From assembly GCF_000515315.1 (NCBI RefSeq), contig NZ_KI911562.1:3009220-3073219 (forward strand): DNA of 64,000 nucleotides. The letters are read 5' to 3'. The DNA is from Asinibacterium sp. OR53 (lineage in GTDB: Bacteria; Bacteroidota; Bacteroidia; Chitinophagales; Chitinophagaceae). Numbering within the stretch: position 1 is the stretch's first letter; each line of letters opens with the position of its first letter. Shown one piece after another: positions 1 to 64,000 of this stretch. The notes under the pieces are model-generated. The model ran no database searches. It had not been told where the DNA came from and worked only from the letters and a program-made list of their open reading frames with translations. The position numbers and the translations under genes were made by a program.

Positions 1-168
1 GTGCTGGAACTGAACCTCATGCTCGACGCACCCGTTATCTTTGGTATACTCACCGTAGATAATGAAGAACAGGCCAGGGAACGCATCGGTGGTAAGCACG
101 GCCACAAAGGCGAAGAAGCGGCGGTTACCGCATTGAAGATGATTGCCCTCAACCGCAAACTAAAATAA
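1..168 (+). CDS. ribH: 6,7-dimethyl-8-ribityllumazine synthase, 3' end only
   Basis: Only the last 55 codons are in the window; the gene enters from the left edge in frame 1 and stops with TAA at 166-168. The reading contains [18 protein letters not shown] followed by [15 protein letters not shown], which matches the C-terminal region of lumazine synthase (substrate loop, then the helix with the conserved Gly-Lys-Gly-Glu-Ala pattern). The enzyme makes the direct precursor of riboflavin from 5-amino-6-ribitylaminouracil and dihydroxybutanone phosphate in the cytoplasm. The next gene starts 4 bp downstream, so the two may be co-transcribed. The identification is firm although the fragment is short. 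Confidence 0.9.
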
Positions 169-172
169 ACGC

Positions 173-892
173 ATGAACGTTCAAATCTTTGTACCCTGTT
201 TTATTGACCAGCTTTACCCACAGGTAGCTTTTAATATGGTGAAGGTATTGGAGAAAGCAGGATGCAAAGTGCGTTACAACGATAACCAGACCTGTTGCGG
301 TCAGCCCGCTTTCAATGCCGGCTTTTGGGGTGAAGCCAAAGAAGTGTGCAGCAAATTCCTGAAAGACTTTGAAAGCGCCGATTATATCGTAGCCCCCAGC
401 GCCAGTTGCATTGGATTCGTGCGGAATTATTATGAAAAGCTGTTTGAAAACACCTCCCAGCATTCACGTGCAAAAAAGATCGGCAACCGGGCTTTTGAAT
501 TATCCGATTTCCTCGTGAATGTGCTGCAGGTAGATGACCTGGGCGCCAGCTTTCATGGCAAAGCCACTTACCACGATAGTTGCGCGGCATTGCGCGAATG
601 CAAGCTCAAGCAGGAGCCCCGGCAATTGCTGAGCAAAGTAAAAGGACTGGAACTGGTAGAAATGAATGACGTAGAAACCTGCTGCGGTTTCGGCGGCACT
701 TTCGCCGTTAAGTTCGAACCCATCAGCATCGCCATGGGCGATCAGAAGATCACCAATGCAGTTACCACGGGTGCAGAATATATCATCAGCACCGACATGA
801 GCTGTCTCATGCACATCGATGGTTGCAACAAACACAAAAACGCAGGTTTACAAGTATTACACCTGGCTGATGTGCTGGCCAGTGGATGGTAA
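173..892 (+). CDS. (Fe-S)-binding protein of the LutA/LldE (CCG domain) family
   Basis: 239 aa, close to the usual length of LutA/LldE (YkgE). Two CCG cysteine motifs are visible: C9 with C41-C42 (TCCGQPAFNAG) in the first half and C170-C171 (TCCGFGGTF) in the second, with HDSCAALRE before the latter. In the LutABC/LldEFG system this subunit takes part in oxidising L-lactate to pyruvate. No lutB or lutC lies downstream, where an EVE-domain gene follows, so the partners must be elsewhere or this is a stand-alone CCG protein. A functional link with the rhamnose operon, whose dehydrogenase domain would yield lactate, is possible but is inference. Confidence 0.85.
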   Translation: MNVQIFVPCFIDQLYPQVAFNMVKVLEKAGCKVRYNDNQTCCGQPAFNAGFWGEAKEVCSKFLKDFESADYIVAPSASCIGFVRNYYEKLFENTSQHSRAKKIGNRAFELSDFLVNVLQVDDLGASFHGKATYHDSCAALRECKLKQEPRQLLSKVKGLELVEMNDVETCCGFGGTFAVKFEPISIAMGDQKITNAVTTGAEYIISTDMSCLMHIDGCNKHKNAGLQVLHLADVLASGW

Positions 893-911
893 TTTTATTT
901 ATTTTTATTGT

Positions 912-1325
912 ATGAACTACTGGCTGATTAAATCGGAACCCTTCAAATACAGTTGGGAGCAGTTTGTCAAAGACAAAGAAACATTTTGGGATGGCGTACG
1001 CAACTATGCAGCACGCAACCACCTGCGCACGATGAAGAAAGGCGACCTGGTTTTCTGGTACCATAGTAACGAAGGCACCGAGATCGTAGGTATTGCCAAA
1101 GTAATAAAAGAAGCCTACCAGGACCCTACCACTACAGAAGAAGCATGGGTAGCCGTAGATTTCAAACCACACAAAAAACTGAAAAAGCCGGTAACCCTCG
1201 TACAAATCAAGGCCGACAAACGTTTGGCCAATATGGCACTTGTGCGTTTGGGGCGTTTATCGGTACAGCCTGTTACCGAAGCCGAATGGGCGATTGTTAT
1301 GGAGATGGCCGGAGAGATAATTTAG
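912..1325 (+). CDS. EVE domain-containing protein
   Basis: The start is placed at ATG 912 because MNYWLIKSEP is the canonical beginning of EVE proteins; the longer open frame from 819 runs back into the preceding gene. The product is 137 aa, a single EVE domain (MNYWLIKSEP, then DGVRNYAARNHLRTMKKGD and FWYHSNEG). EVE domains belong to the PUA-like fold and bind modified bases such as 5-methylcytosine; some take part in RNA modification and others in DNA defence. Nothing nearby suggests a restriction system, so a housekeeping role like that of thymocyte nuclear protein 1 homologues is more likely. Confidence 0.88.
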   Translation: MNYWLIKSEPFKYSWEQFVKDKETFWDGVRNYAARNHLRTMKKGDLVFWYHSNEGTEIVGIAKVIKEAYQDPTTTEEAWVAVDFKPHKKLKKPVTLVQIKADKRLANMALVRLGRLSVQPVTEAEWAIVMEMAGEII

Positions 1326-1329
1326 CCCT

Positions 1330-3669
1330 ATGACTGCTGTAACCAAAAGAATACTTACCCTGTTTTGCCTCTTCTCCGTTTCTTTATTGAATGTTGTTTA
1401 TGCACAGGACCGATTCACTGTCAGTGGTATCGTCAAAGACAAAAGTACCGGGGAAGTACTCATCGGCGCAGCAGTAAAAATAGAAGAACTGAATACCGGC
1501 ACTACTACCAATGCTTACGGTTTTTATGCCATCAGCGTTAAGCCGGGAACGCATACGCTGAATGTGAGCTTCCAGGGTTACCAGCTCTTTTCACAAAAAA
1601 CGGAGCTCCGCGCCGATCTGCGCAACGATATAGAATTAATGCCCGTGAGTACGGTATTGAATGAAGTAGTGGTCTCTTCCAAAAGAAAGAACGAGCATAT
1701 AGCCAAACCGGTTATGGGTGTTGAAAAACTGAACCTCTCCGAGATCAACCTGTTGCCGGTATTATTGGGTGAAAGAGATGTACTCAAAAGTATTCAACTG
1801 CTTCCCGGCATTAAATCGGCGGGTGAAGGCAATAGCGGTTTTTTTGTGCGCGGCGGAAGCGCCGATCAAAACCTGATCCTGCTCGATGAAGCGCCTGTGT
1901 ACAATGCCTCTCACCTGCTTGGCTTCTTTTCTACTTTCAATTCCGATGCGATCAAAGACGTGAGCGTTTACAAAGGCAGTATGCCTGCCCAATACGGTGG
2001 TCGCTTGTCTTCTGTGGTAGACATCAAAATGAAAGACGGGAACAGCAAGGACTACAATGTAAGCGGTGGTCTCGGGCTGATCTCTTCCCGCATCAACATA
2101 GAAGGGCCTATTGTAAAAGACAAAGGTTCTTTCATTATCAGCGCCAGGCGCACGTATGCCGATCAATTCCTGAAGCTCTCAAAGGATACGACTGTTAACA
2201 ACAACAAGCTCTATTTCTACGACCTCAACCTCAAAGCGAATTATATGCTGGGCAAGCGCGACCGTCTCTACCTCTCGGGCTATTTCGGCAGAGATGTATT
2301 GGGCTTTGCCGAAACATTCAAAAGTGATTGGGGTAATACCACCGGCACTTTGCGATGGAACCATATTTTCAGCCGGAATCTTTTTTCCAATACATCGCTC
2401 ATCTACAGCAATTACAATTATGTGATCAAGATCAAATCGGGCAAGCAATTGCTCACCATCAACTCTAAAATAGAAGACCTCAACTTCAAACAGGATTTTG
2501 ATCTTTTCCTCAACAATAACAACAAATTGAAATTCGGGGCCAACGCCATCCTGCATACCAATTCTCCTGGCCGGGTTACCTCAGACGATTCTGCATTTAC
2601 AGGCAATAAAGTACAAAACAAAAAATCACTCGAATCGGCCGTTTATTTTTCTCACGAGATCAAAGCCAGCGAGCGGCTCAACCTGATTTACGGGTTACGG
2701 TTATCGAACCTGACCGTGCTGGGTCCCGGTAATTTTTATACTTATGATACGGCAGGCAACACTACCGACACGATGCGTTACGGTCCCGGAGCTACCGTTG
2801 TCAGCTATTGGAACCTCGAGCCCCGCATATCGGCCAGTTACCAGTTGAATGAACGCCGTTCTATCAAAGCTTCTTACACACGCAATGTGCAGAACCTGCA
2901 TTTTTTAAGCAATACCACCACCAGCAGTCCTACCGACCTATGGTTGCCCAGCACCAACAATGTGCAACCCGAAACAGCCGATCAGTTTGCCATTGGTTAT
3001 TACCAAACATCTGCAAACGATCAATACGAACTGACAGTTGAAACTTATTACAAATGGATGCAGCACCAGATCGACTATAAAAGTGGCGCCTTATTAAGGG
3101 CCAATGATAATGTTGAAAACCAGTTATTATATGGTGTAGGCAGGGCTTATGGTATTGAATGGTTGCTCCGAAAAAAATATGGCAGGCTGAGTGGCTGGGT
3201 GGGCTATACCCTCTCCAAAACGGAACGCCGCTTCGACCAGATCAACAACGGACAATATTTCCCGGCCAGGCAGGATATTACCCATGATATTTCTGTAGTG
3301 GGTATTTATAAATTATCAGACCGATGGACATTGTCGGGCACATGGGTATACAACACCGGCAACGCCGTTACTTTTCCTTCCGGCAAATACCATGTAAACG
3401 GACAAACCGTTTTCGTATACACCGAGCGCAACGGATATCGCATGCCACCCTATCACCGCCTCGATATAGCTGCTACTGTTGAAAACAAGAAAAACAAGAG
3501 CAGGCGTTATCAAAGCAGTTGGACCTTCGGTATATACAACCTGTATGGTCGTGAGAATGCCTATACCATTACTTTCCAGGATGACCCCGATCACCCGGAA
3601 AAAACACAGGCTTTACGAACGGCTTTGTTCAAATTCATTCCAAGCATTACCTGGAATTTTAAATTCTGA
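1330..3669 (+). CDS. TonB-dependent outer-membrane receptor with carboxypeptidase-like N-domain
   Basis: 779 aa. A signal peptide (about residues 1-25, ending VVYAQ) is followed by a carboxypeptidase regulatory-like beta-sandwich (about 30-115: FTVSGIVKDKSTGEVLIGA, GFYAISVKPG), a plug domain (LPGIKSAGEGNSGFFVRGGSADQNLILLD) and a beta-barrel ending in the aromatic terminus ITWNFKF. It imports an unidentified substrate across the outer membrane using TonB energy. The gene after it encodes a DUF4249 lipoprotein. This receptor/DUF4249 pair is recurrent in Bacteroidota and replaces the SusC/SusD arrangement. It begins only 4 bp after the EVE gene. The substrate cannot be told from sequence. Confidence 0.9.
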   Translation: MTAVTKRILTLFCLFSVSLLNVVYAQDRFTVSGIVKDKSTGEVLIGAAVKIEELNTGTTTNAYGFYAISVKPGTHTLNVSFQGYQLFSQKTELRADLRNDIELMPVSTVLNEVVVSSKRKNEHIAKPVMGVEKLNLSEINLLPVLLGERDVLKSIQLLPGIKSAGEGNSGFFVRGGSADQNLILLDEAPVYNASHLLGFFSTFNSDAIKDVSVYKGSMPAQYGGRLSSVVDIKMKDGNSKDYNVSGGLGLISSRINIEGPIVKDKGSFIISARRTYADQFLKLSKDTTVNNNKLYFYDLNLKANYMLGKRDRLYLSGYFGRDVLGFAETFKSDWGNTTGTLRWNHIFSRNLFSNTSLIYSNYNYVIKIKSGKQLLTINSKIEDLNFKQDFDLFLNNNNKLKFGANAILHTNSPGRVTSDDSAFTGNKVQNKKSLESAVYFSHEIKASERLNLIYGLRLSNLTVLGPGNFYTYDTAGNTTDTMRYGPGATVVSYWNLEPRISASYQLNERRSIKASYTRNVQNLHFLSNTTTSSPTDLWLPSTNNVQPETADQFAIGYYQTSANDQYELTVETYYKWMQHQIDYKSGALLRANDNVENQLLYGVGRAYGIEWLLRKKYGRLSGWVGYTLSKTERRFDQINNGQYFPARQDITHDISVVGIYKLSDRWTLSGTWVYNTGNAVTFPSGKYHVNGQTVFVYTERNGYRMPPYHRLDIAATVENKKNKSRRYQSSWTFGIYNLYGRENAYTITFQDDPDHPEKTQALRTALFKFIPSITWNFKF

Positions 3670-3676
3670 TGATCAC

Positions 3677-4471
3677 ATGTCAATTTTTGCAAAATATACA
3701 TACCGCCTGTTGATACTGTCACTCCTTTTTGCTTCCTGTAAAAAAGTGATCGATGTGAATTTAAATAATGCGCCTTCACAGGTTGTGATTGAAGGGATTG
3801 TGAACAACCAGGGGCCTGCCAGTGTCATCATTACCCGGTCGGTCAGGTTCGGCGACAATAACAGCTTCCCTCCTGTTTCGGGTGCGGTTGTAAAGGTCCG
3901 GGACAATGCCGGCAACAGCTATCAATTGCTCGAAACAACCCCGGGTGTTTATACGCACCCCAATGCTGTTGGTGTTCCGGGCAGGACTTATTCCTTACAG
4001 GCCATCATCAACCAGGTTAGCTATACCGCTAGTTCTACCATGCCATACCCTGTAAATTTCGATACACTGACGACCGACCAATTGGCTTTCGGTAATAAAG
4101 TGCTCAAAGTGGTTCGCCCATGGTTCAGAGATCCTGATACGCTGGGTAACAATTACCAGTTCCTTGAATACGTGAACAGGGCGCTGGTGCAGAACATTTA
4201 TACATGGAATGATTACATCAACAATGGCGGCGTTTATTACAGGCCGCTCATCTATCAGGCAGAAGATAAACATCGTGATATTGTATCCGGCGATACGGTT
4301 ACCGTTGAAATGAGGTGTATCGACAAAGCTGTCTTTACCTACATGCGCGCCCTGGCAGATCTCAACACCAATAATATTACACCTGCCAATCCGCCCAGTA
4401 ACCTGTCTAACGGCGCATTGGGTTATTTCAGTGCACATACCAGCCAGGTTAAATCGGTGAAGATCCCTTAA
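3677..4471 (+). CDS. DUF4249 family lipoprotein
   Basis: 264 aa from ATG 3677, chosen because it gives a lipoprotein signal (LLILSLLFASC, lipobox Cys about residue 20). The open frame extends upstream into the receptor gene, but that stretch is out of register with any signal peptide. After the lipobox comes the DUF4249 pattern (KKVIDVNLNNAPSQVVIEGIV, then beta-rich repeats VKVRDNAGNSYQL and YSLQAIINQVSYTASSTMPYPVNFDTL). The function is unknown. Its place directly after a TonB receptor suggests a surface partner in substrate binding. It converges on the GH2 gene with 6 bp between the stops, and I see no hairpin terminator there. Confidence 0.85.
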   Translation: MSIFAKYTYRLLILSLLFASCKKVIDVNLNNAPSQVVIEGIVNNQGPASVIITRSVRFGDNNSFPPVSGAVVKVRDNAGNSYQLLETTPGVYTHPNAVGVPGRTYSLQAIINQVSYTASSTMPYPVNFDTLTTDQLAFGNKVLKVVRPWFRDPDTLGNNYQFLEYVNRALVQNIYTWNDYINNGGVYYRPLIYQAEDKHRDIVSGDTVTVEMRCIDKAVFTYMRALADLNTNNITPANPPSNLSNGALGYFSAHTSQVKSVKIP

Positions 4472-4477
4472 AGGCTG

Positions 4478-7243
4478 TTACCTGAAATCAAACCACAACA
4501 CCCCATGAACAGGGTCGGCGCTTAGTTTATTTTTTTCGCTTTGCGGACCCATCTTTTCATTGGCCGGCTTGAATTTGGTGCCAATCGGACTGATGGTTTG
4601 CAGAAATCCCAGCTCGCCTTTGGGAAATTCCGGCACAACATTGTTGTTCAGCGGTGCGTCTTTGGGTCGCTTCGGTTTACCCATTTGCAGGAATGTATTT
4701 TCATTCTCCGTAAAAACAGTAAACGGCGCTTCTTTATTTTCTATGACTGCCCAACTCCATGCAGCATGGTACCCTTTGAATTCAGGATAGTCCCAGGTTT
4801 CACCGGTTACTGCATCGTTGTATGCTTTGTGCCATACGCCCATCTGCATACCCTTCATCCTGTTTTTCCATACCCGGTAAGGCCCCCTGCCCAGCCACTT
4901 CATTCCTGTTATTTTTTCTTCGGGGTAATTGAATGTGATGCCTGAAAAATTCACTTCACCGGTCTGCACATACGTGTATTCCAGTTTCACCGGTTGTCCG
5001 GGATGGAAGGTCCACCGCACATGCAATGAAGCATCGCCTGAATAGGTACATGCCACAATATGACTGTTGGCAGAATCGCGGTGCGTCAATTCATCCAGCC
5101 TGCAATCAACTCCCGCCAGCACTGGTCCGCCTGACAGTGATATTACCGTATTCCCTTTTATCACCCGGTGCAGGAGCCCTGTTCTCTTGTTGAAATAATA
5201 ATTGATGTGATCGCTGCTGACAACGAGCGAACTGTCTGTATCTTTTGTTGTAACAGCCGAAGCATTCACTGCAGACCTCAACAAGCGGTCGGCCGTTTGT
5301 TGAGGTGTTCGTAACGACCAGCTCCAGGTAAAAATTTCACGATAATTGGGGTCATACGCTGTTAAGTAAAGCGCATCCGCTTTGTTTTTTGCAGCAGGCA
5401 AATGTAAATCCAGCACGCCTTTTTTTCCCGGCTTCAAAAAAGAAATGGTTGCCTGTCCCTCTGCTATTACTTTAGAGAGGGTTGTTGCATCTTTGGGTGA
5501 AGGGAAAGAAAGCAGTTTCCATTCAAACCTGCATTGGTTAAGGTTGGTAAACAGGTACCTGTTTTCTATATCGAGCTTATCATTAAAACCGGGTTTGTTC
5601 AACCGGGGAGCAATATAAACTGGCGACCATATTTCTTTGATTGTATAAAAGCTGGCTTCTTTTTCACGATGCGGTCCTAGTATACCATCAGGTGCATGGT
5701 TCCCATCTGTATCATACACACCGTTCTTATCTGTTCTGACTACTCCTTCATCGAGCAATGCCCAGAGGAAGCCTCCTGCGCTGCGCGGGTGGCGTAACAT
5801 CAGGTTCCAGTAATCGTCGAGCCCTGCACCCAATCCGCCATCGTATAAGCCATGCAGGAATTCAGTTGGAAAGAATATCTCTTCTCCTTTTTCTGCAGAA
5901 GCCTGTATATACTGGTAATCGGGATAATGCTTGGTATCTGTGCTGCCGAATTTCTGCCAGGGGTGGATCACTATACGTTTTTGCGGATCATACAACTTGA
6001 AATCTTCATCGATGGAAGTATTCCATCCACCTTCATTACCATTATCCCATATTACAACTGAAGGATGGTTCACATCTCTTACAACCATCTCCTTTACCAG
6101 TCTTTTGGCAGTAGCAGTGTCGTAAGATTTTTGCCAACCATTCAGTTCATCCAACACGAACAAACCCAGCGAGTCACAGAGATAAAGAAATTGTTGGTCT
6201 GGCGGATAATGCGACATGCGAACCGCATTCATGTTCATTTCTTTCATCAGCCTGATGTCCATCAGGTGTACATCCCTGCTCAACGCCCTGCCGCTTTCAG
6301 GCCAGAAGCTGTGCCTGTTGGCCCCTTTGAACATGACTTTCGCACCATTTATATAAATGCCCTCTTTTGGCTTCACTTCAACCGTTCTGAAACCGAACGA
6401 CTGTTTTACCTGGTGAATAACATTTTTAGTATCCCTGATCGTTACCAGCACCCGGTACAGATTCGGGAACTCCGGGCTCCACTGCAAGGGATGGTCAATC
6501 TTTATATGAAGGGATGTCTTTTCCTTATCGCCTTTCACCTTTTTAGAGAAAAGTTTACCAACATGTTCTCCGCTCAGCTTTTGAATCTGTGCTTCAATAA
6601 CCTGTCCTTCGCGTGCATGCGCATGATATACATCCATATTAAAAGCACCATCGGCTTTTGCATCTATTGCAACTCTTTCAATGAATGTTTCGGGAACAAT
6701 TTCCAGGTACACGGGACGGTAAATACCGCCGAATACCCAATAATCGCCGCTGCGTTCTGCTCTGTTTACAGATTCATTGGCCGACATTTTACTCACGCGT
6801 ACTTCGAGCAGGTTGCTTTCCCCTGGTTTGATGAGCGAAGTGATATCGTATTTAAATTGGTAAAAACTTCCCTGGTGAACAGCACCGGCTAAATGTCCGT
6901 TGATCTTGACTTCTGTATCGGTCATGGAGCCTTCGAATACAATGAAAACCCTTTTCCCTTTCTTCAACGCCGGAACCTTGAAAGCATGCTTATATAACCC
7001 TTCTTCGTTTGCTTTTACTTTATCGTGTCCGTAATTATACGCACCAAAACCTTGCAGCTCCCAGTTGGAAGGCACTGCAATCTTTTTCCACTTCCCGCTG
7101 TTCATACCGCCGGTACAGAAGAAATCCCACTGAACAGTATGGTCTTTATCGGTGCCGGACAAATACTGGATAATGGTTTCCTGCGCAGATGCGGTACAAT
7201 ATCCGCCCAGGCAGAGCAAGAAAAGAAAAAAATAATTTTTCAT
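4478..7243 (-). CDS. Secreted glycoside hydrolase family 2 (beta-galactosidase-like)
   Basis: 921 aa with a signal peptide (MKNYFFLFLLCLGGYCTASA). The order is jelly-roll sugar-binding domain (about 50-185), immunoglobulin-like domain (about 190-290), TIM barrel (about 295-560) and a C-terminal beta-galactosidase small-chain-like region. The barrel shows WDNGNEGG with the likely acid/base E404 and FPTEFLHG with the likely nucleophile E461. It would act in the periplasm or at the surface on a beta-linked sugar; the exact substrate is unknown. It is the last gene of the rhamnose operon (6 bp after the kinase), suggesting that it trims a rhamnose-containing glycan. The final domain (about 690-890) resembles the Bgal_small_N fold that large beta-galactosidases carry. 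Confidence 0.88.
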   Translation of the reverse strand: MKNYFFLFLLCLGGYCTASAQETIIQYLSGTDKDHTVQWDFFCTGGMNSGKWKKIAVPSNWELQGFGAYNYGHDKVKANEEGLYKHAFKVPALKKGKRVFIVFEGSMTDTEVKINGHLAGAVHQGSFYQFKYDITSLIKPGESNLLEVRVSKMSANESVNRAERSGDYWVFGGIYRPVYLEIVPETFIERVAIDAKADGAFNMDVYHAHAREGQVIEAQIQKLSGEHVGKLFSKKVKGDKEKTSLHIKIDHPLQWSPEFPNLYRVLVTIRDTKNVIHQVKQSFGFRTVEVKPKEGIYINGAKVMFKGANRHSFWPESGRALSRDVHLMDIRLMKEMNMNAVRMSHYPPDQQFLYLCDSLGLFVLDELNGWQKSYDTATAKRLVKEMVVRDVNHPSVVIWDNGNEGGWNTSIDEDFKLYDPQKRIVIHPWQKFGSTDTKHYPDYQYIQASAEKGEEIFFPTEFLHGLYDGGLGAGLDDYWNLMLRHPRSAGGFLWALLDEGVVRTDKNGVYDTDGNHAPDGILGPHREKEASFYTIKEIWSPVYIAPRLNKPGFNDKLDIENRYLFTNLNQCRFEWKLLSFPSPKDATTLSKVIAEGQATISFLKPGKKGVLDLHLPAAKNKADALYLTAYDPNYREIFTWSWSLRTPQQTADRLLRSAVNASAVTTKDTDSSLVVSSDHINYYFNKRTGLLHRVIKGNTVISLSGGPVLAGVDCRLDELTHRDSANSHIVACTYSGDASLHVRWTFHPGQPVKLEYTYVQTGEVNFSGITFNYPEEKITGMKWLGRGPYRVWKNRMKGMQMGVWHKAYNDAVTGETWDYPEFKGYHAAWSWAVIENKEAPFTVFTENENTFLQMGKPKRPKDAPLNNNVVPEFPKGELGFLQTISPIGTKFKPANEKMGPQSEKNKLSADPVHGVLWFDFR

Positions 7244-7249
7244 GATAAT

Positions 7250-8509
7250 TCAAATAGATCTTTTACCAATTTGCCAGGATCCGTGAAGAGCGAGTGCGGC
7301 TCCCAGGGCAGAAGCCTGTGCCAATACAGACGCAACAACCACGGCATGCGGAAAAGCACGAGCCAGCAAGTGCATAAAGATACTATTTTGTGCGAAGCCG
7401 CCTTCCACTAATAAGCGCATAGGGTCTTTTTCCGGATGCACATTTCTTATCACGGCCACTTGTTCTTCCACCAATTCAAAAACCAGTTGGTGATACGCAG
7501 CAACAAAACTATCTGTTTGTTTGGGTGTCCAATGCAAATCAAAAACAACTTGTTTGTATGCACCTGACTGCACACCAAAATCTTTTTCCAGTTTGGCGGC
7601 TTGTTCTTCATGCTTACGGCCCAATAGCAGTCTTCCCGCTTTCACGGGACGGCCTTCATACGTGAGGTAACACAGCATATCTGAAGACAGTTCCGCCGCA
7701 GTCAACGATCTATCGTTGAAAGGATTGAGTGTTACTGACCATGTACCGGTTGATACCAGCACAAAAGGTTCTTCTGCCTTGATCAAATAAGGAAGCAATG
7801 CAGCAGAACTGTCGTGCAATCCAACACCAACATGCAGCGGGCGTTCACGGTATTGTATTTGAATAGCAGCGCGACTGGAATAAATAGGCGGCAACTTACT
7901 GGTCATATTTTCTTCCTGTACCCATGGGTGATAATCCTGCCGCTGAAAATCCCACAGCGCTGTATGACAACCCAGGCTGGTCATTTCACTGCAACATTCT
8001 TTGGTAAAAAGATAACTCAACCATTGCGGCAGGTGCAGTGTTTGATGTACATCGGCAAAAACAGACGGCTGTTCTTTTTTCAACCGGTAGAGTTGTAAAC
8101 CCGTATTCAGGCTACCGGTTAAAGGCGCTCCGGTAGCAAGTGACAATGCTTGTTCACCTCCATAAGTACTGCAAAACTCCTGTAATAGTGTTGCAGGATA
8201 TGGCTTGAGGTAATTGTACAATGGCATCAAAGGTTTTCCCGTTTCATCCAAATGCACAATGCTGGCGCCATAGCCTGAAAAATTCAAAGCCTGTATATCG
8301 AAATCCGGATGATCGAAAGCCTGATCGAATATTTCCTGCATCCACTTCGCCAGTAGATCCAGGTCTTCCGAAGGATAACCATCCGCATCTGTTGTTTCTT
8401 CCAGCTGCACAGTCCGTTCATACACAACCTCATAGCTCCTGTCGAAGAGAAAGAATTTTTTATTGGTCCGGCCAATATCAAATACGGCAATTACTGGAAG
8501 CGGTGTCAT
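7250..8509 (-). CDS. rhaB: FGGY-family carbohydrate kinase, probable rhamnulokinase
   Basis: 419 aa; FGGY kinases are usually 450-500 aa, so this is a short member. The N-terminal ATPase strand is PVIAVFDIGRTNKKFFLFD, with later VSTGTWSVTLNPF and LLVEGGFAQNSIFMHLLA, as in the rhamnulokinase branch. It would phosphorylate L-rhamnulose to L-rhamnulose-1-phosphate in the cytoplasm. Its start codon overlaps the stop of the isomerase gene by 4 bp (ATGA), indicating translational coupling. The neighbours (isomerase, aldolase/dehydrogenase, RhaT) make rhamnulose the best substrate; fuculose is the main alternative. Confidence 0.85.
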   Translation of the reverse strand: MTPLPVIAVFDIGRTNKKFFLFDRSYEVVYERTVQLEETTDADGYPSEDLDLLAKWMQEIFDQAFDHPDFDIQALNFSGYGASIVHLDETGKPLMPLYNYLKPYPATLLQEFCSTYGGEQALSLATGAPLTGSLNTGLQLYRLKKEQPSVFADVHQTLHLPQWLSYLFTKECCSEMTSLGCHTALWDFQRQDYHPWVQEENMTSKLPPIYSSRAAIQIQYRERPLHVGVGLHDSSAALLPYLIKAEEPFVLVSTGTWSVTLNPFNDRSLTAAELSSDMLCYLTYEGRPVKAGRLLLGRKHEEQAAKLEKDFGVQSGAYKQVVFDLHWTPKQTDSFVAAYHQLVFELVEEQVAVIRNVHPEKDPMRLLVEGGFAQNSIFMHLLARAFPHAVVVASVLAQASALGAALALHGSWQIGKRSI

Positions 8510-9798
8510 AGACCGGTTGTATGAGCATGGTAACCACGTTGTGCAATGAGTGCTTTGCGTACACCGGCCTGCCTGAACAAGTCCAGCGGACGCAGTGCGC
8601 CGCCTGAACGTAATCTCGCTTCTGCAACCAGCGGCCGCAGGTCGGTGCGGTAAACTTCCTGTAATATTTCTTGTGCGGCTGCCACGTCGTTGTTCTCCTG
8701 TGCGTGGCGCAGTGCTGCCTGGTCTACCAGCAATGCCTGTGCATAAGCCAGTCGTATGGCTTCTACCGATTGCAGCAGGTCTTCCAGCGGGTCTTTGATA
8801 TTATGCGAAGCATCGATCATCCATCCCAAATCAGCAGCGTGGTTCATACCTCGCGCATCCATGCCTTCCACCAGTTCGTTGAAAATAAGGAAGAGTTGAT
8901 AGGGATTGATGGAGCCTACAGTGAGGTCATCATCGCCATATTTGGAATCATTGAAATGGAAACCTGCCAGTTTTCCTTCCATCAGCAACAGCGAAACGAT
9001 CTGTTCGATGTTCGCATTTGGTAAATGGTGACCTAGATCGACCAATGTATAAGCTTGCGGACCGAGTTTGCTGGCATAGAGATAGGATTGTCCCCAATCT
9101 CCTACCGTCATAGAATAAAAATTGGGTTCGAATGCTTTGTATTCAACGAACATTTTCCAGTCTTTCGGCAATGCCGCATATATCTCCTGCAAACTTTCCA
9201 ATGTGCGCTGGAATGCTTTCCTGAAATTCAACTGACCCGGAAAGCAGGAACCATCCGATAACCAAACGGTGAGCGCTTGCGAGCCGAGGGCTTCACCGTG
9301 ACGTATCACTTCCATATTGTGTTCAATGGCTTGCCTGCGCACCTGCTCATTCAGGTGTTGAAGTGATCCGAATTTATAAGAATGCGCTTGACCGGGCTGG
9401 TCCTGGAAAGTGTTTGAATTCACGGCATCGAAACGAAGTCCGTGTGAAGATGCCAATTCCCTGATCGCTCTCGGGTCACTGGGTATATCCCAGGGAATGT
9501 GTAATGAGATAGCACCACTGCCCTGGTTTAACCTGTGCAGCAAAGCCACGTCTTCTATTTTTTCTTCGAGGCTACGCGGCTCGCCGCCACCCGGAAATCT
9601 TCCGAAACGCGTACCGCCGGTACCCAATGCCCAGGATGGAATTGCTACCTGGAAATCCTGTACCAATTTGATCACGCGCTCGGGATCAGCAATACGGTCT
9701 TTCAGCGCAGTGAGCGCTTTTGCATGTTGCGCATAATGAGTTTCGTTGTGCGCCGTTATTGCGGCTTTGTTGACAAGCATTGTTCTATCGTTTAGCAA
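8506..9798 (-). CDS. rhaI: L-rhamnose isomerase (RhaI type)
   Basis: 430 aa, a TIM-barrel sugar isomerase of the RhaI group found in Gram-positives, Bacteroidota and others rather than the enteric RhaA type. Conserved stretches include AVNSNTFQDQPGQAHSYKFG, WLSDGSCFPGQ, TLVDLGHHLPNANIEQ and GFHFNDSKYGDDDL, which carry the metal-binding His and Asp residues. It interconverts L-rhamnose and L-rhamnulose. The first Met is at 9798; a second at 9780 (MLVNKAA) is an equally possible start. It lies 42 bp after the aldolase/dehydrogenase gene and overlaps the kinase by 4 bp. Confidence 0.88.
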   Translation of the reverse strand: MLNDRTMLVNKAAITAHNETHYAQHAKALTALKDRIADPERVIKLVQDFQVAIPSWALGTGGTRFGRFPGGGEPRSLEEKIEDVALLHRLNQGSGAISLHIPWDIPSDPRAIRELASSHGLRFDAVNSNTFQDQPGQAHSYKFGSLQHLNEQVRRQAIEHNMEVIRHGEALGSQALTVWLSDGSCFPGQLNFRKAFQRTLESLQEIYAALPKDWKMFVEYKAFEPNFYSMTVGDWGQSYLYASKLGPQAYTLVDLGHHLPNANIEQIVSLLLMEGKLAGFHFNDSKYGDDDLTVGSINPYQLFLIFNELVEGMDARGMNHAADLGWMIDASHNIKDPLEDLLQSVEAIRLAYAQALLVDQAALRHAQENNDVAAAQEILQEVYRTDLRPLVAEARLRSGGALRPLDLFRQAGVRKALIAQRGYHAHTTGL

Positions 9799-9840
9799 TC
9801 TTTATCAAATATCAAACCTTATTCATCACCAGCCACCTTA

Positions 9841-11952
9841 TCAGCGTAAAAATCCTGCGGCAACACCTCCATCCACATTCAATACATTGCCTGTTGATTT
9901 GTTCAGTAATCCGCTAACCAGTGCATAGCAGGCATTGGCAATATCTTCGGGCAGGATGGCTTCTCCCAGCAAAGTACGCTTGGCATAATAAGCCGGCAGT
10001 TCTTCTACACTGATGCCATAAGCTTTTGCACGCCCTTCGGCCCATCCGCCGGCCCAGATATTGGAATCGGCGATCACCGCATCGGGATTCACGATGTTCA
10101 CCCGTATTTTTTCTGCACCCAGTTCAGCCGCCAACAAGCGTGAAAGATGTGCCTGTGCTGCTTTGGCCGAACCATAGCCAGCGTTATTGGGTCCGGCTAC
10201 TACGGCGTTCTTCGATACAATATTGATGATATCGCCACCCATTGCCTGCTTACGCAGAACGTCTACCGCAACTTGCGATACCAGGAATTGTCCTTTTACC
10301 AGTATATCATAGAGCCTGTCCCAATCGGCTACTGTATGGTCTGCCAATGGTTTGGAAATACTAATGCCTGCATTGTTTACGATGATATCAACACCTCCAA
10401 ATGCCAATACTGCCTCTTGCATAGCATTGTGTATTTGTGCGGCATCTGTTACATTGAGCAATCCTGCCGCCACTGCATCTTTTCCGAAAGCCTGTTCAAA
10501 TTCTGCTTTCGCGCCTTGCAATCTTTCTTCATTCACATCATTGATAAAAACACAGGCGCCTTCTGCTGCAAACTTTCTTGCAATGGCTTTGCCGATGCCT
10601 CCTGCGCTGCCTGTTACCAACGCTATACGTCCGGAAAGCGCTTTAGGCTTGGGCATACGCTGCAACTTGGCTTCTTCCAGTAACCAGTATTCAATATCAA
10701 AAGCTTCCTGCCTGGGCAATGAAGTGTAGCCCGATATGGCTTCCGCGCCACGCATGACGTTGATGGCGTTGATGTAAAATTCTGCGGCAACACGCGCTGT
10801 CTGTTTGTCTTTCGCAAAAGTGAACATGCCTACACCCGGATATAATATTACTACCGGGTTGGGATCGCGCATAGCGGGACTATTATCGTGCTTGCATTTG
10901 TTATAATATTCGGCATACATGCTGCGATATGATTCGAACAGCGGGAGCAATTGTTGCTTTAATGCAGCAGCATCTGAAAGATTGGCGTCTGGTTGCAGGT
11001 TCAATACCAGCGGACTGATCTTGGTGCGCAGGAAATGGTCGGGACAACTGGTACCCATCGGCGCCAACCGATCGAGGTCGTTGGAGTCGATGAATTGCAA
11101 TACACGTTCATCATCTGTAAAATGACCCACCATTTTTGTATAGCCGGAACAAAATCCGCGCAGCAAAGGCGCGAGCGAGGCTGCTTGTTGCAGGCGCTGC
11201 TCTTTGGGTAATGGTGTTATTTTTTCTCCGCCGAATACAGATCCCTTCTTTTGAATATTTTCTTCGATATAAGCGGCACAACGTTCCACTACTTCCAATG
11301 TATTCACATAACTTTCATAAGCCGTATCGCCCCAGGTGAACAGCCCGTGCGAGCCCAGCATGATGCCGCGGATACCAGGATTTTGTTCCAGGCATTGACG
11401 CAGTTGCAGGCCCAGGTCGAACCCCGGCCGCTGCCAATCTACCCAGCCGATGGTTCCGCCAAACAGTTCCTGTGTAATGCGTTTGCCATCTTTGGCAGCC
11501 GCTATGGCAATAGCTGCATCGGGATGCAGGTGATCGATGTGTTTGAAAGGAAGAAAACCATGCAGTGGTGTATCGATGGATGGCGCTTTGGAGGAGAGAT
11601 CGTATATGCAGTGGTTGAATAATTCTACCATTTCATCTTCATGCGCGCGGCCACGGTATACATTTTCCAGGCTGCGTAAGCGGTCTACATACAACGCTGC
11701 AAGGCCGCTTTTTTTCAGTGTGCCCAGGTCGCCACCGGATCCCTTCACCCACATAATTTCTTTCATTTCACCCGTGAGCGGGTCTTTCGCCATGGCTTTG
11801 CATGATGTATTGCCTCCGCCATAGTTGGTTAAACGAAGATCTGCACCCAATAAATTAGAGCGATAAATGAGCAAGGCCACTTCATCACCTGCGAGCGCAG
11901 TCGCTTCACGCTCGTCCCATAAATAGTTTACGTATTTGAATTGCATTTTCAT
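9841..11952 (-). CDS. rhaE: Bifunctional rhamnulose-1-phosphate aldolase / lactaldehyde dehydrogenase
   Basis: 703 aa fusion. Residues about 1-430 form a class II aldolase/adducin domain (NYGGGNTSCK, LPFKHIDHLHPD and GSHGLFTWG, containing zinc-ligand histidines). Residues about 440-703 form a short-chain dehydrogenase with the nucleotide motif VTGSAGGIGKA, NNAG and the catalytic YGSAK. The aldolase half cleaves L-rhamnulose-1-phosphate to dihydroxyacetone phosphate and L-lactaldehyde, and the dehydrogenase half oxidises lactaldehyde to lactate. The arrangement is that of the family called RhaEW/YuxG in Bacillus. Its ATG directly abuts the stop codon of rhaT (TAG at 11953-11955), so the genes are coupled. 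Length is normal for the fusion. Confidence 0.9.
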   Translation of the reverse strand: MKMQFKYVNYLWDEREATALAGDEVALLIYRSNLLGADLRLTNYGGGNTSCKAMAKDPLTGEMKEIMWVKGSGGDLGTLKKSGLAALYVDRLRSLENVYRGRAHEDEMVELFNHCIYDLSSKAPSIDTPLHGFLPFKHIDHLHPDAAIAIAAAKDGKRITQELFGGTIGWVDWQRPGFDLGLQLRQCLEQNPGIRGIMLGSHGLFTWGDTAYESYVNTLEVVERCAAYIEENIQKKGSVFGGEKITPLPKEQRLQQAASLAPLLRGFCSGYTKMVGHFTDDERVLQFIDSNDLDRLAPMGTSCPDHFLRTKISPLVLNLQPDANLSDAAALKQQLLPLFESYRSMYAEYYNKCKHDNSPAMRDPNPVVILYPGVGMFTFAKDKQTARVAAEFYINAINVMRGAEAISGYTSLPRQEAFDIEYWLLEEAKLQRMPKPKALSGRIALVTGSAGGIGKAIARKFAAEGACVFINDVNEERLQGAKAEFEQAFGKDAVAAGLLNVTDAAQIHNAMQEAVLAFGGVDIIVNNAGISISKPLADHTVADWDRLYDILVKGQFLVSQVAVDVLRKQAMGGDIINIVSKNAVVAGPNNAGYGSAKAAQAHLSRLLAAELGAEKIRVNIVNPDAVIADSNIWAGGWAEGRAKAYGISVEELPAYYAKRTLLGEAILPEDIANACYALVSGLLNKSTGNVLNVDGGVAAGFLR

Positions 11953-13038
11953 CTATTTGATTGAATTACCATACCCTACTACCAATACCGAAGCGATGAT
12001 GGTAGCGATGCCTATCGCAATGGTTCGTTTGGTAGGCCCATGGGTACCTTTCCATTCTTTCGAGAGGATACCCCACATATTGGCTATGAGTATGATAAAA
12101 GACATGTGTAATATCCAGGAGCTGGCGCCATTACCCATTTTGCTTTCTCCCATACCATAGAAGAAAAACTGCAGGAACCAAGTGACACCACCAAGTGCGC
12201 ACAACAAATAATTTTTCAGCAAGGGCGTTGCACGATTGGTATAATCGCCAAAGCTTTTGTTGCGCGCATTGAGTACCATGCACCAGATGAAGTTGGTGGT
12301 CAACCCACCCCACAATATAACCACAAATACCACATTGTTTCGGAACAGGAACTCCCCTGTTTCGGCAGGGTTGGCCGTCTTCCACAACTGGTTGGCCAGA
12401 ATAGCCATGCTGCTGCCGGCTTCTATGCCAAAGCTGAAACAGGCGCTGAGCACACCCGATATAATGGCCAGTGTTAACCCGCGCGTGATGTTGAATTCAC
12501 TACCGGAAGCATCTGTTTTCGCATGCCCCATTTCCTCATCTTTCATACTGCCTGCTTTGCCGCAGATGATGATGCCAATAATACAAAGTACCAGTCCGGC
12601 CAGCACCCATTGTCCCCAGGTATGTGTGAACAAATCGGCAATGGTATCTTTTCCCGGTTGCGGGTTGAAATAATAATAGATTGATGGAACCAGGGAGCCG
12701 AAAACCGAACAAAGCCCGAGAATGATAGAGCTGCCCAATGCCACGCCCAGGTAACGGACACCCAGACCGTATGTCAGTCCGCCTATACCCCAAAGTAGTC
12801 CCATCAGGTAAGTAGAGCCGATCACCGACTTGGGCGCCCGCCCGATGATATCCATAAACCCGGGGATGGTAAGCCAGGCCGCCACGAGCGGGGCGATGGT
12901 CCAGGAGAAGATTCCTCCCACGATCCAGAAGCTTTCCCAACTCCAGCCTTTGACCTTTTTAAAAGGCATGTAAAAACTACCTGAGGCGAAACCGCCTAAA
13001 AAATGGAATAATACTCCGGCAAGCGTAATCAGCATCAT
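11953..13038 (-). CDS. rhaT: L-rhamnose/proton symporter
   Basis: 361 aa, about ten hydrophobic segments, with the RhaT signatures GGFASGSFYMPFKKVKGWSWE at the N-terminus and GPTKRTIAIGIATIIASVLVVGYGN at the C-terminus. It would bring L-rhamnose into the cell with a proton. It is the first gene of the minus-strand operon and lies 152 bp from the divergent FecA-like receptor. A TAnnTTTG-like element (TAGATTTG) lies at 13044-13051, but it is so close to the ATG that it would give an almost leaderless mRNA, so I do not call it a promoter. The start is MM at 13038/13035. No dedicated rhamnose regulator is in the window. Confidence 0.92.
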   Translation of the reverse strand: MMLITLAGVLFHFLGGFASGSFYMPFKKVKGWSWESFWIVGGIFSWTIAPLVAAWLTIPGFMDIIGRAPKSVIGSTYLMGLLWGIGGLTYGLGVRYLGVALGSSIILGLCSVFGSLVPSIYYYFNPQPGKDTIADLFTHTWGQWVLAGLVLCIIGIIICGKAGSMKDEEMGHAKTDASGSEFNITRGLTLAIISGVLSACFSFGIEAGSSMAILANQLWKTANPAETGEFLFRNNVVFVVILWGGLTTNFIWCMVLNARNKSFGDYTNRATPLLKNYLLCALGGVTWFLQFFFYGMGESKMGNGASSWILHMSFIILIANMWGILSKEWKGTHGPTKRTIAIGIATIIASVLVVGYGNSIK

Positions 13039-13156
13039 ATAAGCAAATCTATTTTACCATATACAACCGGCCATCATGTCCTGTCCTGCACCCACAAATT
13101 CCATGATTCGTAACCCCATTTTCCCGATTTTGATAGTGACGGCCCGTGAATTCGAA

Positions 13157-13164
13157 CAACTTTG
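13157..13164 (+). promoter_or_regulatory. Possible -7 element of the FecA-like receptor gene
   Basis: CAACTTTG followed by CA resembles the Bacteroidota -7 element TAnnTTTG with one mismatch, 26 bp before the ATG at 13191. A TTTTG lies at 13128-13132, but the spacing to the -7 element (about 24 bp) is longer than ideal. It is the best candidate in this 152-bp divergent spacer, and weak. Confidence 0.3.
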
Positions 13165-13190
13165 CACAAAATTTTAGTTAAAAGATAACG

Positions 13191-15353
13191 ATGAAAGGAT
13201 TCATAACAACAGGATTACTGATTTTGAGTGGTTTGACCGGTTTTGCGCAGCAGGACAGCGCCCGGACCTTGAAGCACGTAACCATCACCGGTTACCGCAC
13301 TGTCAATGGCGTAGGCCACATGATGGATGTAAAGGAAGGCATTATCTATGCCGGTAAGAAGAATGAAGTCATCATTACCGATAGCCTCGATGCCAATAAG
13401 GCCATCAACAATACCCGCCAGATCCTGGGAAGGATCCCGGGGCTCAATATTGTAGAAACCGAAAGCAGTGGTTTTACGGCCAATGGTATTGCCACCCGCG
13501 GCCTCAACCCCACGCAAAGCATAGAAATGAATACCCGTCAGAATGGCTATAATATCAGCTCCGATATTTATGGTTATAACGAAGCGTATTACCTGCCCCC
13601 CATGGAAGCGGTCAACCGTATTGAAATGGTGCGCGGTGCGGCATCGTTGCAGTTCGGTTCGCAGTTCGGGGGCCTCGTTAACTATGTTATCAAAAATGCA
13701 CCTACCGACAAGCCCGCTGAATTCAATACTTCATTTACCGTTGGCAGCTATGGCCTATTCAATTCTTTCAACTCATTCGGCGGAACGTATAAGAAATGGA
13801 GCTATTATGGCTTCCTTCAATACCGCAATATGCAAGGCTACCGTGCCAACAGCGACCAGTGGCAGTTCTCCGGCTTTGGTAAAGTGCAGTACGCCGCTTC
13901 CGACAAAGTAAAAGTGGGCGTAGAATATTCCTTATTGCGTAACCAGGTACACATGCCGGGAGGTCTTACTGACAGCATGTTCCAGGCCAATCCCAAGACT
14001 TCTACCCGCGCGCGCAACTGGTTGAAAAGTCCCTGGAATATTGTAACGGCTTATCTCGATTATAGCCCGTCTGAAAGAACAACCATCAGCCTCAAGTCAT
14101 CTTATTTATTCAGTAACCGTTCACTTGTTTGGCGGAATGAAGACGGAGGTCCGGAAGCGCTTGATGTGATTGACCCTGCCACCAATGCTTTTGTTCCCCG
14201 GGAAGTGAGCACGGAAGACATGCACAATACCACTACGGAGTTCAGGATCTCTCACCGTTATGCTTTAGGCAACAATGAATCTGTACTGGCAGGCGGACTC
14301 CGCTACAGTTATGCATGGTTCAACAGGAAAGGTGGCGGTGAAGGCACTACCGGCAGTGATTTTGACCTGCACATTAATGGTGACTGGGGATACAACCTTG
14401 ATTTTACCACTACCAACATCGCCCCTTTCGTAGAAAATATTTTTAAAGTAGCGGATAACTTTACCGTTACACCTGGTTTCCGTTTTGAATACCTGCACAG
14501 TACCGCTAAAGGATATAAAGTTGACGGGTTGGATAAGATGGTGGCCGATCAAAGCCGGAACCGTTATTTTCCGCTTTTCGGATTGGGTCTTGAATACAAA
14601 CCCACACACAATACAAGCCTGTACGGAAACATCAGCCAGGCTTATCGCCCGATAGATTATAGCCAGTTGGAACCATTTGGGGTTACTTCTAAAATTGACC
14701 CGAACCTGAAAGATGCATCGGGATTCAATGCCGACCTGGGATACCGTGGTACGGTGAAGAATTTCCTGAATTTCGACATCAGCGGTTTTTATTTGGCTTA
14801 TAACAACCGTATTGGTGTGGTATTGAAAACAGATAACCAGGGAAATCAATATTCTTATCGTACCAATATTGCCAACAGTGTGCACAAGGGTATTGAAAGC
14901 TATATAGAATTCAACCTCCTGAAATACCTGAACCCTGCTTCCAAAAACGGTATAAGTATTTTTAACTCGCTCGCTTTCATCGATGCAAAATATACTTCCG
15001 GTGAATTCAATGGCAAGCGCGTAGAAGCTTCTGCTAAAATAATTAACCGACTGGGTATTATTTACAGCAGTCCCCGTTTCTCCGGTACTTTCCAGTTTAA
15101 CCGTACCGGCGATGCCTATGGAGATGCATCAAACGTAGTGAGCAGCAGCGATCCCATTGCAGGATACATTCCCGCTTATACTGTGCTTGATGTAAGCGCT
15201 ACTTATAAGATCTGCAACTATGCAATAAAAGCAGGTATCAATAACCTGGCCGATAAAGCATATTTTACCCGCCGTACAGACGAGTATCCTGGTCCCGGTA
15301 TCATTCCTGCGATTGGAAGGAGTTTTTATATTGGTGTAGCGGTAAAATTGTAA
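13191..15353 (+). CDS. TonB-dependent receptor, FecA-like
   Basis: 720 aa with a signal peptide (to about residue 19, TGFAQ). It has no carboxypeptidase-like domain, unlike the receptor at 1330. The plug carries ILGRIPGLNIVETESSGFTANGIATRGLNP and MVRGAASLQFGSQFGGLVNYVIK, a pattern of the iron(III)-dicitrate/siderophore receptor group. The barrel ends in SFYIGVAVKL. It probably imports a ferric chelate. The di-haem peroxidase and rhodanese-like genes follow at once, so the three may form a redox or iron-linked operon. The ligand is not determined by sequence. Confidence 0.88.
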   Translation: MKGFITTGLLILSGLTGFAQQDSARTLKHVTITGYRTVNGVGHMMDVKEGIIYAGKKNEVIITDSLDANKAINNTRQILGRIPGLNIVETESSGFTANGIATRGLNPTQSIEMNTRQNGYNISSDIYGYNEAYYLPPMEAVNRIEMVRGAASLQFGSQFGGLVNYVIKNAPTDKPAEFNTSFTVGSYGLFNSFNSFGGTYKKWSYYGFLQYRNMQGYRANSDQWQFSGFGKVQYAASDKVKVGVEYSLLRNQVHMPGGLTDSMFQANPKTSTRARNWLKSPWNIVTAYLDYSPSERTTISLKSSYLFSNRSLVWRNEDGGPEALDVIDPATNAFVPREVSTEDMHNTTTEFRISHRYALGNNESVLAGGLRYSYAWFNRKGGGEGTTGSDFDLHINGDWGYNLDFTTTNIAPFVENIFKVADNFTVTPGFRFEYLHSTAKGYKVDGLDKMVADQSRNRYFPLFGLGLEYKPTHNTSLYGNISQAYRPIDYSQLEPFGVTSKIDPNLKDASGFNADLGYRGTVKNFLNFDISGFYLAYNNRIGVVLKTDNQGNQYSYRTNIANSVHKGIESYIEFNLLKYLNPASKNGISIFNSLAFIDAKYTSGEFNGKRVEASAKIINRLGIIYSSPRFSGTFQFNRTGDAYGDASNVVSSSDPIAGYIPAYTVLDVSATYKICNYAIKAGINNLADKAYFTRRTDEYPGPGIIPAIGRSFYIGVAVKL

Positions 15354-15356
15354 TGG

Positions 15357-16466
15357 ATGCGGAACAAAAAGCCTCTTTTCATACTTGTTGGCATCATTAC
15401 AGGTATTGCATTTTTTACAGCGTGCTCTAAAGATCATAATGAGATCACCATTGTGCCTGTTGATAAAGTGCAGCTTGGCAAAGCCATCTTTTTCGATAAG
15501 AACCTTTCCAACCCGGTTGGACAGGCCTGCGCCAGCTGTCACAGTCCCAATGCGGCTTTCAGCGACCCCAATCATGGCATTACGGTACCAGGAGCAGTAA
15601 GCGGATTGTCTTCCAACCGCAACTGTCCTTCCCTCACCTATGCTTCATTTACACCTCTTTTTCATTATGACCCGGTTGATTCCGTATATGTAGGCGGCTT
15701 CTTTTTAGACGGGCGTGTGAATACCCTCCAGGAACAGGCTATGCGGCCGTTCCTCAACAAACTGGAAATGAATAATACAGATACGGCCATGGTCATTGCC
15801 AAATTGCGTGGCGCTGATTATTTTCCGCTGTATAAGAAAGTATATGGAGAGCCTGCTAATATCCCGCAGGCTTTTGCGAACATGGCAGATGCCATTGGCA
15901 ATTTTGAAATGTCTTCAGTGTTCAGTCCCTTTACTTCAAAATTCGATTACTACCTGAAAGGTGTTGCGCAATTGAGTCCCGAAGAAGAGCGGGGATTGAA
16001 ACTATTCAACAATCCTTTAAAAGCCAATTGCGCCGCCTGTCATCCTTCCACTCCCGATGCTGATTTAGGTAAAGTGATGTTTACCGATTTCACGTATGAC
16101 AATATTGGTGTTCCTAAGAATCCGGCCAATCCTTTCTATTCCATTCCTTTGGCTTTCAACCCGGATGGCGCGAATGCGCTTGATTATGGATTGGGCAAGA
16201 TCTTGAACAATGCCGATTTCTACGGTCATTTCAAAGTATCAAGCCTTCGCAACGTGGCTATAACGGCTCCTTATTTTCACAATGGCTTTTTTAATACGCT
16301 GGAAGAAGTGGTGCATTTTTACAACAAGCGCGATGTAGAGCCTTTCCCCGCTGCTGAATTTCCTGCAACCGTTAACCACAAGGAAATGGGGAACCTGCAC
16401 CTGACTGCACAGGAAGAAAAAGACATTGTTGCCTTTCTGAAAACATTAACCGACGGCTATAAATAG
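15357..16466 (+). CDS. Di-haem cytochrome c peroxidase (CcpA/MauG family) lipoprotein
   Basis: 369 aa with a lipoprotein signal (GIITGIAFFTAC, lipobox Cys about 23). Two CxxCH haem sites are present, CASCHSPNAAFSDP (N-terminal) and CAACHPSTPD (C-terminal), with later PYFHNGFFNTLEEVVHFYN. Cytochrome c peroxidases of this family reduce H2O2 in the periplasm with electrons from c-type cytochromes; MauG-like members oxidise proteins instead. ATG 15357 is chosen over the overlapping ATG at 15353, which is in a different frame. It follows the FecA-like receptor by 3 bp. Such peroxidases are often encoded next to receptors in Bacteroidota, which suggests a link to metal or oxidative stress. Confidence 0.9.
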   Translation: MRNKKPLFILVGIITGIAFFTACSKDHNEITIVPVDKVQLGKAIFFDKNLSNPVGQACASCHSPNAAFSDPNHGITVPGAVSGLSSNRNCPSLTYASFTPLFHYDPVDSVYVGGFFLDGRVNTLQEQAMRPFLNKLEMNNTDTAMVIAKLRGADYFPLYKKVYGEPANIPQAFANMADAIGNFEMSSVFSPFTSKFDYYLKGVAQLSPEEERGLKLFNNPLKANCAACHPSTPDADLGKVMFTDFTYDNIGVPKNPANPFYSIPLAFNPDGANALDYGLGKILNNADFYGHFKVSSLRNVAITAPYFHNGFFNTLEEVVHFYNKRDVEPFPAAEFPATVNHKEMGNLHLTAQEEKDIVAFLKTLTDGYK

Positions 16467-16478
16467 CATTCTGCCTCT

Positions 16479-16486
16479 TATTTTTG
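16479..16486 (+). promoter_or_regulatory. Bacteroidota -7 promoter element for the rhodanese-like gene
   Basis: TATTTTTG matches the TAnnTTTG consensus exactly and lies 12 bp before the ATG at 16499, giving a very short leader. No clear TTG is seen at the -33 position. It could allow transcription independent of the upstream peroxidase gene. Confidence 0.45.
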
Positions 16487-16498
16487 TAAAAAAGAAGC

Positions 16499-16948
16499 AT
16501 GAAGTACCCGTTTTTCTTCCTCCTTACCGGTCTGTTCCTGTTTGGGAATATCGCAACAGCACAAAACAACGAACCCTGGACAAGCAGCCAGTTAATGGCG
16601 CCGGCCTTTCTTGCCGAAAAAATCACCAGCAACCAGGCCAATGATATGCTTGTTTTATGCGTTGGTCCCGGAGCGCTGATCAAAGGATCAGTAAACATTG
16701 GCGCTGCGCATGAAGCGGGCAACATTCAAAAATTAAAAGACTATTTAAAAGGGGTAAAAAAAGATACGGAAGTGATCATTTATTGCGGTTGTTGTCCGTT
16801 CGACAGATGTCCGAATATCCGGCCCGCCTTTACCGCATTAAAAGAAATGGGATTCAACAATGCACGGCTGCTCGATCTGCCTAAGAATATCAAAGCAGAC
16901 TGGCTGGATAAAAATTATCCAGCTGCCGGCAACAGCGATCACAATTGA
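16499..16948 (+). CDS. Secreted rhodanese-like domain protein
   Basis: 149 aa with a signal peptide (MKYPFFFLLTGLFLFGNIATAQ). The rest is a single rhodanese fold: MLVLCVGPGALIKGSVNIGAA, DTEVIIYCGCCPFDRCPNIRPA and ALKEMGFNNARLLDLPKNIKADW. The active-site loop is cysteine-rich (CGCCPFDRC) rather than the simple CxxxxR of sulfurtransferases, so a transferase or metal/thiol redox role is possible. It follows the peroxidase gene by 32 bp and converges on the GH29 gene with 13 bp between the stops. Confidence 0.82.
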   Translation: MKYPFFFLLTGLFLFGNIATAQNNEPWTSSQLMAPAFLAEKITSNQANDMLVLCVGPGALIKGSVNIGAAHEAGNIQKLKDYLKGVKKDTEVIIYCGCCPFDRCPNIRPAFTALKEMGFNNARLLDLPKNIKADWLDKNYPAAGNSDHN

Positions 16949-16961
16949 TCTATCAGATTGT

Positions 16962-18287
16962 TTAATTCAATCCCCCATGCCCTTTATACAACCTGAGTGG
17001 TTTATCTAATTTTATTTTTAATACGGTTACATATTTATCTGCAACTGAATCTGGTACGGTGATATAAACCAGGCCGGGAACAGGGCTCCAGGAAATCTTT
17101 CCTACCACTTTAGACTGCAACTTAGTGCCATTGCCCAATACGGTTACTTCTTCTATTTTATTGCTGAGTCCTTTGATCATCACCTGGCCATTCACTTTCC
17201 CATGCAGGAACAGGTACAAAGTAGTAGAGTCTTTGGACAATGTAGAGGGTCCATAAAAATGTCCTTGCGGTAATCCGCCCACCGTATTAAAAATAGCTTC
17301 TTCGTGTTTTTTATTCCATGCACCCAACTCTTTCAGCAAATGAATCTGTTCTTCCGGAATGGTGCCATCTTCTTTTGGTCCCATATCGAGCAACAGGTTA
17401 CCGCCATTCGATATCACATCTGCAAAAATAGTGATCACCTCATAGGGTGTTTTCCAGTTACTGTCGTGATGAAAACCCCAGTTATCATTACTGGTCATGC
17501 ATAGCTCCCACCAGTTATAGCCGGGACGTGAAACGGGAAAATTCTGTTCCGGCGTTTCATAATCGCCGTACCCTTGAAGCCTTCCATTAATGATAGATTT
17601 GGGGTTGCCCGATAAAATGATCGTCCTTACTTTTTGTGACTCCCACTCTTCGGCACTGTGTTCCCAATCTCCATCAAACCACCAGAGATCGGGACGGAAC
17701 GTGTCGGATATTTCTTTGATCTGTCCCTGGAAAAAAGCGCGGAAGCGGTTCCATCGGTCATAATCCTTTGATACCGTATACCTCGAACTGTCTTTCAGGA
17801 AGCCGGGATAGTTATCAGAACTCCAGTCAATCAGTGAATAATACGCGCCACATTTGATATTGCGCTTGCGCAATTCTTCGAAGAAAGGTTTCACCATATC
17901 TTTTTTAGCAGGCGTTTGCTTCACAATGCTGAGGTTGCTCAGTTTGGTGTCGTACATCGCTACCCCATCGTGGTGTTTGGTGGTGATGACCGCATAACGG
18001 GCGCCACTTTCCTGTATTAAGCTGGCCCAGTAAGCAGGATCGTATTTTTTCAAAGTGAAGCCCTGCAGTTGTTTCATATAATCTGCATAGCTGATCTTTT
18101 TATTATGAAAACTCCAGGATTCGTCGATACCGTTGACTGCATAAATACCTGCATGAATGAATATGCCCAGCTTGGCATCGCCAAACCATTGCATCTTGTC
18201 GTGAATTTCTTTAGGGTCGATGTTTTTTTGAGCAAACCCTGCCTGTATACAAACAAACAGGCAAACCATTGTAATAAGCTGCTTCAT
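16962..18287 (-). CDS. Alpha-L-fucosidase, GH29
   Basis: 441 aa with a signal peptide (to about AGFAQ, residue 19). GH29 landmarks are MQWFGDAKLGIFIHAGIYAVNG, YAVITTKHHDGVAMYDTK, YYSLIDWSSDNYPG and RPDLWWFDGDWEH, the last holding the probable catalytic nucleophile Asp. The C-terminus is a beta-sandwich. It releases terminal alpha-L-fucose in the periplasm or at the surface. It is the last of three glycosidase genes on this strand, 15 bp after a GH2 enzyme, so the trio probably degrades one fucosylated, galactose-containing glycan such as xyloglucan. That substrate is inference. A second GH29 gene is at 41609. Confidence 0.9.
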   Translation of the reverse strand: MKQLITMVCLFVCIQAGFAQKNIDPKEIHDKMQWFGDAKLGIFIHAGIYAVNGIDESWSFHNKKISYADYMKQLQGFTLKKYDPAYWASLIQESGARYAVITTKHHDGVAMYDTKLSNLSIVKQTPAKKDMVKPFFEELRKRNIKCGAYYSLIDWSSDNYPGFLKDSSRYTVSKDYDRWNRFRAFFQGQIKEISDTFRPDLWWFDGDWEHSAEEWESQKVRTIILSGNPKSIINGRLQGYGDYETPEQNFPVSRPGYNWWELCMTSNDNWGFHHDSNWKTPYEVITIFADVISNGGNLLLDMGPKEDGTIPEEQIHLLKELGAWNKKHEEAIFNTVGGLPQGHFYGPSTLSKDSTTLYLFLHGKVNGQVMIKGLSNKIEEVTVLGNGTKLQSKVVGKISWSPVPGLVYITVPDSVADKYVTVLKIKLDKPLRLYKGHGGLN

Positions 18288-18302
18288 GCGTGATGGATGA
18301 TT

Positions 18303-20849
18303 TTAGTGAAATGCTGTAATCTCTGTATTTGCCGATGCCAGGCCCGGACTTGTAGCTTTTACTTTGATGGTACCCAGCTGTCCTTTCCTGGCTTTTACAA
18401 TAACCAGGGCCATGCCATTATAGGCAGGCCGTGTATGACTTTGAAATGAAACAAAACTGGTGGCGTCTCCGTTATCGGTAGCAATTATTTCGCCGGGGCC
18501 TTCTACAGTAAAGGTTACTGCAGGGTTAGAGCGGGGAACAGTGAGTCCACCTGCATCCTGCACTTTTACCGTAATAAAAGCCAGTTCGGCTCCATCATTG
18601 GATAAACGCTGATGGTCTGATTGCAGGGAAAGTCTGGCTGCATCGCCTGTAGTTTTTACTAGATCCGTAGCCCAACGTTTGCCATTTTTATAAGCAACCA
18701 CTTTGAGTTCACCTGGTGCATATACTACACTGTCCCATATCAAACGAAAATCCTGGTTTTCTTTTTTCACTTTACGACCCAGGCTTTTGCCATTCAGGAA
18801 CAATTCTGCTTCATCTCCTGAAGTATATACATGCACGGGCACGATGGAATCTGTTCTTTCTTTCCAGTTCCAGTGAGGAAGGATATGCGCCATGGGCAAT
18901 TCAGGCCGCCAATGAGCCTGGTAGAGATAATACCTGTCTTTGGGAAACCCGCAGAGGTCAATAATGCCAAAATAACTGCTGCGGGAAGGCGGATTCTTTT
19001 TCTTCAGCTCTTCGAGCTTTTGTCTTAATGCTTCCTGTTGTGTGGGGTCATTGCGAAAATTCAGGAGGTTGGTTTCATCAGAGCCATAAGGTGTGGGCTC
19101 TCCCAGGTAATCGAATCCTGTCCAGACAAATTCACCCAATAAGTGAGGATATTGGGCATTGGTTCTGAATTGCACATCCGGTATACAACCCCATCCCGGC
19201 CTGGCCAGGTCGTAAGATGTCACCTGCCAGTTTTGATAGTTCGCGTTCTTTCCAAAAAAATATTCCCCGCGTGAACTAACACAACTGGATGTTTCACTTC
19301 CGATGGTAGGTTTATCGGCATAGCGTGGATCTACATCCCATTGAGCCTGTTTACCGAAATTATAATTAACCCCCATAATATCCATTGCCATTGCAGCACC
19401 TGATTCCCTTCCGCCATTCGGATCGTTATAACCGTTAGACACGGGGCGTGTAGGATCTTCTTTGTGCACAATATCGGTCAGCATTTGGGTCATCGATACA
19501 TTGCGCTGATCCGGTACTTCATTGCCGATTGACCAGATGATTACGGAAGGATGGTTCTTATCCCTGCGCACCATGGCTTGCAAATCTCTTTCATGCCAGG
19601 CATCGAACAATTGGTTATAGTCGTTCTTTTTCTTCCCTCTCTTCCATGTATCAAAAGCTTCATCCCAAACGAGGAAGCCCATCTGATCGGCCAGTTCCAA
19701 CAATTCCGGCGCGGGAGGGTTATGAGAGGTGCGCAATGCATTACATCCCATTTCTTTCAAGATTGTCAGTTGTCTTTTCAGTGCGCTGGTATTGATGGCT
19801 GCTCCTAAGGCACCCAGGTCGTGGTGGTTACAAGTTCCTTTTATATCAACCCGCTTTCCGTTCAATAAAAAACCATTGCGTGCAGTAAAACTGATGGTGC
19901 GTATGCCAAACGCTGTATTGTAACTGTCTACGATCTTGTTGTTTATTTTGATAGTTGTTTGCGCCTGGTAACGATGTGGCGTTTCGAGGCTCCATTGTTT
20001 GGGATTCGATACAGTGGCCTGCGATGATGACAGTGCTTCACCACCTGCATGAATAGTGATAATAACAGGATGGGTTGTTGCTACTTTTTTTACAGGACGA
20101 TTGTGCTGATCCAATTCGAACAGATCGGTATTTACCACCGCTTTCACCGGCTGATGGCTTTCGTTGTTGACTTTGATTTTCAGATCAACCACCGCTTCAT
20201 TGTCTTTAACCACAGGCGTGGTAACAGTTGTGCCCCAATGGGCAATATGCACCTCATTGGTTTTTACCAGCCATACATGACGATAAATGCCGGCACCCGG
20301 GTACCAGCGTGAATCCCATTTTTCTGTATCCAGACGAACGGCAATTACATTTTCTTTACCAGCAATGATAAAGGGACTCAGGTCCATCCTGAATGAACTG
20401 TATCCATAAGGCCAGGTGCCCACATATTTTCCGTTCAGCCAAATCTGTGCATAGGCCATTGCGCCGTCAAAATCGATAAATATTTTTTTACCTGCATCTG
20501 CGGCCGGCACTACAAAATGTTTGCGGTACCATCCGATCCCCTTCCACGGTAATTTACCAGTCTCACCTGCCAACTCTATGCGAAACGGACCTGTAATGGC
20601 CCAATCGTGCGGAAGGTCCAGCTTCTGCCAGGCATGATCATTATAAGCAGTTGCTTCCACAGCAGCCGGTTCATCTTTTCTTGTTCCGTCGGGCTGTAAT
20701 CCAAACCGGTTAAATAACCAGTCAGCATCGAAAGACTGCGTATTCGCATTACCCATGCGTACGATGGGAGGATGGTTTTGTGCAACCGACACAAATGAAA
20801 CGCATCCAAACAAAGCCATTGTAACAATCAATCCTAATAACCGGTTCAT
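18303..20849 (-). CDS. Beta-galactosidase, GH2 (DUF4982-type)
   Basis: 848 aa with a signal peptide (to about VSVAQ, residue 24). The order is sugar-binding jelly roll, Ig-like domain, TIM barrel and C-terminal accessory domains (about 670-848), as in the GalB-type GH2 enzymes of Bacteroidota. The acid/base is E444 in IWSIGNEVPDQ and the likely nucleophile E519 in TIGSETSS. Residues KGTCNHHDLGALG and ALRTSHNPPA are also typical. It cleaves terminal beta-galactosides in the periplasm or at the surface. It lies 58 bp after the GH3 gene and 15 bp before the GH29 gene. Confidence 0.9.
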   Translation of the reverse strand: MNRLLGLIVTMALFGCVSFVSVAQNHPPIVRMGNANTQSFDADWLFNRFGLQPDGTRKDEPAAVEATAYNDHAWQKLDLPHDWAITGPFRIELAGETGKLPWKGIGWYRKHFVVPAADAGKKIFIDFDGAMAYAQIWLNGKYVGTWPYGYSSFRMDLSPFIIAGKENVIAVRLDTEKWDSRWYPGAGIYRHVWLVKTNEVHIAHWGTTVTTPVVKDNEAVVDLKIKVNNESHQPVKAVVNTDLFELDQHNRPVKKVATTHPVIITIHAGGEALSSSQATVSNPKQWSLETPHRYQAQTTIKINNKIVDSYNTAFGIRTISFTARNGFLLNGKRVDIKGTCNHHDLGALGAAINTSALKRQLTILKEMGCNALRTSHNPPAPELLELADQMGFLVWDEAFDTWKRGKKKNDYNQLFDAWHERDLQAMVRRDKNHPSVIIWSIGNEVPDQRNVSMTQMLTDIVHKEDPTRPVSNGYNDPNGGRESGAAMAMDIMGVNYNFGKQAQWDVDPRYADKPTIGSETSSCVSSRGEYFFGKNANYQNWQVTSYDLARPGWGCIPDVQFRTNAQYPHLLGEFVWTGFDYLGEPTPYGSDETNLLNFRNDPTQQEALRQKLEELKKKNPPSRSSYFGIIDLCGFPKDRYYLYQAHWRPELPMAHILPHWNWKERTDSIVPVHVYTSGDEAELFLNGKSLGRKVKKENQDFRLIWDSVVYAPGELKVVAYKNGKRWATDLVKTTGDAARLSLQSDHQRLSNDGAELAFITVKVQDAGGLTVPRSNPAVTFTVEGPGEIIATDNGDATSFVSFQSHTRPAYNGMALVIVKARKGQLGTIKVKATSPGLASANTEITAFH

Positions 20850-20907
20850 TCTTCTTTTTATTTAGGGGTGATATCGTCGATTTTGGAAGGGGCTAAATTA
20901 ATCACTT

Positions 20908-23577
20908 TTATTTCACTTCAAATATTTCACGCAATCGTATGTCTGAACTGGAACAACCAATCATGATCCGGAATTGCCCAGGTTCAATTACTTCTTTCAT
21001 GTTTACGTTCAACATGGTGAGCATATCGGGTGTAATGTTGAAACGAATTTCTTTTTCTTCTCCCTTGTCAAGGCTTACCCGTTGAAACGCTTTCAGTTCT
21101 TTCACAGGCCTTGCCACGGATGCCAGTTCATCGTGCAGGTATAATTGCACCACTTCATCAGATTTATAATTACCTGTGTTTTTCAGTTTAAAGCTGAGCG
21201 ACAATGTTTCTCCTGTTTTGATCACATGTTTCGCCAACCGGAGATCCGAATAGGTAAAACTTGTGTAACTCAACCCGAATCCAAACGGAAACAGCGGCAT
21301 TCCGGTAAGGTTGTTATAATCGTCGCCGCGGCCGGTAGGTTTGTGGTTATAAACCAGCGGTAGTTGCGCTTCCGATACAGGGAATGTAATGGGCAGTTTA
21401 CCTGAAGGCGACCGGTCTCCGAATAAAATAGCCGCCACTGCATCTCCGCCTGCTTCGCCCGGATACCATACATCCAGCACACCATTCACTTTATCCAGCC
21501 AGTTGCGCATCGTAACAGCGCTGCCGCCTACCAGCAATACCACAACCCGTTTACCCGAAGCAGCTACACGCTGTAACATTTCATCCTGCAAGCCCGGCAA
21601 CGCCAGTGAAGCCCTGTCCCTGAACTCTCCTTCTTCAATACCAGCAACCACTACCGCTATATCAGCGCCGGCTGCTGCATTCACTGCTTGCTGTATCTTG
21701 TATTCGCTGCTGTCTTGCACACCTGCATTCCAAATGAGGTGGAACCGTGCATTACCCGCCGGTTCAAAATATTCTACCCTGATATCGTAAGCTTTTTCTT
21801 TTTCAAAATGAAAATTGGCCAGCTTCGTAGCATAGCTCTGTTTTTGCCAATTATCGATGATGAGTTGGTCGTTGATAAACAAACGGTAGCCATCGTTACC
21901 GTCGATACCAATATCAACATTACCCGTTACAGGAGATTGGATCTTCCCCGTCCATCTTGCCGAGAAAAAATCATAATTGATCTTTGCGGGATCGGGAGAA
22001 AACAAAGTCCACTGAAAATTGATGGCCGCATCCACCCTTGATAGTACCGGCGTTCCTTGCAGCGTAATATTGTTGAAATAAGCTGCAGATAATCCTGGCA
22101 CCCTTTTTCCATTTTGCATGGTGAATAAACAACTATCCGGAACGACCGTCCAGGTTTGATGTTGCCTTCCAGGTCCGGGTGCGTACACTACCTGCCAATT
22201 ATTTCCGGCTCTTTCTTGTATACCTGCCAGGATGGATTGCTTATGAATACCGGGACCGCTGTAACCACCCAGCCGCGCTTCGACAGCGTCTGTACCAAGC
22301 ACCGCAATTTTTTTGAGGGATGTGGTAAAAGGCAATACCTGGTGATCGTTCTTCAGCAGCACCATTGAACGGATGGCTGCTTCTTTGGCCAGTTCCCGGT
22401 GTTGTTGGATGCTCCACTGCTCCAGCATCGATGCATCTACATAAGGTTTTTCAAAAAGACCCAGTTCGAATTTTGCCCTTAATACCCTGGCTACGGCGCT
22501 ATCAATGGCGCCTGGTCTCATGCTCTTATCGAGAAAATGTTTTTCGAACAATTGATGGTGTTCATACGCAGTCTGAAAGATCACATCCAATCCGTTCTCA
22601 ATAGCCTGCTTGCCGGCTTCTGCATAATCTGCTGCCGTAAAATGTAATACATTGGCGCCACCGGTGGCTCCTGCATCGGACAACACGAATCCTTTGAACC
22701 CCCAGTCTTTCCTGAGTTTTTTATTCAGCAACCAGTCATTGGCAGAACAAGGCGAACCGTCCAGTGAATTGTATGCTGTCATGATACTCCTGGCGCCGCC
22801 CTTTTGTATCACCGCTTTGAAGGGGACAAAATAAGTTTCTTCGAGCAACCGTTCATTGTAATGGATCGGGTAACTATCCCGACCACCTTCGCCATGGTTC
22901 ACCGCAAAATGTTTGGGATTGGTGATGATCCCTCTTTGTTCAAATGCTTTTACAAAAGCCACACCCATGGCTGCCGAGAGTACCGGATCTTCTCCATAAG
23001 TCTCTTCCACCCTTCCCCAGCGCGCATCGGTGGCCAGGTTTACCACCGGTGAAAGAATATGACGAATGCCTCTCGATTTTGTTTCATTGGCAATGGCAGC
23101 AGCTACTTTGTTCATTAATGTGGTATCCCAGGTAGCTGCCAGGGCAATCGCCTGGGGAAAAGCAGTGGCTTCATCGCGGATGAGGCCATGCAATGCTTCA
23201 TCGAAAGCAATGATGGGAATGCCCAGTCTTGTTTGTTCTACAAAATACTTTTGTATGCTGTTGATCTTTTGAAGGGTTTGTTGCGCGGTTTGTCCGGATT
23301 GATAATTCAACAGTTGTGCGGCGGCACCATGCTGCTGTTGCACGGTATTTACCTGGAAACCAAAAATGCCATTCTTATATTTTGAAGGATCATTACCCAG
23401 GTCGCCCGGTATCATGAACAGTTGCCAGAATTTTTCTTCCGGTGTCATGCGCTTCAGCAAGTCTTTTACCCGCACTTCTATGGGAAGGCGGGCGTTCTTA
23501 TAAGCCGGAATCGTTTGTGCAATGGAAGGGTTGGCCAGGGCCAGGCAAAGCAGGAGAAATATGGTTATTTTTTGCAT
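20908..23577 (-). CDS. Beta-glucosidase-like GH3 enzyme with inserted PA14 domain
   Basis: 889 aa with a signal peptide (LALANPSIAQ). The order is GH3 N-terminal barrel with GFVLSDAGATGG, where the Asp is the likely nucleophile; GH3 C-terminal alpha/beta domain; a PA14 insert at about 475-605 (AAYFNNITLQG, IDGNDGYRLFINDQLIIDNW, YDIRVEYFEPAGNARFHLIW); and a fibronectin-III-like end (SDEVVQLYLHD). It removes beta-glucosyl or beta-xylosyl units. PA14 inserts usually shape the active-site rim. It is the first of the GH3-GH2-GH29 operon, which suggests stepwise trimming of a branched hemicellulose. No good promoter match was seen in the 100 bp upstream. Confidence 0.9.
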   Translation of the reverse strand: MQKITIFLLLCLALANPSIAQTIPAYKNARLPIEVRVKDLLKRMTPEEKFWQLFMIPGDLGNDPSKYKNGIFGFQVNTVQQQHGAAAQLLNYQSGQTAQQTLQKINSIQKYFVEQTRLGIPIIAFDEALHGLIRDEATAFPQAIALAATWDTTLMNKVAAAIANETKSRGIRHILSPVVNLATDARWGRVEETYGEDPVLSAAMGVAFVKAFEQRGIITNPKHFAVNHGEGGRDSYPIHYNERLLEETYFVPFKAVIQKGGARSIMTAYNSLDGSPCSANDWLLNKKLRKDWGFKGFVLSDAGATGGANVLHFTAADYAEAGKQAIENGLDVIFQTAYEHHQLFEKHFLDKSMRPGAIDSAVARVLRAKFELGLFEKPYVDASMLEQWSIQQHRELAKEAAIRSMVLLKNDHQVLPFTTSLKKIAVLGTDAVEARLGGYSGPGIHKQSILAGIQERAGNNWQVVYAPGPGRQHQTWTVVPDSCLFTMQNGKRVPGLSAAYFNNITLQGTPVLSRVDAAINFQWTLFSPDPAKINYDFFSARWTGKIQSPVTGNVDIGIDGNDGYRLFINDQLIIDNWQKQSYATKLANFHFEKEKAYDIRVEYFEPAGNARFHLIWNAGVQDSSEYKIQQAVNAAAGADIAVVVAGIEEGEFRDRASLALPGLQDEMLQRVAASGKRVVVLLVGGSAVTMRNWLDKVNGVLDVWYPGEAGGDAVAAILFGDRSPSGKLPITFPVSEAQLPLVYNHKPTGRGDDYNNLTGMPLFPFGFGLSYTSFTYSDLRLAKHVIKTGETLSLSFKLKNTGNYKSDEVVQLYLHDELASVARPVKELKAFQRVSLDKGEEKEIRFNITPDMLTMLNVNMKEVIEPGQFRIMIGCSSSDIRLREIFEVK

Positions 23578-23679
23578 ACAACTGTTAATAATACACTTAT
23601 TATCCGAATGGACTGTAAGTTGCAGCAGCTTTTCTGATTTTCAACCAGGATTCTTCTATTTATAGGGGAAACTGCTTCT

Positions 23680-23895
23680 TCAGCAATGGCAGGTTCCCTG
23701 TTGAACAGGCGGGCATTTAACCGACCCGTAGCTGCAATACACACAGCAGTCGCCCGCCTTGGGTTGCAGGCGCTGGTGGCAGTTTTCGCATACATAGAAA
23801 TACTGGCATGCATCGGTGGGCATGGTTTCTTCTTTTTGATGTCCGCAGTGGGGACAAGTAATGATAGATTGCAATTGTACCGCAGTATTTGACAT
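23680..23895 (-). CDS. GDCCVxC domain-containing small protein
   Basis: 71 aa, cysteine-rich. An N-terminal CPHCGH and later CENCHQRL make a zinc-ribbon-like unit, followed by the family motif GDCCVYCSYG at about 48-57 and a tail CPPVQQGTCHC. The family includes members with selenocysteine in this motif; here all positions are ordinary Cys codons. The function is unknown, but it typically accompanies mercury or metal transport genes, as here, where it follows the MerTP gene by 24 bp. A redox or metal-handling role is likely. Confidence 0.85.
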   Translation of the reverse strand: MSNTAVQLQSIITCPHCGHQKEETMPTDACQYFYVCENCHQRLQPKAGDCCVYCSYGSVKCPPVQQGTCHC

Positions 23896-23919
23896 ACTAT
23901 GAGATTTTGTTCCCGGCTG

Positions 23920-24528
23920 TTATTTGCCGGGGGATGGAGATATTACTTTATAGCCTGTTTCATTTTCGATGACGCCAGCCAGTTGTTGCAACGATATACT
24001 CGTGCTATCGAATTGGATGGTTACAGTGCCCTGGGGATAAGAGGTGTGAACCTGTTGCACACCTTTCTTTTTCAGCAAAGCGTTGTTCACATGTCCCTCG
24101 CAGGCTTCACAGTCCATGCCCTGTAAGTGTAATACAGCCTGCTGCTGGTTGGGCAAATGATTCGCTGCCTGTTGCTGCGGGATTTGAGGTTGCAAATATT
24201 TTGCATAATAGGGAAAGGCTGACAGCAAAAGGGAGACCGCCGCAACGATCCAAAGAAAAGATTTTGATTGCAAAAAGCTGCGCTTTGTTTCGCATGCACA
24301 TTCGTCTTTCGCTTTTGGTTTATACGCCTGGTAAAAAGCAAACCCCAGGATCAATACCGTTGCCCCTAACAAGTAAGGCCTGAGCGGTGCAGCCCAGCTA
24401 AATGCGGCAACAGCGCTGCCGGTACCGCTTATAATGGCCAGTGCAGGAACAATACAGCATAACGATGATGTCAGCGCCAGCACCAGTCCGGAACCAAGCA
24501 GTATCTTATTGTTTTTTTCGTTGCTCAT
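23920..24528 (-). CDS. merTP: Fused mercuric transporter MerT-MerP
   Basis: 202 aa. MerT part: first membrane helix with the vicinal pair C24-C25 (SSLCCIVPAL), a second helix, the cytoplasmic CAC pair C77/C79 and a third helix (about 91-107). MerP part: an HMA domain with GMDCEAC (C140, C143) and GYKVISPS at the end. In MerTP proteins the HMA domain captures Hg(II) and passes it through the membrane cysteines to cytosolic mercuric reductase. No merA or merB is in the window, so it may import another thiophilic metal or work with a reductase elsewhere. Its ATG overlaps the ArsR stop by 4 bp (24525-24528). Confidence 0.88.
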   Translation of the reverse strand: MSNEKNNKILLGSGLVLALTSSLCCIVPALAIISGTGSAVAAFSWAAPLRPYLLGATVLILGFAFYQAYKPKAKDECACETKRSFLQSKSFLWIVAAVSLLLSAFPYYAKYLQPQIPQQQAANHLPNQQQAVLHLQGMDCEACEGHVNNALLKKKGVQQVHTSYPQGTVTIQFDSTSISLQQLAGVIENETGYKVISPSPGK

Positions 24529-24899
24529 ATTGCCGCTGCTTTTGCATTCAACTGGTTGATGATCTTAAAGAACGGCCTCAACAATTTCAGGTGCTCCGTT
24601 TTAAGGGAATAGAAAATCGTTTGACCCTCTTTACGCGATTCGATGATATTACCATCTTTCATTTTGCGCAGGTGCTGCGAAATAGCTGGTATGCTCATGC
24701 CAAGGATATCACTGAGGTCACAGGGGCAAAGTTCTTTTTCTTCTTCCAGCAGGTATAAGATCTTCAGCCGGACGTCGTTTCCGGCCAATGACAAGATACC
24801 AGATAGTTGCGAAAATGATCTTTCATTGTCAGCTATCTTTTCCCTGCAATCATTGATCTGCTCCGGATTGGCATTTTCACGAATACAAGTCCTCCTCAT
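24525..24899 (-). CDS. ArsR/SmtB-family metal-responsive regulator
   Basis: 124 aa from ATG 24899. The open frame also allows GTG 24917, but that codon overlaps a consensus -7 element (24917-24924), so the shorter start is preferred. A winged helix (about 35-105) carries ELCPCDL with C58/C60 in the DNA-binding region and HTH DILGMSIPAISQHLRKM. Two more cysteines (C5, C18) are in the N-terminal extension. This layout resembles regulators such as CadC that bind soft metals between the N-terminus and helix 3. It probably represses its own operon with merTP and the GDCCVxC gene until metal binds. Using ArsR rather than MerR to control MerT is uncommon outside Bacteroidota. Confidence 0.88.
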   Translation of the reverse strand: MRRTCIRENANPEQINDCREKIADNERSFSQLSGILSLAGNDVRLKILYLLEEEKELCPCDLSDILGMSIPAISQHLRKMKDGNIIESRKEGQTIFYSLKTEHLKLLRPFFKIINQLNAKAAAI

Positions 24900-24916
24900 A
24901 ACGAATAACTTTCTCA

Positions 24917-24924
24917 CAAAAATA
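24917..24924 (-). promoter_or_regulatory. -7 promoter element of the arsR-merTP operon
   Basis: On the minus strand the sequence is TATTTTTG, an exact TAnnTTTG match. A TTG (plus-strand CAA at 24945-24947) lies 20 bp upstream, the right distance for the -33 element. Transcription would start about 24909, about 10 bp before the ATG at 24899. Confidence 0.6.
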
Positions 24925-24936
24925 AACCTATTTTAC

Positions 24937-24958
24937 TATTTAAGCAATTAGTTAAATA
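24937..24958. promoter_or_regulatory. Likely operator of the ArsR-type regulator
   Basis: Inverted repeat TATTTAA (24937-24943), 8-bp spacer, TTAAATA (24952-24958). The -33 TTG of the operon lies inside the spacer, so a bound dimer would block RNA polymerase. AT-rich inverted repeats in this position are normal for ArsR/SmtB operators. Confidence 0.5.
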
Positions 24959-25006
24959 ACTATCTCACAATCACCAATGCCTTGACTGTCTAGTCCTAAA
25001 ATACTT

Positions 25007-25408
25007 TTATTTTTTTCCACCGGGTTTCCTGCTGGCCATTTTCACACTCTGCAACTGAATGGCCGACACTTCCCCCGGAATGGCCAGCGCGAAAGGATAC
25101 TTGAGATGATACTTTTCTGTTGCACTCGGGATGCTTGGATGATCCTTGGGCAACCACATCCCATGAAACTGCAAGCCTTGTACGGCCAAAAGTCTTATCC
25201 TATCGGGCAATATGGTCCCTGAAACCGCAGGCTGTCGCAACAAAAGCTGCATATGCCGGCTCCCAGGGGAAGATTTGAAGTACAGCAAGGCTTTGCTGCT
25301 GTCGAAGGCGTAATAACACGCGAAACAATGAGGTCTGCCGTCCCCATCCACACAGCAGATCGAAGCGCATGTTTGCCGCTCGATAAACCGAATGATCGAC
25401 TCTTCCAT
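25007..25408 (-). CDS. Pyridoxamine 5'-phosphate oxidase-like (FMN split-barrel) protein
   Basis: 133 aa. The N-terminal ICCVDGDGRPHCFACYYAFD and LLYFKSSPGSRHMQLLLRQPAVSGTI match the split-barrel flavin-binding fold of the PNPOx-like superfamily. The C-terminal half is short and differs from true PdxH, so it is not the pyridoxal-phosphate enzyme; it could be a haem- or flavin-binding oxidoreductase. The stop is near a run of lysine codons (GGKK). It lies 4 bp after the CerR-like gene, at the downstream end of the putative ceramide operon. Confidence 0.72.
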   Translation of the reverse strand: MEESIIRFIERQTCASICCVDGDGRPHCFACYYAFDSSKALLYFKSSPGSRHMQLLLRQPAVSGTILPDRIRLLAVQGLQFHGMWLPKDHPSIPSATEKYHLKYPFALAIPGEVSAIQLQSVKMASRKPGGKK

Positions 25409-25412
25409 ATAG

Positions 25413-26414
25413 TTATTGTTTTAGCCACCCTGCTTCCCTGTACCAGCCGATGGCCTGCCTGAGACCTTCTTCCAGCCCAAAACAGGGCTTGAATCCGAGC
25501 TCTGTCATCTCCGGGCAACAGACGCTCCAGTTAAGCGCCTTGAAATCCCGGAGACGGTCCCGGTTCAGGAAGGTAGCCCTCCCTGTGATATACCCCATTG
25601 CCTCTGCGATACTTGCGACGCCTGATACCATCCAGGCCGGCAGTGCCACCGGGATGGCGCTCTTGTTCAGAACAGAGCCTGCGATATGGGCAAAACTCTT
25701 CTGCGTATACACACGGAGATCGGATATCAGGAATTGTTTGTGCAAAACCGGTGATTCCACGCATAAAAAAACTGCCTGGCAGAGATCATTCACATGCAGG
25801 AAACTAAGCAGTCGACCCTCATCCCTCAATCCGATATCAAGCCGCTGTTGTAAGCACTTCAGTACTGGTAAAAAGCCCGTGTCCCGCGGGCCGTACACGG
25901 CAGTGGGATTGATAATGACAAACGGAAAATCCCTGAGAGCGAAAAGAAACTGTTCGGCTTCCAGCTTGCTTTGCCCATATTTCGACACAGGGTTTCGCTC
26001 CTGGGCAAGAGAAATAGGCGTTCTCTTGACGCCAGGCCCGAACGAGGCCAGGCTGCTGAGGTAAACAAATTTACGGGGAATAAGGCCATTCCGCATCAGC
26101 GCATGGACCAAACGCCTCGTGTGCCCGCAATTCACCACGCGGTAATCAGCCGGGCGAACGGCTTTGGTTACACCAGCGGCATGAATGACCACGTCCAGTT
26201 TGTCATACCTATCCCTGAACCCTCGCAGGGCAAGATCCAGCGCCTCGTCGTCGCTAAGATCCAGTTCCAGGAAGCGGATACCGGGATGCGCCAGGTATTT
26301 GCGTCGGCTGCTGTTCCTTATTCCCGCAAAGGTATTGAAGCCTCTTTGGAGAGCTTCGTCCACTAAAGCGCTGCCGATAAAACCGCTTGCTCCCGTGATC
26401 AAAATATTACGCAT
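25413..26414 (-). CDS. NAD-dependent epimerase/dehydratase family protein, probable ceramide reductase (CerR-like)
   Basis: 333 aa extended short-chain dehydrogenase. The nucleotide motif is GASGFIG (G8, G11, G14), and the catalytic pair is Y146/K150 in KYGQSK with an upstream Ser in YLSSLASFG. In Caulobacter and Bacteroides an enzyme of this family, CerR, reduces the 3-keto group during sphingolipid synthesis. I assign that role mainly from context: it follows an acyltransferase gene with an 8-bp overlap and a serine-palmitoyltransferase gene before that. Other members act on sugar nucleotides or flavonoids, so the assignment is an inference. Confidence 0.75.
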   Translation of the reverse strand: MRNILITGASGFIGSALVDEALQRGFNTFAGIRNSSRRKYLAHPGIRFLELDLSDDEALDLALRGFRDRYDKLDVVIHAAGVTKAVRPADYRVVNCGHTRRLVHALMRNGLIPRKFVYLSSLASFGPGVKRTPISLAQERNPVSKYGQSKLEAEQFLFALRDFPFVIINPTAVYGPRDTGFLPVLKCLQQRLDIGLRDEGRLLSFLHVNDLCQAVFLCVESPVLHKQFLISDLRVYTQKSFAHIAGSVLNKSAIPVALPAWMVSGVASIAEAMGYITGRATFLNRDRLRDFKALNWSVCCPEMTELGFKPCFGLEEGLRQAIGWYREAGWLKQ

Positions 26415-27552
26415 GCTCGTTCAGGTATCTTATATAACAACGCCGCCGTTTATGCTGCGTGGCCTCATAGTGTTCCCAGATGGCGCGGATGTTGCGATTG
26501 GTTTCCAGTTCGGGGTTGGACTCGGCATAGGCAATGCCATTTGCGATGTACGATTTTGTGATCTCATGCATCAGCAAGGCAACGGCTCCCTTCCCTTGCC
26601 ATGCTTTATCGACGGCTACCAGGTACAGGTCGGCGAGGTTGTTTTTTCTCAATGCCTTCAGGATATACGCAAACCCAAAAGGCAACAATCTCCCCTTTAC
26701 CTTTTTCAGGGCGGCGGAGAGCGAAGGCATAGTGATCCCACACGCTATCAGTTTGCCGTTCTCATCGGTCACCAGCGGAACGAAATCGGTACGGATAAAC
26801 GAAAAATACTGTTTGGTGTAATATGCGATCTGCTTTTCCGTCAGAGGGACTACTCCATATAGATGGGAATAGGTTTCATTGATCAGGTCGAAGATAGCAT
26901 TTGCGTAAGGAAGGATGTCTTTGGGTCGGCGCGCCTTTATTACCTGCAATCTGAATCGCTGCCTAACAACGGCGGCCATCCTCTCCAGTTTCTCCGGCAT
27001 TGTTGACGGCACCTTTATCTGGTATTCGACCCAATCGGCATCCTTTACATAGCCGGCCTTTTCCATCAGGGATGGGTAATAAGGATAATTGTAAATGGCA
27101 GCCAGTGTGCCCACCTGATCGAATCCATTCACTAGCATTCCTTCGCGGTCCAGGTCGGTAAAGCCCATCGGGCCGTGGACCGCGGTCATGCCTGTTTCAC
27201 TGGCCCAGATCTCGACCTGGGCGAGCAAGGCAAGGCCGACGCTGTCATCATCTTCAAAATCGAACCAGCCAAAACGCATATACTTGCTGCCCCATTTGTC
27301 GATATAGGCCTGGTTAAGGATGCCCGCAATGCGCCCGACTATTCTCTCTTGCCGGTATGCCAGCCAATAGCGAGCTTCGCAATAGTCGAAAGCCGGGTTT
27401 TTGTCCTTCCGCAATGTGGCCATCTCGTCAAAACGCAAGGGAGGCACATAAAAAGGATCATTCTTGTACAACCGGTAGGGGAAGTCAATAAAATTCTTTA
27501 GCTGCCTTGGGGCCATCACCTCCCGGATCACGATGTCCATTGGATTTGTCAT
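26407..27552 (-). CDS. GNAT-fold acyltransferase, probable bacterial ceramide synthase (bCerS/YghO-like)
   Basis: 381 aa from ATG 27552. The frame is open to 27678, but the extension lies inside the upstream gene. Landmarks are FPYRLYKNDPFYVPPL near the N-terminus, GRIAGILNQAY, GFTDLDREGMLVNGFD in the middle and a C-terminal GNAT acceptor region (LYLVAVDKAWQGKGAVALLMHE) with NRNIRAIWEHYEA. This two-lobed architecture resembles the YghO/bCerS group, of which the Caulobacter member N-acylates 3-ketosphinganine. It starts 4 bp after the serine-palmitoyltransferase stop and overlaps the reductase gene, consistent with that pathway. A different acyl acceptor cannot be excluded. Confidence 0.72.
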   Translation of the reverse strand: MTNPMDIVIREVMAPRQLKNFIDFPYRLYKNDPFYVPPLRFDEMATLRKDKNPAFDYCEARYWLAYRQERIVGRIAGILNQAYIDKWGSKYMRFGWFDFEDDDSVGLALLAQVEIWASETGMTAVHGPMGFTDLDREGMLVNGFDQVGTLAAIYNYPYYPSLMEKAGYVKDADWVEYQIKVPSTMPEKLERMAAVVRQRFRLQVIKARRPKDILPYANAIFDLINETYSHLYGVVPLTEKQIAYYTKQYFSFIRTDFVPLVTDENGKLIACGITMPSLSAALKKVKGRLLPFGFAYILKALRKNNLADLYLVAVDKAWQGKGAVALLMHEITKSYIANGIAYAESNPELETNRNIRAIWEHYEATQHKRRRCYIRYLNEHA

Positions 27553-27556
27553 ACGT

Positions 27557-28762
27557 TTATGCCTGTTTGATACCAAATAGTTGAAGTTCGCGGCTGACCT
27601 TTTCAAGCGCAGACAAGGCCATGTCGAGCTGCCGGCGGGTATGAGTGGCCATGACCGACATCCGCACCATAGCCGCATCGCTCCTGACCGCCGGGGACAC
27701 TACCGGGTTCACAAATATGCCCCGGTCGAACAAACGTTGCGTAAATTCGAATGTGAGCCGGTTATCCCTGATGTAAATGGGTATGATGGGAGTCATGGAA
27801 CAATGGGTATCGAACCCCAGCTGATCCAACATTTTCGCCATATAAGCGGTATTGTCCCGGAGGGCTTCCTGTCTCTCCGGTTCTGCCTGGATGATCTCCA
27901 GCGCAGCCATGGCGGCGGCGGCGGCGGAAGGTGGAATGCTGGCGCTGAAGATCAGCGCCCTGCTATGGTGCTTGAGATAGTTGATCATTTCCCGGGTGGA
28001 CGCGACAAAACCGCCGACAGAAGCAAGCGACTTGCTGAAGGTGCCCATAATGATATCTACCTGGTCTGTCAGTCCGAAATGATCGGCCGTACCCCGGCCC
28101 GATTCTCCCAGCACGCCGATAGAATGGGCATCGTCTACCATGAGAAGCGCCTCGTATTTTGCAGCCAGCGCTGCGATCTCCGGCAGTTTGCAGATATCTC
28201 CCTCCATGCTGAATATGCCGTCCACAACGATCATCCTAATGCCTTCTCCTTCCACGGCACGCAGGATCCTTTCCAGGTCATTCATATCGTTGTGCGCGAA
28301 TTTCAGGACCCGGGAAAATGAAAGCCGGCTGCCCTCTATGATAGAGGCGTGATCCGCCTCGTCCAATATCAACACGCCGTTCCTTCCCGTCAATGACGCC
28401 ACGGTTCCCAGGTTTGCTTGGAAACCGGTAGTAAAAACCAACGCTGCCTCCTTCCCGACAAAATCAGCCAGCCTTTCTTCCAGCCGGATATGCAGCCGGG
28501 AAGTGCCGTTCAGAAATCTCGACCCCGAACAGCTGCTGCCGTATTTGTCGATCGCCTGTTTCGCAGCGGCGGTCACTTTCGGATGGTTGGTAAGCCCCAT
28601 ATAGCTGTTGGAACCGAACATCAGGAGTTTTTTACCCTGGATGACTATCTCCGTATCCTTGTTCTCGCCGATAGGCCTGAAATAAGGATAGATTCCGGCA
28701 TTTTTTAATTCGTCGGGCGCCGTATACCCGGCTAATTTTTCAACTAACTTTCTTTGTATCAT
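27557..28762 (-). CDS. spt: Serine palmitoyltransferase-like alpha-oxoamine synthase
   Basis: 401 aa from ATG 28762 (MIQRKLVEKL), preferred because it aligns with the usual N-terminus; the open frame continues upstream through the DGC gene. It is a fold-type I PLP enzyme: FGSNSYMGLTNHP, SCSGSRFLNGT, H138 (stacks on PLP), DDAHSIGVLG (D210/D211, H213) and the Schiff-base K244 in TFSKSLASVGGF. The family condenses serine (SPT), glycine (KBL, HemA) or alanine (BioF) with an acyl-CoA. FSKSLASVGGF, the N-terminal PYFRPI and the neighbours favour SPT, making 3-ketosphinganine. The start overlaps the DGC stop by 23 bp. Confidence 0.82.
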   Translation of the reverse strand: MIQRKLVEKLAGYTAPDELKNAGIYPYFRPIGENKDTEIVIQGKKLLMFGSNSYMGLTNHPKVTAAAKQAIDKYGSSCSGSRFLNGTSRLHIRLEERLADFVGKEAALVFTTGFQANLGTVASLTGRNGVLILDEADHASIIEGSRLSFSRVLKFAHNDMNDLERILRAVEGEGIRMIVVDGIFSMEGDICKLPEIAALAAKYEALLMVDDAHSIGVLGESGRGTADHFGLTDQVDIIMGTFSKSLASVGGFVASTREMINYLKHHSRALIFSASIPPSAAAAAMAALEIIQAEPERQEALRDNTAYMAKMLDQLGFDTHCSMTPIIPIYIRDNRLTFEFTQRLFDRGIFVNPVVSPAVRSDAAMVRMSVMATHTRRQLDMALSALEKVSRELQLFGIKQA

Positions 28763-29150
28763 ATTGTTCTTTACGCTGAAGTTTGCGGACTGATCTTTCG
28801 ATACCGCTGAGAAGACGGTCTGCTTCATTCGGATCGAAATCGATATGGTTCTGTTTTTTAACGCCATGATCCCACAATTGGACATGAAGGGACGGGACTA
28901 CGCCATGATTGCCCAGGCAAGCCCTGACACATGCAAGCGGGCAACCGTCGATAGCAACGATCTTCCTTCCGGACAATGCCTTTCGGACAAGGCTTTTCAC
29001 ATTGCCTCCGACACCCGCGATGCAGGACATCTCCGCCAACCCGTTCCTGTCCAGACGCAGCGCAAGGTAATTGGCCATCTGTGCAGCGCTGGAACAGCCG
29101 GAACAGGAATACACCAGTGGAATCTCCTCTATTTCAGTAGTATTTTTCAT
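28740..29150 (-). CDS. DGC-domain putative zinc-binding protein
   Basis: 136 aa. It carries the DGC family pattern: YSCSGCSSAAQMANYLA at the N-terminus, GVGG in the middle and the name-giving DGCPLACVRACL at about 69-80. The conserved cysteines suggest a metal or Fe-S site; the biochemical function is not established. It lies 18 bp downstream of the nitric oxide reductase gene on the same strand and overlaps the following spt gene, so it is probably co-transcribed with both. Association with a nitric oxide reductase suggests a role in nitrosative stress, but that is inference. Confidence 0.8.
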   Translation of the reverse strand: MKNTTEIEEIPLVYSCSGCSSAAQMANYLALRLDRNGLAEMSCIAGVGGNVKSLVRKALSGRKIVAIDGCPLACVRACLGNHGVVPSLHVQLWDHGVKKQNHIDFDPNEADRLLSGIERSVRKLQRKEQYDTKKVS

Positions 29151-29168
29151 TGTGAAGCATTTCTCTAT

Positions 29169-31508
29169 TTACCCCTGAACCTGGGGGATTAAACATTGAT
29201 CCGGATTCGTTATCCTTTTTTCGGCGACCGCCTCCTTTACCGCTTTTCTGCGGGTAAGGACGAACCAAACCAACGGTATCACTCCCCCGCAAGTGAACAC
29301 GGCGCCTCCTGCAATACGCATCCAGGTAAGGGTCTGGAAAACCGGGCCCTCGACAAAAGCCCCGCTGCGCGCGTACCAAAGACCGTTTTCCGTCACGGCG
29401 TTGAATTGGTAGATACCGGCCGGGAACAGATCAAGCAGGACCATCAGCAGCAAGCCGGTATTAATAGACCAGAAAATACCGGTAACGATCCGGGTATTCC
29501 AACGCTCGGGCTTGAAAAGGAGCTGGCAACAAAATAGAATGGCGGCCAGCGCAAGGTTACCGTATACGCCCATGAGCGCGGCATGCCCGTGGTTGACTGT
29601 TAGATAGGTTCCATGTTCATAGTAATTGGCGATCGGCAGGTTGATGATGAAGCCGAGTACGCCTGCACCGAAAAAATTCCAGAAATTGACCCCTAGCAGG
29701 AACAAAAATACTTCGCGGAATCCGAAGACTGTCTTTCCATTTCCATTCGTTCCGCCACCATTTTCCAGTATACGGGGCAGTTTGCTGAACCGGTACGCCT
29801 CCAGCGTAAGTAACACCAGCGGTATCACCTGCAATGTCGAAAAGACGGAGCCCAGCGCCATCGTAAACACTGGTTTCCCGTTCCAGTAAAAATTATGGGA
29901 GATGCCCAACAACCCTGAGCCCAGGAAAAGCAACGTGGCCAGGTAGATCACTCGGATGGCCGCCTGCTTGCTCACCAACCCCATCAATACCATGAAATAA
30001 CCAATCAGCACGGTGGTGAACACCTCGAAAAATGCTTCTGCCCACATATGGATGACCATCCATCGCCAGAAATCGGCGATCACGAAGTTGGTCTTCGGCG
30101 TAGCGATGAACCCGGAGACGAGCAGCAGGATAATGCTCGCCGCGGCATATACCAGCCAGTTCGGCAATGCCCACGGCTGCCGAAGACTCATCACGGGGCG
30201 GACTCCCCTGTAGAGCACGATGAACCACAATACAAACACGGTGCCCAGCACTACTTCCCACAATTTACCCATCTCGATGTATTCCCAGCCCTGGTGACCT
30301 AGCCAATACCACTTATTACCGAGGATACCCTTCGGCCCCAGCAGAATACCCGCAAATGCACCGGCTACCAGCAAAGCGGTAAGCCAAAAGACAATACGGA
30401 TCAGGCGCACCTGGCCCGCCGGCTGCACGGGCGAGACCAGCGACATCATAAAAAAAGACGCCCCGATCCAGCAGGCCGATATCCACAACAGGGATAGCTG
30501 TACGTGCCAGCTCCTGGTAACTGTCACCGGCAACACCTTGGAAAGGTCAACGCCGAAGAAATGAACAAAGCCTACAAAATCATGCACCGTCAGGATGCCG
30601 GCGAGCACCTGGATGCCGAATAGGATGACGGCCGTATAAAAGAAGGGGAAAGAGGCCCTTTGAACAGCATCGGGCCGGAATCTTCCGACCTCCTGCTTCG
30701 TCATGAACGACCGGGCATTCTTGGTGTATACCCTGTCATCCAGCTTTTCCAGTCTGCCATGATAATACAGCACCAACCCCAGGCCGAATATCAATCCCAG
30801 GGAGCCGAGGATACTCCATAAAATGATGGCCGGACTCGGCCGATTGCCCGCAGCCGGGTCGTATGGCCAGTTATGGGTATAGCTGTAGACCTTGCCCGGC
30901 CGTTCTACTCCGCACACCCAGGCTCCCCAGAAAAAGAAAGCGCTCAACGACCGTATCTCCTCACTATCGGTGAGATACCCGGCCGGTTTAAACGACTCAG
31001 GGCCGTGAGCTGCGAACTTTTGAAGCTGGAATTTCAATAGGTCCTCAGCGGCATAAGCCTGTGCGTCCGTCAACGTCACGGAGTTGGTGCCGGCGTTATA
31101 TCGGTTATCCTTGATCTCCGACTTTACCTGCTCGCCGATCCCTCTATCGGCTAAAACGTCTTGCAGATCGGCCGGTCGTTTCGCGAGGTAGTACTGCTGC
31201 ATGGACAAAGCAATGTGGTGAAGGGCCTCCGCGGTGAAATCGGGCCCCCTGTTGGCACCGTCACCGAACATGCTCCCGTAGTCCATCAACGCATATTTCT
31301 GGAAGATGGCCTGTCCGTTCAATATATCCGCTTTGCGGTAGATGATCGCTCCTTCCGCCGAAACATAGTCGGGGACAGGCGGCGCCTCTGTATACGTGTG
31401 GATACCGATCATCATGACCCCGGCGGCGCTGACGGTAAAGATCAACAGCAAGGGAAGCCACCAGTTCCGGGGGTTAAGCAGGTAATTGATAAAATTTTCT
31501 TTTGCCAT
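29169..31508 (-). CDS. norZ: Quinol-dependent nitric oxide reductase, single-subunit
   Basis: 779 aa from ATG 31508 (MAKENFINYLLNPRNWW); a further in-frame start 21 bp upstream would cross the promoter. The N-terminal periplasmic domain (about 35-215) replaces NorC, and about 12-14 membrane segments follow. Conserved metal-ligand stretches are HDFVGFVHFFG, SWHVQLSLLW, GHQGWEYIEMGKLWE, VIHMWAEAFFEV and NHGHAALMGVYGNLA, as in qNOR/NorZ. It reduces two NO to N2O in the inner membrane with electrons from quinol. Divergent from the QueD-like gene across a palindromic operator. Detoxification and denitrification are both plausible roles. Confidence 0.93.
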   Translation of the reverse strand: MAKENFINYLLNPRNWWLPLLLIFTVSAAGVMMIGIHTYTEAPPVPDYVSAEGAIIYRKADILNGQAIFQKYALMDYGSMFGDGANRGPDFTAEALHHIALSMQQYYLAKRPADLQDVLADRGIGEQVKSEIKDNRYNAGTNSVTLTDAQAYAAEDLLKFQLQKFAAHGPESFKPAGYLTDSEEIRSLSAFFFWGAWVCGVERPGKVYSYTHNWPYDPAAGNRPSPAIILWSILGSLGLIFGLGLVLYYHGRLEKLDDRVYTKNARSFMTKQEVGRFRPDAVQRASFPFFYTAVILFGIQVLAGILTVHDFVGFVHFFGVDLSKVLPVTVTRSWHVQLSLLWISACWIGASFFMMSLVSPVQPAGQVRLIRIVFWLTALLVAGAFAGILLGPKGILGNKWYWLGHQGWEYIEMGKLWEVVLGTVFVLWFIVLYRGVRPVMSLRQPWALPNWLVYAAASIILLLVSGFIATPKTNFVIADFWRWMVIHMWAEAFFEVFTTVLIGYFMVLMGLVSKQAAIRVIYLATLLFLGSGLLGISHNFYWNGKPVFTMALGSVFSTLQVIPLVLLTLEAYRFSKLPRILENGGGTNGNGKTVFGFREVFLFLLGVNFWNFFGAGVLGFIINLPIANYYEHGTYLTVNHGHAALMGVYGNLALAAILFCCQLLFKPERWNTRIVTGIFWSINTGLLLMVLLDLFPAGIYQFNAVTENGLWYARSGAFVEGPVFQTLTWMRIAGGAVFTCGGVIPLVWFVLTRRKAVKEAVAEKRITNPDQCLIPQVQG

Positions 31509-31526
31509 AAAGCAGGGTTTATTTGG

Positions 31527-31534
31527 CAAATATA
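31527..31534 (-). promoter_or_regulatory. -7 promoter element of norZ
   Basis: On the minus strand TATATTTG matches TAnnTTTG exactly and is 18 bp before the norZ ATG at 31508. No TTG is present 19-20 bp upstream. That region is occupied by the 30-bp palindrome, which begins at the next base. Confidence 0.65.
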
Positions 31535-31564
31535 ATAATTAAGGACAATTTTGTCCTTAATTAT
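31535..31564. promoter_or_regulatory. Perfect 14-bp inverted repeat, probable NO-responsive operator
   Basis: Two 14-bp arms (ATAATTAAGGACAA and its exact complement) are separated by 2 bp. The site abuts the norZ -7 element on one side and includes the first two bases of the divergent QueD-like ATG (31563) on the other. A dimer bound here would control both transcripts, the second of which includes the Rrf2 regulator gene. NsrR-type Rrf2 proteins bind such long palindromes and leave when NO damages their Fe-S cluster. The sequence itself is unlike the enterobacterial NsrR site. Confidence 0.7.
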
Positions 31565-32000
31565 GTTACAGATCACAAAAATATTTCGTTTCGAAACGGC
31601 GCATGCCATACACGGATACCCCGGCCCGTGCAGCAACCTCCACGGGCATTCCTACCGACTGCACGTTACCGTAGCAAGGCAGCGCGACAATGATGGTCGC
31701 TTACCACCGACGGGGTTCATCATGGATTTCAAGCAGCTGAAACGCCTCGTGAATCATGGGATCGTCTCCCTGTTCGATCATCACACCATCCTGTCATCGG
31801 CCTACCTGGTCTGCCATCCTCCCGTCGCCGCGATTTCGAATCTATGGATATGGGAAACCGAGCCGACGGCAGAGAATATGCTGCTTTATATTCGCGATTC
31901 CCTGCAGCAACAGCTGCAGCCCGATGTGGTTCTGAGAAGACTCAGGCTCTTTGAGACCGACGACTCTTATGCCGAATGGGAGGAGGATAAAATGTGTTAA
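31563..32000 (+). CDS. 6-pyruvoyl-tetrahydropterin synthase / QueD-like protein
   Basis: 145 aa from ATG 31563. It has the zinc and catalytic pattern of the family: FETAHAI, CSNLHGHSY with a Cys and two His, MDFKQLKRLV, FDHH and a late Glu in RLFETDDSYAEW. QueD makes 6-carboxytetrahydropterin for queuosine; animal and other homologues make 6-pyruvoyl-tetrahydropterin. No other queuosine gene is nearby. Because it is transcribed together with an Rrf2 regulator and a hemerythrin, opposite a nitric oxide reductase, a pterin needed under NO stress is possible but unproven. Its start overlaps the operator, so its mRNA may have almost no leader. It is slightly longer than typical QueD. Confidence 0.82.
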   Translation: MLQITKIFRFETAHAIHGYPGPCSNLHGHSYRLHVTVARQRDNDGRLPPTGFIMDFKQLKRLVNHGIVSLFDHHTILSSAYLVCHPPVAAISNLWIWETEPTAENMLLYIRDSLQQQLQPDVVLRRLRLFETDDSYAEWEEDKMC

Positions 32001-32020
32001 ATTGCGCATCAAAACGTTCC

Positions 32021-32476
32021 ATGTTCTCAAAAGCAACCGAATACGCCTTGCGGGCTGCTATTTTTATTGCCCAGAAGAGCAGCGAGGATAACAAGCTGGG
32101 CATCGATGAGATCGCCAGGGCCATCAATTCACCCCGGTCGTTCACGGCAAAGACTCTCCAGTTGCTCAGCGCAGACAATAAGATCGTGCATTCCACACGC
32201 GGCCCCAACGGCGGGTTTTATATGTCCGAAAAAGCCCGGAAGCTTCCCGCACGAGCCATCCTGGAAGCCATGCAGGAGGATGACTTGCTAGAAAAATGCG
32301 TCCTCGGCCTGAAACAGTGTTCCGAAGCAAAACCCTGCCCGATGCATTCGGAATACAAATCGATCAAGCTGCAATTGAAAACCCTTTTCGAAACCACCAC
32401 TATCCAGCAGCTTGCCGATGAGTTGGGGAAGGGCGATAGCAAGACGAAGGCAGGAGTTACGATATTATACAAATAA
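32021..32476 (+). CDS. Rrf2-family regulator, NsrR-like
   Basis: 151 aa from ATG 32021 (MFSKATEYALRAA, the standard Rrf2 start); GTG 31994 overlapping the previous gene is a less likely alternative. It has a winged helix with IDEIARAINSPRSFTAKTLQLL, then GPNGGFYMSEKA. Three cysteines C93, C100 and C106 (KCVLGLKQCSEAKPC) match the cluster-binding spacing of NsrR/IscR. NsrR senses NO through a [4Fe-4S] cluster and derepresses NO-detoxification genes. The palindrome at 31535-31564 is its likely binding site, giving feedback control of its own operon. An iron-sulfur-sensing IscR-type role is the alternative. Confidence 0.85.
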   Translation: MFSKATEYALRAAIFIAQKSSEDNKLGIDEIARAINSPRSFTAKTLQLLSADNKIVHSTRGPNGGFYMSEKARKLPARAILEAMQEDDLLEKCVLGLKQCSEAKPCPMHSEYKSIKLQLKTLFETTTIQQLADELGKGDSKTKAGVTILYK

Positions 32477-32484
32477 AATAATTT

Positions 32485-32967
32485 ATGGAACCGAAACCTG
32501 TCAAGCGAGATGAAAATATCCTGAAATTATCCAGGGATCATCACTTTGGCTTGCTGTTTTGCTGGAAGATCAGGCAGGGGTTGAAAAATGGGGCAAGCCC
32601 TGCCCGCATCGTTGCTTATATCCGGCATTTCTGGGAGAAACACCTCCGGGAACACTTTGAAGAGGAAGAGACTATTCTCTTCACGCCACGGAAGGACATC
32701 CTGGTGGAAAAAGCATTGGATGATCATCGGGATATCCGGCTCCATATCGAATCGCTTGCAGCAGACGCGAAACACGGGGAGCTCGACCTCTTAGCCGATA
32801 AAGTCGACAAGCACATCCGCTTTGAAGAACGGCAGCTTTTTCCACATCTGGAGAAGATATTGAGCAAGGAGCAGCTAAAAGATATAGGGGAGCGATTGGG
32901 AAAGAACCAAACTCCCCTGAAAGACGAATACGCGGATGAATTCTGGGCTATTCAGGATACCAAATAA
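32485..32967 (+). CDS. Hemerythrin domain-containing protein
   Basis: 160 aa, all-helical. Candidate di-iron ligands are H19/H20 (LSRDHHFG), H57 and E61 (REHFEEEET), H81 (DDHRDI), and H110 and E114 (KHIRFEER), the pattern of a hemerythrin/HHE domain. Proteins of this kind repair iron centres damaged by NO (YtfE/RIC type) or bind O2 or NO directly. It lies 8 bp after the Rrf2 gene, so it belongs to the NO-response operon. Its last 20 bp overlap the 3' end of the convergent Crp/Fnr gene. It lacks the extra N-terminal ScdA domain of RIC proteins. Confidence 0.87.
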   Translation: MEPKPVKRDENILKLSRDHHFGLLFCWKIRQGLKNGASPARIVAYIRHFWEKHLREHFEEEETILFTPRKDILVEKALDDHRDIRLHIESLAADAKHGELDLLADKVDKHIRFEERQLFPHLEKILSKEQLKDIGERLGKNQTPLKDEYADEFWAIQDTK

Positions 32968-33637
32968 ATTCCCGAAGCTTTTTTTCGTCAATGATCCGGA
33001 TATATTTGCCCTGGGTACTGACGATACCTTCACCGGACCACTTCGTGAACAGCCGGAAAACCGCTTCATAGGCCGTCCCCGCATAGCACGCGATATCCAG
33101 CCGGGTGATGGGAACGGAAATATACCCTTCTGCATTCAGTCCAAAAACCTCTTGGATAGTAAAAAGCGCTTCTGCGACCCTGCCCTTGACCGGCATGACC
33201 GCAAGGCTGCGCATCCGGCTTTCCGCTCTTTGCAGCTCCCCGGCATATAGTTGCATCATCGCATAAAGAAAAGATGGGTTGGTCTTGAAGGTACTTTCCA
33301 GGAACTCATTGCGGATAAAACAGATCCTGGTGTGATCGAGGGCCGTTGCCGATACCGGGAAGGCTGTTCCGTGGGTTTGACCACGATGCCCGAGTACGTC
33401 TCCAAGGGTTGCAAAACGAACGATGAAATCTTTATCACCACCCCAGTATTGGTGAATTTTAACCGCTCCATCATAAATGAAATAGATGCCCCTGACTTCC
33501 TCCCCCTCCCGAAAAATGGCTCGACCCTTCTTGAAGTAAAGGGTTTGTTTTTCGGTCGCTATCGCCCCGTTCCACTCCGGAAGACAATTCTGGCATAAAA
33601 AGCATCGGCTGAGGTCGCAGGTATCTCGGTCTGTCAT
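32948..33637 (-). CDS. Crp/Fnr-family regulator with N-terminal cysteine cluster
   Basis: 229 aa. Before the cyclic-nucleotide-fold domain (about 30-150) is TCDLSRCFLCQNC with C7, C12, C15 and C18. The C-terminal HTH contains TAYEAVFRLFTKW. The cysteines could hold an Fe-S cluster and make it an FNR-like O2 or NO sensor; many Bacteroidota regulators encoded next to denitrification genes begin like this. It is the last gene of the nirK operon, overlapping the SCO stop by 4 bp (ATGA). The CRP-geometry palindrome upstream of nirK (36651-36674) is its probable target, making a self-controlled loop. Its 3' end overlaps the hemerythrin gene. Confidence 0.87.
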   Translation of the reverse strand: MTDRDTCDLSRCFLCQNCLPEWNGAIATEKQTLYFKKGRAIFREGEEVRGIYFIYDGAVKIHQYWGGDKDFIVRFATLGDVLGHRGQTHGTAFPVSATALDHTRICFIRNEFLESTFKTNPSFLYAMMQLYAGELQRAESRMRSLAVMPVKGRVAEALFTIQEVFGLNAEGYISVPITRLDIACYAGTAYEAVFRLFTKWSGEGIVSTQGKYIRIIDEKKLREFIWYPE

Positions 33638-34281
33638 CGGTCCGTTAATTGATCGTTGTGTTGTACAAGTCCTTTGATCGTCAGGGCGGCTGACACCGTC
33701 TGTGCTTCAACCCCATCCAGGATCTGTCGTATCCCACCACGCCGGTCTAAAATATAGATGGCATTGGAATGGCTGAAGTCGCCGTTTGCAAGCCGTTGGT
33801 ATCTCACGTTCAGCGCCATGGACAATTCTCTTACCTGGCCGGCGTTGCCATGGAGCAGCACCCAGTGATCGTCCAGTTGTTGTTGTCCGGCGAACCGGCT
33901 CATCTGTACAGGATCGTCCCGCTGCACGTCGAACGACACCAGGACGAATCCGACCTCATTTTTTTCGGCCGTAGGCAAAGCTCTTTGTATGGCTTTCATG
34001 TCCGCCACCAGTCGGGGGCAAGCATACCTGCAATGCGTGAAAACCATCGCCACGACTTGCACTTTTCCCTTCAAATCCCATAAAGACAAGGAATGGTTGT
34101 GTTGATCCGTCCACAAGCCGGGCAATTGGTACACGGAAGCGTCGCCGGACAGCCGGGTTGTAAGAAGCGATACGGCGGCGGCATCTTCTTTTGCGCAGCA
34201 AGGCTTAGGAGCAACGACAGGTCTCCTGTTACAGGACAATACCAGGATGCAGCCAAGCAATAAGAAGATATGGAATTTCAT
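33634..34281 (-). CDS. SCO1/SenC-family copper protein, lipoprotein
   Basis: 215 aa with a lipoprotein signal (GCILVLSC, lipobox C17). It is a thioredoxin-like domain with the copper site C84xxxC88 (THCRYACPR) and H171 (GDFSHSNA). There is also a CC pair at 28-29. SCO proteins deliver copper to the CuA or other copper centres of oxidases in the periplasm. Placed between nirV and the Crp/Fnr gene in the nirK operon, it most likely helps insert copper into the nitrite reductase. It overlaps the NirV-like gene by 4 bp and the regulator gene by 4 bp. Confidence 0.87.
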   Translation of the reverse strand: MKFHIFLLLGCILVLSCNRRPVVAPKPCCAKEDAAAVSLLTTRLSGDASVYQLPGLWTDQHNHSLSLWDLKGKVQVVAMVFTHCRYACPRLVADMKAIQRALPTAEKNEVGFVLVSFDVQRDDPVQMSRFAGQQQLDDHWVLLHGNAGQVRELSMALNVRYQRLANGDFSHSNAIYILDRRGGIRQILDGVEAQTVSAALTIKGLVQHNDQLTDR

Positions 34282-35117
34282 GGCGAACAGTTGTAATTTG
34301 AATGATGGTGTGCATTGTCTTCAATATCCTGCGCGCACCGGAACCCCAGGCTTCCCACGGTATAAGCAGCCTGGAGGCTTCCGCGGAAGGCGTACCGCAT
34401 ATACGCAGCATAGTCTTCCTTATTGAAGGTGCCGAGCGAACCGGCCCCACAGGTGAAAGTATTGGCAGCCTTCCCTGCGCTCTGGATATTGATGCTGTTG
34501 AAATCGCTTACCCACTCCCAAACCAGGCCATGCATATCATAGACGCCAAAATGATTGAGGTAGATGGATTCTACTGGTGGCAGGACGGCAGGCGTGGGGC
34601 GGTCATACCATTCGAGGATGATCCTAAGCAAATTGTTCCCCTTTTTCATATTCTTCGGGAGCGCGCTTGCGGCATATTCCCATTCGGCAAGTGTCGGTAG
34701 CCGGGCTCCTCTCCACTTGCAATACGCGTCGGCGGCAAACCAGGACACATTGGTAACCGGGCTGTTGATGATCTTATCATTGCCAATGTCGAAATCCCCT
34801 GCCCACTGTTTAAGGTAATGATCATCCGCGAATATCCTCGACACCCTGGACCTCGACCATTGAGGGTTAGCCTTGACAAATAGCAGGAACTCCGCGTTGG
34901 TAACGGCATGTTTGTCCAGGTAAAAGGCGGGAACCTGGATTATTACAGGCTGATTGTCGGATTGAAGAAAGGGACGATAATAACCTCCCGGTATCTTTAC
35001 CATTACGGCGGAGCCACCTTTTTTCCTGGCCGCGGAAGCTGTCTTGCTGCCTTGGGCCCGTTGGGTTCCGGGACTGGCAGCCAGCATAAACAACATCAGG
35101 ATGGCGACTGTCTTCAT
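34278..35117 (-). CDS. nirV: SUMF1/FGE-sulfatase-domain protein, NirV-like
   Basis: 279 aa with a signal peptide (to about residue 20). The fold is that of formylglycine-generating enzymes: FYLDKHAVTNAEFLLFVKANPQW, SPVTNVSWFAADAYCKWRGARLPTLAEWEYAAS, and a C-terminal AFRGSLQAAYTVGSLGFRCAQD. Such SUMF1-type proteins are called NirV when next to copper nitrite reductase genes. Their role is unknown and they are not expected to modify a sulfatase here, since no sulfatase gene is nearby. It lies 9 bp after nirK. I could not tell whether the substrate-binding cysteines of true FGE are conserved. Confidence 0.82.
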   Translation of the reverse strand: MKTVAILMLFMLAASPGTQRAQGSKTASAARKKGGSAVMVKIPGGYYRPFLQSDNQPVIIQVPAFYLDKHAVTNAEFLLFVKANPQWSRSRVSRIFADDHYLKQWAGDFDIGNDKIINSPVTNVSWFAADAYCKWRGARLPTLAEWEYAASALPKNMKKGNNLLRIILEWYDRPTPAVLPPVESIYLNHFGVYDMHGLVWEWVSDFNSINIQSAGKAANTFTCGAGSLGTFNKEDYAAYMRYAFRGSLQAAYTVGSLGFRCAQDIEDNAHHHSNYNCSP

Positions 35118-35126
35118 ATCGGTAGT

Positions 35127-36572
35127 TTACTGGGTCCTGACTTTTTTAACGTCTTTTACCTTTACCTGGGCGCTTTTATTACCCCAACTGTTCCGCACAT
35201 AGGTCAAAATGTTCGCAATTTGATCGTCGGTCAGGGATAGCTGTGGCATCACACCTTGAAAGTGTTTCCCATTCACCGTTATGGACTCGTTGTTGATCCC
35301 ATGGAGGAGCACTCCTATTCCCATATCCTGCCGGCCCATCAGGAAGTCCGATTTGGCCAGAGGAGGAAATGCTCCAGGCATACCCTGGCCCGTGGGTTGG
35401 TGACAAGAAGAGCAATTCAGTTGGAAAAGCGCCTGGCCGTTCTTGTAGCTGTCGGCAAACGAAAGCTCAGGGGATTCCGGCACTACCGGGTATTCATCTT
35501 CGGCAAGTTCTTCCTTACCCGGTTGATAGGGCTGGTCTTTGATCTTGCCGGAATAAATGTTCATATCGGCCGTCCCGGTGACCACCAGTTGGGCAAGTGC
35601 GCCTTTGTTGAAGGCCCTGAATATGGAATGGTCCACAATATTGAATATCCCCGGTTCCTTACAAGTAAATTCAACTATTGCCGCCCCCCCGGAAGGGATC
35701 AGTGTGGTGCCGACATTCTGGTGCACCTGGGAACCTCCCTCCCGGTAGACTTTGTCGAATATCTGGCCAATGACATGAAAGGAAGATACCAGGTTGGGGC
35801 CTCCATTACCAACATAGATCCGCACCCGGTCGCCAACTTTCGCCTGCAGAGCATGGTTCCCGGTGGCCGCCCCTACTGACCCATTGAACACGACGTATTC
35901 CGGCTCCTCTTTAATAGCTTTATCCAAATCGAAAGGCTGCAGTCCAGGCTCCCCGGTCCTACCCTTGGTGTAAAACTCGCCTTGCATGATATAGAACTCC
36001 CTATCGACCTTGGGTAGCCCGTCTTTGGGTTCTACCAGGATAAGCCCGTACATTCCATTGGCGATGTGCATCCCAACCGGCGCGGTAGCGCAATGATATA
36101 CGTATAATCCCGGGTTCAGCGCGCGAAAGCTGAATATCGATGTATGCCCGGGTACGGTCATACTGGCTTCTGCCCCGCCCCCCGGGCCATTCACCGCATG
36201 CAGGTCGATATTATGGGGCATCTTATTATTAGGGTTATTGCTGAGGTGTAATTCTACCTCGTCGCTCTCATGGACTTTAATAAAAGGGCCAGGCACGGTT
36301 CCACCGAAGGTCCAAAAGGTATAATTAACCCCATCTGCCAGTTTCATTTCCTTTTCGACCACCTCGATACGAACAATGACTTTTTCGGGCGCCGCGAAAT
36401 CGCGGCTTGCCGGCACGAACGGAGCATGTGTCAGCTGTGCCGGATATTCGCCGATGACAGCTGCGGTATCACTGATTGAACTGACGTCGGGATGCCCCGG
36501 ATGACAGGCTGAAAGACAGATGATTAGAGATAAAATAATTGCCGAGTAGGGTGCAGGAGACGGAAGCTTCAT
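35127..36572 (-). CDS. nirK: Copper-containing nitrite reductase with C-terminal cytochrome c domain, lipoprotein
   Basis: 481 aa from ATG 36572; an in-frame start at 36599 is less likely. A lipobox ([11 protein letters not shown]23) is followed by two cupredoxin domains (about 60-335) and a cytochrome c domain (about 375-465). Type 1 copper ligands: H120, C161, H169, M174. Type 2: H125, H160, H315. The haem site is CSSCH (C387, C390, H391) with M442 as the likely axial ligand. It reduces nitrite to NO at the outer face of the membrane. The fused haem would pass electrons from membrane donors to the copper site. It heads a four-gene operon with nirV, SCO and the Crp/Fnr gene. The NO it makes would be removed by norZ. 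Confidence 0.92.
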
Positions 36573-36603
36573 CACTTTTGAATTTTTAGTAACAAACACG
36601 GGC

Positions 36604-36611
36604 CAAAAGTA
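36604..36611 (-). promoter_or_regulatory. -7 promoter element of nirK
   Basis: On the minus strand TACTTTTG matches TAnnTTTG exactly, 31 bp before the ATG at 36572. No TTG lies about 19-20 bp upstream. The missing -33 element fits a promoter that depends on an activator bound at the palindrome further upstream. Confidence 0.6.
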
Positions 36612-36650
36612 TATGGTGTTCCATTCTCACCGAATGATGCATCTCAACGC

Positions 36651-36674
36651 TAAACCTGAATTTTATCAGGTTTA
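36651..36674. promoter_or_regulatory. Crp/Fnr-geometry palindrome upstream of nirK
   Basis: Nine-base arms TAAACCTGA and TCAGGTTTA flank a 6-bp spacer. The inner CCTGA-N6-TCAGG has the 5-6-5 layout of Crp/Fnr sites (TGTGA-N6-TCACA). Its centre is about 65 bp upstream of the start site predicted from the -7 element, in the class I activator zone. The probable binder is the Crp/Fnr protein encoded at the end of the same operon. Confidence 0.6.
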
Positions 36675-37205
36675 TTGGATCATCAAGAAACAAAAGAGAG
36701 AGGAGACCAGACTTCAGTCAGGTTCGACAGCCAAACACCGGTGAAGCCTTTTGCCTTCCGTCGTTCGCAGATCATCGTCTAACGATCTATCATAATTAGT
36801 CGGTAAATTCGTGGTAGTTCTTTGTGAAGCAAGTATTTACAATAACGCTTTGAGAATGCCAACGTCGATTTTCATTGCGGAGACTTTTTAAAGACCTGTA
36901 ATACCCGGATCTCTTAAAACCCACTACAGATAAGGATTTGGATAGGTAGGTTCGATCCCCCTCTCCATCACCATTGTCCACGTGATAGGCCCCCTATAGC
37001 CTTTGCGCGACTCGCTCTTTTTGGTCATTTGTGTTGCTATGGCTCCAGTGAACGCTAACAGGCAAAACTTTGAACGAATTTTTAGCTAACAGAGAAATTC
37101 CCAATTGCTAAGGCGTATTTCGTGCATTATTGCTAGCCTCTTGACAATCAAACCTTATAACGTTTTGCAGTAAAAGCAGAATCGGAAATATTGCGCAAAA
37201 AACGA

Positions 37206-37251
37206 ACTACGGATCAGAAGGTTTCAGGTTTGAATCCTGACGCGTTCACGA
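37206..37251 (+). pseudogene. Decayed 3' half of a tRNA-Arg(ACG) gene, possible att remnant
   Basis: The stretch reads as the second half of a tRNA: anticodon loop CTACGGA (anticodon ACG), 3' anticodon stem TCAGA, variable AGGTT, T-stem TCAGG and CCTGA (perfect pairing) around TTTGAAT, acceptor CGCGTTC, then A and CGA. No matching 5' half exists upstream: the bases before the loop do not pair with TCAGA and there is no D-arm. T-loop position 56 is T instead of the invariant C. A 3' half starting at the anticodon loop is what integrative elements carry as their attachment core. The tRNA terminator follows. A full copy was not found in the window. Confidence 0.6.
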
Positions 37252-37267
37252 TTTTACCTCCACTTTT

Positions 37268-37294
37268 GAAAACCCGCTCTGGCAGTGGGTTTTT
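37268..37294 (+). terminator. Rho-independent terminator after the tRNA remnant
   Basis: A 10-bp stem AAAACCCGCT / AGTGGGTTTT (one G-T pair) with a 5-base loop CTGGC, running directly into T residues. Its position just after the tRNA 3' half fits the native terminator of the original tRNA transcript. The symmetric A and T flanks could also end transcription from the other strand. Confidence 0.7.
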
Positions 37295-37457
37295 CGGTTC
37301 GATATGTTGCGGAAAGAATTCTACCGAATACTGGAATACCAATTGCGAGACCTGTGAAGACTAATATCCATGACACCCGGGCACGTATCAACAGAAAAAA
37401 GATTGAATTTAACGTGTTGTTAAAATAGGTGATCTGTAACTAGCCCAGAAATAGCAT

Positions 37458-38585
37458 CTAATATGAAGATCTGTTCCAACTTCGAAAATAAGAAGCCATC
37501 CGTGCCAGCATTTCAAGGTATCCCGCCTGGTCAAGCAGGGTCTTGACCTGCTTTGTGCCAATCAGTCCCTGCTCATCCCGCTGGTGATCCCAGACCGCAT
37601 CCAGGTATTTTTTGAATAACTGCATATAGGTCTCCTGTTTGTCAATCTTGTACAGTTCAACATATCCTCTCATCAAAACAGCATTGAACCAGTAATTGCC
37701 GGGCAGGAGTCCGTCTTTGAAAAAATAACGCGCCGATTGCGCTGCAATGGATTTCGCTTGTGATAAATATTCTTCTTTCCCTGTTAATTGATACAACAAA
37801 ACAGCACTCTGCAACATAGTACCTGTGTTGTACGTGTACTTCCGCTCATCAACCTTTCCGGAAGGTAATTTCAAAGCATCAAAATACAAACCATCGGGAG
37901 ACTGCAGGTGTGCATTTACCCAGTTGTAAAGCAGGATGGCCGTATCGATGTATTTCTTTTCATGGGTTGATCTGTAGAGCTGCAGCGCCAGCAAAATGCC
38001 CGGGCCATTGGAACAGGTATTCTTGCTGTTGTTATGAAACTCCTGCCAATACATGCCTCCCCCTGAAACAGTATCATAACCCGTAAGCATGAACCGGTAA
38101 ATTGTTCTAGCCATTTGCAGGTATGTTGGCTTTTTTGTTCGCTGATATGCATCCATATAGGCCAAGCCAATCCATTGGTTGTCATCGTAAAACCGGTCGC
38201 CTCCTCCATCTCCTGCTACATAAGAATCATAGCCTGCGCTGGGCGGCTTAGAAGGACTGTAATACTGTGCAATAGCCCGGTCTACCGGCCCCATATAATC
38301 AGTAACCTGATCTAATACTTCCATTTCATTGGCTGCCTGAACCAACGCGCACAAAGGCCACAAGTAGGAATAAGGTTTTTCATCTTTTCCCAATACTGTT
38401 TTTTCTTTGAACAGCTGTTTCGAACTGTCGTAAAACTGTTTGTAAATACGATCGTGCACTACCCTGGCACGTTGCAAGTATATGGCTGAGGGGTCTTGTG
38501 CATGAACGGAAGTCAGGCCTAATAAAACGATAAGCATCGCGAAGATGCTTATCGTTTTTAAAATGATTATTTGATTATTCCGCAT
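37458..38585 (-). CDS. GH76-family alpha-1,6-mannanase-like protein
   Basis: 375 aa with a signal peptide (to about SVHAQ, residue 30). It is an (alpha/alpha)6-barrel with the GH76 signature DRFYDDNQWIGLAYMDAY, where adjacent Asp residues are the likely catalytic pair, and YTYNTGTMLQSAVLLYQLTG in the second half. GH76 enzymes cut alpha-1,6-mannan backbones such as fungal cell-wall mannan. It lies 10 bp after the DUF4965 gene and is probably co-transcribed. No other mannan-specific gene is in the window, so the substrate is inferred from family only. Confidence 0.85.
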   Translation of the reverse strand: MRNNQIIILKTISIFAMLIVLLGLTSVHAQDPSAIYLQRARVVHDRIYKQFYDSSKQLFKEKTVLGKDEKPYSYLWPLCALVQAANEMEVLDQVTDYMGPVDRAIAQYYSPSKPPSAGYDSYVAGDGGGDRFYDDNQWIGLAYMDAYQRTKKPTYLQMARTIYRFMLTGYDTVSGGGMYWQEFHNNSKNTCSNGPGILLALQLYRSTHEKKYIDTAILLYNWVNAHLQSPDGLYFDALKLPSGKVDERKYTYNTGTMLQSAVLLYQLTGKEEYLSQAKSIAAQSARYFFKDGLLPGNYWFNAVLMRGYVELYKIDKQETYMQLFKKYLDAVWDHQRDEQGLIGTKQVKTLLDQAGYLEMLARMASYFRSWNRSSY

Positions 38586-38595
38586 CGGAAATATG

Positions 38596-41046
38596 CTATT
38601 TAATTTTTTGTTCCAGCATTTTCATGAAATAGCCGCCCACCACACTTCTCGCCTGGAAGCCTACCTGTTTGCCATTGGTGGTTTCATGCCAGTCGCTCAA
38701 GGGAACGCGAGTAGGACTTTCCGCTGCATAACGCAACAACGGAAGCATGAACTGTTCAAAATCGTGGCGGTTATTGGCCAGTGTAGCAGTCCACATGATC
38801 CAGTCCGACTTGGTATAGGTTCTGCGACTATCCAGTGGCAATCCATAGGTTTGTTGCTTGCCCAGGTAGTAACGTATTTCTTTTTCAAAAACCGATTCGG
38901 GGAAAATATGCATTCCCAATACCTTATCCCAAACCAGATTGTATTTCTGGCTCCAGGTGCCTTGCTTCTCAAAAGCCAACGTATAATGATCGCCGTCGTT
39001 GGCCAGTTGCATCCATCGTGGCGCCATGGCCAGTGCACTGTCGCGGAACCTGCGGGCCACATCGGGGTATCCCAGCTTTTCGGCCAGCATGGCATAGCCG
39101 GCGATGCCCAGTATGGCTTTCACCGAAAGATTCGCATTACGGGCCAGGTGTCCTGCAAAATCATCGGTACATAATTGTGTTGCAGGATCGAAGCCTTCTT
39201 TAAGCAAATAATTAGCCCAGGTGGTAAGGGTTGCCCAATGCTTTTTAGCATAATCGGCATTGCCTTCCATCTTGGCAATCGCTGTTGTTAACAAGAGCAT
39301 GTTACCGCTTTCTTCTACCGGCATTCCTTCTCCGTATACTTGTCCGTTTGCCAACGGATAAGTGCCCAGGTCATGCGCAGCATAAGGTTTCGTGTATTTA
39401 CCGCTTTCGCTGAAATAAAAGATACCATTCAGCATACCTTTCATCAATTCAGGATTATAGATCAGGAACAAAGGCGCTGAAGGATAGGTAACATCTACCG
39501 TATTGATACAACCGTTGCTGAAATTTTCTTTGGAAAAGAACAGGAGCTCACCTTGCGGACTTTTTACCAGCTTATGCGCAGCGATACTCTGGCGATAAGC
39601 GAGCTCACACAACTGTGCATAGGTTTCTCCGCCGGCTGCAACAGCATCGGCATGCAGCTGATCGTCGAACCTGGTACATTGCTCCAGTATTTTCTGATGA
39701 TCGGCATATGCTTGTGTCAATTGTTTTTCGATGGTTTGTGAAGGATCATTCTTCCACCAGGGTTTCAGGTTGTCGTGAAAATACTGGATAGAATAAAGAT
39801 CATCATAACCCAATAAAATCGTTTTTGTTTTAGCGGCACTGCCTACTTTTCCTAGTGATAATACCGTATTCAATACCAGGTTGGTGCCTGTAGTAACCGG
39901 AGTTGCTGTTTCTTTTTTGAGGAAAGAAGGTATGGCTGCTTTTGCAGTAGTAATATATTGTTTCGCGGCATCGGCTGCGGGTACTGCCACATACATATAA
40001 CCCCAGTCGATGCGAAGGTCATCGCCTTTTTTCGCTAACACTGGTTGTGCTAAGCTACCTGCTTTCTGGAGAGATAATGAACCGGCATGATATTGTTCGG
40101 CTTTTACTTCCTGTGCAGGTGTGTTAACGGCGATATTGGTAGAAGCGCCGAAATACAATTCTGCGGTATGCGCTTTACCATCGTTCGATTGCACCGAAAA
40201 ATCCACATAAGAAACCGGTCTTGCAAGCAGATCGAGGTTATTGAGTAAAAGCGGCGAAGTAAAACGAAGCGCCAGGTCAACCCCGCCACACTTGAAACGG
40301 TAAGCAGTCTGCGTTGCTTTTACTACAACGGATTGTTGTATGGCTTTGGCTATTGCAGCAGCGTTTGCAGGCGCCTGCTCGCGCACGATACCTGCATCCA
40401 GTGATTGTCCGCCTGCTGTGTTTTCAATATGAATGGCTAACACGTTTTTACCGGTTTGCAAAATATGCGCCGCTTCGCGGATAGGAATATAAATGTATTT
40501 GGCTGTCCATCCTTTGGTAGTGAATACCTGCTTGCCATTAAGATACACACTGATATTATCATCGTGCTGCAATTTCAGGAAGACATGCTCGAGAGAAGCT
40601 TTGTCGAGCGTAAATGTGCGACGCACCCACAAATCGCGGCTTACCCATTTTGTTTTGGCCACGCTGGGGTTATCGCCGAAAGCGCCGGTACCGGTTTTCC
40701 ACTGGTGGTCGTCAAAACTGGCATTCATCCAATCCGCAGTAGGCGTTTCTTCGGTGTATTTGGAAGGGTAACTCTGTTCATCGGCTGTGGGAAGGATGGA
40801 TTGGTAAGATTTGCCTTCGTTTCCCAGGAAACGATAGGCTTGTCCGTCTACTTTGATCATACCCAGTAACGGTTGCTCCGCTCCTGTCCAATGCCTGGTA
40901 GGGCCTCCATTCAGTGTATCGTTGGCTGACCATATACTGAAATAAGGATCATGCGTAATCAGGGGATAAGATGGTACTCGTTCATACTGGGCAAACATTG
41001 AACTATACACATTCAACAAACAAAAAAATAGGAATAGCTTTTTCAT
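38596..41046 (-). CDS. Secreted DUF4965/DUF5127 (glutaminase A-like) protein
   Basis: 816 aa with a signal peptide (to about SMFAQ, residue 19). The order is DUF4964-like N-terminal segment (VPSYPLITHDPYFSIWSANDTLNGGPTRHW split by a galactose-binding-like insert at about 75-220), DUF5127, DUF4965 (about 470-640) and a C-terminal DUF1793-like helical part ending SVVGGYFMKMLEQKIK. Fungal homologues are called glutaminase A, but the helical barrel with conserved acidic residues resembles a glycosidase and many Bacteroidota copies sit with carbohydrate genes, as here with GH76. I would not assert glutaminase activity. Confidence 0.8.
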   Translation of the reverse strand: MKKLFLFFCLLNVYSSMFAQYERVPSYPLITHDPYFSIWSANDTLNGGPTRHWTGAEQPLLGMIKVDGQAYRFLGNEGKSYQSILPTADEQSYPSKYTEETPTADWMNASFDDHQWKTGTGAFGDNPSVAKTKWVSRDLWVRRTFTLDKASLEHVFLKLQHDDNISVYLNGKQVFTTKGWTAKYIYIPIREAAHILQTGKNVLAIHIENTAGGQSLDAGIVREQAPANAAAIAKAIQQSVVVKATQTAYRFKCGGVDLALRFTSPLLLNNLDLLARPVSYVDFSVQSNDGKAHTAELYFGASTNIAVNTPAQEVKAEQYHAGSLSLQKAGSLAQPVLAKKGDDLRIDWGYMYVAVPAADAAKQYITTAKAAIPSFLKKETATPVTTGTNLVLNTVLSLGKVGSAAKTKTILLGYDDLYSIQYFHDNLKPWWKNDPSQTIEKQLTQAYADHQKILEQCTRFDDQLHADAVAAGGETYAQLCELAYRQSIAAHKLVKSPQGELLFFSKENFSNGCINTVDVTYPSAPLFLIYNPELMKGMLNGIFYFSESGKYTKPYAAHDLGTYPLANGQVYGEGMPVEESGNMLLLTTAIAKMEGNADYAKKHWATLTTWANYLLKEGFDPATQLCTDDFAGHLARNANLSVKAILGIAGYAMLAEKLGYPDVARRFRDSALAMAPRWMQLANDGDHYTLAFEKQGTWSQKYNLVWDKVLGMHIFPESVFEKEIRYYLGKQQTYGLPLDSRRTYTKSDWIMWTATLANNRHDFEQFMLPLLRYAAESPTRVPLSDWHETTNGKQVGFQARSVVGGYFMKMLEQKIK

Positions 41047-41124
41047 AATTATCTGACTAATTTACAGGCGAGCAATTTAGGAACAAGAAAAATACGGAAA
41101 ACAACGTAAAAGGAGAGATAAAAA

Positions 41125-41592
41125 ATGAAGGAACATCATTATACAACATCCGTTCAATGGACAGGCAATAATGGCTCCGGCACGGATCATTATCGCAATT
41201 ATGAGCGAAGCCATACCATTAGTGTTGAAGGGAAGGCGGCCATTGCTGCTTCATCCGATCCTTCGTTCCGGGGTGATAAAACAAAATACAACCCGGAAGA
41301 ATTATTAGTGGCGTCAATATCGTCCTGCCACATGTTGTGGTACCTTCACCTCTGTTCGGAAGCCGGGGTAATCGTAACAGATTATACAGATAATGCTACC
41401 GGCATCATGGCAGAAACAGCGGATGGCGGCGGGCATTTTGTTGAAGTTACACTGCACCCCACCGTAACAGTAAAAGAAGCATCCATGATTGACAAAGCGA
41501 ACGGGTTGCATGAAAAGGCCCATAAGCTTTGCTTTATTGCCAATTCAGTCAACTTCCCTGTAAAACATCAACCGGTAACCAAAGTAGTATAG
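41125..41592 (+). CDS. OsmC family peroxiredoxin-like protein
   Basis: 155 aa. OsmC pattern: DPSFRGDKTKYNPEELLVASISSCHMLWYLHLC, with the first redox Cys in SSCH, and a C-terminal HEKAHKLCFIANSV with the second Cys. OsmC/Ohr proteins reduce organic hydroperoxides in the cytoplasm. The short form and the SISSCHMLW motif fit the OsmC branch of unknown substrate better than Ohr. It stands alone, converging on the GH29 gene with 16 bp between the stops. Confidence 0.88.
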   Translation: MKEHHYTTSVQWTGNNGSGTDHYRNYERSHTISVEGKAAIAASSDPSFRGDKTKYNPEELLVASISSCHMLWYLHLCSEAGVIVTDYTDNATGIMAETADGGGHFVEVTLHPTVTVKEASMIDKANGLHEKAHKLCFIANSVNFPVKHQPVTKVV

Positions 41593-41608
41593 GATCCGCC
41601 AACAGTCC

Positions 41609-42991
41609 TTATTTCAAACTAAGCTCAATAACCGGTATCTCATAAGGAGGTTTGGCCTTGGGAAGTTTTAACACTAGATCCGTTGTATTACCTCCTGCTT
41701 TAAATGGCACTTCAGAATCATCATTCAGGAGCTGTGCATAGCTGATCTTCCCGTTATAATTGGGCAATACCAATTCCCCGTTATCGGGATAATGGAAAAG
41801 ATGCAGGTATAATTTTTTTGTGTCGGGATTATAAGTCAACCGGTCATCCATCGATGCAGGTAAATTGTATTCGTCAGGCGGAAAAGTGCAATGATAAATA
41901 GACGGATGGTGTTCATGCATCCAATAGCCCAGGCTGTCTAACGCATGGGTGGCGCGGTAATCGAATTCGCCACGTGCAGTAGGACCTACATTCAAAATGA
42001 GGTTACCCCCGTTTGCAGCAGCAGTGATCAATAAGTCGAGCAATTGGCGCTGGTTTTTCCAGGAATGCTCATCGCGGTAATATCCCCATGAACCGGAAAA
42101 TGTTTGGCAGGTTTCCCAATATTTTCCTTTGTATTTCAGCAGCTCGGCAGGTTTCACCTGTTCGGGAGTTTCAAAGTCGCCGCCATCTGCATAACCATCC
42201 TGGTCGAGTCCCAGCCTGTTATTGACCAGGATACCCGGTTGTAATTTCCTGACCATTTTGATCAGATCCACAGCACCCCAATCTTGCGGATGCTTGCCAT
42301 GCTTAGCGCCTTTACCCCAGGTCCAATCCAGCCAGAGAATATCGATCTTACCATAGTTGGTCATCAGTTCAGCCACCTGGTTTTTCAGGTATTGTCTGTA
42401 CCTGGCCATATCGCGGTTTTTATTGAAGCTGCTATATACCTCTTCTTTTTCTTTCTCTCCTAGGTTATCGGCGGGTCTTTGCGGATGCGCATCATCTACC
42501 GTATAATCCGGGTGATGCCAGTCGAGCAATGAATAATAGAACCCTACTTTAATTCCTTCTGCACGGAAGGCAGCTACAAATTCTTTTACCAGATCGCGAT
42601 GCGCTTTTGTATTAGTGGCTTTATAATTTGTGTATTTTGAATCGAACAAACAAAACCCGTCGTGGTGCTTGGTAGTAAGCACTGCATATTGCATCCCGGC
42701 CTGTTTGGCTTCTTTCGCCCATTTTTTAGGATCGAACTCATCCGGGTTAAAGTGGTCGAAATATTTTTGGTATTGCTCGTTTGTAAGTCTTTCATTGTGT
42801 TTTACCCACTCGTGCCTGGCCGGCAGGGCATATATTCCCCAATGGATAAACATGCCAAAACGCGCATCGGTCCACCATTTGAGGCGTTCGGCTTTTTGTG
42901 TGGCCGTTTCATTGAATATTTTCTTTTCTTGTGAAAAGGCATGCTGAACCAAACAGTTTATCAGCAATAAAAACAAAAATGCTTTTTTCAT
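41609..42991 (-). CDS. Alpha-L-fucosidase, GH29 (second copy)
   Basis: 460 aa with a signal peptide (to about HAFSQ, residue 21). GH29 features are WWTDARFGMFIHWGIYALP, YAVLTTKHHDGFCLFDSKYTN, FYYSLLDWHHPDYTVDD and KIDILWLDWTWGKG, where the first Asp is the likely nucleophile. It differs clearly from the fucosidase at 16962, so it is not a recent duplicate. It acts on terminal alpha-L-fucose outside the cytoplasm. It stands alone. A C-terminal beta domain (about 370-460) is present. Confidence 0.9.
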   Translation of the reverse strand: MKKAFLFLLLINCLVQHAFSQEKKIFNETATQKAERLKWWTDARFGMFIHWGIYALPARHEWVKHNERLTNEQYQKYFDHFNPDEFDPKKWAKEAKQAGMQYAVLTTKHHDGFCLFDSKYTNYKATNTKAHRDLVKEFVAAFRAEGIKVGFYYSLLDWHHPDYTVDDAHPQRPADNLGEKEKEEVYSSFNKNRDMARYRQYLKNQVAELMTNYGKIDILWLDWTWGKGAKHGKHPQDWGAVDLIKMVRKLQPGILVNNRLGLDQDGYADGGDFETPEQVKPAELLKYKGKYWETCQTFSGSWGYYRDEHSWKNQRQLLDLLITAAANGGNLILNVGPTARGEFDYRATHALDSLGYWMHEHHPSIYHCTFPPDEYNLPASMDDRLTYNPDTKKLYLHLFHYPDNGELVLPNYNGKISYAQLLNDDSEVPFKAGGNTTDLVLKLPKAKPPYEIPVIELSLK

Positions 42992-43371
42992 TTAGCAAGT
43001 ATTTGGCTTAAATATATTGAAAAGTACGCCTATCCCCGGTATTGCAACCGGGAAAAATAGTTTATCTTTAAGAAAGCACCTCTCATTATGACAGAAGCCG
43101 AAATATTCTTCACCAAACTGATTGAAAGAATAGGTACAGGTTGCATTCACCCATAAAAATAAATGGCAGCACTTGCCACAGACTCTGCTCAACTCGTAGC
43201 AACACTCGAGAAAAAACCGCCCAAGAAGAAAAAATAACAGGAATAAATACCTGATTTTGTTAAGGATAAGAGCATCAACTTAGCAAACTAAAATAAAAGC
43301 CAACTTTTCAGCAAGCTTTTGGCCACCCGAAGTGTATACCGTATCTTTACACGTAACAAATTATTACTACA
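42992..43371. other. Intergenic region with two very short reading frames
   Basis: 380 bp with no recognisable gene. Two tiny plus-strand frames exist: 43088-43156 (22 codons, MTEAEIFFTKLIERIG...) and 43163-43237 (24 codons, ending EKKPPKKKK, lysine-rich). A TTTATCTTTA element lies before the first. They could be remnants of a degraded basic protein gene or chance frames, and I do not call them genes. The HigA promoter is at the right end. Confidence 0.4.
43332..43352 (+). promoter_or_regulatory. Likely promoter and autoregulatory site of the HigA/HigB pair
   Basis: An inverted repeat GTGTA (43332-43336) / TACAC (43348-43352) brackets TATCTTTA (43342-43349), one base off the TAnnTTTG -7 consensus, about 20 bp before the antitoxin ATG at 43372. 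Antitoxins of this type normally repress their own promoter from such a palindrome. Confidence 0.4.
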
Positions 43372-43665
43372 ATGGTCAAGCACAAACGCGGCATTAAGCC
43401 AGAACACCCAGGCGTCATTTTAAAAGAGCTCTTCCTGGACGAGTTGAATATTTCTGTTACAGAATTTGCCGACAAAATCGGCGTTACCCGAGTTACCGTA
43501 AGCCGATTAATCAACGGCCACCAGGGAATCACCGCCGAAATGGCCATCCGCCTCTCGAAAGCATTTCGCAACACTCCCGAACTGTGGCTTAACCTCCAGC
43601 GCAACTTCGACCTGTGGGAAGCTGAACATAACAAAGTGATCGAAGTTGAAGCCATTGCCTATTAA
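43372..43665 (+). CDS. higA: HigA-family antitoxin
   Basis: 97 aa. It opens with the HigA signature KPEHPGVILKELFLDELNISVTEFADKIGVTRVTVSRLINGHQGITAEMAIRLSKAF, an XRE-type helix-turn-helix. It would neutralise the toxin and repress the operon. The toxin gene follows 17 bp downstream. In classical higBA loci the toxin comes first; here the antitoxin is first. No other mobile-element gene is adjacent. Confidence 0.88.
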   Translation: MVKHKRGIKPEHPGVILKELFLDELNISVTEFADKIGVTRVTVSRLINGHQGITAEMAIRLSKAFRNTPELWLNLQRNFDLWEAEHNKVIEVEAIAY

Positions 43666-43682
43666 ACACCCAATCTGATATC

Positions 43683-43961
43683 ATGATCGTTTCTATACAG
43701 CACAAAGGTTTGAGGGATTTCTGGATGAAAGGCAATGGGGCCAGGCTGCCAACGGACCAACTACGCAAAATCAAGCTGATTCTGGATATCTTAGATGCAG
43801 CAGAAACGATAGAAGCTGTCGACTTCCCAGGCGCCCGACTGCATGCCCTGAAAGGTGATTTAAAAGGGTTCTGGTCCATTACGGTAAAAACAAACTGGAG
43901 GATCATTTTTCAATTCGAAGAGGGCAACGCTTACCTAGTTGATTACCTTGACTATCATTAA
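43683..43961 (+). CDS. higB: HigB/RelE-type toxin
   Basis: 92 aa. The RelE/HigB fold is seen in IQHKGLRDFWMKGNGARLPTDQLRKIKLILDILDAAETI, FPGARLHALKGDLKGFWSITVKTNWRIIFQFE and the terminal YLVDYLDYH. Such toxins cut mRNA on the ribosome; the conserved Arg in WRIIFQF and the C-terminal His are typical. It is translated after the HigA-type antitoxin and converges on the Omp85 gene with 7 bp between the stops. Confidence 0.85.
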   Translation: MIVSIQHKGLRDFWMKGNGARLPTDQLRKIKLILDILDAAETIEAVDFPGARLHALKGDLKGFWSITVKTNWRIIFQFEEGNAYLVDYLDYH

Positions 43962-43968
43962 CTCTACA

Positions 43969-45216
43969 TCAGAACACCTCGCCTAAATTCAAGAATAATC
44001 CGCTTGACCCGTGCAAACCAAAGCCATAGTCGATACAGACATTTGTTCTCGAAAATTTATTGAATTTGATGCGTAACCCTGCGCCATAACCAGGTTGGAG
44101 CACTTCAAAACGGTTGGTGGTCATTTCTGAATAAGATTGCGCATTGGCAAACACTACCCCTCCTATTAATCCGTTGCGGCTAATACCAAAACGGTATTCG
44201 GCTTCAAGGTCTACCATATTACGGCTGCGGAAACGACTCTGGACATATCCCCTGCCTGTATTACTATAGGTATCCCAACCGGTACTGGGCAAGTCAAGAT
44301 AAGGCGGATGTCCGCCCAGGGTAAACAGGTTGTACGACCAAAAAGCCAATGTGTTCCTGGAACCGCTGATAGGGTGAAGGTATTTACGCACATCGATCAG
44401 CAGGCTGTTGTAATTTTCATCACTTCCTATCCATTGCATATTCTGACGAAACACGATATTGCTATAAAAGCCGGGATCCGGATTGATAGAGTTCCTCCGC
44501 GTGTCGTATAAAAAATCGAGCGACAAGCCCGATGAACGGGAACTGGAAGCAAATCCATATCGCTGAAAATCGGTTATTACCCCCACAGGAGGTGTTAGTT
44601 CCTTGATATTATAATGATAATCGAGCTGGTAACCCAGCCCCGTATAGAGGTCATTCCCTATTTTCCGCAGGGCGAACTGGTAAAAACGGATATAATTATA
44701 ATCCAATTTATAGCCATCTGCTGATTTTGTATTGCCTCCGAGTCCATAAGTATCTTCCGGGTATTTAAGGAATCGCCAGTCACCGATAAAATTATACAGG
44801 TTCCCTTTTGTCCATATACTCGATTGCAGCGGAACCACAAACTGCTGTTTCTGCGTGAACATCGGCGCTACCAGTATGGATGATATATTGGCGTCTGCCT
44901 GGTCGGTGGTATAGAACGCAATATTACCCGTTACATTAAAAGACAAACCCGTTTGCAGCGAATATTCTATTGCCGGGGACCCAGACAGGTGCAATTTGCC
45001 ACTGTGCTTCTCACCGGTAGGTCCGCGTTTCGATGCATCTTTTTTCAATACACCCAGAATAATATCGATCACATCTTTTTCAGCCACCGTATCGGCTCTT
45101 CGATTGATATTTTGAATGGTATTCTGTGCTCTAAGTGGGTTATTGACTGCCAAACAGATAAAAACAAACAATAAAAGGAAGAAAGGATAATGTGATTTAA
45201 TGCTGATTTGCTTCAA
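43969..45216 (-). CDS. Omp85/BamA-like outer-membrane barrel protein
   Basis: 415 aa with a signal peptide (to about NPLRAQ, residue 31). There are no POTRA domains; a short N-terminal region is followed by a 12-16-strand barrel typical of the surface-antigen (D15) family, with DTRRNSINPDPGFYSN and the C-terminal VCIDYGFGLHGSSGLFLNLGEVF. BamA/TamA C-termini are similar, but the size is too small for BamA, so a phospholipase-like or unknown transporter barrel is possible. It is transcribed divergently from the LacI regulator, 90 bp apart. Confidence 0.75.
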   Translation of the reverse strand: MKQISIKSHYPFFLLLFVFICLAVNNPLRAQNTIQNINRRADTVAEKDVIDIILGVLKKDASKRGPTGEKHSGKLHLSGSPAIEYSLQTGLSFNVTGNIAFYTTDQADANISSILVAPMFTQKQQFVVPLQSSIWTKGNLYNFIGDWRFLKYPEDTYGLGGNTKSADGYKLDYNYIRFYQFALRKIGNDLYTGLGYQLDYHYNIKELTPPVGVITDFQRYGFASSSRSSGLSLDFLYDTRRNSINPDPGFYSNIVFRQNMQWIGSDENYNSLLIDVRKYLHPISGSRNTLAFWSYNLFTLGGHPPYLDLPSTGWDTYSNTGRGYVQSRFRSRNMVDLEAEYRFGISRNGLIGGVVFANAQSYSEMTTNRFEVLQPGYGAGLRIKFNKFSRTNVCIDYGFGLHGSSGLFLNLGEVF

Positions 45217-45306
45217 GGGTACCGGGCTTTACTTAAGAAATCTGTTATTAACGCCAATAAAAATAGCTTAAATTGCCACACAAACAAGAATGCTTCCCAG
45301 CACAAT

Positions 45307-46323
45307 ATGGCCGACCAGGTTACGATAAAAGATATCGCGCGATTGCTGAATATCTCACCTTCCACGGTGTCCAGGGCATTGAAATCGAGCCATGAGATCA
45401 ACAAGGAAACACAAAGACTGGTGAAAGAAACAGCCGAGCGGCTTCATTACCGTCCGAATATGGCTGCTCTAAGCCTGGTCAAAGCCAAGACCAAAACCAT
45501 CGGTGTCATTGTTCCCAACCTGGGGTATTATGTTTTTTCCACCGCATTACAGGGCATCGAAGACGCCGCTTCCAAAAGAGGCTATACGGTGATCGCCTGC
45601 CAGTCGATGGAACAATATGAACGCGAGATCAAGAATACACAGGATATGATGCGCAGCAGTGTGGACGGCATCATTTTATCGCTGGCGCAGCACACCAAAG
45701 ACTACCAGCATATACTGGAATTGCAGCAAAGCGGCATGCCTGTGGTGTTGTTTGATCGCATTGCCGATGAATTGAACACTTCAAAAGTGATCGTTGATAA
45801 TATGGCCGGCTCTTTCGGCGCCGTTGAACACCTCATTAAAATGGGTTGCCGCCGCATTGCTTATATCGGAGGCCCTTCGGAATTATCCATCAGCAGCCGC
45901 CGAAAAGAAGGTTACCGGCTGGCATTGGTGAAATACCATATTCCCATCGATGAACAATTGGTGGTGTATTGCGAATTCAACCACGAGAAAAGTGTGAAAG
46001 CAATAACACAACTGCTCAAGCTGAAAAACCCGCCCGATGGTATTTTCACTTGCAGCGACCGGCAGGCCATTGCAGCCATGGTGGCAGCGCAGGCAAAGAA
46101 ACTGCGTATTCCGGAAGACATTGCTATTGTGGGATTCAATGATGAACCGGTAGTGTCTATCATGTCTCCTGCCCTTTCGAGTGTACGGCAGCCGGCTTTT
46201 GAAATGGGACAAATGGCTGCAGGGCTACTGATCGACCAAATTGAACAAGGTAAATCATTCACCCCGCAAACCAAATTGTACACTACCAAACTTGTTAAGC
46301 GGGCTTCCTCGAAAAGGAAATAA
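45307..46323 (+). CDS. LacI-family transcriptional regulator
   Basis: 338 aa from ATG 45307 (MADQVTIKDIARLLNIS, the normal LacI start). The open frame continues upstream to 45208, but that would overlap the divergent Omp gene. HTH VTIKDIARLLNISPSTVSRALKSS and hinge RPNMAALSLVKAKTKTIGVIVPNL are followed by a periplasmic-binding-protein-like core. It probably responds to a sugar. Because kduI is encoded next to it on the other strand, with the two stops 3 bp apart, a uronate or pectin-derived effector is a reasonable guess. Confidence 0.9.
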   Translation: MADQVTIKDIARLLNISPSTVSRALKSSHEINKETQRLVKETAERLHYRPNMAALSLVKAKTKTIGVIVPNLGYYVFSTALQGIEDAASKRGYTVIACQSMEQYEREIKNTQDMMRSSVDGIILSLAQHTKDYQHILELQQSGMPVVLFDRIADELNTSKVIVDNMAGSFGAVEHLIKMGCRRIAYIGGPSELSISSRRKEGYRLALVKYHIPIDEQLVVYCEFNHEKSVKAITQLLKLKNPPDGIFTCSDRQAIAAMVAAQAKKLRIPEDIAIVGFNDEPVVSIMSPALSSVRQPAFEMGQMAAGLLIDQIEQGKSFTPQTKLYTTKLVKRASSKRK

Positions 46324-46326
46324 CGC

Positions 46327-47172
46327 TTAGCGGAGATTTTTTACTTCCAGTTTATCCATATCGGTATAATCCTGGTTCTCTCCCGCCATTCCCCATATAA
46401 ATGAATAGGATGCCGTTCCGGCTCCCGCATGTATGCTCCACTCGGGCGATACAACGGCCTGGTGATTGTGCATGAATAAATGTCTTGTTTCTGTGGGCTC
46501 TCCCATCAGGTGCAATACCACCTGCTCTTCCGGCACGTCGAAATAGAAATACACTTCGTTTCGTCGCAAATGTGTATGCGGCGGGATGGAGTTCCATACG
46601 CTGCCGTTCAATAACTCCGTGAATCCCATCACCAACTGGCAGCTTTGTACGCGGCCCGGTAAAATATACTGGTAAATATTGCGGTAATTGGAAGTCAGCG
46701 CATCGCCCAGTGTCAGCGGCGTGATGTCTGCTTTACGGATATGTGTTGTAGGATAAGCTGCAGCAGCCAATGCCGAATTGATATAGAACAAAGCGGGCGC
46801 TTGTGCATCTGCACTTGCAAATACAACGGACTGCTTGCCTTTACCTATATAAAGACAATCTTTATTGTCCAGTTGATATGATTCGCCATCAACAGTTACC
46901 GTTCCTTTGCCGCCTACATTGATGATGCCGACCTCTCTTCTTTCAAGAAAATAATCGGCCTTGGTGAGTTCATAAAAAGCAGGCAGACTCAGTTTTTCCT
47001 GAACAGGTTTTACACCCAGTACAATAAAACGGTCCTGCATGGAATAAGTAGCAGTGATGGTATCTTTCTCAAATACTTTCTCCACAAGGAAAGCATTCCG
47101 CAACTGTGCGGTATCCATTTTTTTCACTTCCTCGGCGCTGCGGGAAGTCTGGTAACGAAACGAATGTGACAT
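46327..47172 (-). CDS. kduI: 5-dehydro-4-deoxy-D-glucuronate isomerase
   Basis: 281 aa from ATG 47172 (MSHSFRYQTSRSAEEVKKMDTAQLR), the usual KduI start and length; the open frame extends about 44 codons further upstream and is ignored. A cupin fold with the metal site in IPPHTHLRRNEVYFYFD and later HNHQAVVSPEWSIHAGAGTASYSFIWGMAGEN. It isomerises 5-keto-4-deoxyuronate to 2,5-diketo-3-deoxygluconate in pectin or glycosaminoglycan breakdown. The partner kduD is not in the window. It is divergent from the ABC ATPase gene. Confidence 0.93.
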   Translation of the reverse strand: MSHSFRYQTSRSAEEVKKMDTAQLRNAFLVEKVFEKDTITATYSMQDRFIVLGVKPVQEKLSLPAFYELTKADYFLERREVGIINVGGKGTVTVDGESYQLDNKDCLYIGKGKQSVVFASADAQAPALFYINSALAAAAYPTTHIRKADITPLTLGDALTSNYRNIYQYILPGRVQSCQLVMGFTELLNGSVWNSIPPHTHLRRNEVYFYFDVPEEQVVLHLMGEPTETRHLFMHNHQAVVSPEWSIHAGAGTASYSFIWGMAGENQDYTDMDKLEVKNLR

Positions 47173-47265
47173 ACCGCAAAGTACACCAATAAACCAGATT
47201 CGCACCCATTCAGATACCGCAAACGTTTCCGGTGCCAATAACCCGGCGGGTTGTACCTTTAGTCC

Positions 47266-48225
47266 ATGCATTTGCTCTCCGTATCTTCCCTCAATAAGCA
47301 ACAAGGCAGTTTTGCATTAAAGGATATTTCTTTTCAGCAATTACCCTTCCAAAAGATCGCTATCGCCGGAGAAACGGGTTCCGGTAAAAGCACACTGCTT
47401 AAAATCATAGCGGGACTGGTACAGCCCGATGCCGGGCAGGTATTGTTTGAAGGAAAACGTGTAACAGGTCCTCTTGAGCAACTGGTTCCGGGTCACCCCG
47501 GCATTGCTTATCTCTCGCAGCATTATGAGTTGCGCAACAACTACCGCATGGAAGAGTTGCTCGAATATGCCAACAAGTTACCGGAAGAAAAAGCACAAGC
47601 ATTGTACCGGCTCTGCCGCATCGATCACCTGCTGAAAAGAAAGAATGATCAATTATCGGGCGGAGAGAAACAACGCATTGCATTGGCAAAGCTGCTGACC
47701 CAAACGCCCAGGTTGTTGTTACTCGATGAACCCTTCTCCAACCTCGACCCCATTCACAAAAACATATTGAAGCGCGTGCTGGAAGATATCGGCAAAGAAT
47801 GGCAAATCACCTGCCTGCTCACTTCTCACGATCCGCTCGACACCTTATCCTGGGCCGATGAGATCATTGCCATGAAAGATGGACAGATCATACAACAAGC
47901 ACCCGCACAAGAAATATACCGTAACCCTGTAAACGATTATGTAGCCGGGCTCTTTGGCAGTTACAACAGATTCGACAAGACCGATGTTGTACTGTTCCCT
48001 TCATTAAGCACCTTGCCTATGAACGGGAAACCCCTTTACCTGCGCCCCGAACAATTCCGCGTAGTAACTGCTGCTGATGCTAATGCTGTGAAAGGTGCCA
48101 TACAACAGATCAGTTTTTGGGGAAGTTATTATGAGATACAGGTGCTCATAGGTCACAAGCAGGTAGTAGTAAAAACCATGCAGCCACCAGAGCCGCAACA
48201 GGAATGGCTTTACCTCTCGTTTTGA
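47266..48225 (+). CDS. ABC transporter ATP-binding protein (FbpC/PotA-like), no permease nearby
   Basis: 319 aa. Walker A is GETGSGKST (about 36-44), Q-loop SQHYELR, signature LSGGEKQRIALAK, Walker B LLLLDEPFSNLD, H-loop TSHDPLD. A C-terminal TOBE-like region (about 235-319) matches iron, phosphonate and polyamine importers. No permease or binding-protein gene is adjacent, so its partners are unknown. The 93-bp gap to kduI is divergent. Its stop overlaps the convergent DUF2723 gene by 16 bp. Confidence 0.85.
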   Translation: MHLLSVSSLNKQQGSFALKDISFQQLPFQKIAIAGETGSGKSTLLKIIAGLVQPDAGQVLFEGKRVTGPLEQLVPGHPGIAYLSQHYELRNNYRMEELLEYANKLPEEKAQALYRLCRIDHLLKRKNDQLSGGEKQRIALAKLLTQTPRLLLLDEPFSNLDPIHKNILKRVLEDIGKEWQITCLLTSHDPLDTLSWADEIIAMKDGQIIQQAPAQEIYRNPVNDYVAGLFGSYNRFDKTDVVLFPSLSTLPMNGKPLYLRPEQFRVVTAADANAVKGAIQQISFWGSYYEIQVLIGHKQVVVKTMQPPEPQQEWLYLSF

Positions 48226-51200
48226 GTTTTTAATTTGTTCAGTATCTCCAGCATGCGGCTGGCTTCCTGCCAATCGTATTGCAAACCATCGGCTTTTTCA
48301 GTAGCGAGTTGCTGGTAATAACGCACCTGTTCCTGCAAATCTTTTTTCAATGAAGCCGTTACTTTCTGAATCAGCCGCTCATCACCGGCGCGATAGCATG
48401 CATCGAGGAAATACATCGACTGCCGATTGTGGTCGTTCCCCCTCGACACCATTCCGTAAGGAAAATTGTGTTCATCTATCAAAACATCTGCCCTTTCCAA
48501 TATTTTGATGGCATCCTGTTTCCGGTTTTTCCCGCAGAGGTCGATGGCCAGCTCTGCCATGGTACGACGAAGTAAGTTGAGCTGAAGACGGTTTGGTTCA
48601 TCAAAATAAACACCGGGTATTTGCGCATTGCCCGAACTGAAATGATGCAAAACAATATCCATGGAACGGTCTGTATTGATGGGTGACTGAAGCACCGGCA
48701 CCAATTGATACACCATGCCTTCTTTGCGCAAATTATTGCCAAAGCCCAGGTCGTCGTAAGGTCCGGAAAAACAGATGGGTCGCTTCCATTGGTTGGCGGC
48801 AATGATATTCAATATGGCCAGATCGTTCTTGTACAGGTATCGCTTTGTGATCTCAAAACGCATCTCTTTTTGTACACTGTCCGTTGCATTCACTGTTCCA
48901 TTCGCACGCACCAATTGTTCATTAACCGGAACGGAAAAACGGGTCACCGGTAAATTAACATACCCTCTGTTATCGAGGTGACTATCATCTCCTAAATAAT
49001 TTTTCATTACATCATACAGATCATAATACCTGTCTTGCGGAAAGCCTGGCTGTGGCTGGCAAATGGCTATACTGCGTTTATCACCCAGTATCTGGTCTTT
49101 GGTCCAGATCACATCCACCGGTGCGCTTTGATTAATTTTGTAGCGCAACTGGTTGATGCACCAGTCGGCAGCAATCAGCGTAGTGATCACTACCCTTACA
49201 TCGGGCCGTATGCCTTCCACTTCCTGTGCATACCATAGTGGATAGGTATCGTTATCAGCAAAAGTGAATAAGATGGCATTGGGCGGACAACTCTCCAGGT
49301 AATTACGCGCCATATCGCGCGCCAGTTGCTTTTGGCTCCTGTCGTGATCGTCCCATTCCTGTTGCGCCATCAACGCTGGAATACCCAGCAGTAATAAAAT
49401 GGCGCCCAACGCAAGCGATTTACCATAACGTTGTTGCTTCAGTGCTTTATCGGTAAAATACAAAACTCCCAATCCTATCCAGATGGCAAATGCATAGAAT
49501 GAACCCACATAAGCATAATCCCTTTCGCGCGGTTGCATGCCCGATTGGTTGATGTACAATACAATGCCTATCCCGGTAACCACGAAAAGCATCATTACAA
49601 CAATAGCATGTTCACTGTTCTTTTTAAAATGATAGAGCATGCCTATCAATCCTAATATCAACGGCAGGGCGAATAATTTGTTATTGGCTTTGTTGTGTTT
49701 CAGGCTATCGGGCAGTGCAGACTGGTCTCCATAAAAAATATGGTCAATGAAAGGTATGCCGGTGATCCAGTTGCCATCGCGCACATTGTCTGTAAACAAC
49801 CCCTGTGCATCATTTTGCCGGCCGCTGAAGTTCCAAAGGAAATAACGCCAGTACATATAGTAATTCTGATAGCGGAGAAAAAAAGAAAGATTGTCTGCAA
49901 AACCAGGACTGCTATCGTAACTGCCGTCTTTCAGTTTGCGTGCCCCCATGAACTGGGCATAATAATCTGCATGCGACTGTTCGTTGCTCATATCCCACAT
50001 GCGCGGAAAGATCATCTGGTCTTCCTGTGCAAATACAGGATATTCATTCTTGCCCACTTCTACATATTGCCCATGATTACCCTTGCCGTATTTTGTTGAT
50101 CCCACTTTGTAATCGATGGGACGGGCAGTGAATTTTTGTCCGTATAAAAGCGGAAAATCTCCGTATTGCTCTCTTCCCAGGTAACCATACAGGTTCATAG
50201 GGTTATCTACATTGAACATATCCACACCGGGATCTGCATTGCTGCGTATCATGGTGGTAACATAAGGACTGTAGCCAAACAATATAAACACCATACACCA
50301 GAGTCCCAGGTTGAGCATAGGCCATTTCTTTTTATTGGCATAACGCAAAGCTGCCCATACGCCTGCTGCTACCAGTATGAAGAAAAAAGTAAATCCCGAA
50401 AAGAACGGCAATCTCAGTGAATTCACAAAGAACAGATCGAAACTGCCGGCAGCTTTGATGGAATACTGAATAACGCCTATCTGTACAAACAATTCCACTG
50501 CACAGCTTAGCAACAGGAAAACATACACGCTGCCAAAAAAGGCTTTTTGTTTTTTGCCTATCCATTCTGCCAGGTACAGGCCTGCGATTACCAACAACGT
50601 GCCGAGAAAAAACAAACCGGCTACCGTTCCATCGAATGATTGTCCGTCCGGTGTGTCACGCTGCGCCATGAACAAAGCGCCCAGTGTGGCCACTATGCCA
50701 CCTATGCATACGACCCACAGAAAATATTTTTTAACCAGGCGATATTCAAACCGGTCTTTCCTTCTGAAATAATAGACCATCACAATGGCTGGTATGTCGA
50801 GTATACTCAACAGGTGTACACCGATGGACATACCAATAAGAAAAAAAATAAAAACGATCCACCTGTCGGCCTGCGGCTCATCGGCTCTCTCTTCCCATTT
50901 GCAAATACACCAGAACACAATGGCGGTAAAAAAAGAACTCATGGCATACACTTCCCCTTCCACGGCGCTGAACCAGAACGAATCGGAAAAAGTAAAAGCC
51001 AGGGCGCCCACTGCACCTGCGCCCATAATGGAAATGATCTGCGTGTTGTTAAGTGTTGGAGCATTACGCAACAGTAATCTTTTGGCCATATGTGTGATGG
51101 TCCAGAATAAAAAAAGGATGGTAAACCCGCTCGCCAGGGCACTCATGCAGTTGACGGCTTTGGCAGCATTGAGCGGATGATCTCCGAATGCCACAATGAA

Positions 51201-51386
51201 CAACCTGCCCAAGAGCACGAACAGCGGCGCGCCCGGCGGATGCGGTATCTGCACTTTGAAACAGCAGCTTACAAATTCGCCGCAATCCCAAAAACTACCC
51301 CCTGCTTCTATTGTAAGCAGGTACACCGTACAGGCGATCAGGCACACGACCCACCCTGTGATATTATTCACTGTTTTAAAATTCAT
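48210..51386 (-). CDS. DUF2723 (TMEM260-like) multi-pass membrane protein
   Basis: 1058 aa with a start typical of the family (NNITGWVVCLIACTVYLLTIEAGGSFWDCGEFV). About 12 hydrophobic segments occupy residues 1-640, with IPHPPGAPLFVLLGRL between the first two; the C-terminal 400 residues are soluble and probably extracytoplasmic. The human homologue TMEM260 is a protein O-mannosyltransferase, so a glycosyltransferase role in envelope protein glycosylation is suggested by family only. It is one of the longest genes here. Convergent overlap with the ABC ATPase gene by 16 bp. Confidence 0.88.
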   Translation of the reverse strand: MNFKTVNNITGWVVCLIACTVYLLTIEAGGSFWDCGEFVSCCFKVQIPHPPGAPLFVLLGRLFIVAFGDHPLNAAKAVNCMSALASGFTILFLFWTITHMAKRLLLRNAPTLNNTQIISIMGAGAVGALAFTFSDSFWFSAVEGEVYAMSSFFTAIVFWCICKWEERADEPQADRWIVFIFFLIGMSIGVHLLSILDIPAIVMVYYFRRKDRFEYRLVKKYFLWVVCIGGIVATLGALFMAQRDTPDGQSFDGTVAGLFFLGTLLVIAGLYLAEWIGKKQKAFFGSVYVFLLLSCAVELFVQIGVIQYSIKAAGSFDLFFVNSLRLPFFSGFTFFFILVAAGVWAALRYANKKKWPMLNLGLWCMVFILFGYSPYVTTMIRSNADPGVDMFNVDNPMNLYGYLGREQYGDFPLLYGQKFTARPIDYKVGSTKYGKGNHGQYVEVGKNEYPVFAQEDQMIFPRMWDMSNEQSHADYYAQFMGARKLKDGSYDSSPGFADNLSFFLRYQNYYMYWRYFLWNFSGRQNDAQGLFTDNVRDGNWITGIPFIDHIFYGDQSALPDSLKHNKANNKLFALPLILGLIGMLYHFKKNSEHAIVVMMLFVVTGIGIVLYINQSGMQPRERDYAYVGSFYAFAIWIGLGVLYFTDKALKQQRYGKSLALGAILLLLGIPALMAQQEWDDHDRSQKQLARDMARNYLESCPPNAILFTFADNDTYPLWYAQEVEGIRPDVRVVITTLIAADWCINQLRYKINQSAPVDVIWTKDQILGDKRSIAICQPQPGFPQDRYYDLYDVMKNYLGDDSHLDNRGYVNLPVTRFSVPVNEQLVRANGTVNATDSVQKEMRFEITKRYLYKNDLAILNIIAANQWKRPICFSGPYDDLGFGNNLRKEGMVYQLVPVLQSPINTDRSMDIVLHHFSSGNAQIPGVYFDEPNRLQLNLLRRTMAELAIDLCGKNRKQDAIKILERADVLIDEHNFPYGMVSRGNDHNRQSMYFLDACYRAGDERLIQKVTASLKKDLQEQVRYYQQLATEKADGLQYDWQEASRMLEILNKLKTQNER

Positions 51387-51419
51387 CCCGGATTTTGTTT
51401 GGATTAAAGAAACCGCTGT

Positions 51420-52685
51420 TTAATGCACCCTGTTTATGATTTTTTCTTGTTTGATGAGGGTTTGGTCTTTTGCTTTCTGATCGTATCCGTTTCCCTGCGC
51501 CAATCTTACCTGTTGTATACCGGCATTCGCAATATGAATGGCTATTTCAACAGCAAAACGTTGCGGCGAAAGCGTGGTATCGATCGTGAACCGGATGGCA
51601 TTACCGGGTAAGTTGGCATATCCGTGTTGTTCCAATAATGTCCTGAGCCTGTCTTTTTCTTTACTCATCAATCCCAGGCTCAACGCAGCGCCAGGTTTGA
51701 GCAGGCAATTCCGTTGATCTTCTTTGACGATGGCTTCCACACGCGCATCATTGATACGATAAGTGAGTGATGATAAATTGTATGGTTCACCATCCGCTTT
51801 TTTGATGCTGTGCTTACCTGATGTTTGCCCGAAAGCGACTGCCAGCATCACGATCAGGGGCAGTACCACAGCGAATTTTAGCAGGTGAACACCGGCCGTA
51901 CGGTCGCGGTTCATCATTTCAATTCTTTTTTTCAATGAAGGGAAGAGAAAGGGACTGGCCAGTTGAAATCCCTGGTCTTCCCTGGCTACTTTTAAAAGCA
52001 GGTACTGGTAACCCTTCCGGTTATGTCCTTCCTGCAACACCTGCTCGTCTGCAATGAATTCCAGGTTCTGCTTGGCCGCCTGCCTGATGAGCCATGCGAA
52101 TGGGTTGAACCAGTTGATAATGCATACCCATTCCATCAGCAGTACGTCTATCGTATGCTTTTGTTGTACATGCACCAGTTCGTGGCGGATGATCTTTTCA
52201 AATTCTTCTTCATTATACAAATGCCTGTTCAGGTAAACATGGTTGCCGAATGAAAAGGGCGACTGTTCATTGGGTAACTGGTAAAATGCATATTGCCTTT
52301 CATGCAGTAACGGCGCAGAGCGGCGCAATTTTTTCAATGAAGTCAATTGCATCAGCATCCGCACCAGCATAACCAGTGATCCCACCAGGAATACCGGCAG
52401 CAATACCTGCCATAAAGCCATGCGTTCCGGCGCAGTTGATGCGATTGCGGCCTGGTCTTTCTCCAGTGAAAACTGCCTGATGAATGTAACTGCCGCCGAA
52501 GGCTGGTCAGACATCAGCGCATCCACCGGTAACAATGGGATAATAAAAGCCAGCGAAGTGGCCAGCAAAAGAAAATACCGGTTCCATGCATAGTACGTCA
52601 GCGGACGCAGCAACCAATAATAAAACAGGTACACCACACCCAAACAGAGTGAGGCTTTGATCAGGTAATCAAACAACTGTGACAT
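51420..52685 (-). CDS. M56-family (BlaR1-like) membrane metallopeptidase
   Basis: 421 aa. Four to five membrane segments, with the zinc motif HELVH in IIRHELVHVQQKHTIDVLL (about residue 167) and WFNPFAWLIRQA after it. The C-terminal part after about residue 285 is extracytoplasmic and shares no penicillin-binding domain with BlaR1. Members of this family sense a signal and proteolyse BlaI-type repressors. It follows the BlaI gene by 23 bp, forming the standard pair. The signal is unknown. Confidence 0.88.
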   Translation of the reverse strand: MSQLFDYLIKASLCLGVVYLFYYWLLRPLTYYAWNRYFLLLATSLAFIIPLLPVDALMSDQPSAAVTFIRQFSLEKDQAAIASTAPERMALWQVLLPVFLVGSLVMLVRMLMQLTSLKKLRRSAPLLHERQYAFYQLPNEQSPFSFGNHVYLNRHLYNEEEFEKIIRHELVHVQQKHTIDVLLMEWVCIINWFNPFAWLIRQAAKQNLEFIADEQVLQEGHNRKGYQYLLLKVAREDQGFQLASPFLFPSLKKRIEMMNRDRTAGVHLLKFAVVLPLIVMLAVAFGQTSGKHSIKKADGEPYNLSSLTYRINDARVEAIVKEDQRNCLLKPGAALSLGLMSKEKDRLRTLLEQHGYANLPGNAIRFTIDTTLSPQRFAVEIAIHIANAGIQQVRLAQGNGYDQKAKDQTLIKQEKIINRVH

Positions 52686-52708
52686 AATCGCTGTTTTGAT
52701 TTTTGATT

Positions 52709-53065
52709 TTATTTCTTCTCAATCATTTCAATGAGTTCCTGTAATTCTTTTGGTTTGAGCTTTTTTTGTTTGATGAAAAAACTGACCATGTCCTTATAGG
52801 AATTATTGAAATAGTTTTTCGCAAAACCCTGCATGAGCTTTTGCTTATATACTTCTTCTGATACCTGCGGAGTGTAGAGATAAGTATTCCCCATCAGCCG
52901 GCTGCCTACATACCCTTTCTTCTCCAGGTTCTTAATGGTGGAAGCCAGGGTAGTATACGGCGGCTTAGGATCTGGCATGTATTCGAGGAACGCTTTGGTC
53001 GTATTCTCGCCTGCGCTCCAGATAGCCTGCATCACGTCTTCTTCCTGTTTGGTTAATTTTTCCAT
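52709..53065 (-). CDS. BlaI/MecI/CopY-family repressor
   Basis: 118 aa from ATG 53065 (MEKLTKQEEDVMQAIWSAGENTTKAFLEYM); a TTG at 53074 is not needed. It is a winged helix with PYTTLASTIKNLEKKGYVGSRLMGNTYLYTP and a C-terminal dimerisation part. The repressor binds palindromes and is cut by its M56 partner. A run of TTCGTA/TACGAA repeats just upstream of the start (53076-53111) is its likely operator. Confidence 0.9.
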   Translation of the reverse strand: MEKLTKQEEDVMQAIWSAGENTTKAFLEYMPDPKPPYTTLASTIKNLEKKGYVGSRLMGNTYLYTPQVSEEVYKQKLMQGFAKNYFNNSYKDMVSFFIKQKKLKPKELQELIEMIEKK

Positions 53066-53075
53066 ACCCTGCAAA

Positions 53076-53111
53076 TTACGATTGTTTCGTAAATCTACGA
53101 AGTTTTCGTAA
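53076..53111. promoter_or_regulatory. Palindromic array upstream of the BlaI-type gene
   Basis: Four alternating half-sites: TTACGA (53076-53081), TCGTAA (53087-53092), TACGAA (53096-53101) and TTCGTAA (53105-53111). Neighbouring pairs form inverted repeats with spacers of 5, 3 and 3 bp. The array begins 11 bp from the blaI start codon, where the promoter should be, so bound repressor dimers would block transcription. Confidence 0.6.
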
Positions 53112-53143
53112 ATATCAGAATCTTTTTAACTTTCTTTTCACCC

Positions 53144-53290
53144 GTCATCCTGAGCGAGCGAAGAACGTCATCCTGAGCGAGCGAAGCGAGTCGAAGGACC
53201 TGCTGAACAATCGGGCAGATCCCTCGGCTGCGCTCGGGATGACGAACGCAAGACGCTCGGGATGACGGACGAGAAGCGCTCGGGATGACG
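53144..53290. repeat. REP-like inverted repeat cluster
   Basis: Two direct copies starting GTCATCCTGAGCGAGCG (53144 and 53167) are followed by three inverted copies ending CGCTCGGGATGAC (about 53232-53243, 53254-53266, 53277-53289), so the cluster can fold into long hairpins. A 32-bp stretch of the second copy (53167-53198) recurs exactly, inverted, at 63447-63478. Elements of this kind are scattered through many genomes and are probably non-autonomous. Confidence 0.7.
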
Positions 53291-53330
53291 ATGGGTTTTA
53301 GTATTTTCGTGTCAGACAGACTGTAGACCT

Positions 53331-54005
53331 ATGGACGTTAAAATTGAGCCCAGTTGGAAGGAGGTATTGAAACAGGAATTCACCAAGCCTTATTTCCTGC
53401 AGGTAACCACCCACCTGAAAACAGAAAGAGCCACCGGCGCGGTGATCTATCCGCCCGGCTCACTCATTTTCAATGCGTTCGAACAAACACCTTTCGATCA
53501 GCTTAAAGTAGTAATACTGGGACAGGACCCTTATCATGGTCCGGGGCAGGCACATGGCCTGAGCTTCTCTGTTCCCGATGGCGTTCATCCCCCGCCTTCG
53601 CTGGTCAATATTTATAAAGAGTTGAACCGAGACATCGGCATGCCCATTCCTTCCACCGGCAATCTTACCAAATGGGCAAAACAGGGCGTATTATTATTGA
53701 ACGCGGTATTAACGGTGCGAGCCAATGAACCTGCCAGTCATTCCAAGATCGGGTGGATGGATTTTACCGATGCAGTCATCCGTAAAATATCACAGGAGAA
53801 AGAAGGCGTTGTATTTTTATTATGGGGCCGCTTTGCACAGGAAAAACAGGTATTGATCGATGAGACCAAACACTCCGTACTCAAGGCAGCCCACCCCTCT
53901 CCATTCAGCGCCGACAAAGGTTTTTTTGGCTGCAAACATTTCAGCAGAACCAATGAAATATTGACCAAAGAAGGACTGGAACCTATTGACTGGAATCCCG
54001 CCTAA
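53331..54005 (+). CDS. ung: Uracil-DNA glycosylase
   Basis: 224 aa, the normal size of family 1 UDG. The catalytic water-activating motif is [18 protein letters not shown] (about 63-80) and the second active-site loop [18 protein letters not shown]. It removes uracil from DNA in the first step of base-excision repair. The start is ATG 53331, about 40 bp downstream of the REP-like cluster. TATTTTCG at about 53301 is one base away from the -7 consensus and could be the promoter. plsC follows 25 bp downstream. Confidence 0.95.
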
Positions 54006-54030
54006 TGATCTTATCGTAATATTGTCATTC

Positions 54031-54798
54031 ATGAGTACGCATTCAAAGAAAAACAGGTATCCGTTTTACATACAGGTATTCGCCCGCATCTGGGCCACCT
54101 GGGCATTGGTATTGTTTATCATCACCATGTTCATCGCCATGGTTTTTTATCTTCCCTGTTTTTTCCTGCCAGAACCGCTCAAAGCCAGGTGGCACAGGCG
54201 TGTATCCAGGGGATGGATGCGTGTATTCCTGTTTTTGATCGGCTGTCCTTTGAAAGTAAAAGGAAAATCACAATTTCAGAAGGGCCAGAACTATATCGTG
54301 GTATGCAACCACAACAGCCTCATGGATGTACCGGTAAGCACGCCGTTTATGCCACAGGCCAATAAAACGATTGCTAAAAAAAGTTTTGCGCGCATTCCTG
54401 TATTCGGATGGATCTATTCTTTCGGTAGCGTGCTGGTAGACCGAAGCAACGATGAGAGCCGCCGCAAAAGTTATGAAGCCATGAAGCAGGTGTTGCAAAC
54501 CGGTCTCGATATGGTCATTTACCCCGAAGGCACACGCAACAAAACAGGGCAACCGCTGAAGAGCTTTTATGATGGCGCTTTCAAACTATCTGCCGACACC
54601 GGCAAACCCATCATCCCTGCCATACTCCTCTATACGGGGAAAGTATTACCCGCAGATCAATTTTTCTTCCTCCTGCCCCATCACCTGGAAATGCATTTTC
54701 TGCCTCCCATACAACCTGCAAACAATGATGCAAAAGCATTGAAAGAACAGGTATTTCAACAGATGTGGCAATACCTCGAATCGCAAGGAAATCAATAA
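54031..54798 (+). CDS. plsC: 1-acyl-sn-glycerol-3-phosphate acyltransferase
   Basis: 255 aa from ATG 54031; an earlier in-frame Met lies within the end of ung. An N-terminal membrane segment (about 20-45) precedes the acyltransferase motifs NHNSLMD (HX4D), RIPVFGW, FPEG-type VIYPEGTRNKTG and IPAILLY. It transfers an acyl group to lysophosphatidic acid in phospholipid synthesis. The 3' end overlaps the convergent lptD gene by 7 bp. Confidence 0.93.
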   Translation: MSTHSKKNRYPFYIQVFARIWATWALVLFIITMFIAMVFYLPCFFLPEPLKARWHRRVSRGWMRVFLFLIGCPLKVKGKSQFQKGQNYIVVCNHNSLMDVPVSTPFMPQANKTIAKKSFARIPVFGWIYSFGSVLVDRSNDESRRKSYEAMKQVLQTGLDMVIYPEGTRNKTGQPLKSFYDGAFKLSADTGKPIIPAILLYTGKVLPADQFFFLLPHHLEMHFLPPIQPANNDAKALKEQVFQQMWQYLESQGNQ

Positions 54799-57476
54799 CT
54801 GGAGAAACTACGGCTGCGGTTGATGCGCAGATCGCGCAGGATGCCCGACTTGGGATTGAGGGTAATATTGAAAGAACGGTACAATCCGATGGGCGTTACG
54901 TTGATAGACATTTGCCAGCAGTGCATTTCACGGCTGATGAACATGCTGAACTGTTGCAACTTGGCAGTAGAGAAATCATAATAACCTGTGGTGCCCATTT
55001 TCCATTTCTCTGTAAGGCTGAAATCGCCATTGAAGTTGGCGCTGGAATAGGTCTTGGTCTCAAATCCCGAATAATCGCTCTTCAACACATTGTTGAATGT
55101 GAGTGAATAAGACAATGAAAGCGTCCATGGAATATCGAAGTCGGTGAATTCTGCCGGATTGGCCCTGGCAAACTGTAACTGCCGCTGCTGTTCATCGGGC
55201 GTCATGAAAGGATCCACCGGAATGTTTTTATCTTTTTCTTTGGGATCCTTTCCATCTCTCGTTTTACTCTGGAACTGTGTAGAGATAGCCAGGTTACCCG
55301 ATGTAAGCCTGCCGAATTTCAATTTCGTAGGATCCAGTATCAGTCGGTTAACACGATAGCCCCTGTTGTCTATAGCATAAGGATCGAGGATGGCGCCTGC
55401 CGTTACATTGATCTTTTCAAACAGAGTGCTTCTCGCATAAATATTGATATTGCTCAGCGCAAAACTATCTGCCATCAGGTTATAGGAAGAATTGAAACCG
55501 AAACCATCAATGAGTTTTACTTTACGCGTTGCCTTACCTGTACTGTCTTTTTTATCCTTCACTTTCATCTCCAGCAGGTTATCCACACCAAAAGATAGAC
55601 CTCCGAATGTTCCCTCCCCAAATGGCCCTATGATGCCACCATCGAATTGCGAAACGCGTATCTGCCTGCCCGATGAATCGATCCGCAGGTTATAAAAATA
55701 TTTCGAAGCCATATCGGGCTTATAGTTCAGTGAAATAGTGGGCCTGATCTCGTGCCGGATGCCTACTACATTGCTATGAGGTCCGAACTTGTACGTACCA
55801 AAGATGCGGGTGCTGGCACTCAATCCGAAACTCATTTGCCTTGCCGTATACAGTCCTTTTTGTATCGTGGTATCTACCTTCTGCCTGGAAGTATCCCAAT
55901 GGCGCAGGATGCGCTGGCCATACCATCTTTCTTCATACGATACACTGGGACTGATCGTTACAGGTCCCAATGAAGGCAATGATAAACTGATGGGCAGGGT
56001 ATGCTGCGCACCCCATTGCAGGGTATCGAGCATGCGCCTGAAATTGAAATTGGTATCGTAAAAAGATAATTGGTTGATGAAGTTGCCACTGTAACCGATA
56101 CCTATTTTCTCATACCATTTTCCGGAGCCTATCTGGTCTTTTTTCTGGAAGGGATAAAAAGTAACTACGTTCACGTTGGCCGTAGGCAGGTTGAGGTTCA
56201 CCAGCCGCGTTACACTGTTCTGGTTATGATTGGCATTGAGCGAAATGTTCACTTTTCCATTCCAGTCTTTCGAATAACTGATAGAAGAGTTCAATTGGTT
56301 CTGGAAATTCTGGAAAGGATTGTTCAGCAATGTCTGGTTAAAGCGTGTACTACCGAAGTTCACATTGGCGCTGAACGAAGTTCCCGGCCGCGCCCGGCTA
56401 TCGCGCGAATGGCTCCAGTTGATCATGAATGAATGTGAAGAACTGAATTCGTCCTTACTGCTACCAGACCGGTTCAGGCTCTTCGTATTCTGAAAAGTGA
56501 GGTTCACACTCCCCGTAAAATGGTATCGCTGGATGTATTTGGAATTCAGGTTCAGGTTCCACCCCCCATACGAATACAGGTTGGCCCTGGTGGTGAGGTC
56601 TACATAATCGTTGATCACTTTATAATAACCCAGTCCTTCCAATCCCAATCCAAAATCTTCACTTGCCGTAAACGCCGGCGCCAATATACCCGAATGACGC
56701 CCCCTATATAAGGGGAAGAGGCCAAAGGGAATACCAATGGGCACCGGCACGCCTTCGAATTCTGCAAATGCAGGTCCGGATACACCCAGTTTGTTGTTGA
56801 TGATCTTCATCTTCCTTGTACGGAACGCAAAATGTGGTGTATCGAGGTTACAGGTGGTGAGGCGGGCCCAGCCGGCAAATGCCTCGTCGGGACTCACCTT
56901 TTTCAGCACCCGCGCATTCACATACAATTCTCCTTCCTGCAAAAAAGTATTCTTAACCTGTCCCTTTCCTGTTTTAAGGTTGAAAAAAATGGAATCGCTC
57001 ACCGTTTTCATGTCACTCTGCAGGAAAAGCGGTTTACTGAGCGGGTTACCAGTGCTGTCGAGCGAGCCGAATGCTTTCACTGTCTGCGTTTGCTGGTCAA
57101 ACCCAATGGTGGCCGCTTCCAACTGCATGTCTTTATAATCGGTCTTGGCCTTCCCATACAAATAGAAAGCTTTGGTGTCTACCACCAGCACACCTGAATC
57201 TTCTGCACTGTATTTGACGGGCGCATCCAGCGAATCTTTGGATATCTTCAGTGTATCTATGTGGCGGGCGGTACTATCTGTTTTTTTCCTGATGGTTGTA
57301 TCGGCAATACCCTTTGTGGTATCAGGCCGGGGCGCGGTCGTATCGGCATTCCAAAAAAGTTGGTGAATGGCAGCAGGGCCTCCCGATACAGGCTGAATAA
57401 ATATTAATATGAGCAAATATCCGGCTACAACAATAGACAGCCAGGTTTTTACGTTAATTTTACAGCGTTTGCACAT
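54792..57476 (-). CDS. lptD: LPS-assembly outer-membrane protein LptD-like
   Basis: 894 aa from ATG 57476 (MCKRCKINVKTWLSIVVAGYLL); longer forms would cross the promoter at 57488-57495. One N-terminal hydrophobic segment is followed by an OstA-like jelly-roll part (about 95-260: VVDTKAFYLYGKAKTDYKDMQLEAATIGFD) and a C-terminal barrel. In LptD the barrel and its partner LptE place LPS in the outer leaflet. Adjacent divergent genes (amidase, MCE protein, OstA-like protein) are also envelope-related. Length and order fit Bacteroidota LptD. Confidence 0.85.
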   Translation of the reverse strand: MCKRCKINVKTWLSIVVAGYLLILIFIQPVSGGPAAIHQLFWNADTTAPRPDTTKGIADTTIRKKTDSTARHIDTLKISKDSLDAPVKYSAEDSGVLVVDTKAFYLYGKAKTDYKDMQLEAATIGFDQQTQTVKAFGSLDSTGNPLSKPLFLQSDMKTVSDSIFFNLKTGKGQVKNTFLQEGELYVNARVLKKVSPDEAFAGWARLTTCNLDTPHFAFRTRKMKIINNKLGVSGPAFAEFEGVPVPIGIPFGLFPLYRGRHSGILAPAFTASEDFGLGLEGLGYYKVINDYVDLTTRANLYSYGGWNLNLNSKYIQRYHFTGSVNLTFQNTKSLNRSGSSKDEFSSSHSFMINWSHSRDSRARPGTSFSANVNFGSTRFNQTLLNNPFQNFQNQLNSSISYSKDWNGKVNISLNANHNQNSVTRLVNLNLPTANVNVVTFYPFQKKDQIGSGKWYEKIGIGYSGNFINQLSFYDTNFNFRRMLDTLQWGAQHTLPISLSLPSLGPVTISPSVSYEERWYGQRILRHWDTSRQKVDTTIQKGLYTARQMSFGLSASTRIFGTYKFGPHSNVVGIRHEIRPTISLNYKPDMASKYFYNLRIDSSGRQIRVSQFDGGIIGPFGEGTFGGLSFGVDNLLEMKVKDKKDSTGKATRKVKLIDGFGFNSSYNLMADSFALSNINIYARSTLFEKINVTAGAILDPYAIDNRGYRVNRLILDPTKLKFGRLTSGNLAISTQFQSKTRDGKDPKEKDKNIPVDPFMTPDEQQRQLQFARANPAEFTDFDIPWTLSLSYSLTFNNVLKSDYSGFETKTYSSANFNGDFSLTEKWKMGTTGYYDFSTAKLQQFSMFISREMHCWQMSINVTPIGLYRSFNITLNPKSGILRDLRINRSRSFSSY

Positions 57477-57487
57477 ATTCACGTGGG

Positions 57488-57495
57488 CAAAAATA
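57488..57495 (-). promoter_or_regulatory. -7 promoter element of lptD
   Basis: Minus-strand TATTTTTG matches TAnnTTTG exactly, 11 bp before the ATG at 57476, giving a short leader. No clear -33 TTG is seen at the right spacing. It supports the shorter start codon. Confidence 0.5.
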
Positions 57496-57547
57496 GTGTC
57501 AAATTGGTGGAAATAGAATTCTAAAAAAAATCCTTTAACGTATTGAT

Positions 57548-58507
57548 ATGATGCGTAGTAGATATGCTGCTTTGGTTTTGTTAAGTTTCGGTGCACTGTT
57601 GTTATCTTCTTTTTCTCTCTCCAATGGTAGTAAACCCTACCAGAAACAGGTTTTAAGAAGAATTGTGATTGATCCGGGTCATGGGGGGCATGATAACGGC
57701 GCCCGCGGCCGCTATTCCAATGAGAAAGACATTGCCCTGGCCGTTGCCCTCAAGCTGGAGCAGGCATTGCATGATGAATTGCCCGATGTGGATGTAGTGC
57801 TCACGCGCCGGTCCGATGTTTATCATTCCGTGGTAACCAAAGCCAGTATTGCCAACCAGGCCAAAGGCGATCTGTTCGTATGTATCCATGCCAATTCTGC
57901 CGACCCCATCACACACAAGGAATTGGAAGGCCATAAAACCGAAACCTACTATAAAGGCAAGGGCAAGAAAAGAAAAAAATACACCCGCAGAGTACCCGTA
58001 TATCATTACTGGCATACCCCCAGTCCGGTAAAAGGCACAGAGACCTTTATTTACGGAGTAGGTAAAACCGAGCAACGAAAAGAAGCTGCCAGTGAAGGTT
58101 TGGATGAATCACTGGATAGCATTTCACTCAAAGAGATCAAAGCCCTGGAAGAGCAGGATGCCAATGATCCCACCAAACGCATGCTGGCTTCCGTGATGAC
58201 CCAGCAGTATTTCCAGCGCAGTGCCAAGCTGGCCCTCACCATTGAAAATCAATTCCAGCAAGTTGGCCGCATCAGCCGCGAAGCGAAGCAAAGACAAAAA
58301 GGTATCTGGGTATTACAAGCAGTTTCCATGCCCGCCGTGCTGGTAGAAACAGGGTTTATTTCCAATCCGGAAGAAGAAGATTACCTGAACAGCGCTACAG
58401 GACAACAGGAGATCGCAGACGTTATCACCCGGTCTATCAAAATTTATAAATCCTCACTGGAAAAGCAGTTGCGATCATCGGGCAGCAACAGTACGCAGCA
58501 GAAATAG
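57548..58507 (+). CDS. N-acetylmuramoyl-L-alanine amidase
   Basis: 319 aa, Amidase_3 family. An N-terminal hydrophobic signal (about 5-24) is followed by the zinc-ligand motif VIDPGHGGHDNGARG, then E in NEKDIALAVAL, CIHANSAD and a C-terminal VETGFISNPEEEDYLNS. A lysine-rich insert (about 130-160) separates the halves. It hydrolyses the amide between muramic acid and L-alanine in peptidoglycan, in the periplasm. It is transcribed divergently from lptD and followed by an MCE-domain gene. It is probably secreted. Confidence 0.93.
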   Translation: MMRSRYAALVLLSFGALLLSSFSLSNGSKPYQKQVLRRIVIDPGHGGHDNGARGRYSNEKDIALAVALKLEQALHDELPDVDVVLTRRSDVYHSVVTKASIANQAKGDLFVCIHANSADPITHKELEGHKTETYYKGKGKKRKKYTRRVPVYHYWHTPSPVKGTETFIYGVGKTEQRKEAASEGLDESLDSISLKEIKALEEQDANDPTKRMLASVMTQQYFQRSAKLALTIENQFQQVGRISREAKQRQKGIWVLQAVSMPAVLVETGFISNPEEEDYLNSATGQQEIADVITRSIKIYKSSLEKQLRSSGSNSTQQK

Positions 58508-58541
58508 GGCACTTACGGAAGAACCCTTAGTTTTGCATGAT

Positions 58542-59552
58542 ATGAAGATATCGAATGAAACCAAGGTGGGTGCCCTGACCGCTATCGCCATCACCTTATT
58601 GATCCTTGGCTTTAACTTCCTCAAAGGCAAGACCCTGTTCAAGACCGGCAATCTCATCTATGCCAAATACACCGATACCAAGGGCATTATGGTATCCAAC
58701 CCCGTTTTCGTCAATGGCTACCAGGTAGGATCGGTTTATGATATTGAAAATGCCGATGAAAACCTTTCCTCCATCATTGTTGCCATCAAGCTGAAAAGCA
58801 GTTATAATATTCCCACCAACTCTGTTGCTTCTATCAAAGACAACCCGCTGGGCCCCGCCAGTATCAACATCAAGCTGGGAGATGCCCACCAATACCTGCA
58901 TTCGGGGGATACAGTGCTGACTGCCTCTTCGGCGGGATTATTGGGTGATGTAATGACCAAACTGGGTCCCGTGAGCGAACAGATCAAGAGCACTGTTCAT
59001 TCGCTCGATAGTGTACTCAAGAACATCAATGCCATCTTCGACCCCAATACCAAACATAACCTGCAGGAGGTGATCGCCAACATTAACAAAACCACAGCAA
59101 GCCTGGTGGTATCTTCAGCGTCTATTCAATCCATGCTCAACCAGCAATCTGGTTCTATTGCGGCATCTATGAACAATGTAAACAGCTTCACCAAAAACCT
59201 GGCCGATAACAACGACAAAGTCACCCACCTGCTGGGCAATATGGAGAAGACTACCGATAACCTGGCCAAAGCAGATATCAGCGGTACGGTAGATAAGCTC
59301 AAAACTTCTGTTGAAAACCTCAACAGTATTCTCACCAAGATCAATTCGGCAGACGGTTCATTTGGTAAATTGATGAACGATAAAGCGCTGTATAATAACC
59401 TCACCAATACCGTGCGGAGCGCCAATATTTTGCTGGATGATCTGCGCTCGCATCCCAAACGCTATGTAAACATTTCCGTTTTCGGAAAGAAAGATAAATC
59501 CGGACCACTGACTGCTCCCCTGCCCATTGATTCTTCAAGGCAACAACCATGA
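58542..59552 (+). CDS. MCE-domain (MlaD-like) lipid-binding protein
   Basis: 336 aa from ATG 58542 (MKISNETKVGALTAIAITLLILGFNFLKG); a TTG three codons earlier is possible. One N-terminal membrane anchor (about 10-28) is followed by an MCE domain (YTDTKGIMVSNPVFVNGYQVGSVYDIENAD) and a long helical C-terminus. MlaD-type proteins carry phospholipids between the inner and outer membranes. It lies 34 bp after the amidase and overlaps the OstA-like gene by 4 bp, suggesting coupled translation. Its permease and ATPase partners are not in the window. Confidence 0.88.
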   Translation: MKISNETKVGALTAIAITLLILGFNFLKGKTLFKTGNLIYAKYTDTKGIMVSNPVFVNGYQVGSVYDIENADENLSSIIVAIKLKSSYNIPTNSVASIKDNPLGPASINIKLGDAHQYLHSGDTVLTASSAGLLGDVMTKLGPVSEQIKSTVHSLDSVLKNINAIFDPNTKHNLQEVIANINKTTASLVVSSASIQSMLNQQSGSIAASMNNVNSFTKNLADNNDKVTHLLGNMEKTTDNLAKADISGTVDKLKTSVENLNSILTKINSADGSFGKLMNDKALYNNLTNTVRSANILLDDLRSHPKRYVNISVFGKKDKSGPLTAPLPIDSSRQQP

Positions 59553-61168
59553 GCAGTGCACGATATATCATCATTGGCTTTCTACTATCATGCTCCCTGA
59601 TAGCCGGCGCACAGCGTACTACAACCACTGATACTGCTGCCGTGGGCACCACGCTGGTGATATTAAAAGCCGACCGGTACAATTATATCAAGAAAGATAC
59701 GGCGAATGCTTTTGCTTCCCTGGGCGGACATGTGGAAGTGAAACAGGATAAAACATTATTTTATGCAGATAGTGCCGTGATCAACCTGCTCAATAATACC
59801 ATGGAAGCTTTCGGCAATGTGCACATCAATGATGCCGATAGCGTGCATACCTATGCCCAGTACATGCGTTACCAGGGCAAGGAACGCAAAGCCTTCCTGC
59901 AGAAAAAAGTAAGGCTCACCGATAGTAAAAGCACGCTGACCACCGATGAATTAGAGTATGATGCGGCCGTTAAGATCGGCACCTATCTCAAAAGCGGTAA
60001 ACTGGTGAATAAAAAAACAGTACTCACCAGTACGGAAGGATATTATTATGGCGATACCAAAGATGTGATCTTCAAAAGGAATGTGGTGCTCATTGATCCG
60101 GAATACAAAGTCTATACCGATACGCTGCAATACAATACCAATACCGAGATCTCAACGTTTACGAGTCCTACTACTATTTACAATGAAAAGCGGATCATCA
60201 AAACACGGAATGGTATTTTCGACAAGAAGAATAAAAAGAGCACCCTTTATGAGCGTTCTTTCATAGACGACAGCACCTATACCGCCACTGCCGATGATAT
60301 GGCTTTCGATGATTCTACCGGTATGGGAGAATTGAGAGGGAATGCAGTATTGCGCGGCAAAGATTCAACCGAAGGAGCCGATATCATTGCCAACAATATC
60401 AAGATCAACAAGAAAAACAATTCGGCGTTGGCCACGGAGAAACCTTTATTGCTGCTCAAACAAAAACGCGATACCATTTTTGTAAGCGCCACCCTTTTGT
60501 ACACCGCACGCCTCTCCGACCTGATCAAGACCCGCCCGGTACCACCGGTGCGTGACAGCACGGCGCCTTTAATGGTTGCCGGCAAACCTGATAGCAGCAG
60601 CGATAAATTCTTTGAAGCGTACAACAACGTGAAGATATTTTCCGATTCGTTGCAGGCGGTAGGCGACAGTCTTTTTTATTCGTTGCAGGATTCGGTGTTC
60701 CGGCTTTTCAAAGAGCCCATTGTGTGGGCTAAAGAGAACCAAATCACCGGTGATACGATCTATCTCTACCTCAAAAATAAAAAGCCGGAGCGTTTGTATG
60801 TGTTCAACAACGGCATGGCCCTGAGCCGGGTAGACAGTACCGAGTATTATCAGCAGATCAAAGGATACACCATCAATGCGCTGTTCGAAGATGGAAAAAT
60901 TAATTTTTTGCAAGCCAAAGATTATGCAGAGAATGTCTATTACGCGCAGGACGATCAACATCGCCTGGCTGGTGTGAACAAAAGCAGTTCTGATATGATC
61001 AAGGCTTATTTCTCAGATGGCAAACTGAAGCAGGTAAAACTGTTGAATAAGGTGGAAGGAACCATGTACCCGATGTTGCAGGTGAATCACGATCAACTCA
61101 AGCTGCGCAATTTCCATTGGTACGATACCAAACGCCCCAAGAGTAAATTCGATATCTTAGCGAATTAA
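59549..61168 (+). CDS. OstA/LptA-like periplasmic protein
   Basis: 539 aa with a signal peptide (to about LIAGAQ, residue 22). It is a repeated OstA-type jelly roll (ASLGGHVEVKQDKTLFYADSAVINLLNNTMEAFGNVHIND, then similar DELEYDAAVKIGTYLKSGKL), continuing as beta-strands to the end. It is longer than LptA of Proteobacteria. It likely forms part of the LPS bridge that feeds LptD, encoded close by. Overlaps the MCE gene by 4 bp (ATGA). Confidence 0.82.
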   Translation: MSSARYIIIGFLLSCSLIAGAQRTTTTDTAAVGTTLVILKADRYNYIKKDTANAFASLGGHVEVKQDKTLFYADSAVINLLNNTMEAFGNVHINDADSVHTYAQYMRYQGKERKAFLQKKVRLTDSKSTLTTDELEYDAAVKIGTYLKSGKLVNKKTVLTSTEGYYYGDTKDVIFKRNVVLIDPEYKVYTDTLQYNTNTEISTFTSPTTIYNEKRIIKTRNGIFDKKNKKSTLYERSFIDDSTYTATADDMAFDDSTGMGELRGNAVLRGKDSTEGADIIANNIKINKKNNSALATEKPLLLLKQKRDTIFVSATLLYTARLSDLIKTRPVPPVRDSTAPLMVAGKPDSSSDKFFEAYNNVKIFSDSLQAVGDSLFYSLQDSVFRLFKEPIVWAKENQITGDTIYLYLKNKKPERLYVFNNGMALSRVDSTEYYQQIKGYTINALFEDGKINFLQAKDYAENVYYAQDDQHRLAGVNKSSSDMIKAYFSDGKLKQVKLLNKVEGTMYPMLQVNHDQLKLRNFHWYDTKRPKSKFDILAN

Positions 61169-61180
61169 TCCTAAGTATAC

Positions 61181-62365
61181 GTGCTGGCCAAACTCATTCA
61201 TCCTTTCCTTAAATTCGTGAACGATAGCCGCGCTATCGGTATTACATTATTGGCCTGCACAGCTATATCGCTCATAGCTGCCAACTGTGGCTTCTGGAGC
61301 AGTGGTTATGTTGATGGGTGGTCCGCCGGCTTCGACGGCTCCGCTGGGCATCACCTGCACATAGGCTTTTTATCCCTGCCCAATTCTCCCCTGCTCGTGA
61401 TCAATGATGCACTCATGGCTTTGTTCTTTTTCCTGGCCGGGATGGAGATCAAACGAGAACTGGTATGCGGGGAACTGGCATCCATCAAAAAATCACTCTT
61501 GCCAGTGTTCGGTGCCGTGGGTGGTATGTTGGTGCCCGCGTTATGCTTTGCTCTTTTTAATAAAGGAACCAGTTTCATCAATGGCTGGGCCATTCCTACA
61601 GCAACAGATATTGCGTTTACATTGGGTATTGCATCATTGCTGGGCAAGCGGGTACCGGTAGCATTGAAAATATTCCTGACCGCGCTGGCCATCATCGATG
61701 ACCTGGGCGCCATTATTGTGATCGCCATTTTTTATGGAGGCCAGCTACAGGCCGGATACCTGTTGATCTGCCTGTTGACAGTGGGTCTTTTATGGTTGCT
61801 CAATTACCAGAAAATACCTTTCGGTTGGATGCATTGGATATTGGGTATCCTGCTCTGGTATGCCATGTTCAATTCGGGCATTCACGCTACCGTGGCCGGT
61901 GTTGTTTTGGCATTGCTGGTTCCCGTGAAACAATTAGAACGGTTGGAGTTGAAATTTCACCTGCCCGTTTATTTTATTGTGATGCCGCTATTTGCGCTGG
62001 CTAATACAGCAATAAGGCTTCCCGATAATAGCTTGCATGCTTTATCGGGAAGCCTTAGCTGGGGTATCATTACCGGCCTTTGCATTGGCAAACCATTGGG
62101 CATTTGCACTGCCTGTTATTTGCTGGTGCGAAAAAAATGGGCGGTACTACCTTCTTCAACCAACTGGTATCAACTGGCGGGAGGATCTATGCTGGCAGGC
62201 ATAGGCTTTACCATGAGCATTTTCATCGCTACACTCGCATTTGATGACAATAACGTTCAGGACATTGCTAAAATATCCGTCCTCATCGCATCACTGCTGG
62301 CAATGGTTGTTGGATATGTTTGGCTTTTTAATTCTCCTCCTTCTCCTGCATCAGGTAAGCTTTGA
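61181..62365 (+). CDS. nhaA: Na+/H+ antiporter NhaA
   Basis: 394 aa, starting at GTG 61181 (ATACGTGCTGG); a better ATG is not available. About 12 membrane segments. It contains [33 protein letters not shown], then [16 protein letters not shown] and [17 protein letters not shown], the last with the paired Asp residues that bind Na+ in NhaA. It exchanges protons for sodium across the inner membrane. The 3' end overlaps the convergent prfB gene by 38 bp. Confidence 0.93.
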
Positions 62366-63417
62366 TGAATCCATCCAACTCCCCGTCCATCACGGGTCCA
62401 ACATTACCTACTTCGTAGTCGGTACGATGGTCTTTGATCATTTTATAAGGATGGAATACATAGCTTCGTATCTGGCTGCCCCATTCGATCTTCTTTTTGC
62501 CGGCGTTGGCTGCATCTACAGCTTCCTGGCGTTTGCGCAGTTCTTCTTCGTATAAGCGGCTCTTGAGCATTTTCAAAGCCAGTTCGCGGTTCTCTCCTTG
62601 TGTACGTGCCTGCTGACATTCTACAATGATGCCGCTGGGTATGTGCTTCAGCCGGACAGCTGTTTCAACTTTGTTAACGTTTTGTCCGCCGCTGCCACCA
62701 CTGCGATAAAAAGCCCATTCGAGGTCTCCGGGGTTCACATTGATCTCGATGCTGTCGTCTATCAACGGGTAAACGAATACAGAAGCGAAAGAAGTATGTC
62801 TCCTGGCATTGCTGTCGAATGGAGATATGCGTACGAGGCGATGTACGCCACTCTCTGCTTTCAAGAATCCATAAGCAAAATCGCCGTCGAATTGCAAGGT
62901 GGCGCTTTTGATACCGGCGCCATCGCCTTCCTGCAAATCCAGCTCTGTAACTTTCCAGCCTTGTTTTTCTCCGTACATCAGGTACATGCGCATGAGCATC
63001 TGTGCCCAATCCTGGCTTTCGGTACCACCTGCGCCGGGGTTGATCTGCAGGATAGCAGGCAATTCGTCTTCCGGCCTGTTGAGTGTACTTTTGAATTCAG
63101 CCTCTTCAATTCTTTCCAGTGCTGTTTCATAAGCCAGTTTGGTTTCTTCTTCACTGGCATCTCCTCCCTTCCAGAAATCGAATAATACGGCAAAATCCTC
63201 CACAGCAGTTTCTACCTGCTTATAGAGTTTTAACCAGTATTCATTTACCTTGATCTCTTTCATGATGGCCGTGGCCCTGGCGTTATCATCCCAAAAGCCC
63301 GGCGAAAGGGAAAGCTGTCGATCTGTTTCTACTTTGTAGGTGCGGTTCTCGACGTCAAAGAAACCTCCTCAGGACAAGCACGCGGTCCCTCATAAGTTTA
63401 ATCTGTTCTTGTGTCAT
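62328..63417 (-). CDS. prfB: Peptide chain release factor 2 with programmed +1 frameshift
   Basis: Product 362 aa: 20 codons from ATG 63417 ([20 protein letters not shown]), then an in-frame TGA at 63355-63357, after which reading resumes one base later as [14 protein letters not shown]. The site is AGGAGG, TTT CTT TGA C, with the internal Shine-Dalgarno-like AGGAGG 3 bases before CTT, as in E. coli prfB. When RF2 is scarce the ribosome shifts and makes more RF2. Main body motifs: [14 protein letters not shown] (GGQ) and the SPF element in [15 protein letters not shown]. It recognises UGA and UAA. It follows the RNase P RNA gene on the same strand. Confidence 0.95.
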
Positions 63418-63446
63418 GCGGCGAAGATAATGAAACTTTAAGCAGA

Positions 63447-63478
63447 TCCTTCGACTCGCTTCGCTCGCTCAGGATGAC
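63447..63478. repeat. Inverted copy of the 32-bp REP-like element
   Basis: Exact reverse complement of 53167-53198. It begins TCCTTCGACTCGCTTCGC and ends with GGATGAC. It lies between the 3' end of the RNase P RNA (63491) and the prfB start (63417), where it could affect the end of the upstream transcript. Confidence 0.7.
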
Positions 63479-63490
63479 GACCAACATAAA

Positions 63491-63838
63491 ACCACTTGCC
63501 TCGTAAGCCGGATTCTGTTTCTAAACCATCATTTATCTGGCCGCAACATTACTGTTGCGATCTTGCTGCCTACCCTGGAACTCAGACGGGCCGTCTTCAA
63601 ACGTTCCTATACATGGCATTACAGCACCCAAGGTTTACCCTCTCATACTGTTACCAGCATGGGATGTGAGCTCTTACCTCACATTTTCACCTTTACTCCG
63701 TTTGAATGGAGCAGTTATTTTCTGTGGCACTGTCTCTTCCCGTTCTGCAACGGGAGCCGGCTGTTCACCGGTGGGTTGCCCTTCGCTGTCCGGACTTTCC
63801 TTCCCGTATATACGAGACGATGGTTCGGGCAAGTGGAA
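63491..63838 (-). ncRNA. rnpB: RNase P RNA (M1 RNA)
   Basis: About 347 nt read on the minus strand. The conserved core is visible: GGAAGGAAAGTCCGGACA near the 5' end, CACAGAAAATAAC, a GGTAAGAGCTCACA segment, AGATAAATGATGG and ACAGAATCCGGCTTA near the 3' end. The outermost helix P1 is formed by CCACTTGCC (complement of 63828-63836) and GGCAAGTGG (complement of 63492-63500), which also defines the ends. It is the catalytic subunit that removes 5' leaders from tRNA precursors. Ends are approximate by a few bases. Confidence 0.93.
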
Positions 63839-63855
63839 CTACAAAGGTACAGAAT

Positions 63856-64000
63856 CTAATATTGAAAGAATATTTCAGTGGCTCCGTAACCGAAACGGGG
63901 GTCGTACTGGTTGATGAAATGTTTTACTTCCCGCCTGCTCTTCAGCAGGTCGTGTATCTCATCGCGCAGCTTGCCGGTACCTACGCCATGTATAATGATC
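63856..64000 (-). CDS. Smr domain-containing protein, C-terminal fragment
   Basis: The last 47 codons of a gene that enters from the right edge, ending with TAG at 63856-63858. The reading IIHGVGTGKLRDEIHDLL, then VKHFINQYDPRFGYGATEIFF, matches the end of an Smr domain (HGxGTGxL), found in MutS2 and in stand-alone Smr nucleases. Bacteroidota proteins with DUF2027 plus Smr end similarly. It is 18 bp upstream of the 5' end of the RNase P RNA on the same strand. Confidence 0.78.
   Translation of the reverse strand, partial: IIIHGVGTGKLRDEIHDLLKSRREVKHFINQYDPRFGYGATEIFFQY

Follow-up and report, generated by a model that had tools for sequence, protein, structure and literature searches.

A predicted dihydroceramide synthesis module within a nitric oxide reduction gene run of Asinibacterium sp. 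OR53, and a candidate Rrf2-family operator recurring among its relatives

Organization of the Locus

In this study, we analyzed a window of 64,000 nucleotides of Asinibacterium sp. OR53 (contig NZ_KI911562.1, positions 3,009,220 to 3,073,219), in which a single run of six minus-strand genes, norZ first and a yhbP-like gene last, occupies positions 25007-31508. The run, in its order of reading, and its neighbors are as follows.

29169-31508, minus: norZ, quinol-type nitric oxide reductase (qNor); PF00115 and PF22085
28740-29150, minus: cysteine-rich DGC-domain protein; PF08859
27557-28762, minus: spt, predicted serine palmitoyltransferase (SPT), 401 aa; NF047600 at 642.2 bits, PDB 8guh at 471.6 bits
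26407-27552, minus: putative bCerS/YghO-type N-acyltransferase (GNAT, type-2 clade), 381 aa; YghO homology and predicted tandem GNAT fold
25413-26414, minus: CerR-like NAD-dependent epimerase/reductase (epimerase-type SDR), 333 aa; PF01370 and homology to the E. coli CerR-type protein
25007-25408, minus: YhbP-like PNPOx-fold protein; NF002900 and PF01243, both below cut-off
31563-32000, plus: QueD/PTPS (6-pyruvoyl-tetrahydropterin synthase family), divergent partner; TIGR00039 and TIGR03367 below cut-offs, PDB PTPS at 8e-8
32021-32476, plus: Rrf2-family regulator; TIGR00738 at 76.6 bits, cut-off 73.3
32485-32967, plus: presumably a hemerythrin HHE-like protein, in the same GC3 block; weak, differently named NCBIfam match only
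32948-33637, minus: Crp/Fnr-type regulator; related models below cut-off
33634-34281, minus: presumably an SCO-like protein; no NCBIfam match
34278-35117, minus: presumably a formylglycine-generating-enzyme-like (SUMF1-type) protein; related matches below cut-off only
35127-36599, minus: nirK, copper nitrite reductase with a C-terminal cytochrome c-like part; TIGR02376 at 365 bits, cut-off 296

The three genes that the initial annotation had read as a ceramide-synthesis set at 25413-28762 were recovered on the minus strand, overlapping or nearly abutting, with norZ and the DGC gene upstream on the same strand at the short distances it had described. Throughout the run, neighbors overlap or are separated by at most 18 bp: norZ and the DGC gene lie 18 bp apart, the DGC and SPT genes overlap by 23 bp, SPT and GNAT are 4 bp apart, GNAT and SDR overlap by 8 bp, and 4 bp separate SDR from the YhbP-like gene. 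We infer that the run is one operon read as a single transcript. An arsR-type gene follows 89 bp beyond. The sixth member, the YhbP-like gene, was absent from the initial annotation and scores 66 bits against NF002900 (cut-off 176) and 26.2 against PF01243 (cut-off 28.1).

NorZ joins a NorB core and an N-terminal NorC-like domain in a single chain, and its start is most likely ATG 31508 rather than TTG 31529. The DGC protein carries the Pfam DGC domain and is no diguanylate cyclase. Residues 355-476 of NirK match ccoP. NCBIfam returned nothing for GNAT, DGC and norZ, PHROGs returned nothing for GNAT or DGC, and PDB sequence searches gave no convincing match for DGC (best E 0.81) or GNAT (best E 0.33). 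A block of 13 genes including the six-gene run and nirK has a GC3 of 0.60 versus 0.50; this common foreign composition makes the block look acquired.

Two sets of related loci were compared, most of them from metagenome-assembled genomes and related to each other. The type-2 set consists of all Chitinophagaceae-like loci and four further SPT-bearing loci; of 54 loci, 11 were dropped as repeating an SPT or GNAT sequence already present, and adding this locus gave 44, among which one locus of another lineage with no SPT in it (L156) was retained. Because of how this set was assembled, the presence of SPT in 40 of its 44 loci is not evidence of co-occurrence. The type-1 set comprises 27 loci, three of which (L214, L220, L094) show SPT alone; flanks of about 9 kb on both sides were read for 20 of them and about 5.5 kb for five, and two (L102, L094) are short. 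Among 49 SPT-positive genomes of the family, neighborhoods were read in 44, this locus included.

Predicted Sphingolipid Enzymes

By profile and PDB match, the first enzyme is a Bacteroidota-type serine palmitoyltransferase. It passes the Bacteroidota SPT model NF047600 narrowly (cut-off 640), and in the sequence comparison fixed beforehand BioF/Kbl-type models reached at most 423 bits, each under its own cut-off. The PLP lysine K244 named by the initial annotation aligns in register with the Sphingobacterium SPT 8guh, as do H138, D210 and H213; we take these residues to be the PLP lysine and its pocket. An enzyme making another base, with cysteate acyltransferase, KBL or BioF activity, would belong to the same fold family, and the margin over NF047600 is 2 bits only. 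This alternative is nevertheless very improbable, as the match to 8guh is 471.6 bits versus 232.7 to the cysteate acyltransferase 28eh, and separate genes of the other types exist in the genome, including a cysteate acyltransferase encoded elsewhere (544 bits). A separate idea, that the Spt linked to NO is a copy with few cysteines that resists NO, was rejected: type-2 SPTs carry a mean of 3.25 cysteines versus 2.44, and Cys78 is present in 67 of 67 SPTs.

The GNAT is a full-length homolog of E. coli YghO (27.5% identity over 374 aa) and the top YghO match across the whole genome (E 5e-39; 1.4e-42 when computed against an 18-protein set). Its AF2 model (pLDDT 88.9) retrieved tandem GNATs as the best Foldseek matches (E 8.5e-14, TM 0.55-0.60). 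In a quick tree in which the YghO branch is long, type-2 GNATs form a clade with support of 100, apart from type-1 GNATs and YghO. The YghO/bCerS family reading of the initial annotation is supported by homology and fold; since the clade differs from that of YghO, ceramide synthase function is assigned as putative, by homology only. The third gene holds up as a CerR-like reductase: the SDR shares 27% identity over 326 aa with the E. coli CerR-type protein and ranks first among five matches across the genome (E 5e-23, the second being 7e-18). Type-2 module SDRs likewise form one clade (support 100), with CerR on a long branch and no settled orthology in the tree. Homologs of all three members of the Caulobacter-type minimal pathway that had been proposed are present.

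Among 80 GNAT loci scanned, 33 have SPT within the stretch read; for the other 47, 43 genomes were scanned, of which 35 carry an SPT-like gene elsewhere and eight do not, at a threshold of 410 bits that we set ourselves and that four genomes pass at 411-421. The proposal that the GNAT is a non-ceramide enzyme, raised by other phyla in which spt is not linked, is weakened, as most carry SPT elsewhere. A related view is that the NO-linked part is the type-2 GNAT together with DGC, that the GNAT accepts more than sphingoid bases (capnine-type sulfonolipid bases or another amine), and that spt and cerR joined in some lineages. Three of the eight genomes are Ferruginibacter-type (L148, L149, L155) and keep qNor, DGC and GNAT under the operator described below with no SPT-level gene found in the genome; in L148 DGC is fused to GNAT. 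The G253 genome encodes a cysteate acyltransferase (610 bits to PDB 28eh), as does that of OR53. Against this view stand the 33 loci and 35 genomes in which SPT accompanies the GNAT, which is expected of a ceramide synthase, and we regard it as possible but rather unlikely.

Operator, Promoter and Rrf2 Regulator

Two features were predicted in the divergent promoter between norZ and PTPS-Rrf2.

31541-31558, no strand: predicted operator AAGGACAATTTTGTCCTT, 18-bp palindrome; EM motif, PWM score 26.3
31527-31534, minus: Bacteroidota-type -7 box TATATTTG, facing norZ, 6 nt from the operator; read from the sequence

The palindrome sits within an inverted repeat at 31537-31562 (12-bp arms, 2-bp center) and is the sole zero-mismatch site of the 3.7-Mb genome. 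With TAnnTTTG taken to be the Bacteroidota -7 consensus, such a box lies within 22 nt of 19 of 27 operator sites versus 132 of 9800 random positions. The motif was found with EM code written for this analysis, on AT-rich DNA, in 16 of 17 hand-chosen regions, and the PWM recovered a whole site in the 17th. As the matrix was built from the EM-motif sites, scores at those sites are not independent. Sites outside the matrix set occur at spt of L047 and L136, at M643 genes of L142, L144 and L148, at qNor of L105 and L144, and in the Rrf2-PTPS promoters of five genomes whose Rrf2 gene, itself bearing the operator, lies on a contig other than that of spt. Shuffles used 3-base blocks (matrix and association) or single bases (L132 alignment) and do not preserve dinucleotides. 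Upstream of the operons no Fnr/Dnr boxes were found, and the best exact 5-bp gapped palindrome occurred in 3 of 17 only. Stray matrix matches of at least 14 bits away from SPT were seen in type-1 loci L104, L115, L218 and L231, and in L145.

The regulator belongs to the Rrf2 superfamily. It falls below the cut-offs of its relatives' models, including those of the SUF regulator (54 bits), IscR (44.6), RirA (33) and the NCBIfam NsrR equivalog NF008240 (25.8, cut-off 182), and is therefore called NsrR-like only; a PDB sequence search gave nothing at 0.001. Its Cys93, Cys100 and Cys106 (counted from ATG 32021) are invariant in 15 of 15 sequences, and it is probably an Fe-S repressor acting like NsrR. 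An Rrf2 protein of at least 45% identity occurs in 15 of 15 operator-bearing genomes tested versus 7 of 24 operator-less ones (Fisher 7e-6). One culturable carrier, Flavisolibacter longurius BT320 (L157), combines spt-GNAT-SDR and the operator with an Rrf2 of 48% identity. At the 60% level it occurs in two of those 24, G003 and G235, the latter with only 139 bp upstream of spt read. Among 20 type-1 genomes, seven have a relative at the 45% level and none at 60%.

The scatter of profile scores over Rrf2 relatives, all below cut-off, would also suit a RirA- or IscR-like regulator that senses iron, redox or Fe-S status rather than NO, with the module as a response to iron or oxygen limitation. 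We consider this unlikely: the regulator and its operator accompany NO reductases (norZ, norCB), several loci also have ScdA/hemerythrin genes, and the OR53 genome holds a single real operator site, which is at odds with global regulation by iron. A second near-perfect site (C1:544688) was rejected, as it lies inside a histidine-kinase-like gene (family by eye), and sites with at most three mismatches in this genome (33, versus 45 for the reversed pattern) do not exceed the control.

Recurrence Among Relatives

The operator stands before spt, or before the gene run leading to spt, in 16 of 40 SPT-bearing type-2 loci (this locus included) versus 0 of 27 type-1 loci. In the other 24 type-2 loci no operator was found at the module in the stretch read, which in some includes little upstream DNA, and four of seven congeners read (G003, G010, G016, G036) have neither NO genes nor the operator at spt. 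The link between NO and ceramide genes is thus optional among relatives. Among loci read for 4.5 kb or more on either side, an NO reductase or Rrf2 gene lies near the module in 15 of 30 type-2 and 0 of 25 type-1 loci (Fisher 1.3e-5), a contrast inflated because similarity to this locus was what brought many of the type-2 loci into the set; evenly drawn loci alone give 3 of 16 versus 0 of 27 (p 0.045), or 4 of 17 with this locus (p 0.018). The three-gene cluster is more than chance, because the order spt-GNAT-SDR recurs in all six congeners found to have a close spt, and in 57 of 67 SPT-bearing Chitinophagaceae-type loci (this locus included) SPT has GNAT within 1.7 kb and SDR within 2.7 kb.

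Could the ceramide module be a passenger, carried along next to NO genes in a plastic locus and transcribed from the promoter of norZ with no functional tie? In the stretch read, 27 of 44 type-2 loci have no NO reductase or Rrf2 gene within 9.5 kb, full-length norZ was found in none of 36 congeners searched, and the 13-gene block looks acquired. Nevertheless, the GNAT tree requires at least eight changes of the NO-link label, with differing gene orders; the operator occurs at spt itself with no NO gene in the stretch read (L047, L136); and it is kept at spt after loss of norZ in L132, where a norZ scar lies between operator and spt (alignment 68 versus a shuffled maximum of 26), this operator being the weakest site (15.1 bits). 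In addition, spt has no site in 27 of 27 type-1 loci. Taken together, we judge the passenger explanation quite unlikely. The tie to NO reduction, which the initial annotation had drawn from adjacency, gains support from an operator common to both gene sets and a recurrent Rrf2 regulator, which together favor co-regulation. In three type-1 genomes (L280, L282, L284), the Rrf2 relative itself bears an operator-like site, and none is present at spt.

Proposed Mechanism and Comparison With Known Systems

We consider it probable that the dihydroceramide module is expressed within an operon for NO reduction, controlled by a dedicated NsrR-like repressor of the Rrf2 family that probably carries an Fe-S cluster. 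When NO is absent, an Rrf2 dimer would occupy the palindrome beside the norZ -7 box and repress norZ-DGC-spt-GNAT-cerR-yhbP as well as its own PTPS-Rrf2 transcript. NO, for example from the neighboring NirK, would damage the cluster and free the promoter; qNor would clear NO, and meanwhile Spt would condense serine and acyl-CoA, the GNAT would N-acylate the product and the SDR would reduce the keto group to give dihydroceramide, so that the membrane may alter while the cell deals with nitrite and NO.

Little is established about the occasions on which, and the reasons for which, bacteria turn on sphingolipid synthesis. If the proposal is true, the operator and regulator common to NO reductases and spt would supply a signal and a regulon for this synthesis, with a suggested role in altering the membrane under nitrite/NO respiration or NO stress. 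In the openly accessible literature searched, no paper tying sphingolipid genes to regulation by NO was found. We put forward a broader reading tentatively: that NO acts directly, as a transcriptional signal, on sphingolipid synthesis in bacteria, through an NsrR-like Rrf2 repressor of Chitinophagaceae and its operator AAGGAYAAAWTTRTCCTT; that the regulon connects NO reductases with a switch in N-acyl lipids (ceramide with Spt, sulfonolipid where only cysteate acyltransferase is present); and that the ceramide synthase has the cysteine-rich DGC protein as a partner responsive to metal or NO.

In Caulobacter and E. coli, the ceramide genes are spt, acpR, epi (CerR), aasR and aca/yghO (bCerS) (PMC9386255, PMC11087976). 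The locus resembles these in its homologous Spt, YghO/bCerS-type GNAT, CerR-type epimerase family and clustered genes, whereas its run has no acpR or aasR, its Spt is of Bacteroidota type, its GNAT belongs to a separate clade, and an Rrf2 operator accompanies its genes together with DGC and qNor. The Bacteroides pathway shares the Bacteroidota-type Spt, but BT_0870 Spt and the BT_0972 reductase are unclustered and the reductase was chosen by similarity to the yeast enzyme (PMC9278070). In OR53 all three genes are adjacent, with an epimerase-type SDR as the predicted reductase. Streptomyces ScNsrR, with cluster cysteines Cys93, Cys99 and Cys105, is similar in its Rrf2 family, three similarly spaced cysteines, NO-handling targets and small regulon including its own gene (PMC9338935). 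The regulator here differs in falling below the NCBIfam cut-off, in its own operator sequence and in the inclusion of lipid-synthesis genes. The sulfonolipid pathway, with cysteate acyltransferase and 3-ketocapnine reductase (PMC11211663), runs in parallel chemistry, and OR53 encodes the former elsewhere, whereas the enzyme at this locus matches SPT.

A 2026 preprint names Spt in its cysteine-reactivity plots for NO/nitrite (PMC13370916); a tie of the NO-Spt link to Bacteroides is hinted at. Finally, Bacteroidota that produce sphingolipids have been stated not to encode spt, bCerS and CerR near one another (PMC11334938), a statement on which the 57 Chitinophagaceae-type loci with GNAT and SDR near SPT bear.

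The ceramide gene run and its enzymes

The ceramide genes of the window lie within a six-gene run, with a regulator pair diverging from its head:

29169-31508, reverse strand, norZ, first gene of the run
28740-29150, reverse strand, DGC-domain gene
27557-28762, reverse strand, spt (serine palmitoyltransferase, SPT)
26407-27552, reverse strand, GNAT gene (YghO/bCerS-type N-acyltransferase)
25413-26414, reverse strand, epimerase-type SDR gene (CerR-like reductase)
25007-25408, reverse strand, YhbP-like gene, last gene of the run
31563-32000, divergent to norZ, PTPS/QueD-family gene
32021-32476, divergent to norZ, Rrf2 gene

From norZ to the YhbP-like gene, successive spacings are 18 bp, an overlap of 23 bp, 4 bp, an overlap of 8 bp and 4 bp, and the run would be read as a single transcript. 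Past the Rrf2 gene lie nirK, a Crp/Fnr-type gene and HHE-like, SCO-like and FGE-like genes. The genome is one contig (C1) of 3.716 Mb, with the window at 3,009,220-3,073,219. Mean GC3 was 0.60 for the 13 genes at 25007-36599 vs 0.50 for 24 other window genes (Mann-Whitney p 8e-6), so the ceramide genes and those for nitrite/NO appear to have been acquired as one block. Just outside it, at 23920-24917, are two genes that we take to be an arsR-type regulator and a MerT/MerP-like gene; their GC3 resembles that of the remaining window.

In line with the initial annotation as a serine palmitoyltransferase, SPT scored 642.2 bits against the Bacteroidota model NF047600, 2 bits over the cut-off of 640, and stayed under the respective cut-offs of the BioF/Kbl subfamily model (423 bits against a cut-off of 535), glycine C-acetyltransferase (400), proteobacterial SPT (392.5) and BioF (392). 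Its top PDB match was the Sphingobacterium SPT, whose active-site lysine has the identical number. The genome holds three more members of the superfamily: a KBL-like one (C1:541323, from an ORF read), a distant one (C1:3265324) and a cysteate acyltransferase (C1:3173385-3174494, locus L003; 544 bits to PDB 28eh vs 228 to SPT). With the latter and the ceramide genes, this strain might produce sulfonolipids as well as ceramides.

Over its full length the GNAT is related to E. coli YghO (27.5% identity across 374 aa), and the SDR shares 27% identity across 326 aa with the E. coli epimerase encoded beside spt; both E. coli proteins are described as counterparts of Caulobacter ceramide genes in PMC9386255. 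When the whole genome was queried, the island genes ranked first for YghO (E 5e-39, runner-up 3e-24) and for the epimerase (E 5e-23, runner-up 7e-18). The AlphaFold model of the GNAT (pLDDT 88.9, 22 sequences) has the fold of tandem GNAT proteins (E 8.5e-14 and TM 0.55 for the top match). A second, more distant YghO-like GNAT (24% to YghO) lies at C1:1411063-1412178 (L126).

Two module types

In a family draw of 194 genomes, 49 exceeded the SPT cut-off and 44 of these neighbourhoods were read. Two types formed separate clades on the GNAT tree: type 1, whose GNAT shares about 30% identity with that of the window and in which three loci show SPT alone, and type 2, the window's own, with 54-72% identity (wider set). 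Spt, GNAT and SDR occurred together in 21/27 type-1 and 36/40 SPT-bearing type-2 loci. The relatives compared were mostly MAGs; on the GNAT tree a Sediminibacterium MAG (L176) clustered with congeners, and rows such as L160, labelled Gammaproteobacteria and placed inside Chitinophagaceae, may be mis-binned.

Named genomes were also scanned with 18 type-2 GNATs, and the best 80 of at least 575 confirmed loci belonged to Chitinophagaceae and also to Cloacimonadota, Chloroflexota, Neomarinimicrobiota, KSB1, Ignavibacteria and a Thermoclostridium. SPT lay within the examined stretch in 33 of these best 80; for the other 47, 43 genomes were searched and 35 had an SPT-like gene of at least 410 bits elsewhere, a threshold above the KBL-type matches (about 315-390 bits). 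No such gene was found in eight (G252-G254, G256, G264, G283, G284, G293), with an SPT-like fragment only in G284. In Cloacimonadota (L182, L183, L187, L188 and others), the type-2 bCerS-like GNAT lies away from spt, which agrees with the report in PMC11334938 that, in 33 Cloacimonadota MAGs, neither bCerS nor CerR lay within 10 ORFs of Spt. Paired type-2-like GNAT genes, adjacent or overlapping, occur in L189, L203 and L208, the last pair following an SPT gene.

Linkage to nitric oxide genes

Genes for qNor or NorCB, Rrf2, PTPS and DGC recur near type-2 modules. Among 44 type-2 loci, 11 had a nitric oxide reductase (NOR), 14 an Rrf2 and 17 either, vs 0/27 for type 1. With at least 4.5 kb on each side, the contrast was 15/30 vs 0/25 (Fisher 1.3e-5), inflated because many type-2 loci were collected for their resemblance to the window; in the evenly drawn 194-genome sample alone it was 3/16 vs 0/27 (p 0.045), and this weaker contrast slightly lowers our confidence in the proposed regulation. 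NORs were assigned by similarity, apart from the NorB of L141, which was compared with PDB (top match P. aeruginosa NorB, 2.5e-23).

The arrangement varies: qNor is upstream in Ferruginibacter and the window but downstream in L105 and L144, NorCB is divergent in L044, L139 and L140, and the NO-link label requires at least eight changes on the GNAT tree (17/50 labelled rows linked). Of the seven congeners read, four (G003, G010, G016, G036) had lipid genes with no adjoining operator or NO genes, so the link is optional; in G003 and G036 Rrf2 adjoins a NorB elsewhere. Three Ferruginibacter-type loci (L148, L149, L155) hold qNor-DGC-GNAT-thioesterase-YhbP behind the same predicted operator, and SPT was not found in their genomes; that of L149 (G253) has a cysteate acyltransferase. 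In L148, from a Chitinophagaceae MAG NO island, DGC domain and type-2 GNAT form one 528-aa open frame (9536-11122).

Predicted operator and Rrf2 regulator

The operator, like the enzyme family assignments and the linkage, is a computed result. An EM motif search of 17 hand-chosen upstream regions returned an 18-bp palindrome in 16; in the 17th (L148) the site, partly outside the searched slice, scored 25.0 when taken whole. The window operator (31541-31558) is the sole exact match in its genome; the only single-mismatch site elsewhere was rejected, as it lies within a coding frame. Shuffled DNA gave 7 matches of at least 18 bits per 5.6 Mb. Outside the matrix set, sites were found at spt in L047 and L136 (no NO genes in the examined stretch), M643 genes (L142, L144, L148), qNor of L105 and L144, and the Rrf2-PTPS promoter of L263 and L265-L268, five genomes with Rrf2 and spt on different contigs. 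TAnnTTTG stood within 22 nt at 19/27 sites vs 132/9800 random positions. Either spt itself or the first gene of a run leading to it (norC in L138, DGC in L134, norZ in the window) had a site in 16/40 SPT-bearing type-2 loci, window included, and in 0/27 type-1 loci. In L132 a weak site (15.1 bits), the leader and about ten norZ codons precede spt, so norZ has probably disappeared there and spt has kept its place behind the operator. Three type-1 genomes (L280, L282, L284) have an operator-like site (20.8-24.5 bits) beside an Rrf2 relative (44-46% identity), away from spt.

Rrf2 of at least 45% identity was present in 15/15 operator-bearing genomes vs 7/24 others, and of at least 60% in 12/15 vs 2/24; among 20 type-1 genomes, seven reached 45% and none 60%. 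Cys93, Cys100 and Cys106 (numbering from ATG 32021) were kept in 15/15 proteins, whereas Streptomyces NsrR has Cys93, Cys99 and Cys105 (PMC9338935). The window Rrf2 did not pass the NsrR equivalog model. We infer an Fe-S cluster with NO as ligand.

Proposed regulation and possible roles

The simplest account, which we consider probable, is an Rrf2 repressor over NO reductases and ceramide genes: an NsrR-like, self-controlled Rrf2 would repress the NO reductases and, in part of Chitinophagaceae, ceramide synthesis, with the lipid products predicted from the enzymes. The outer membrane may be changed during NO respiration, or NO-damaged Spt may be replaced; Bacteroides Spt figures in the NO/nitrite cysteine-reactivity plots of PMC13370916. 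Replacement through a cysteine-poor isoform was tested and failed. Alternatively, the ceramide module may hitch-hike with the NO genes. The ceramide enzymes themselves are of a known kind; no description of the NO-linked arrangement was found in the literature searched, and to that extent it is new.

Two further genes recur. M643, a protein of about 600-640 aa, recurs in NO islands (L149 12046-13977, with relatives in L138, L142, L144, L148, L155 and L157); the L149 copy had no Pfam or NCBIfam match. A U32 peptidase gene is found either close to the module or diverging from the Rrf2-PTPS pair, with the operator region in common (L119/L133, L105, L138, L263, L265-L268).
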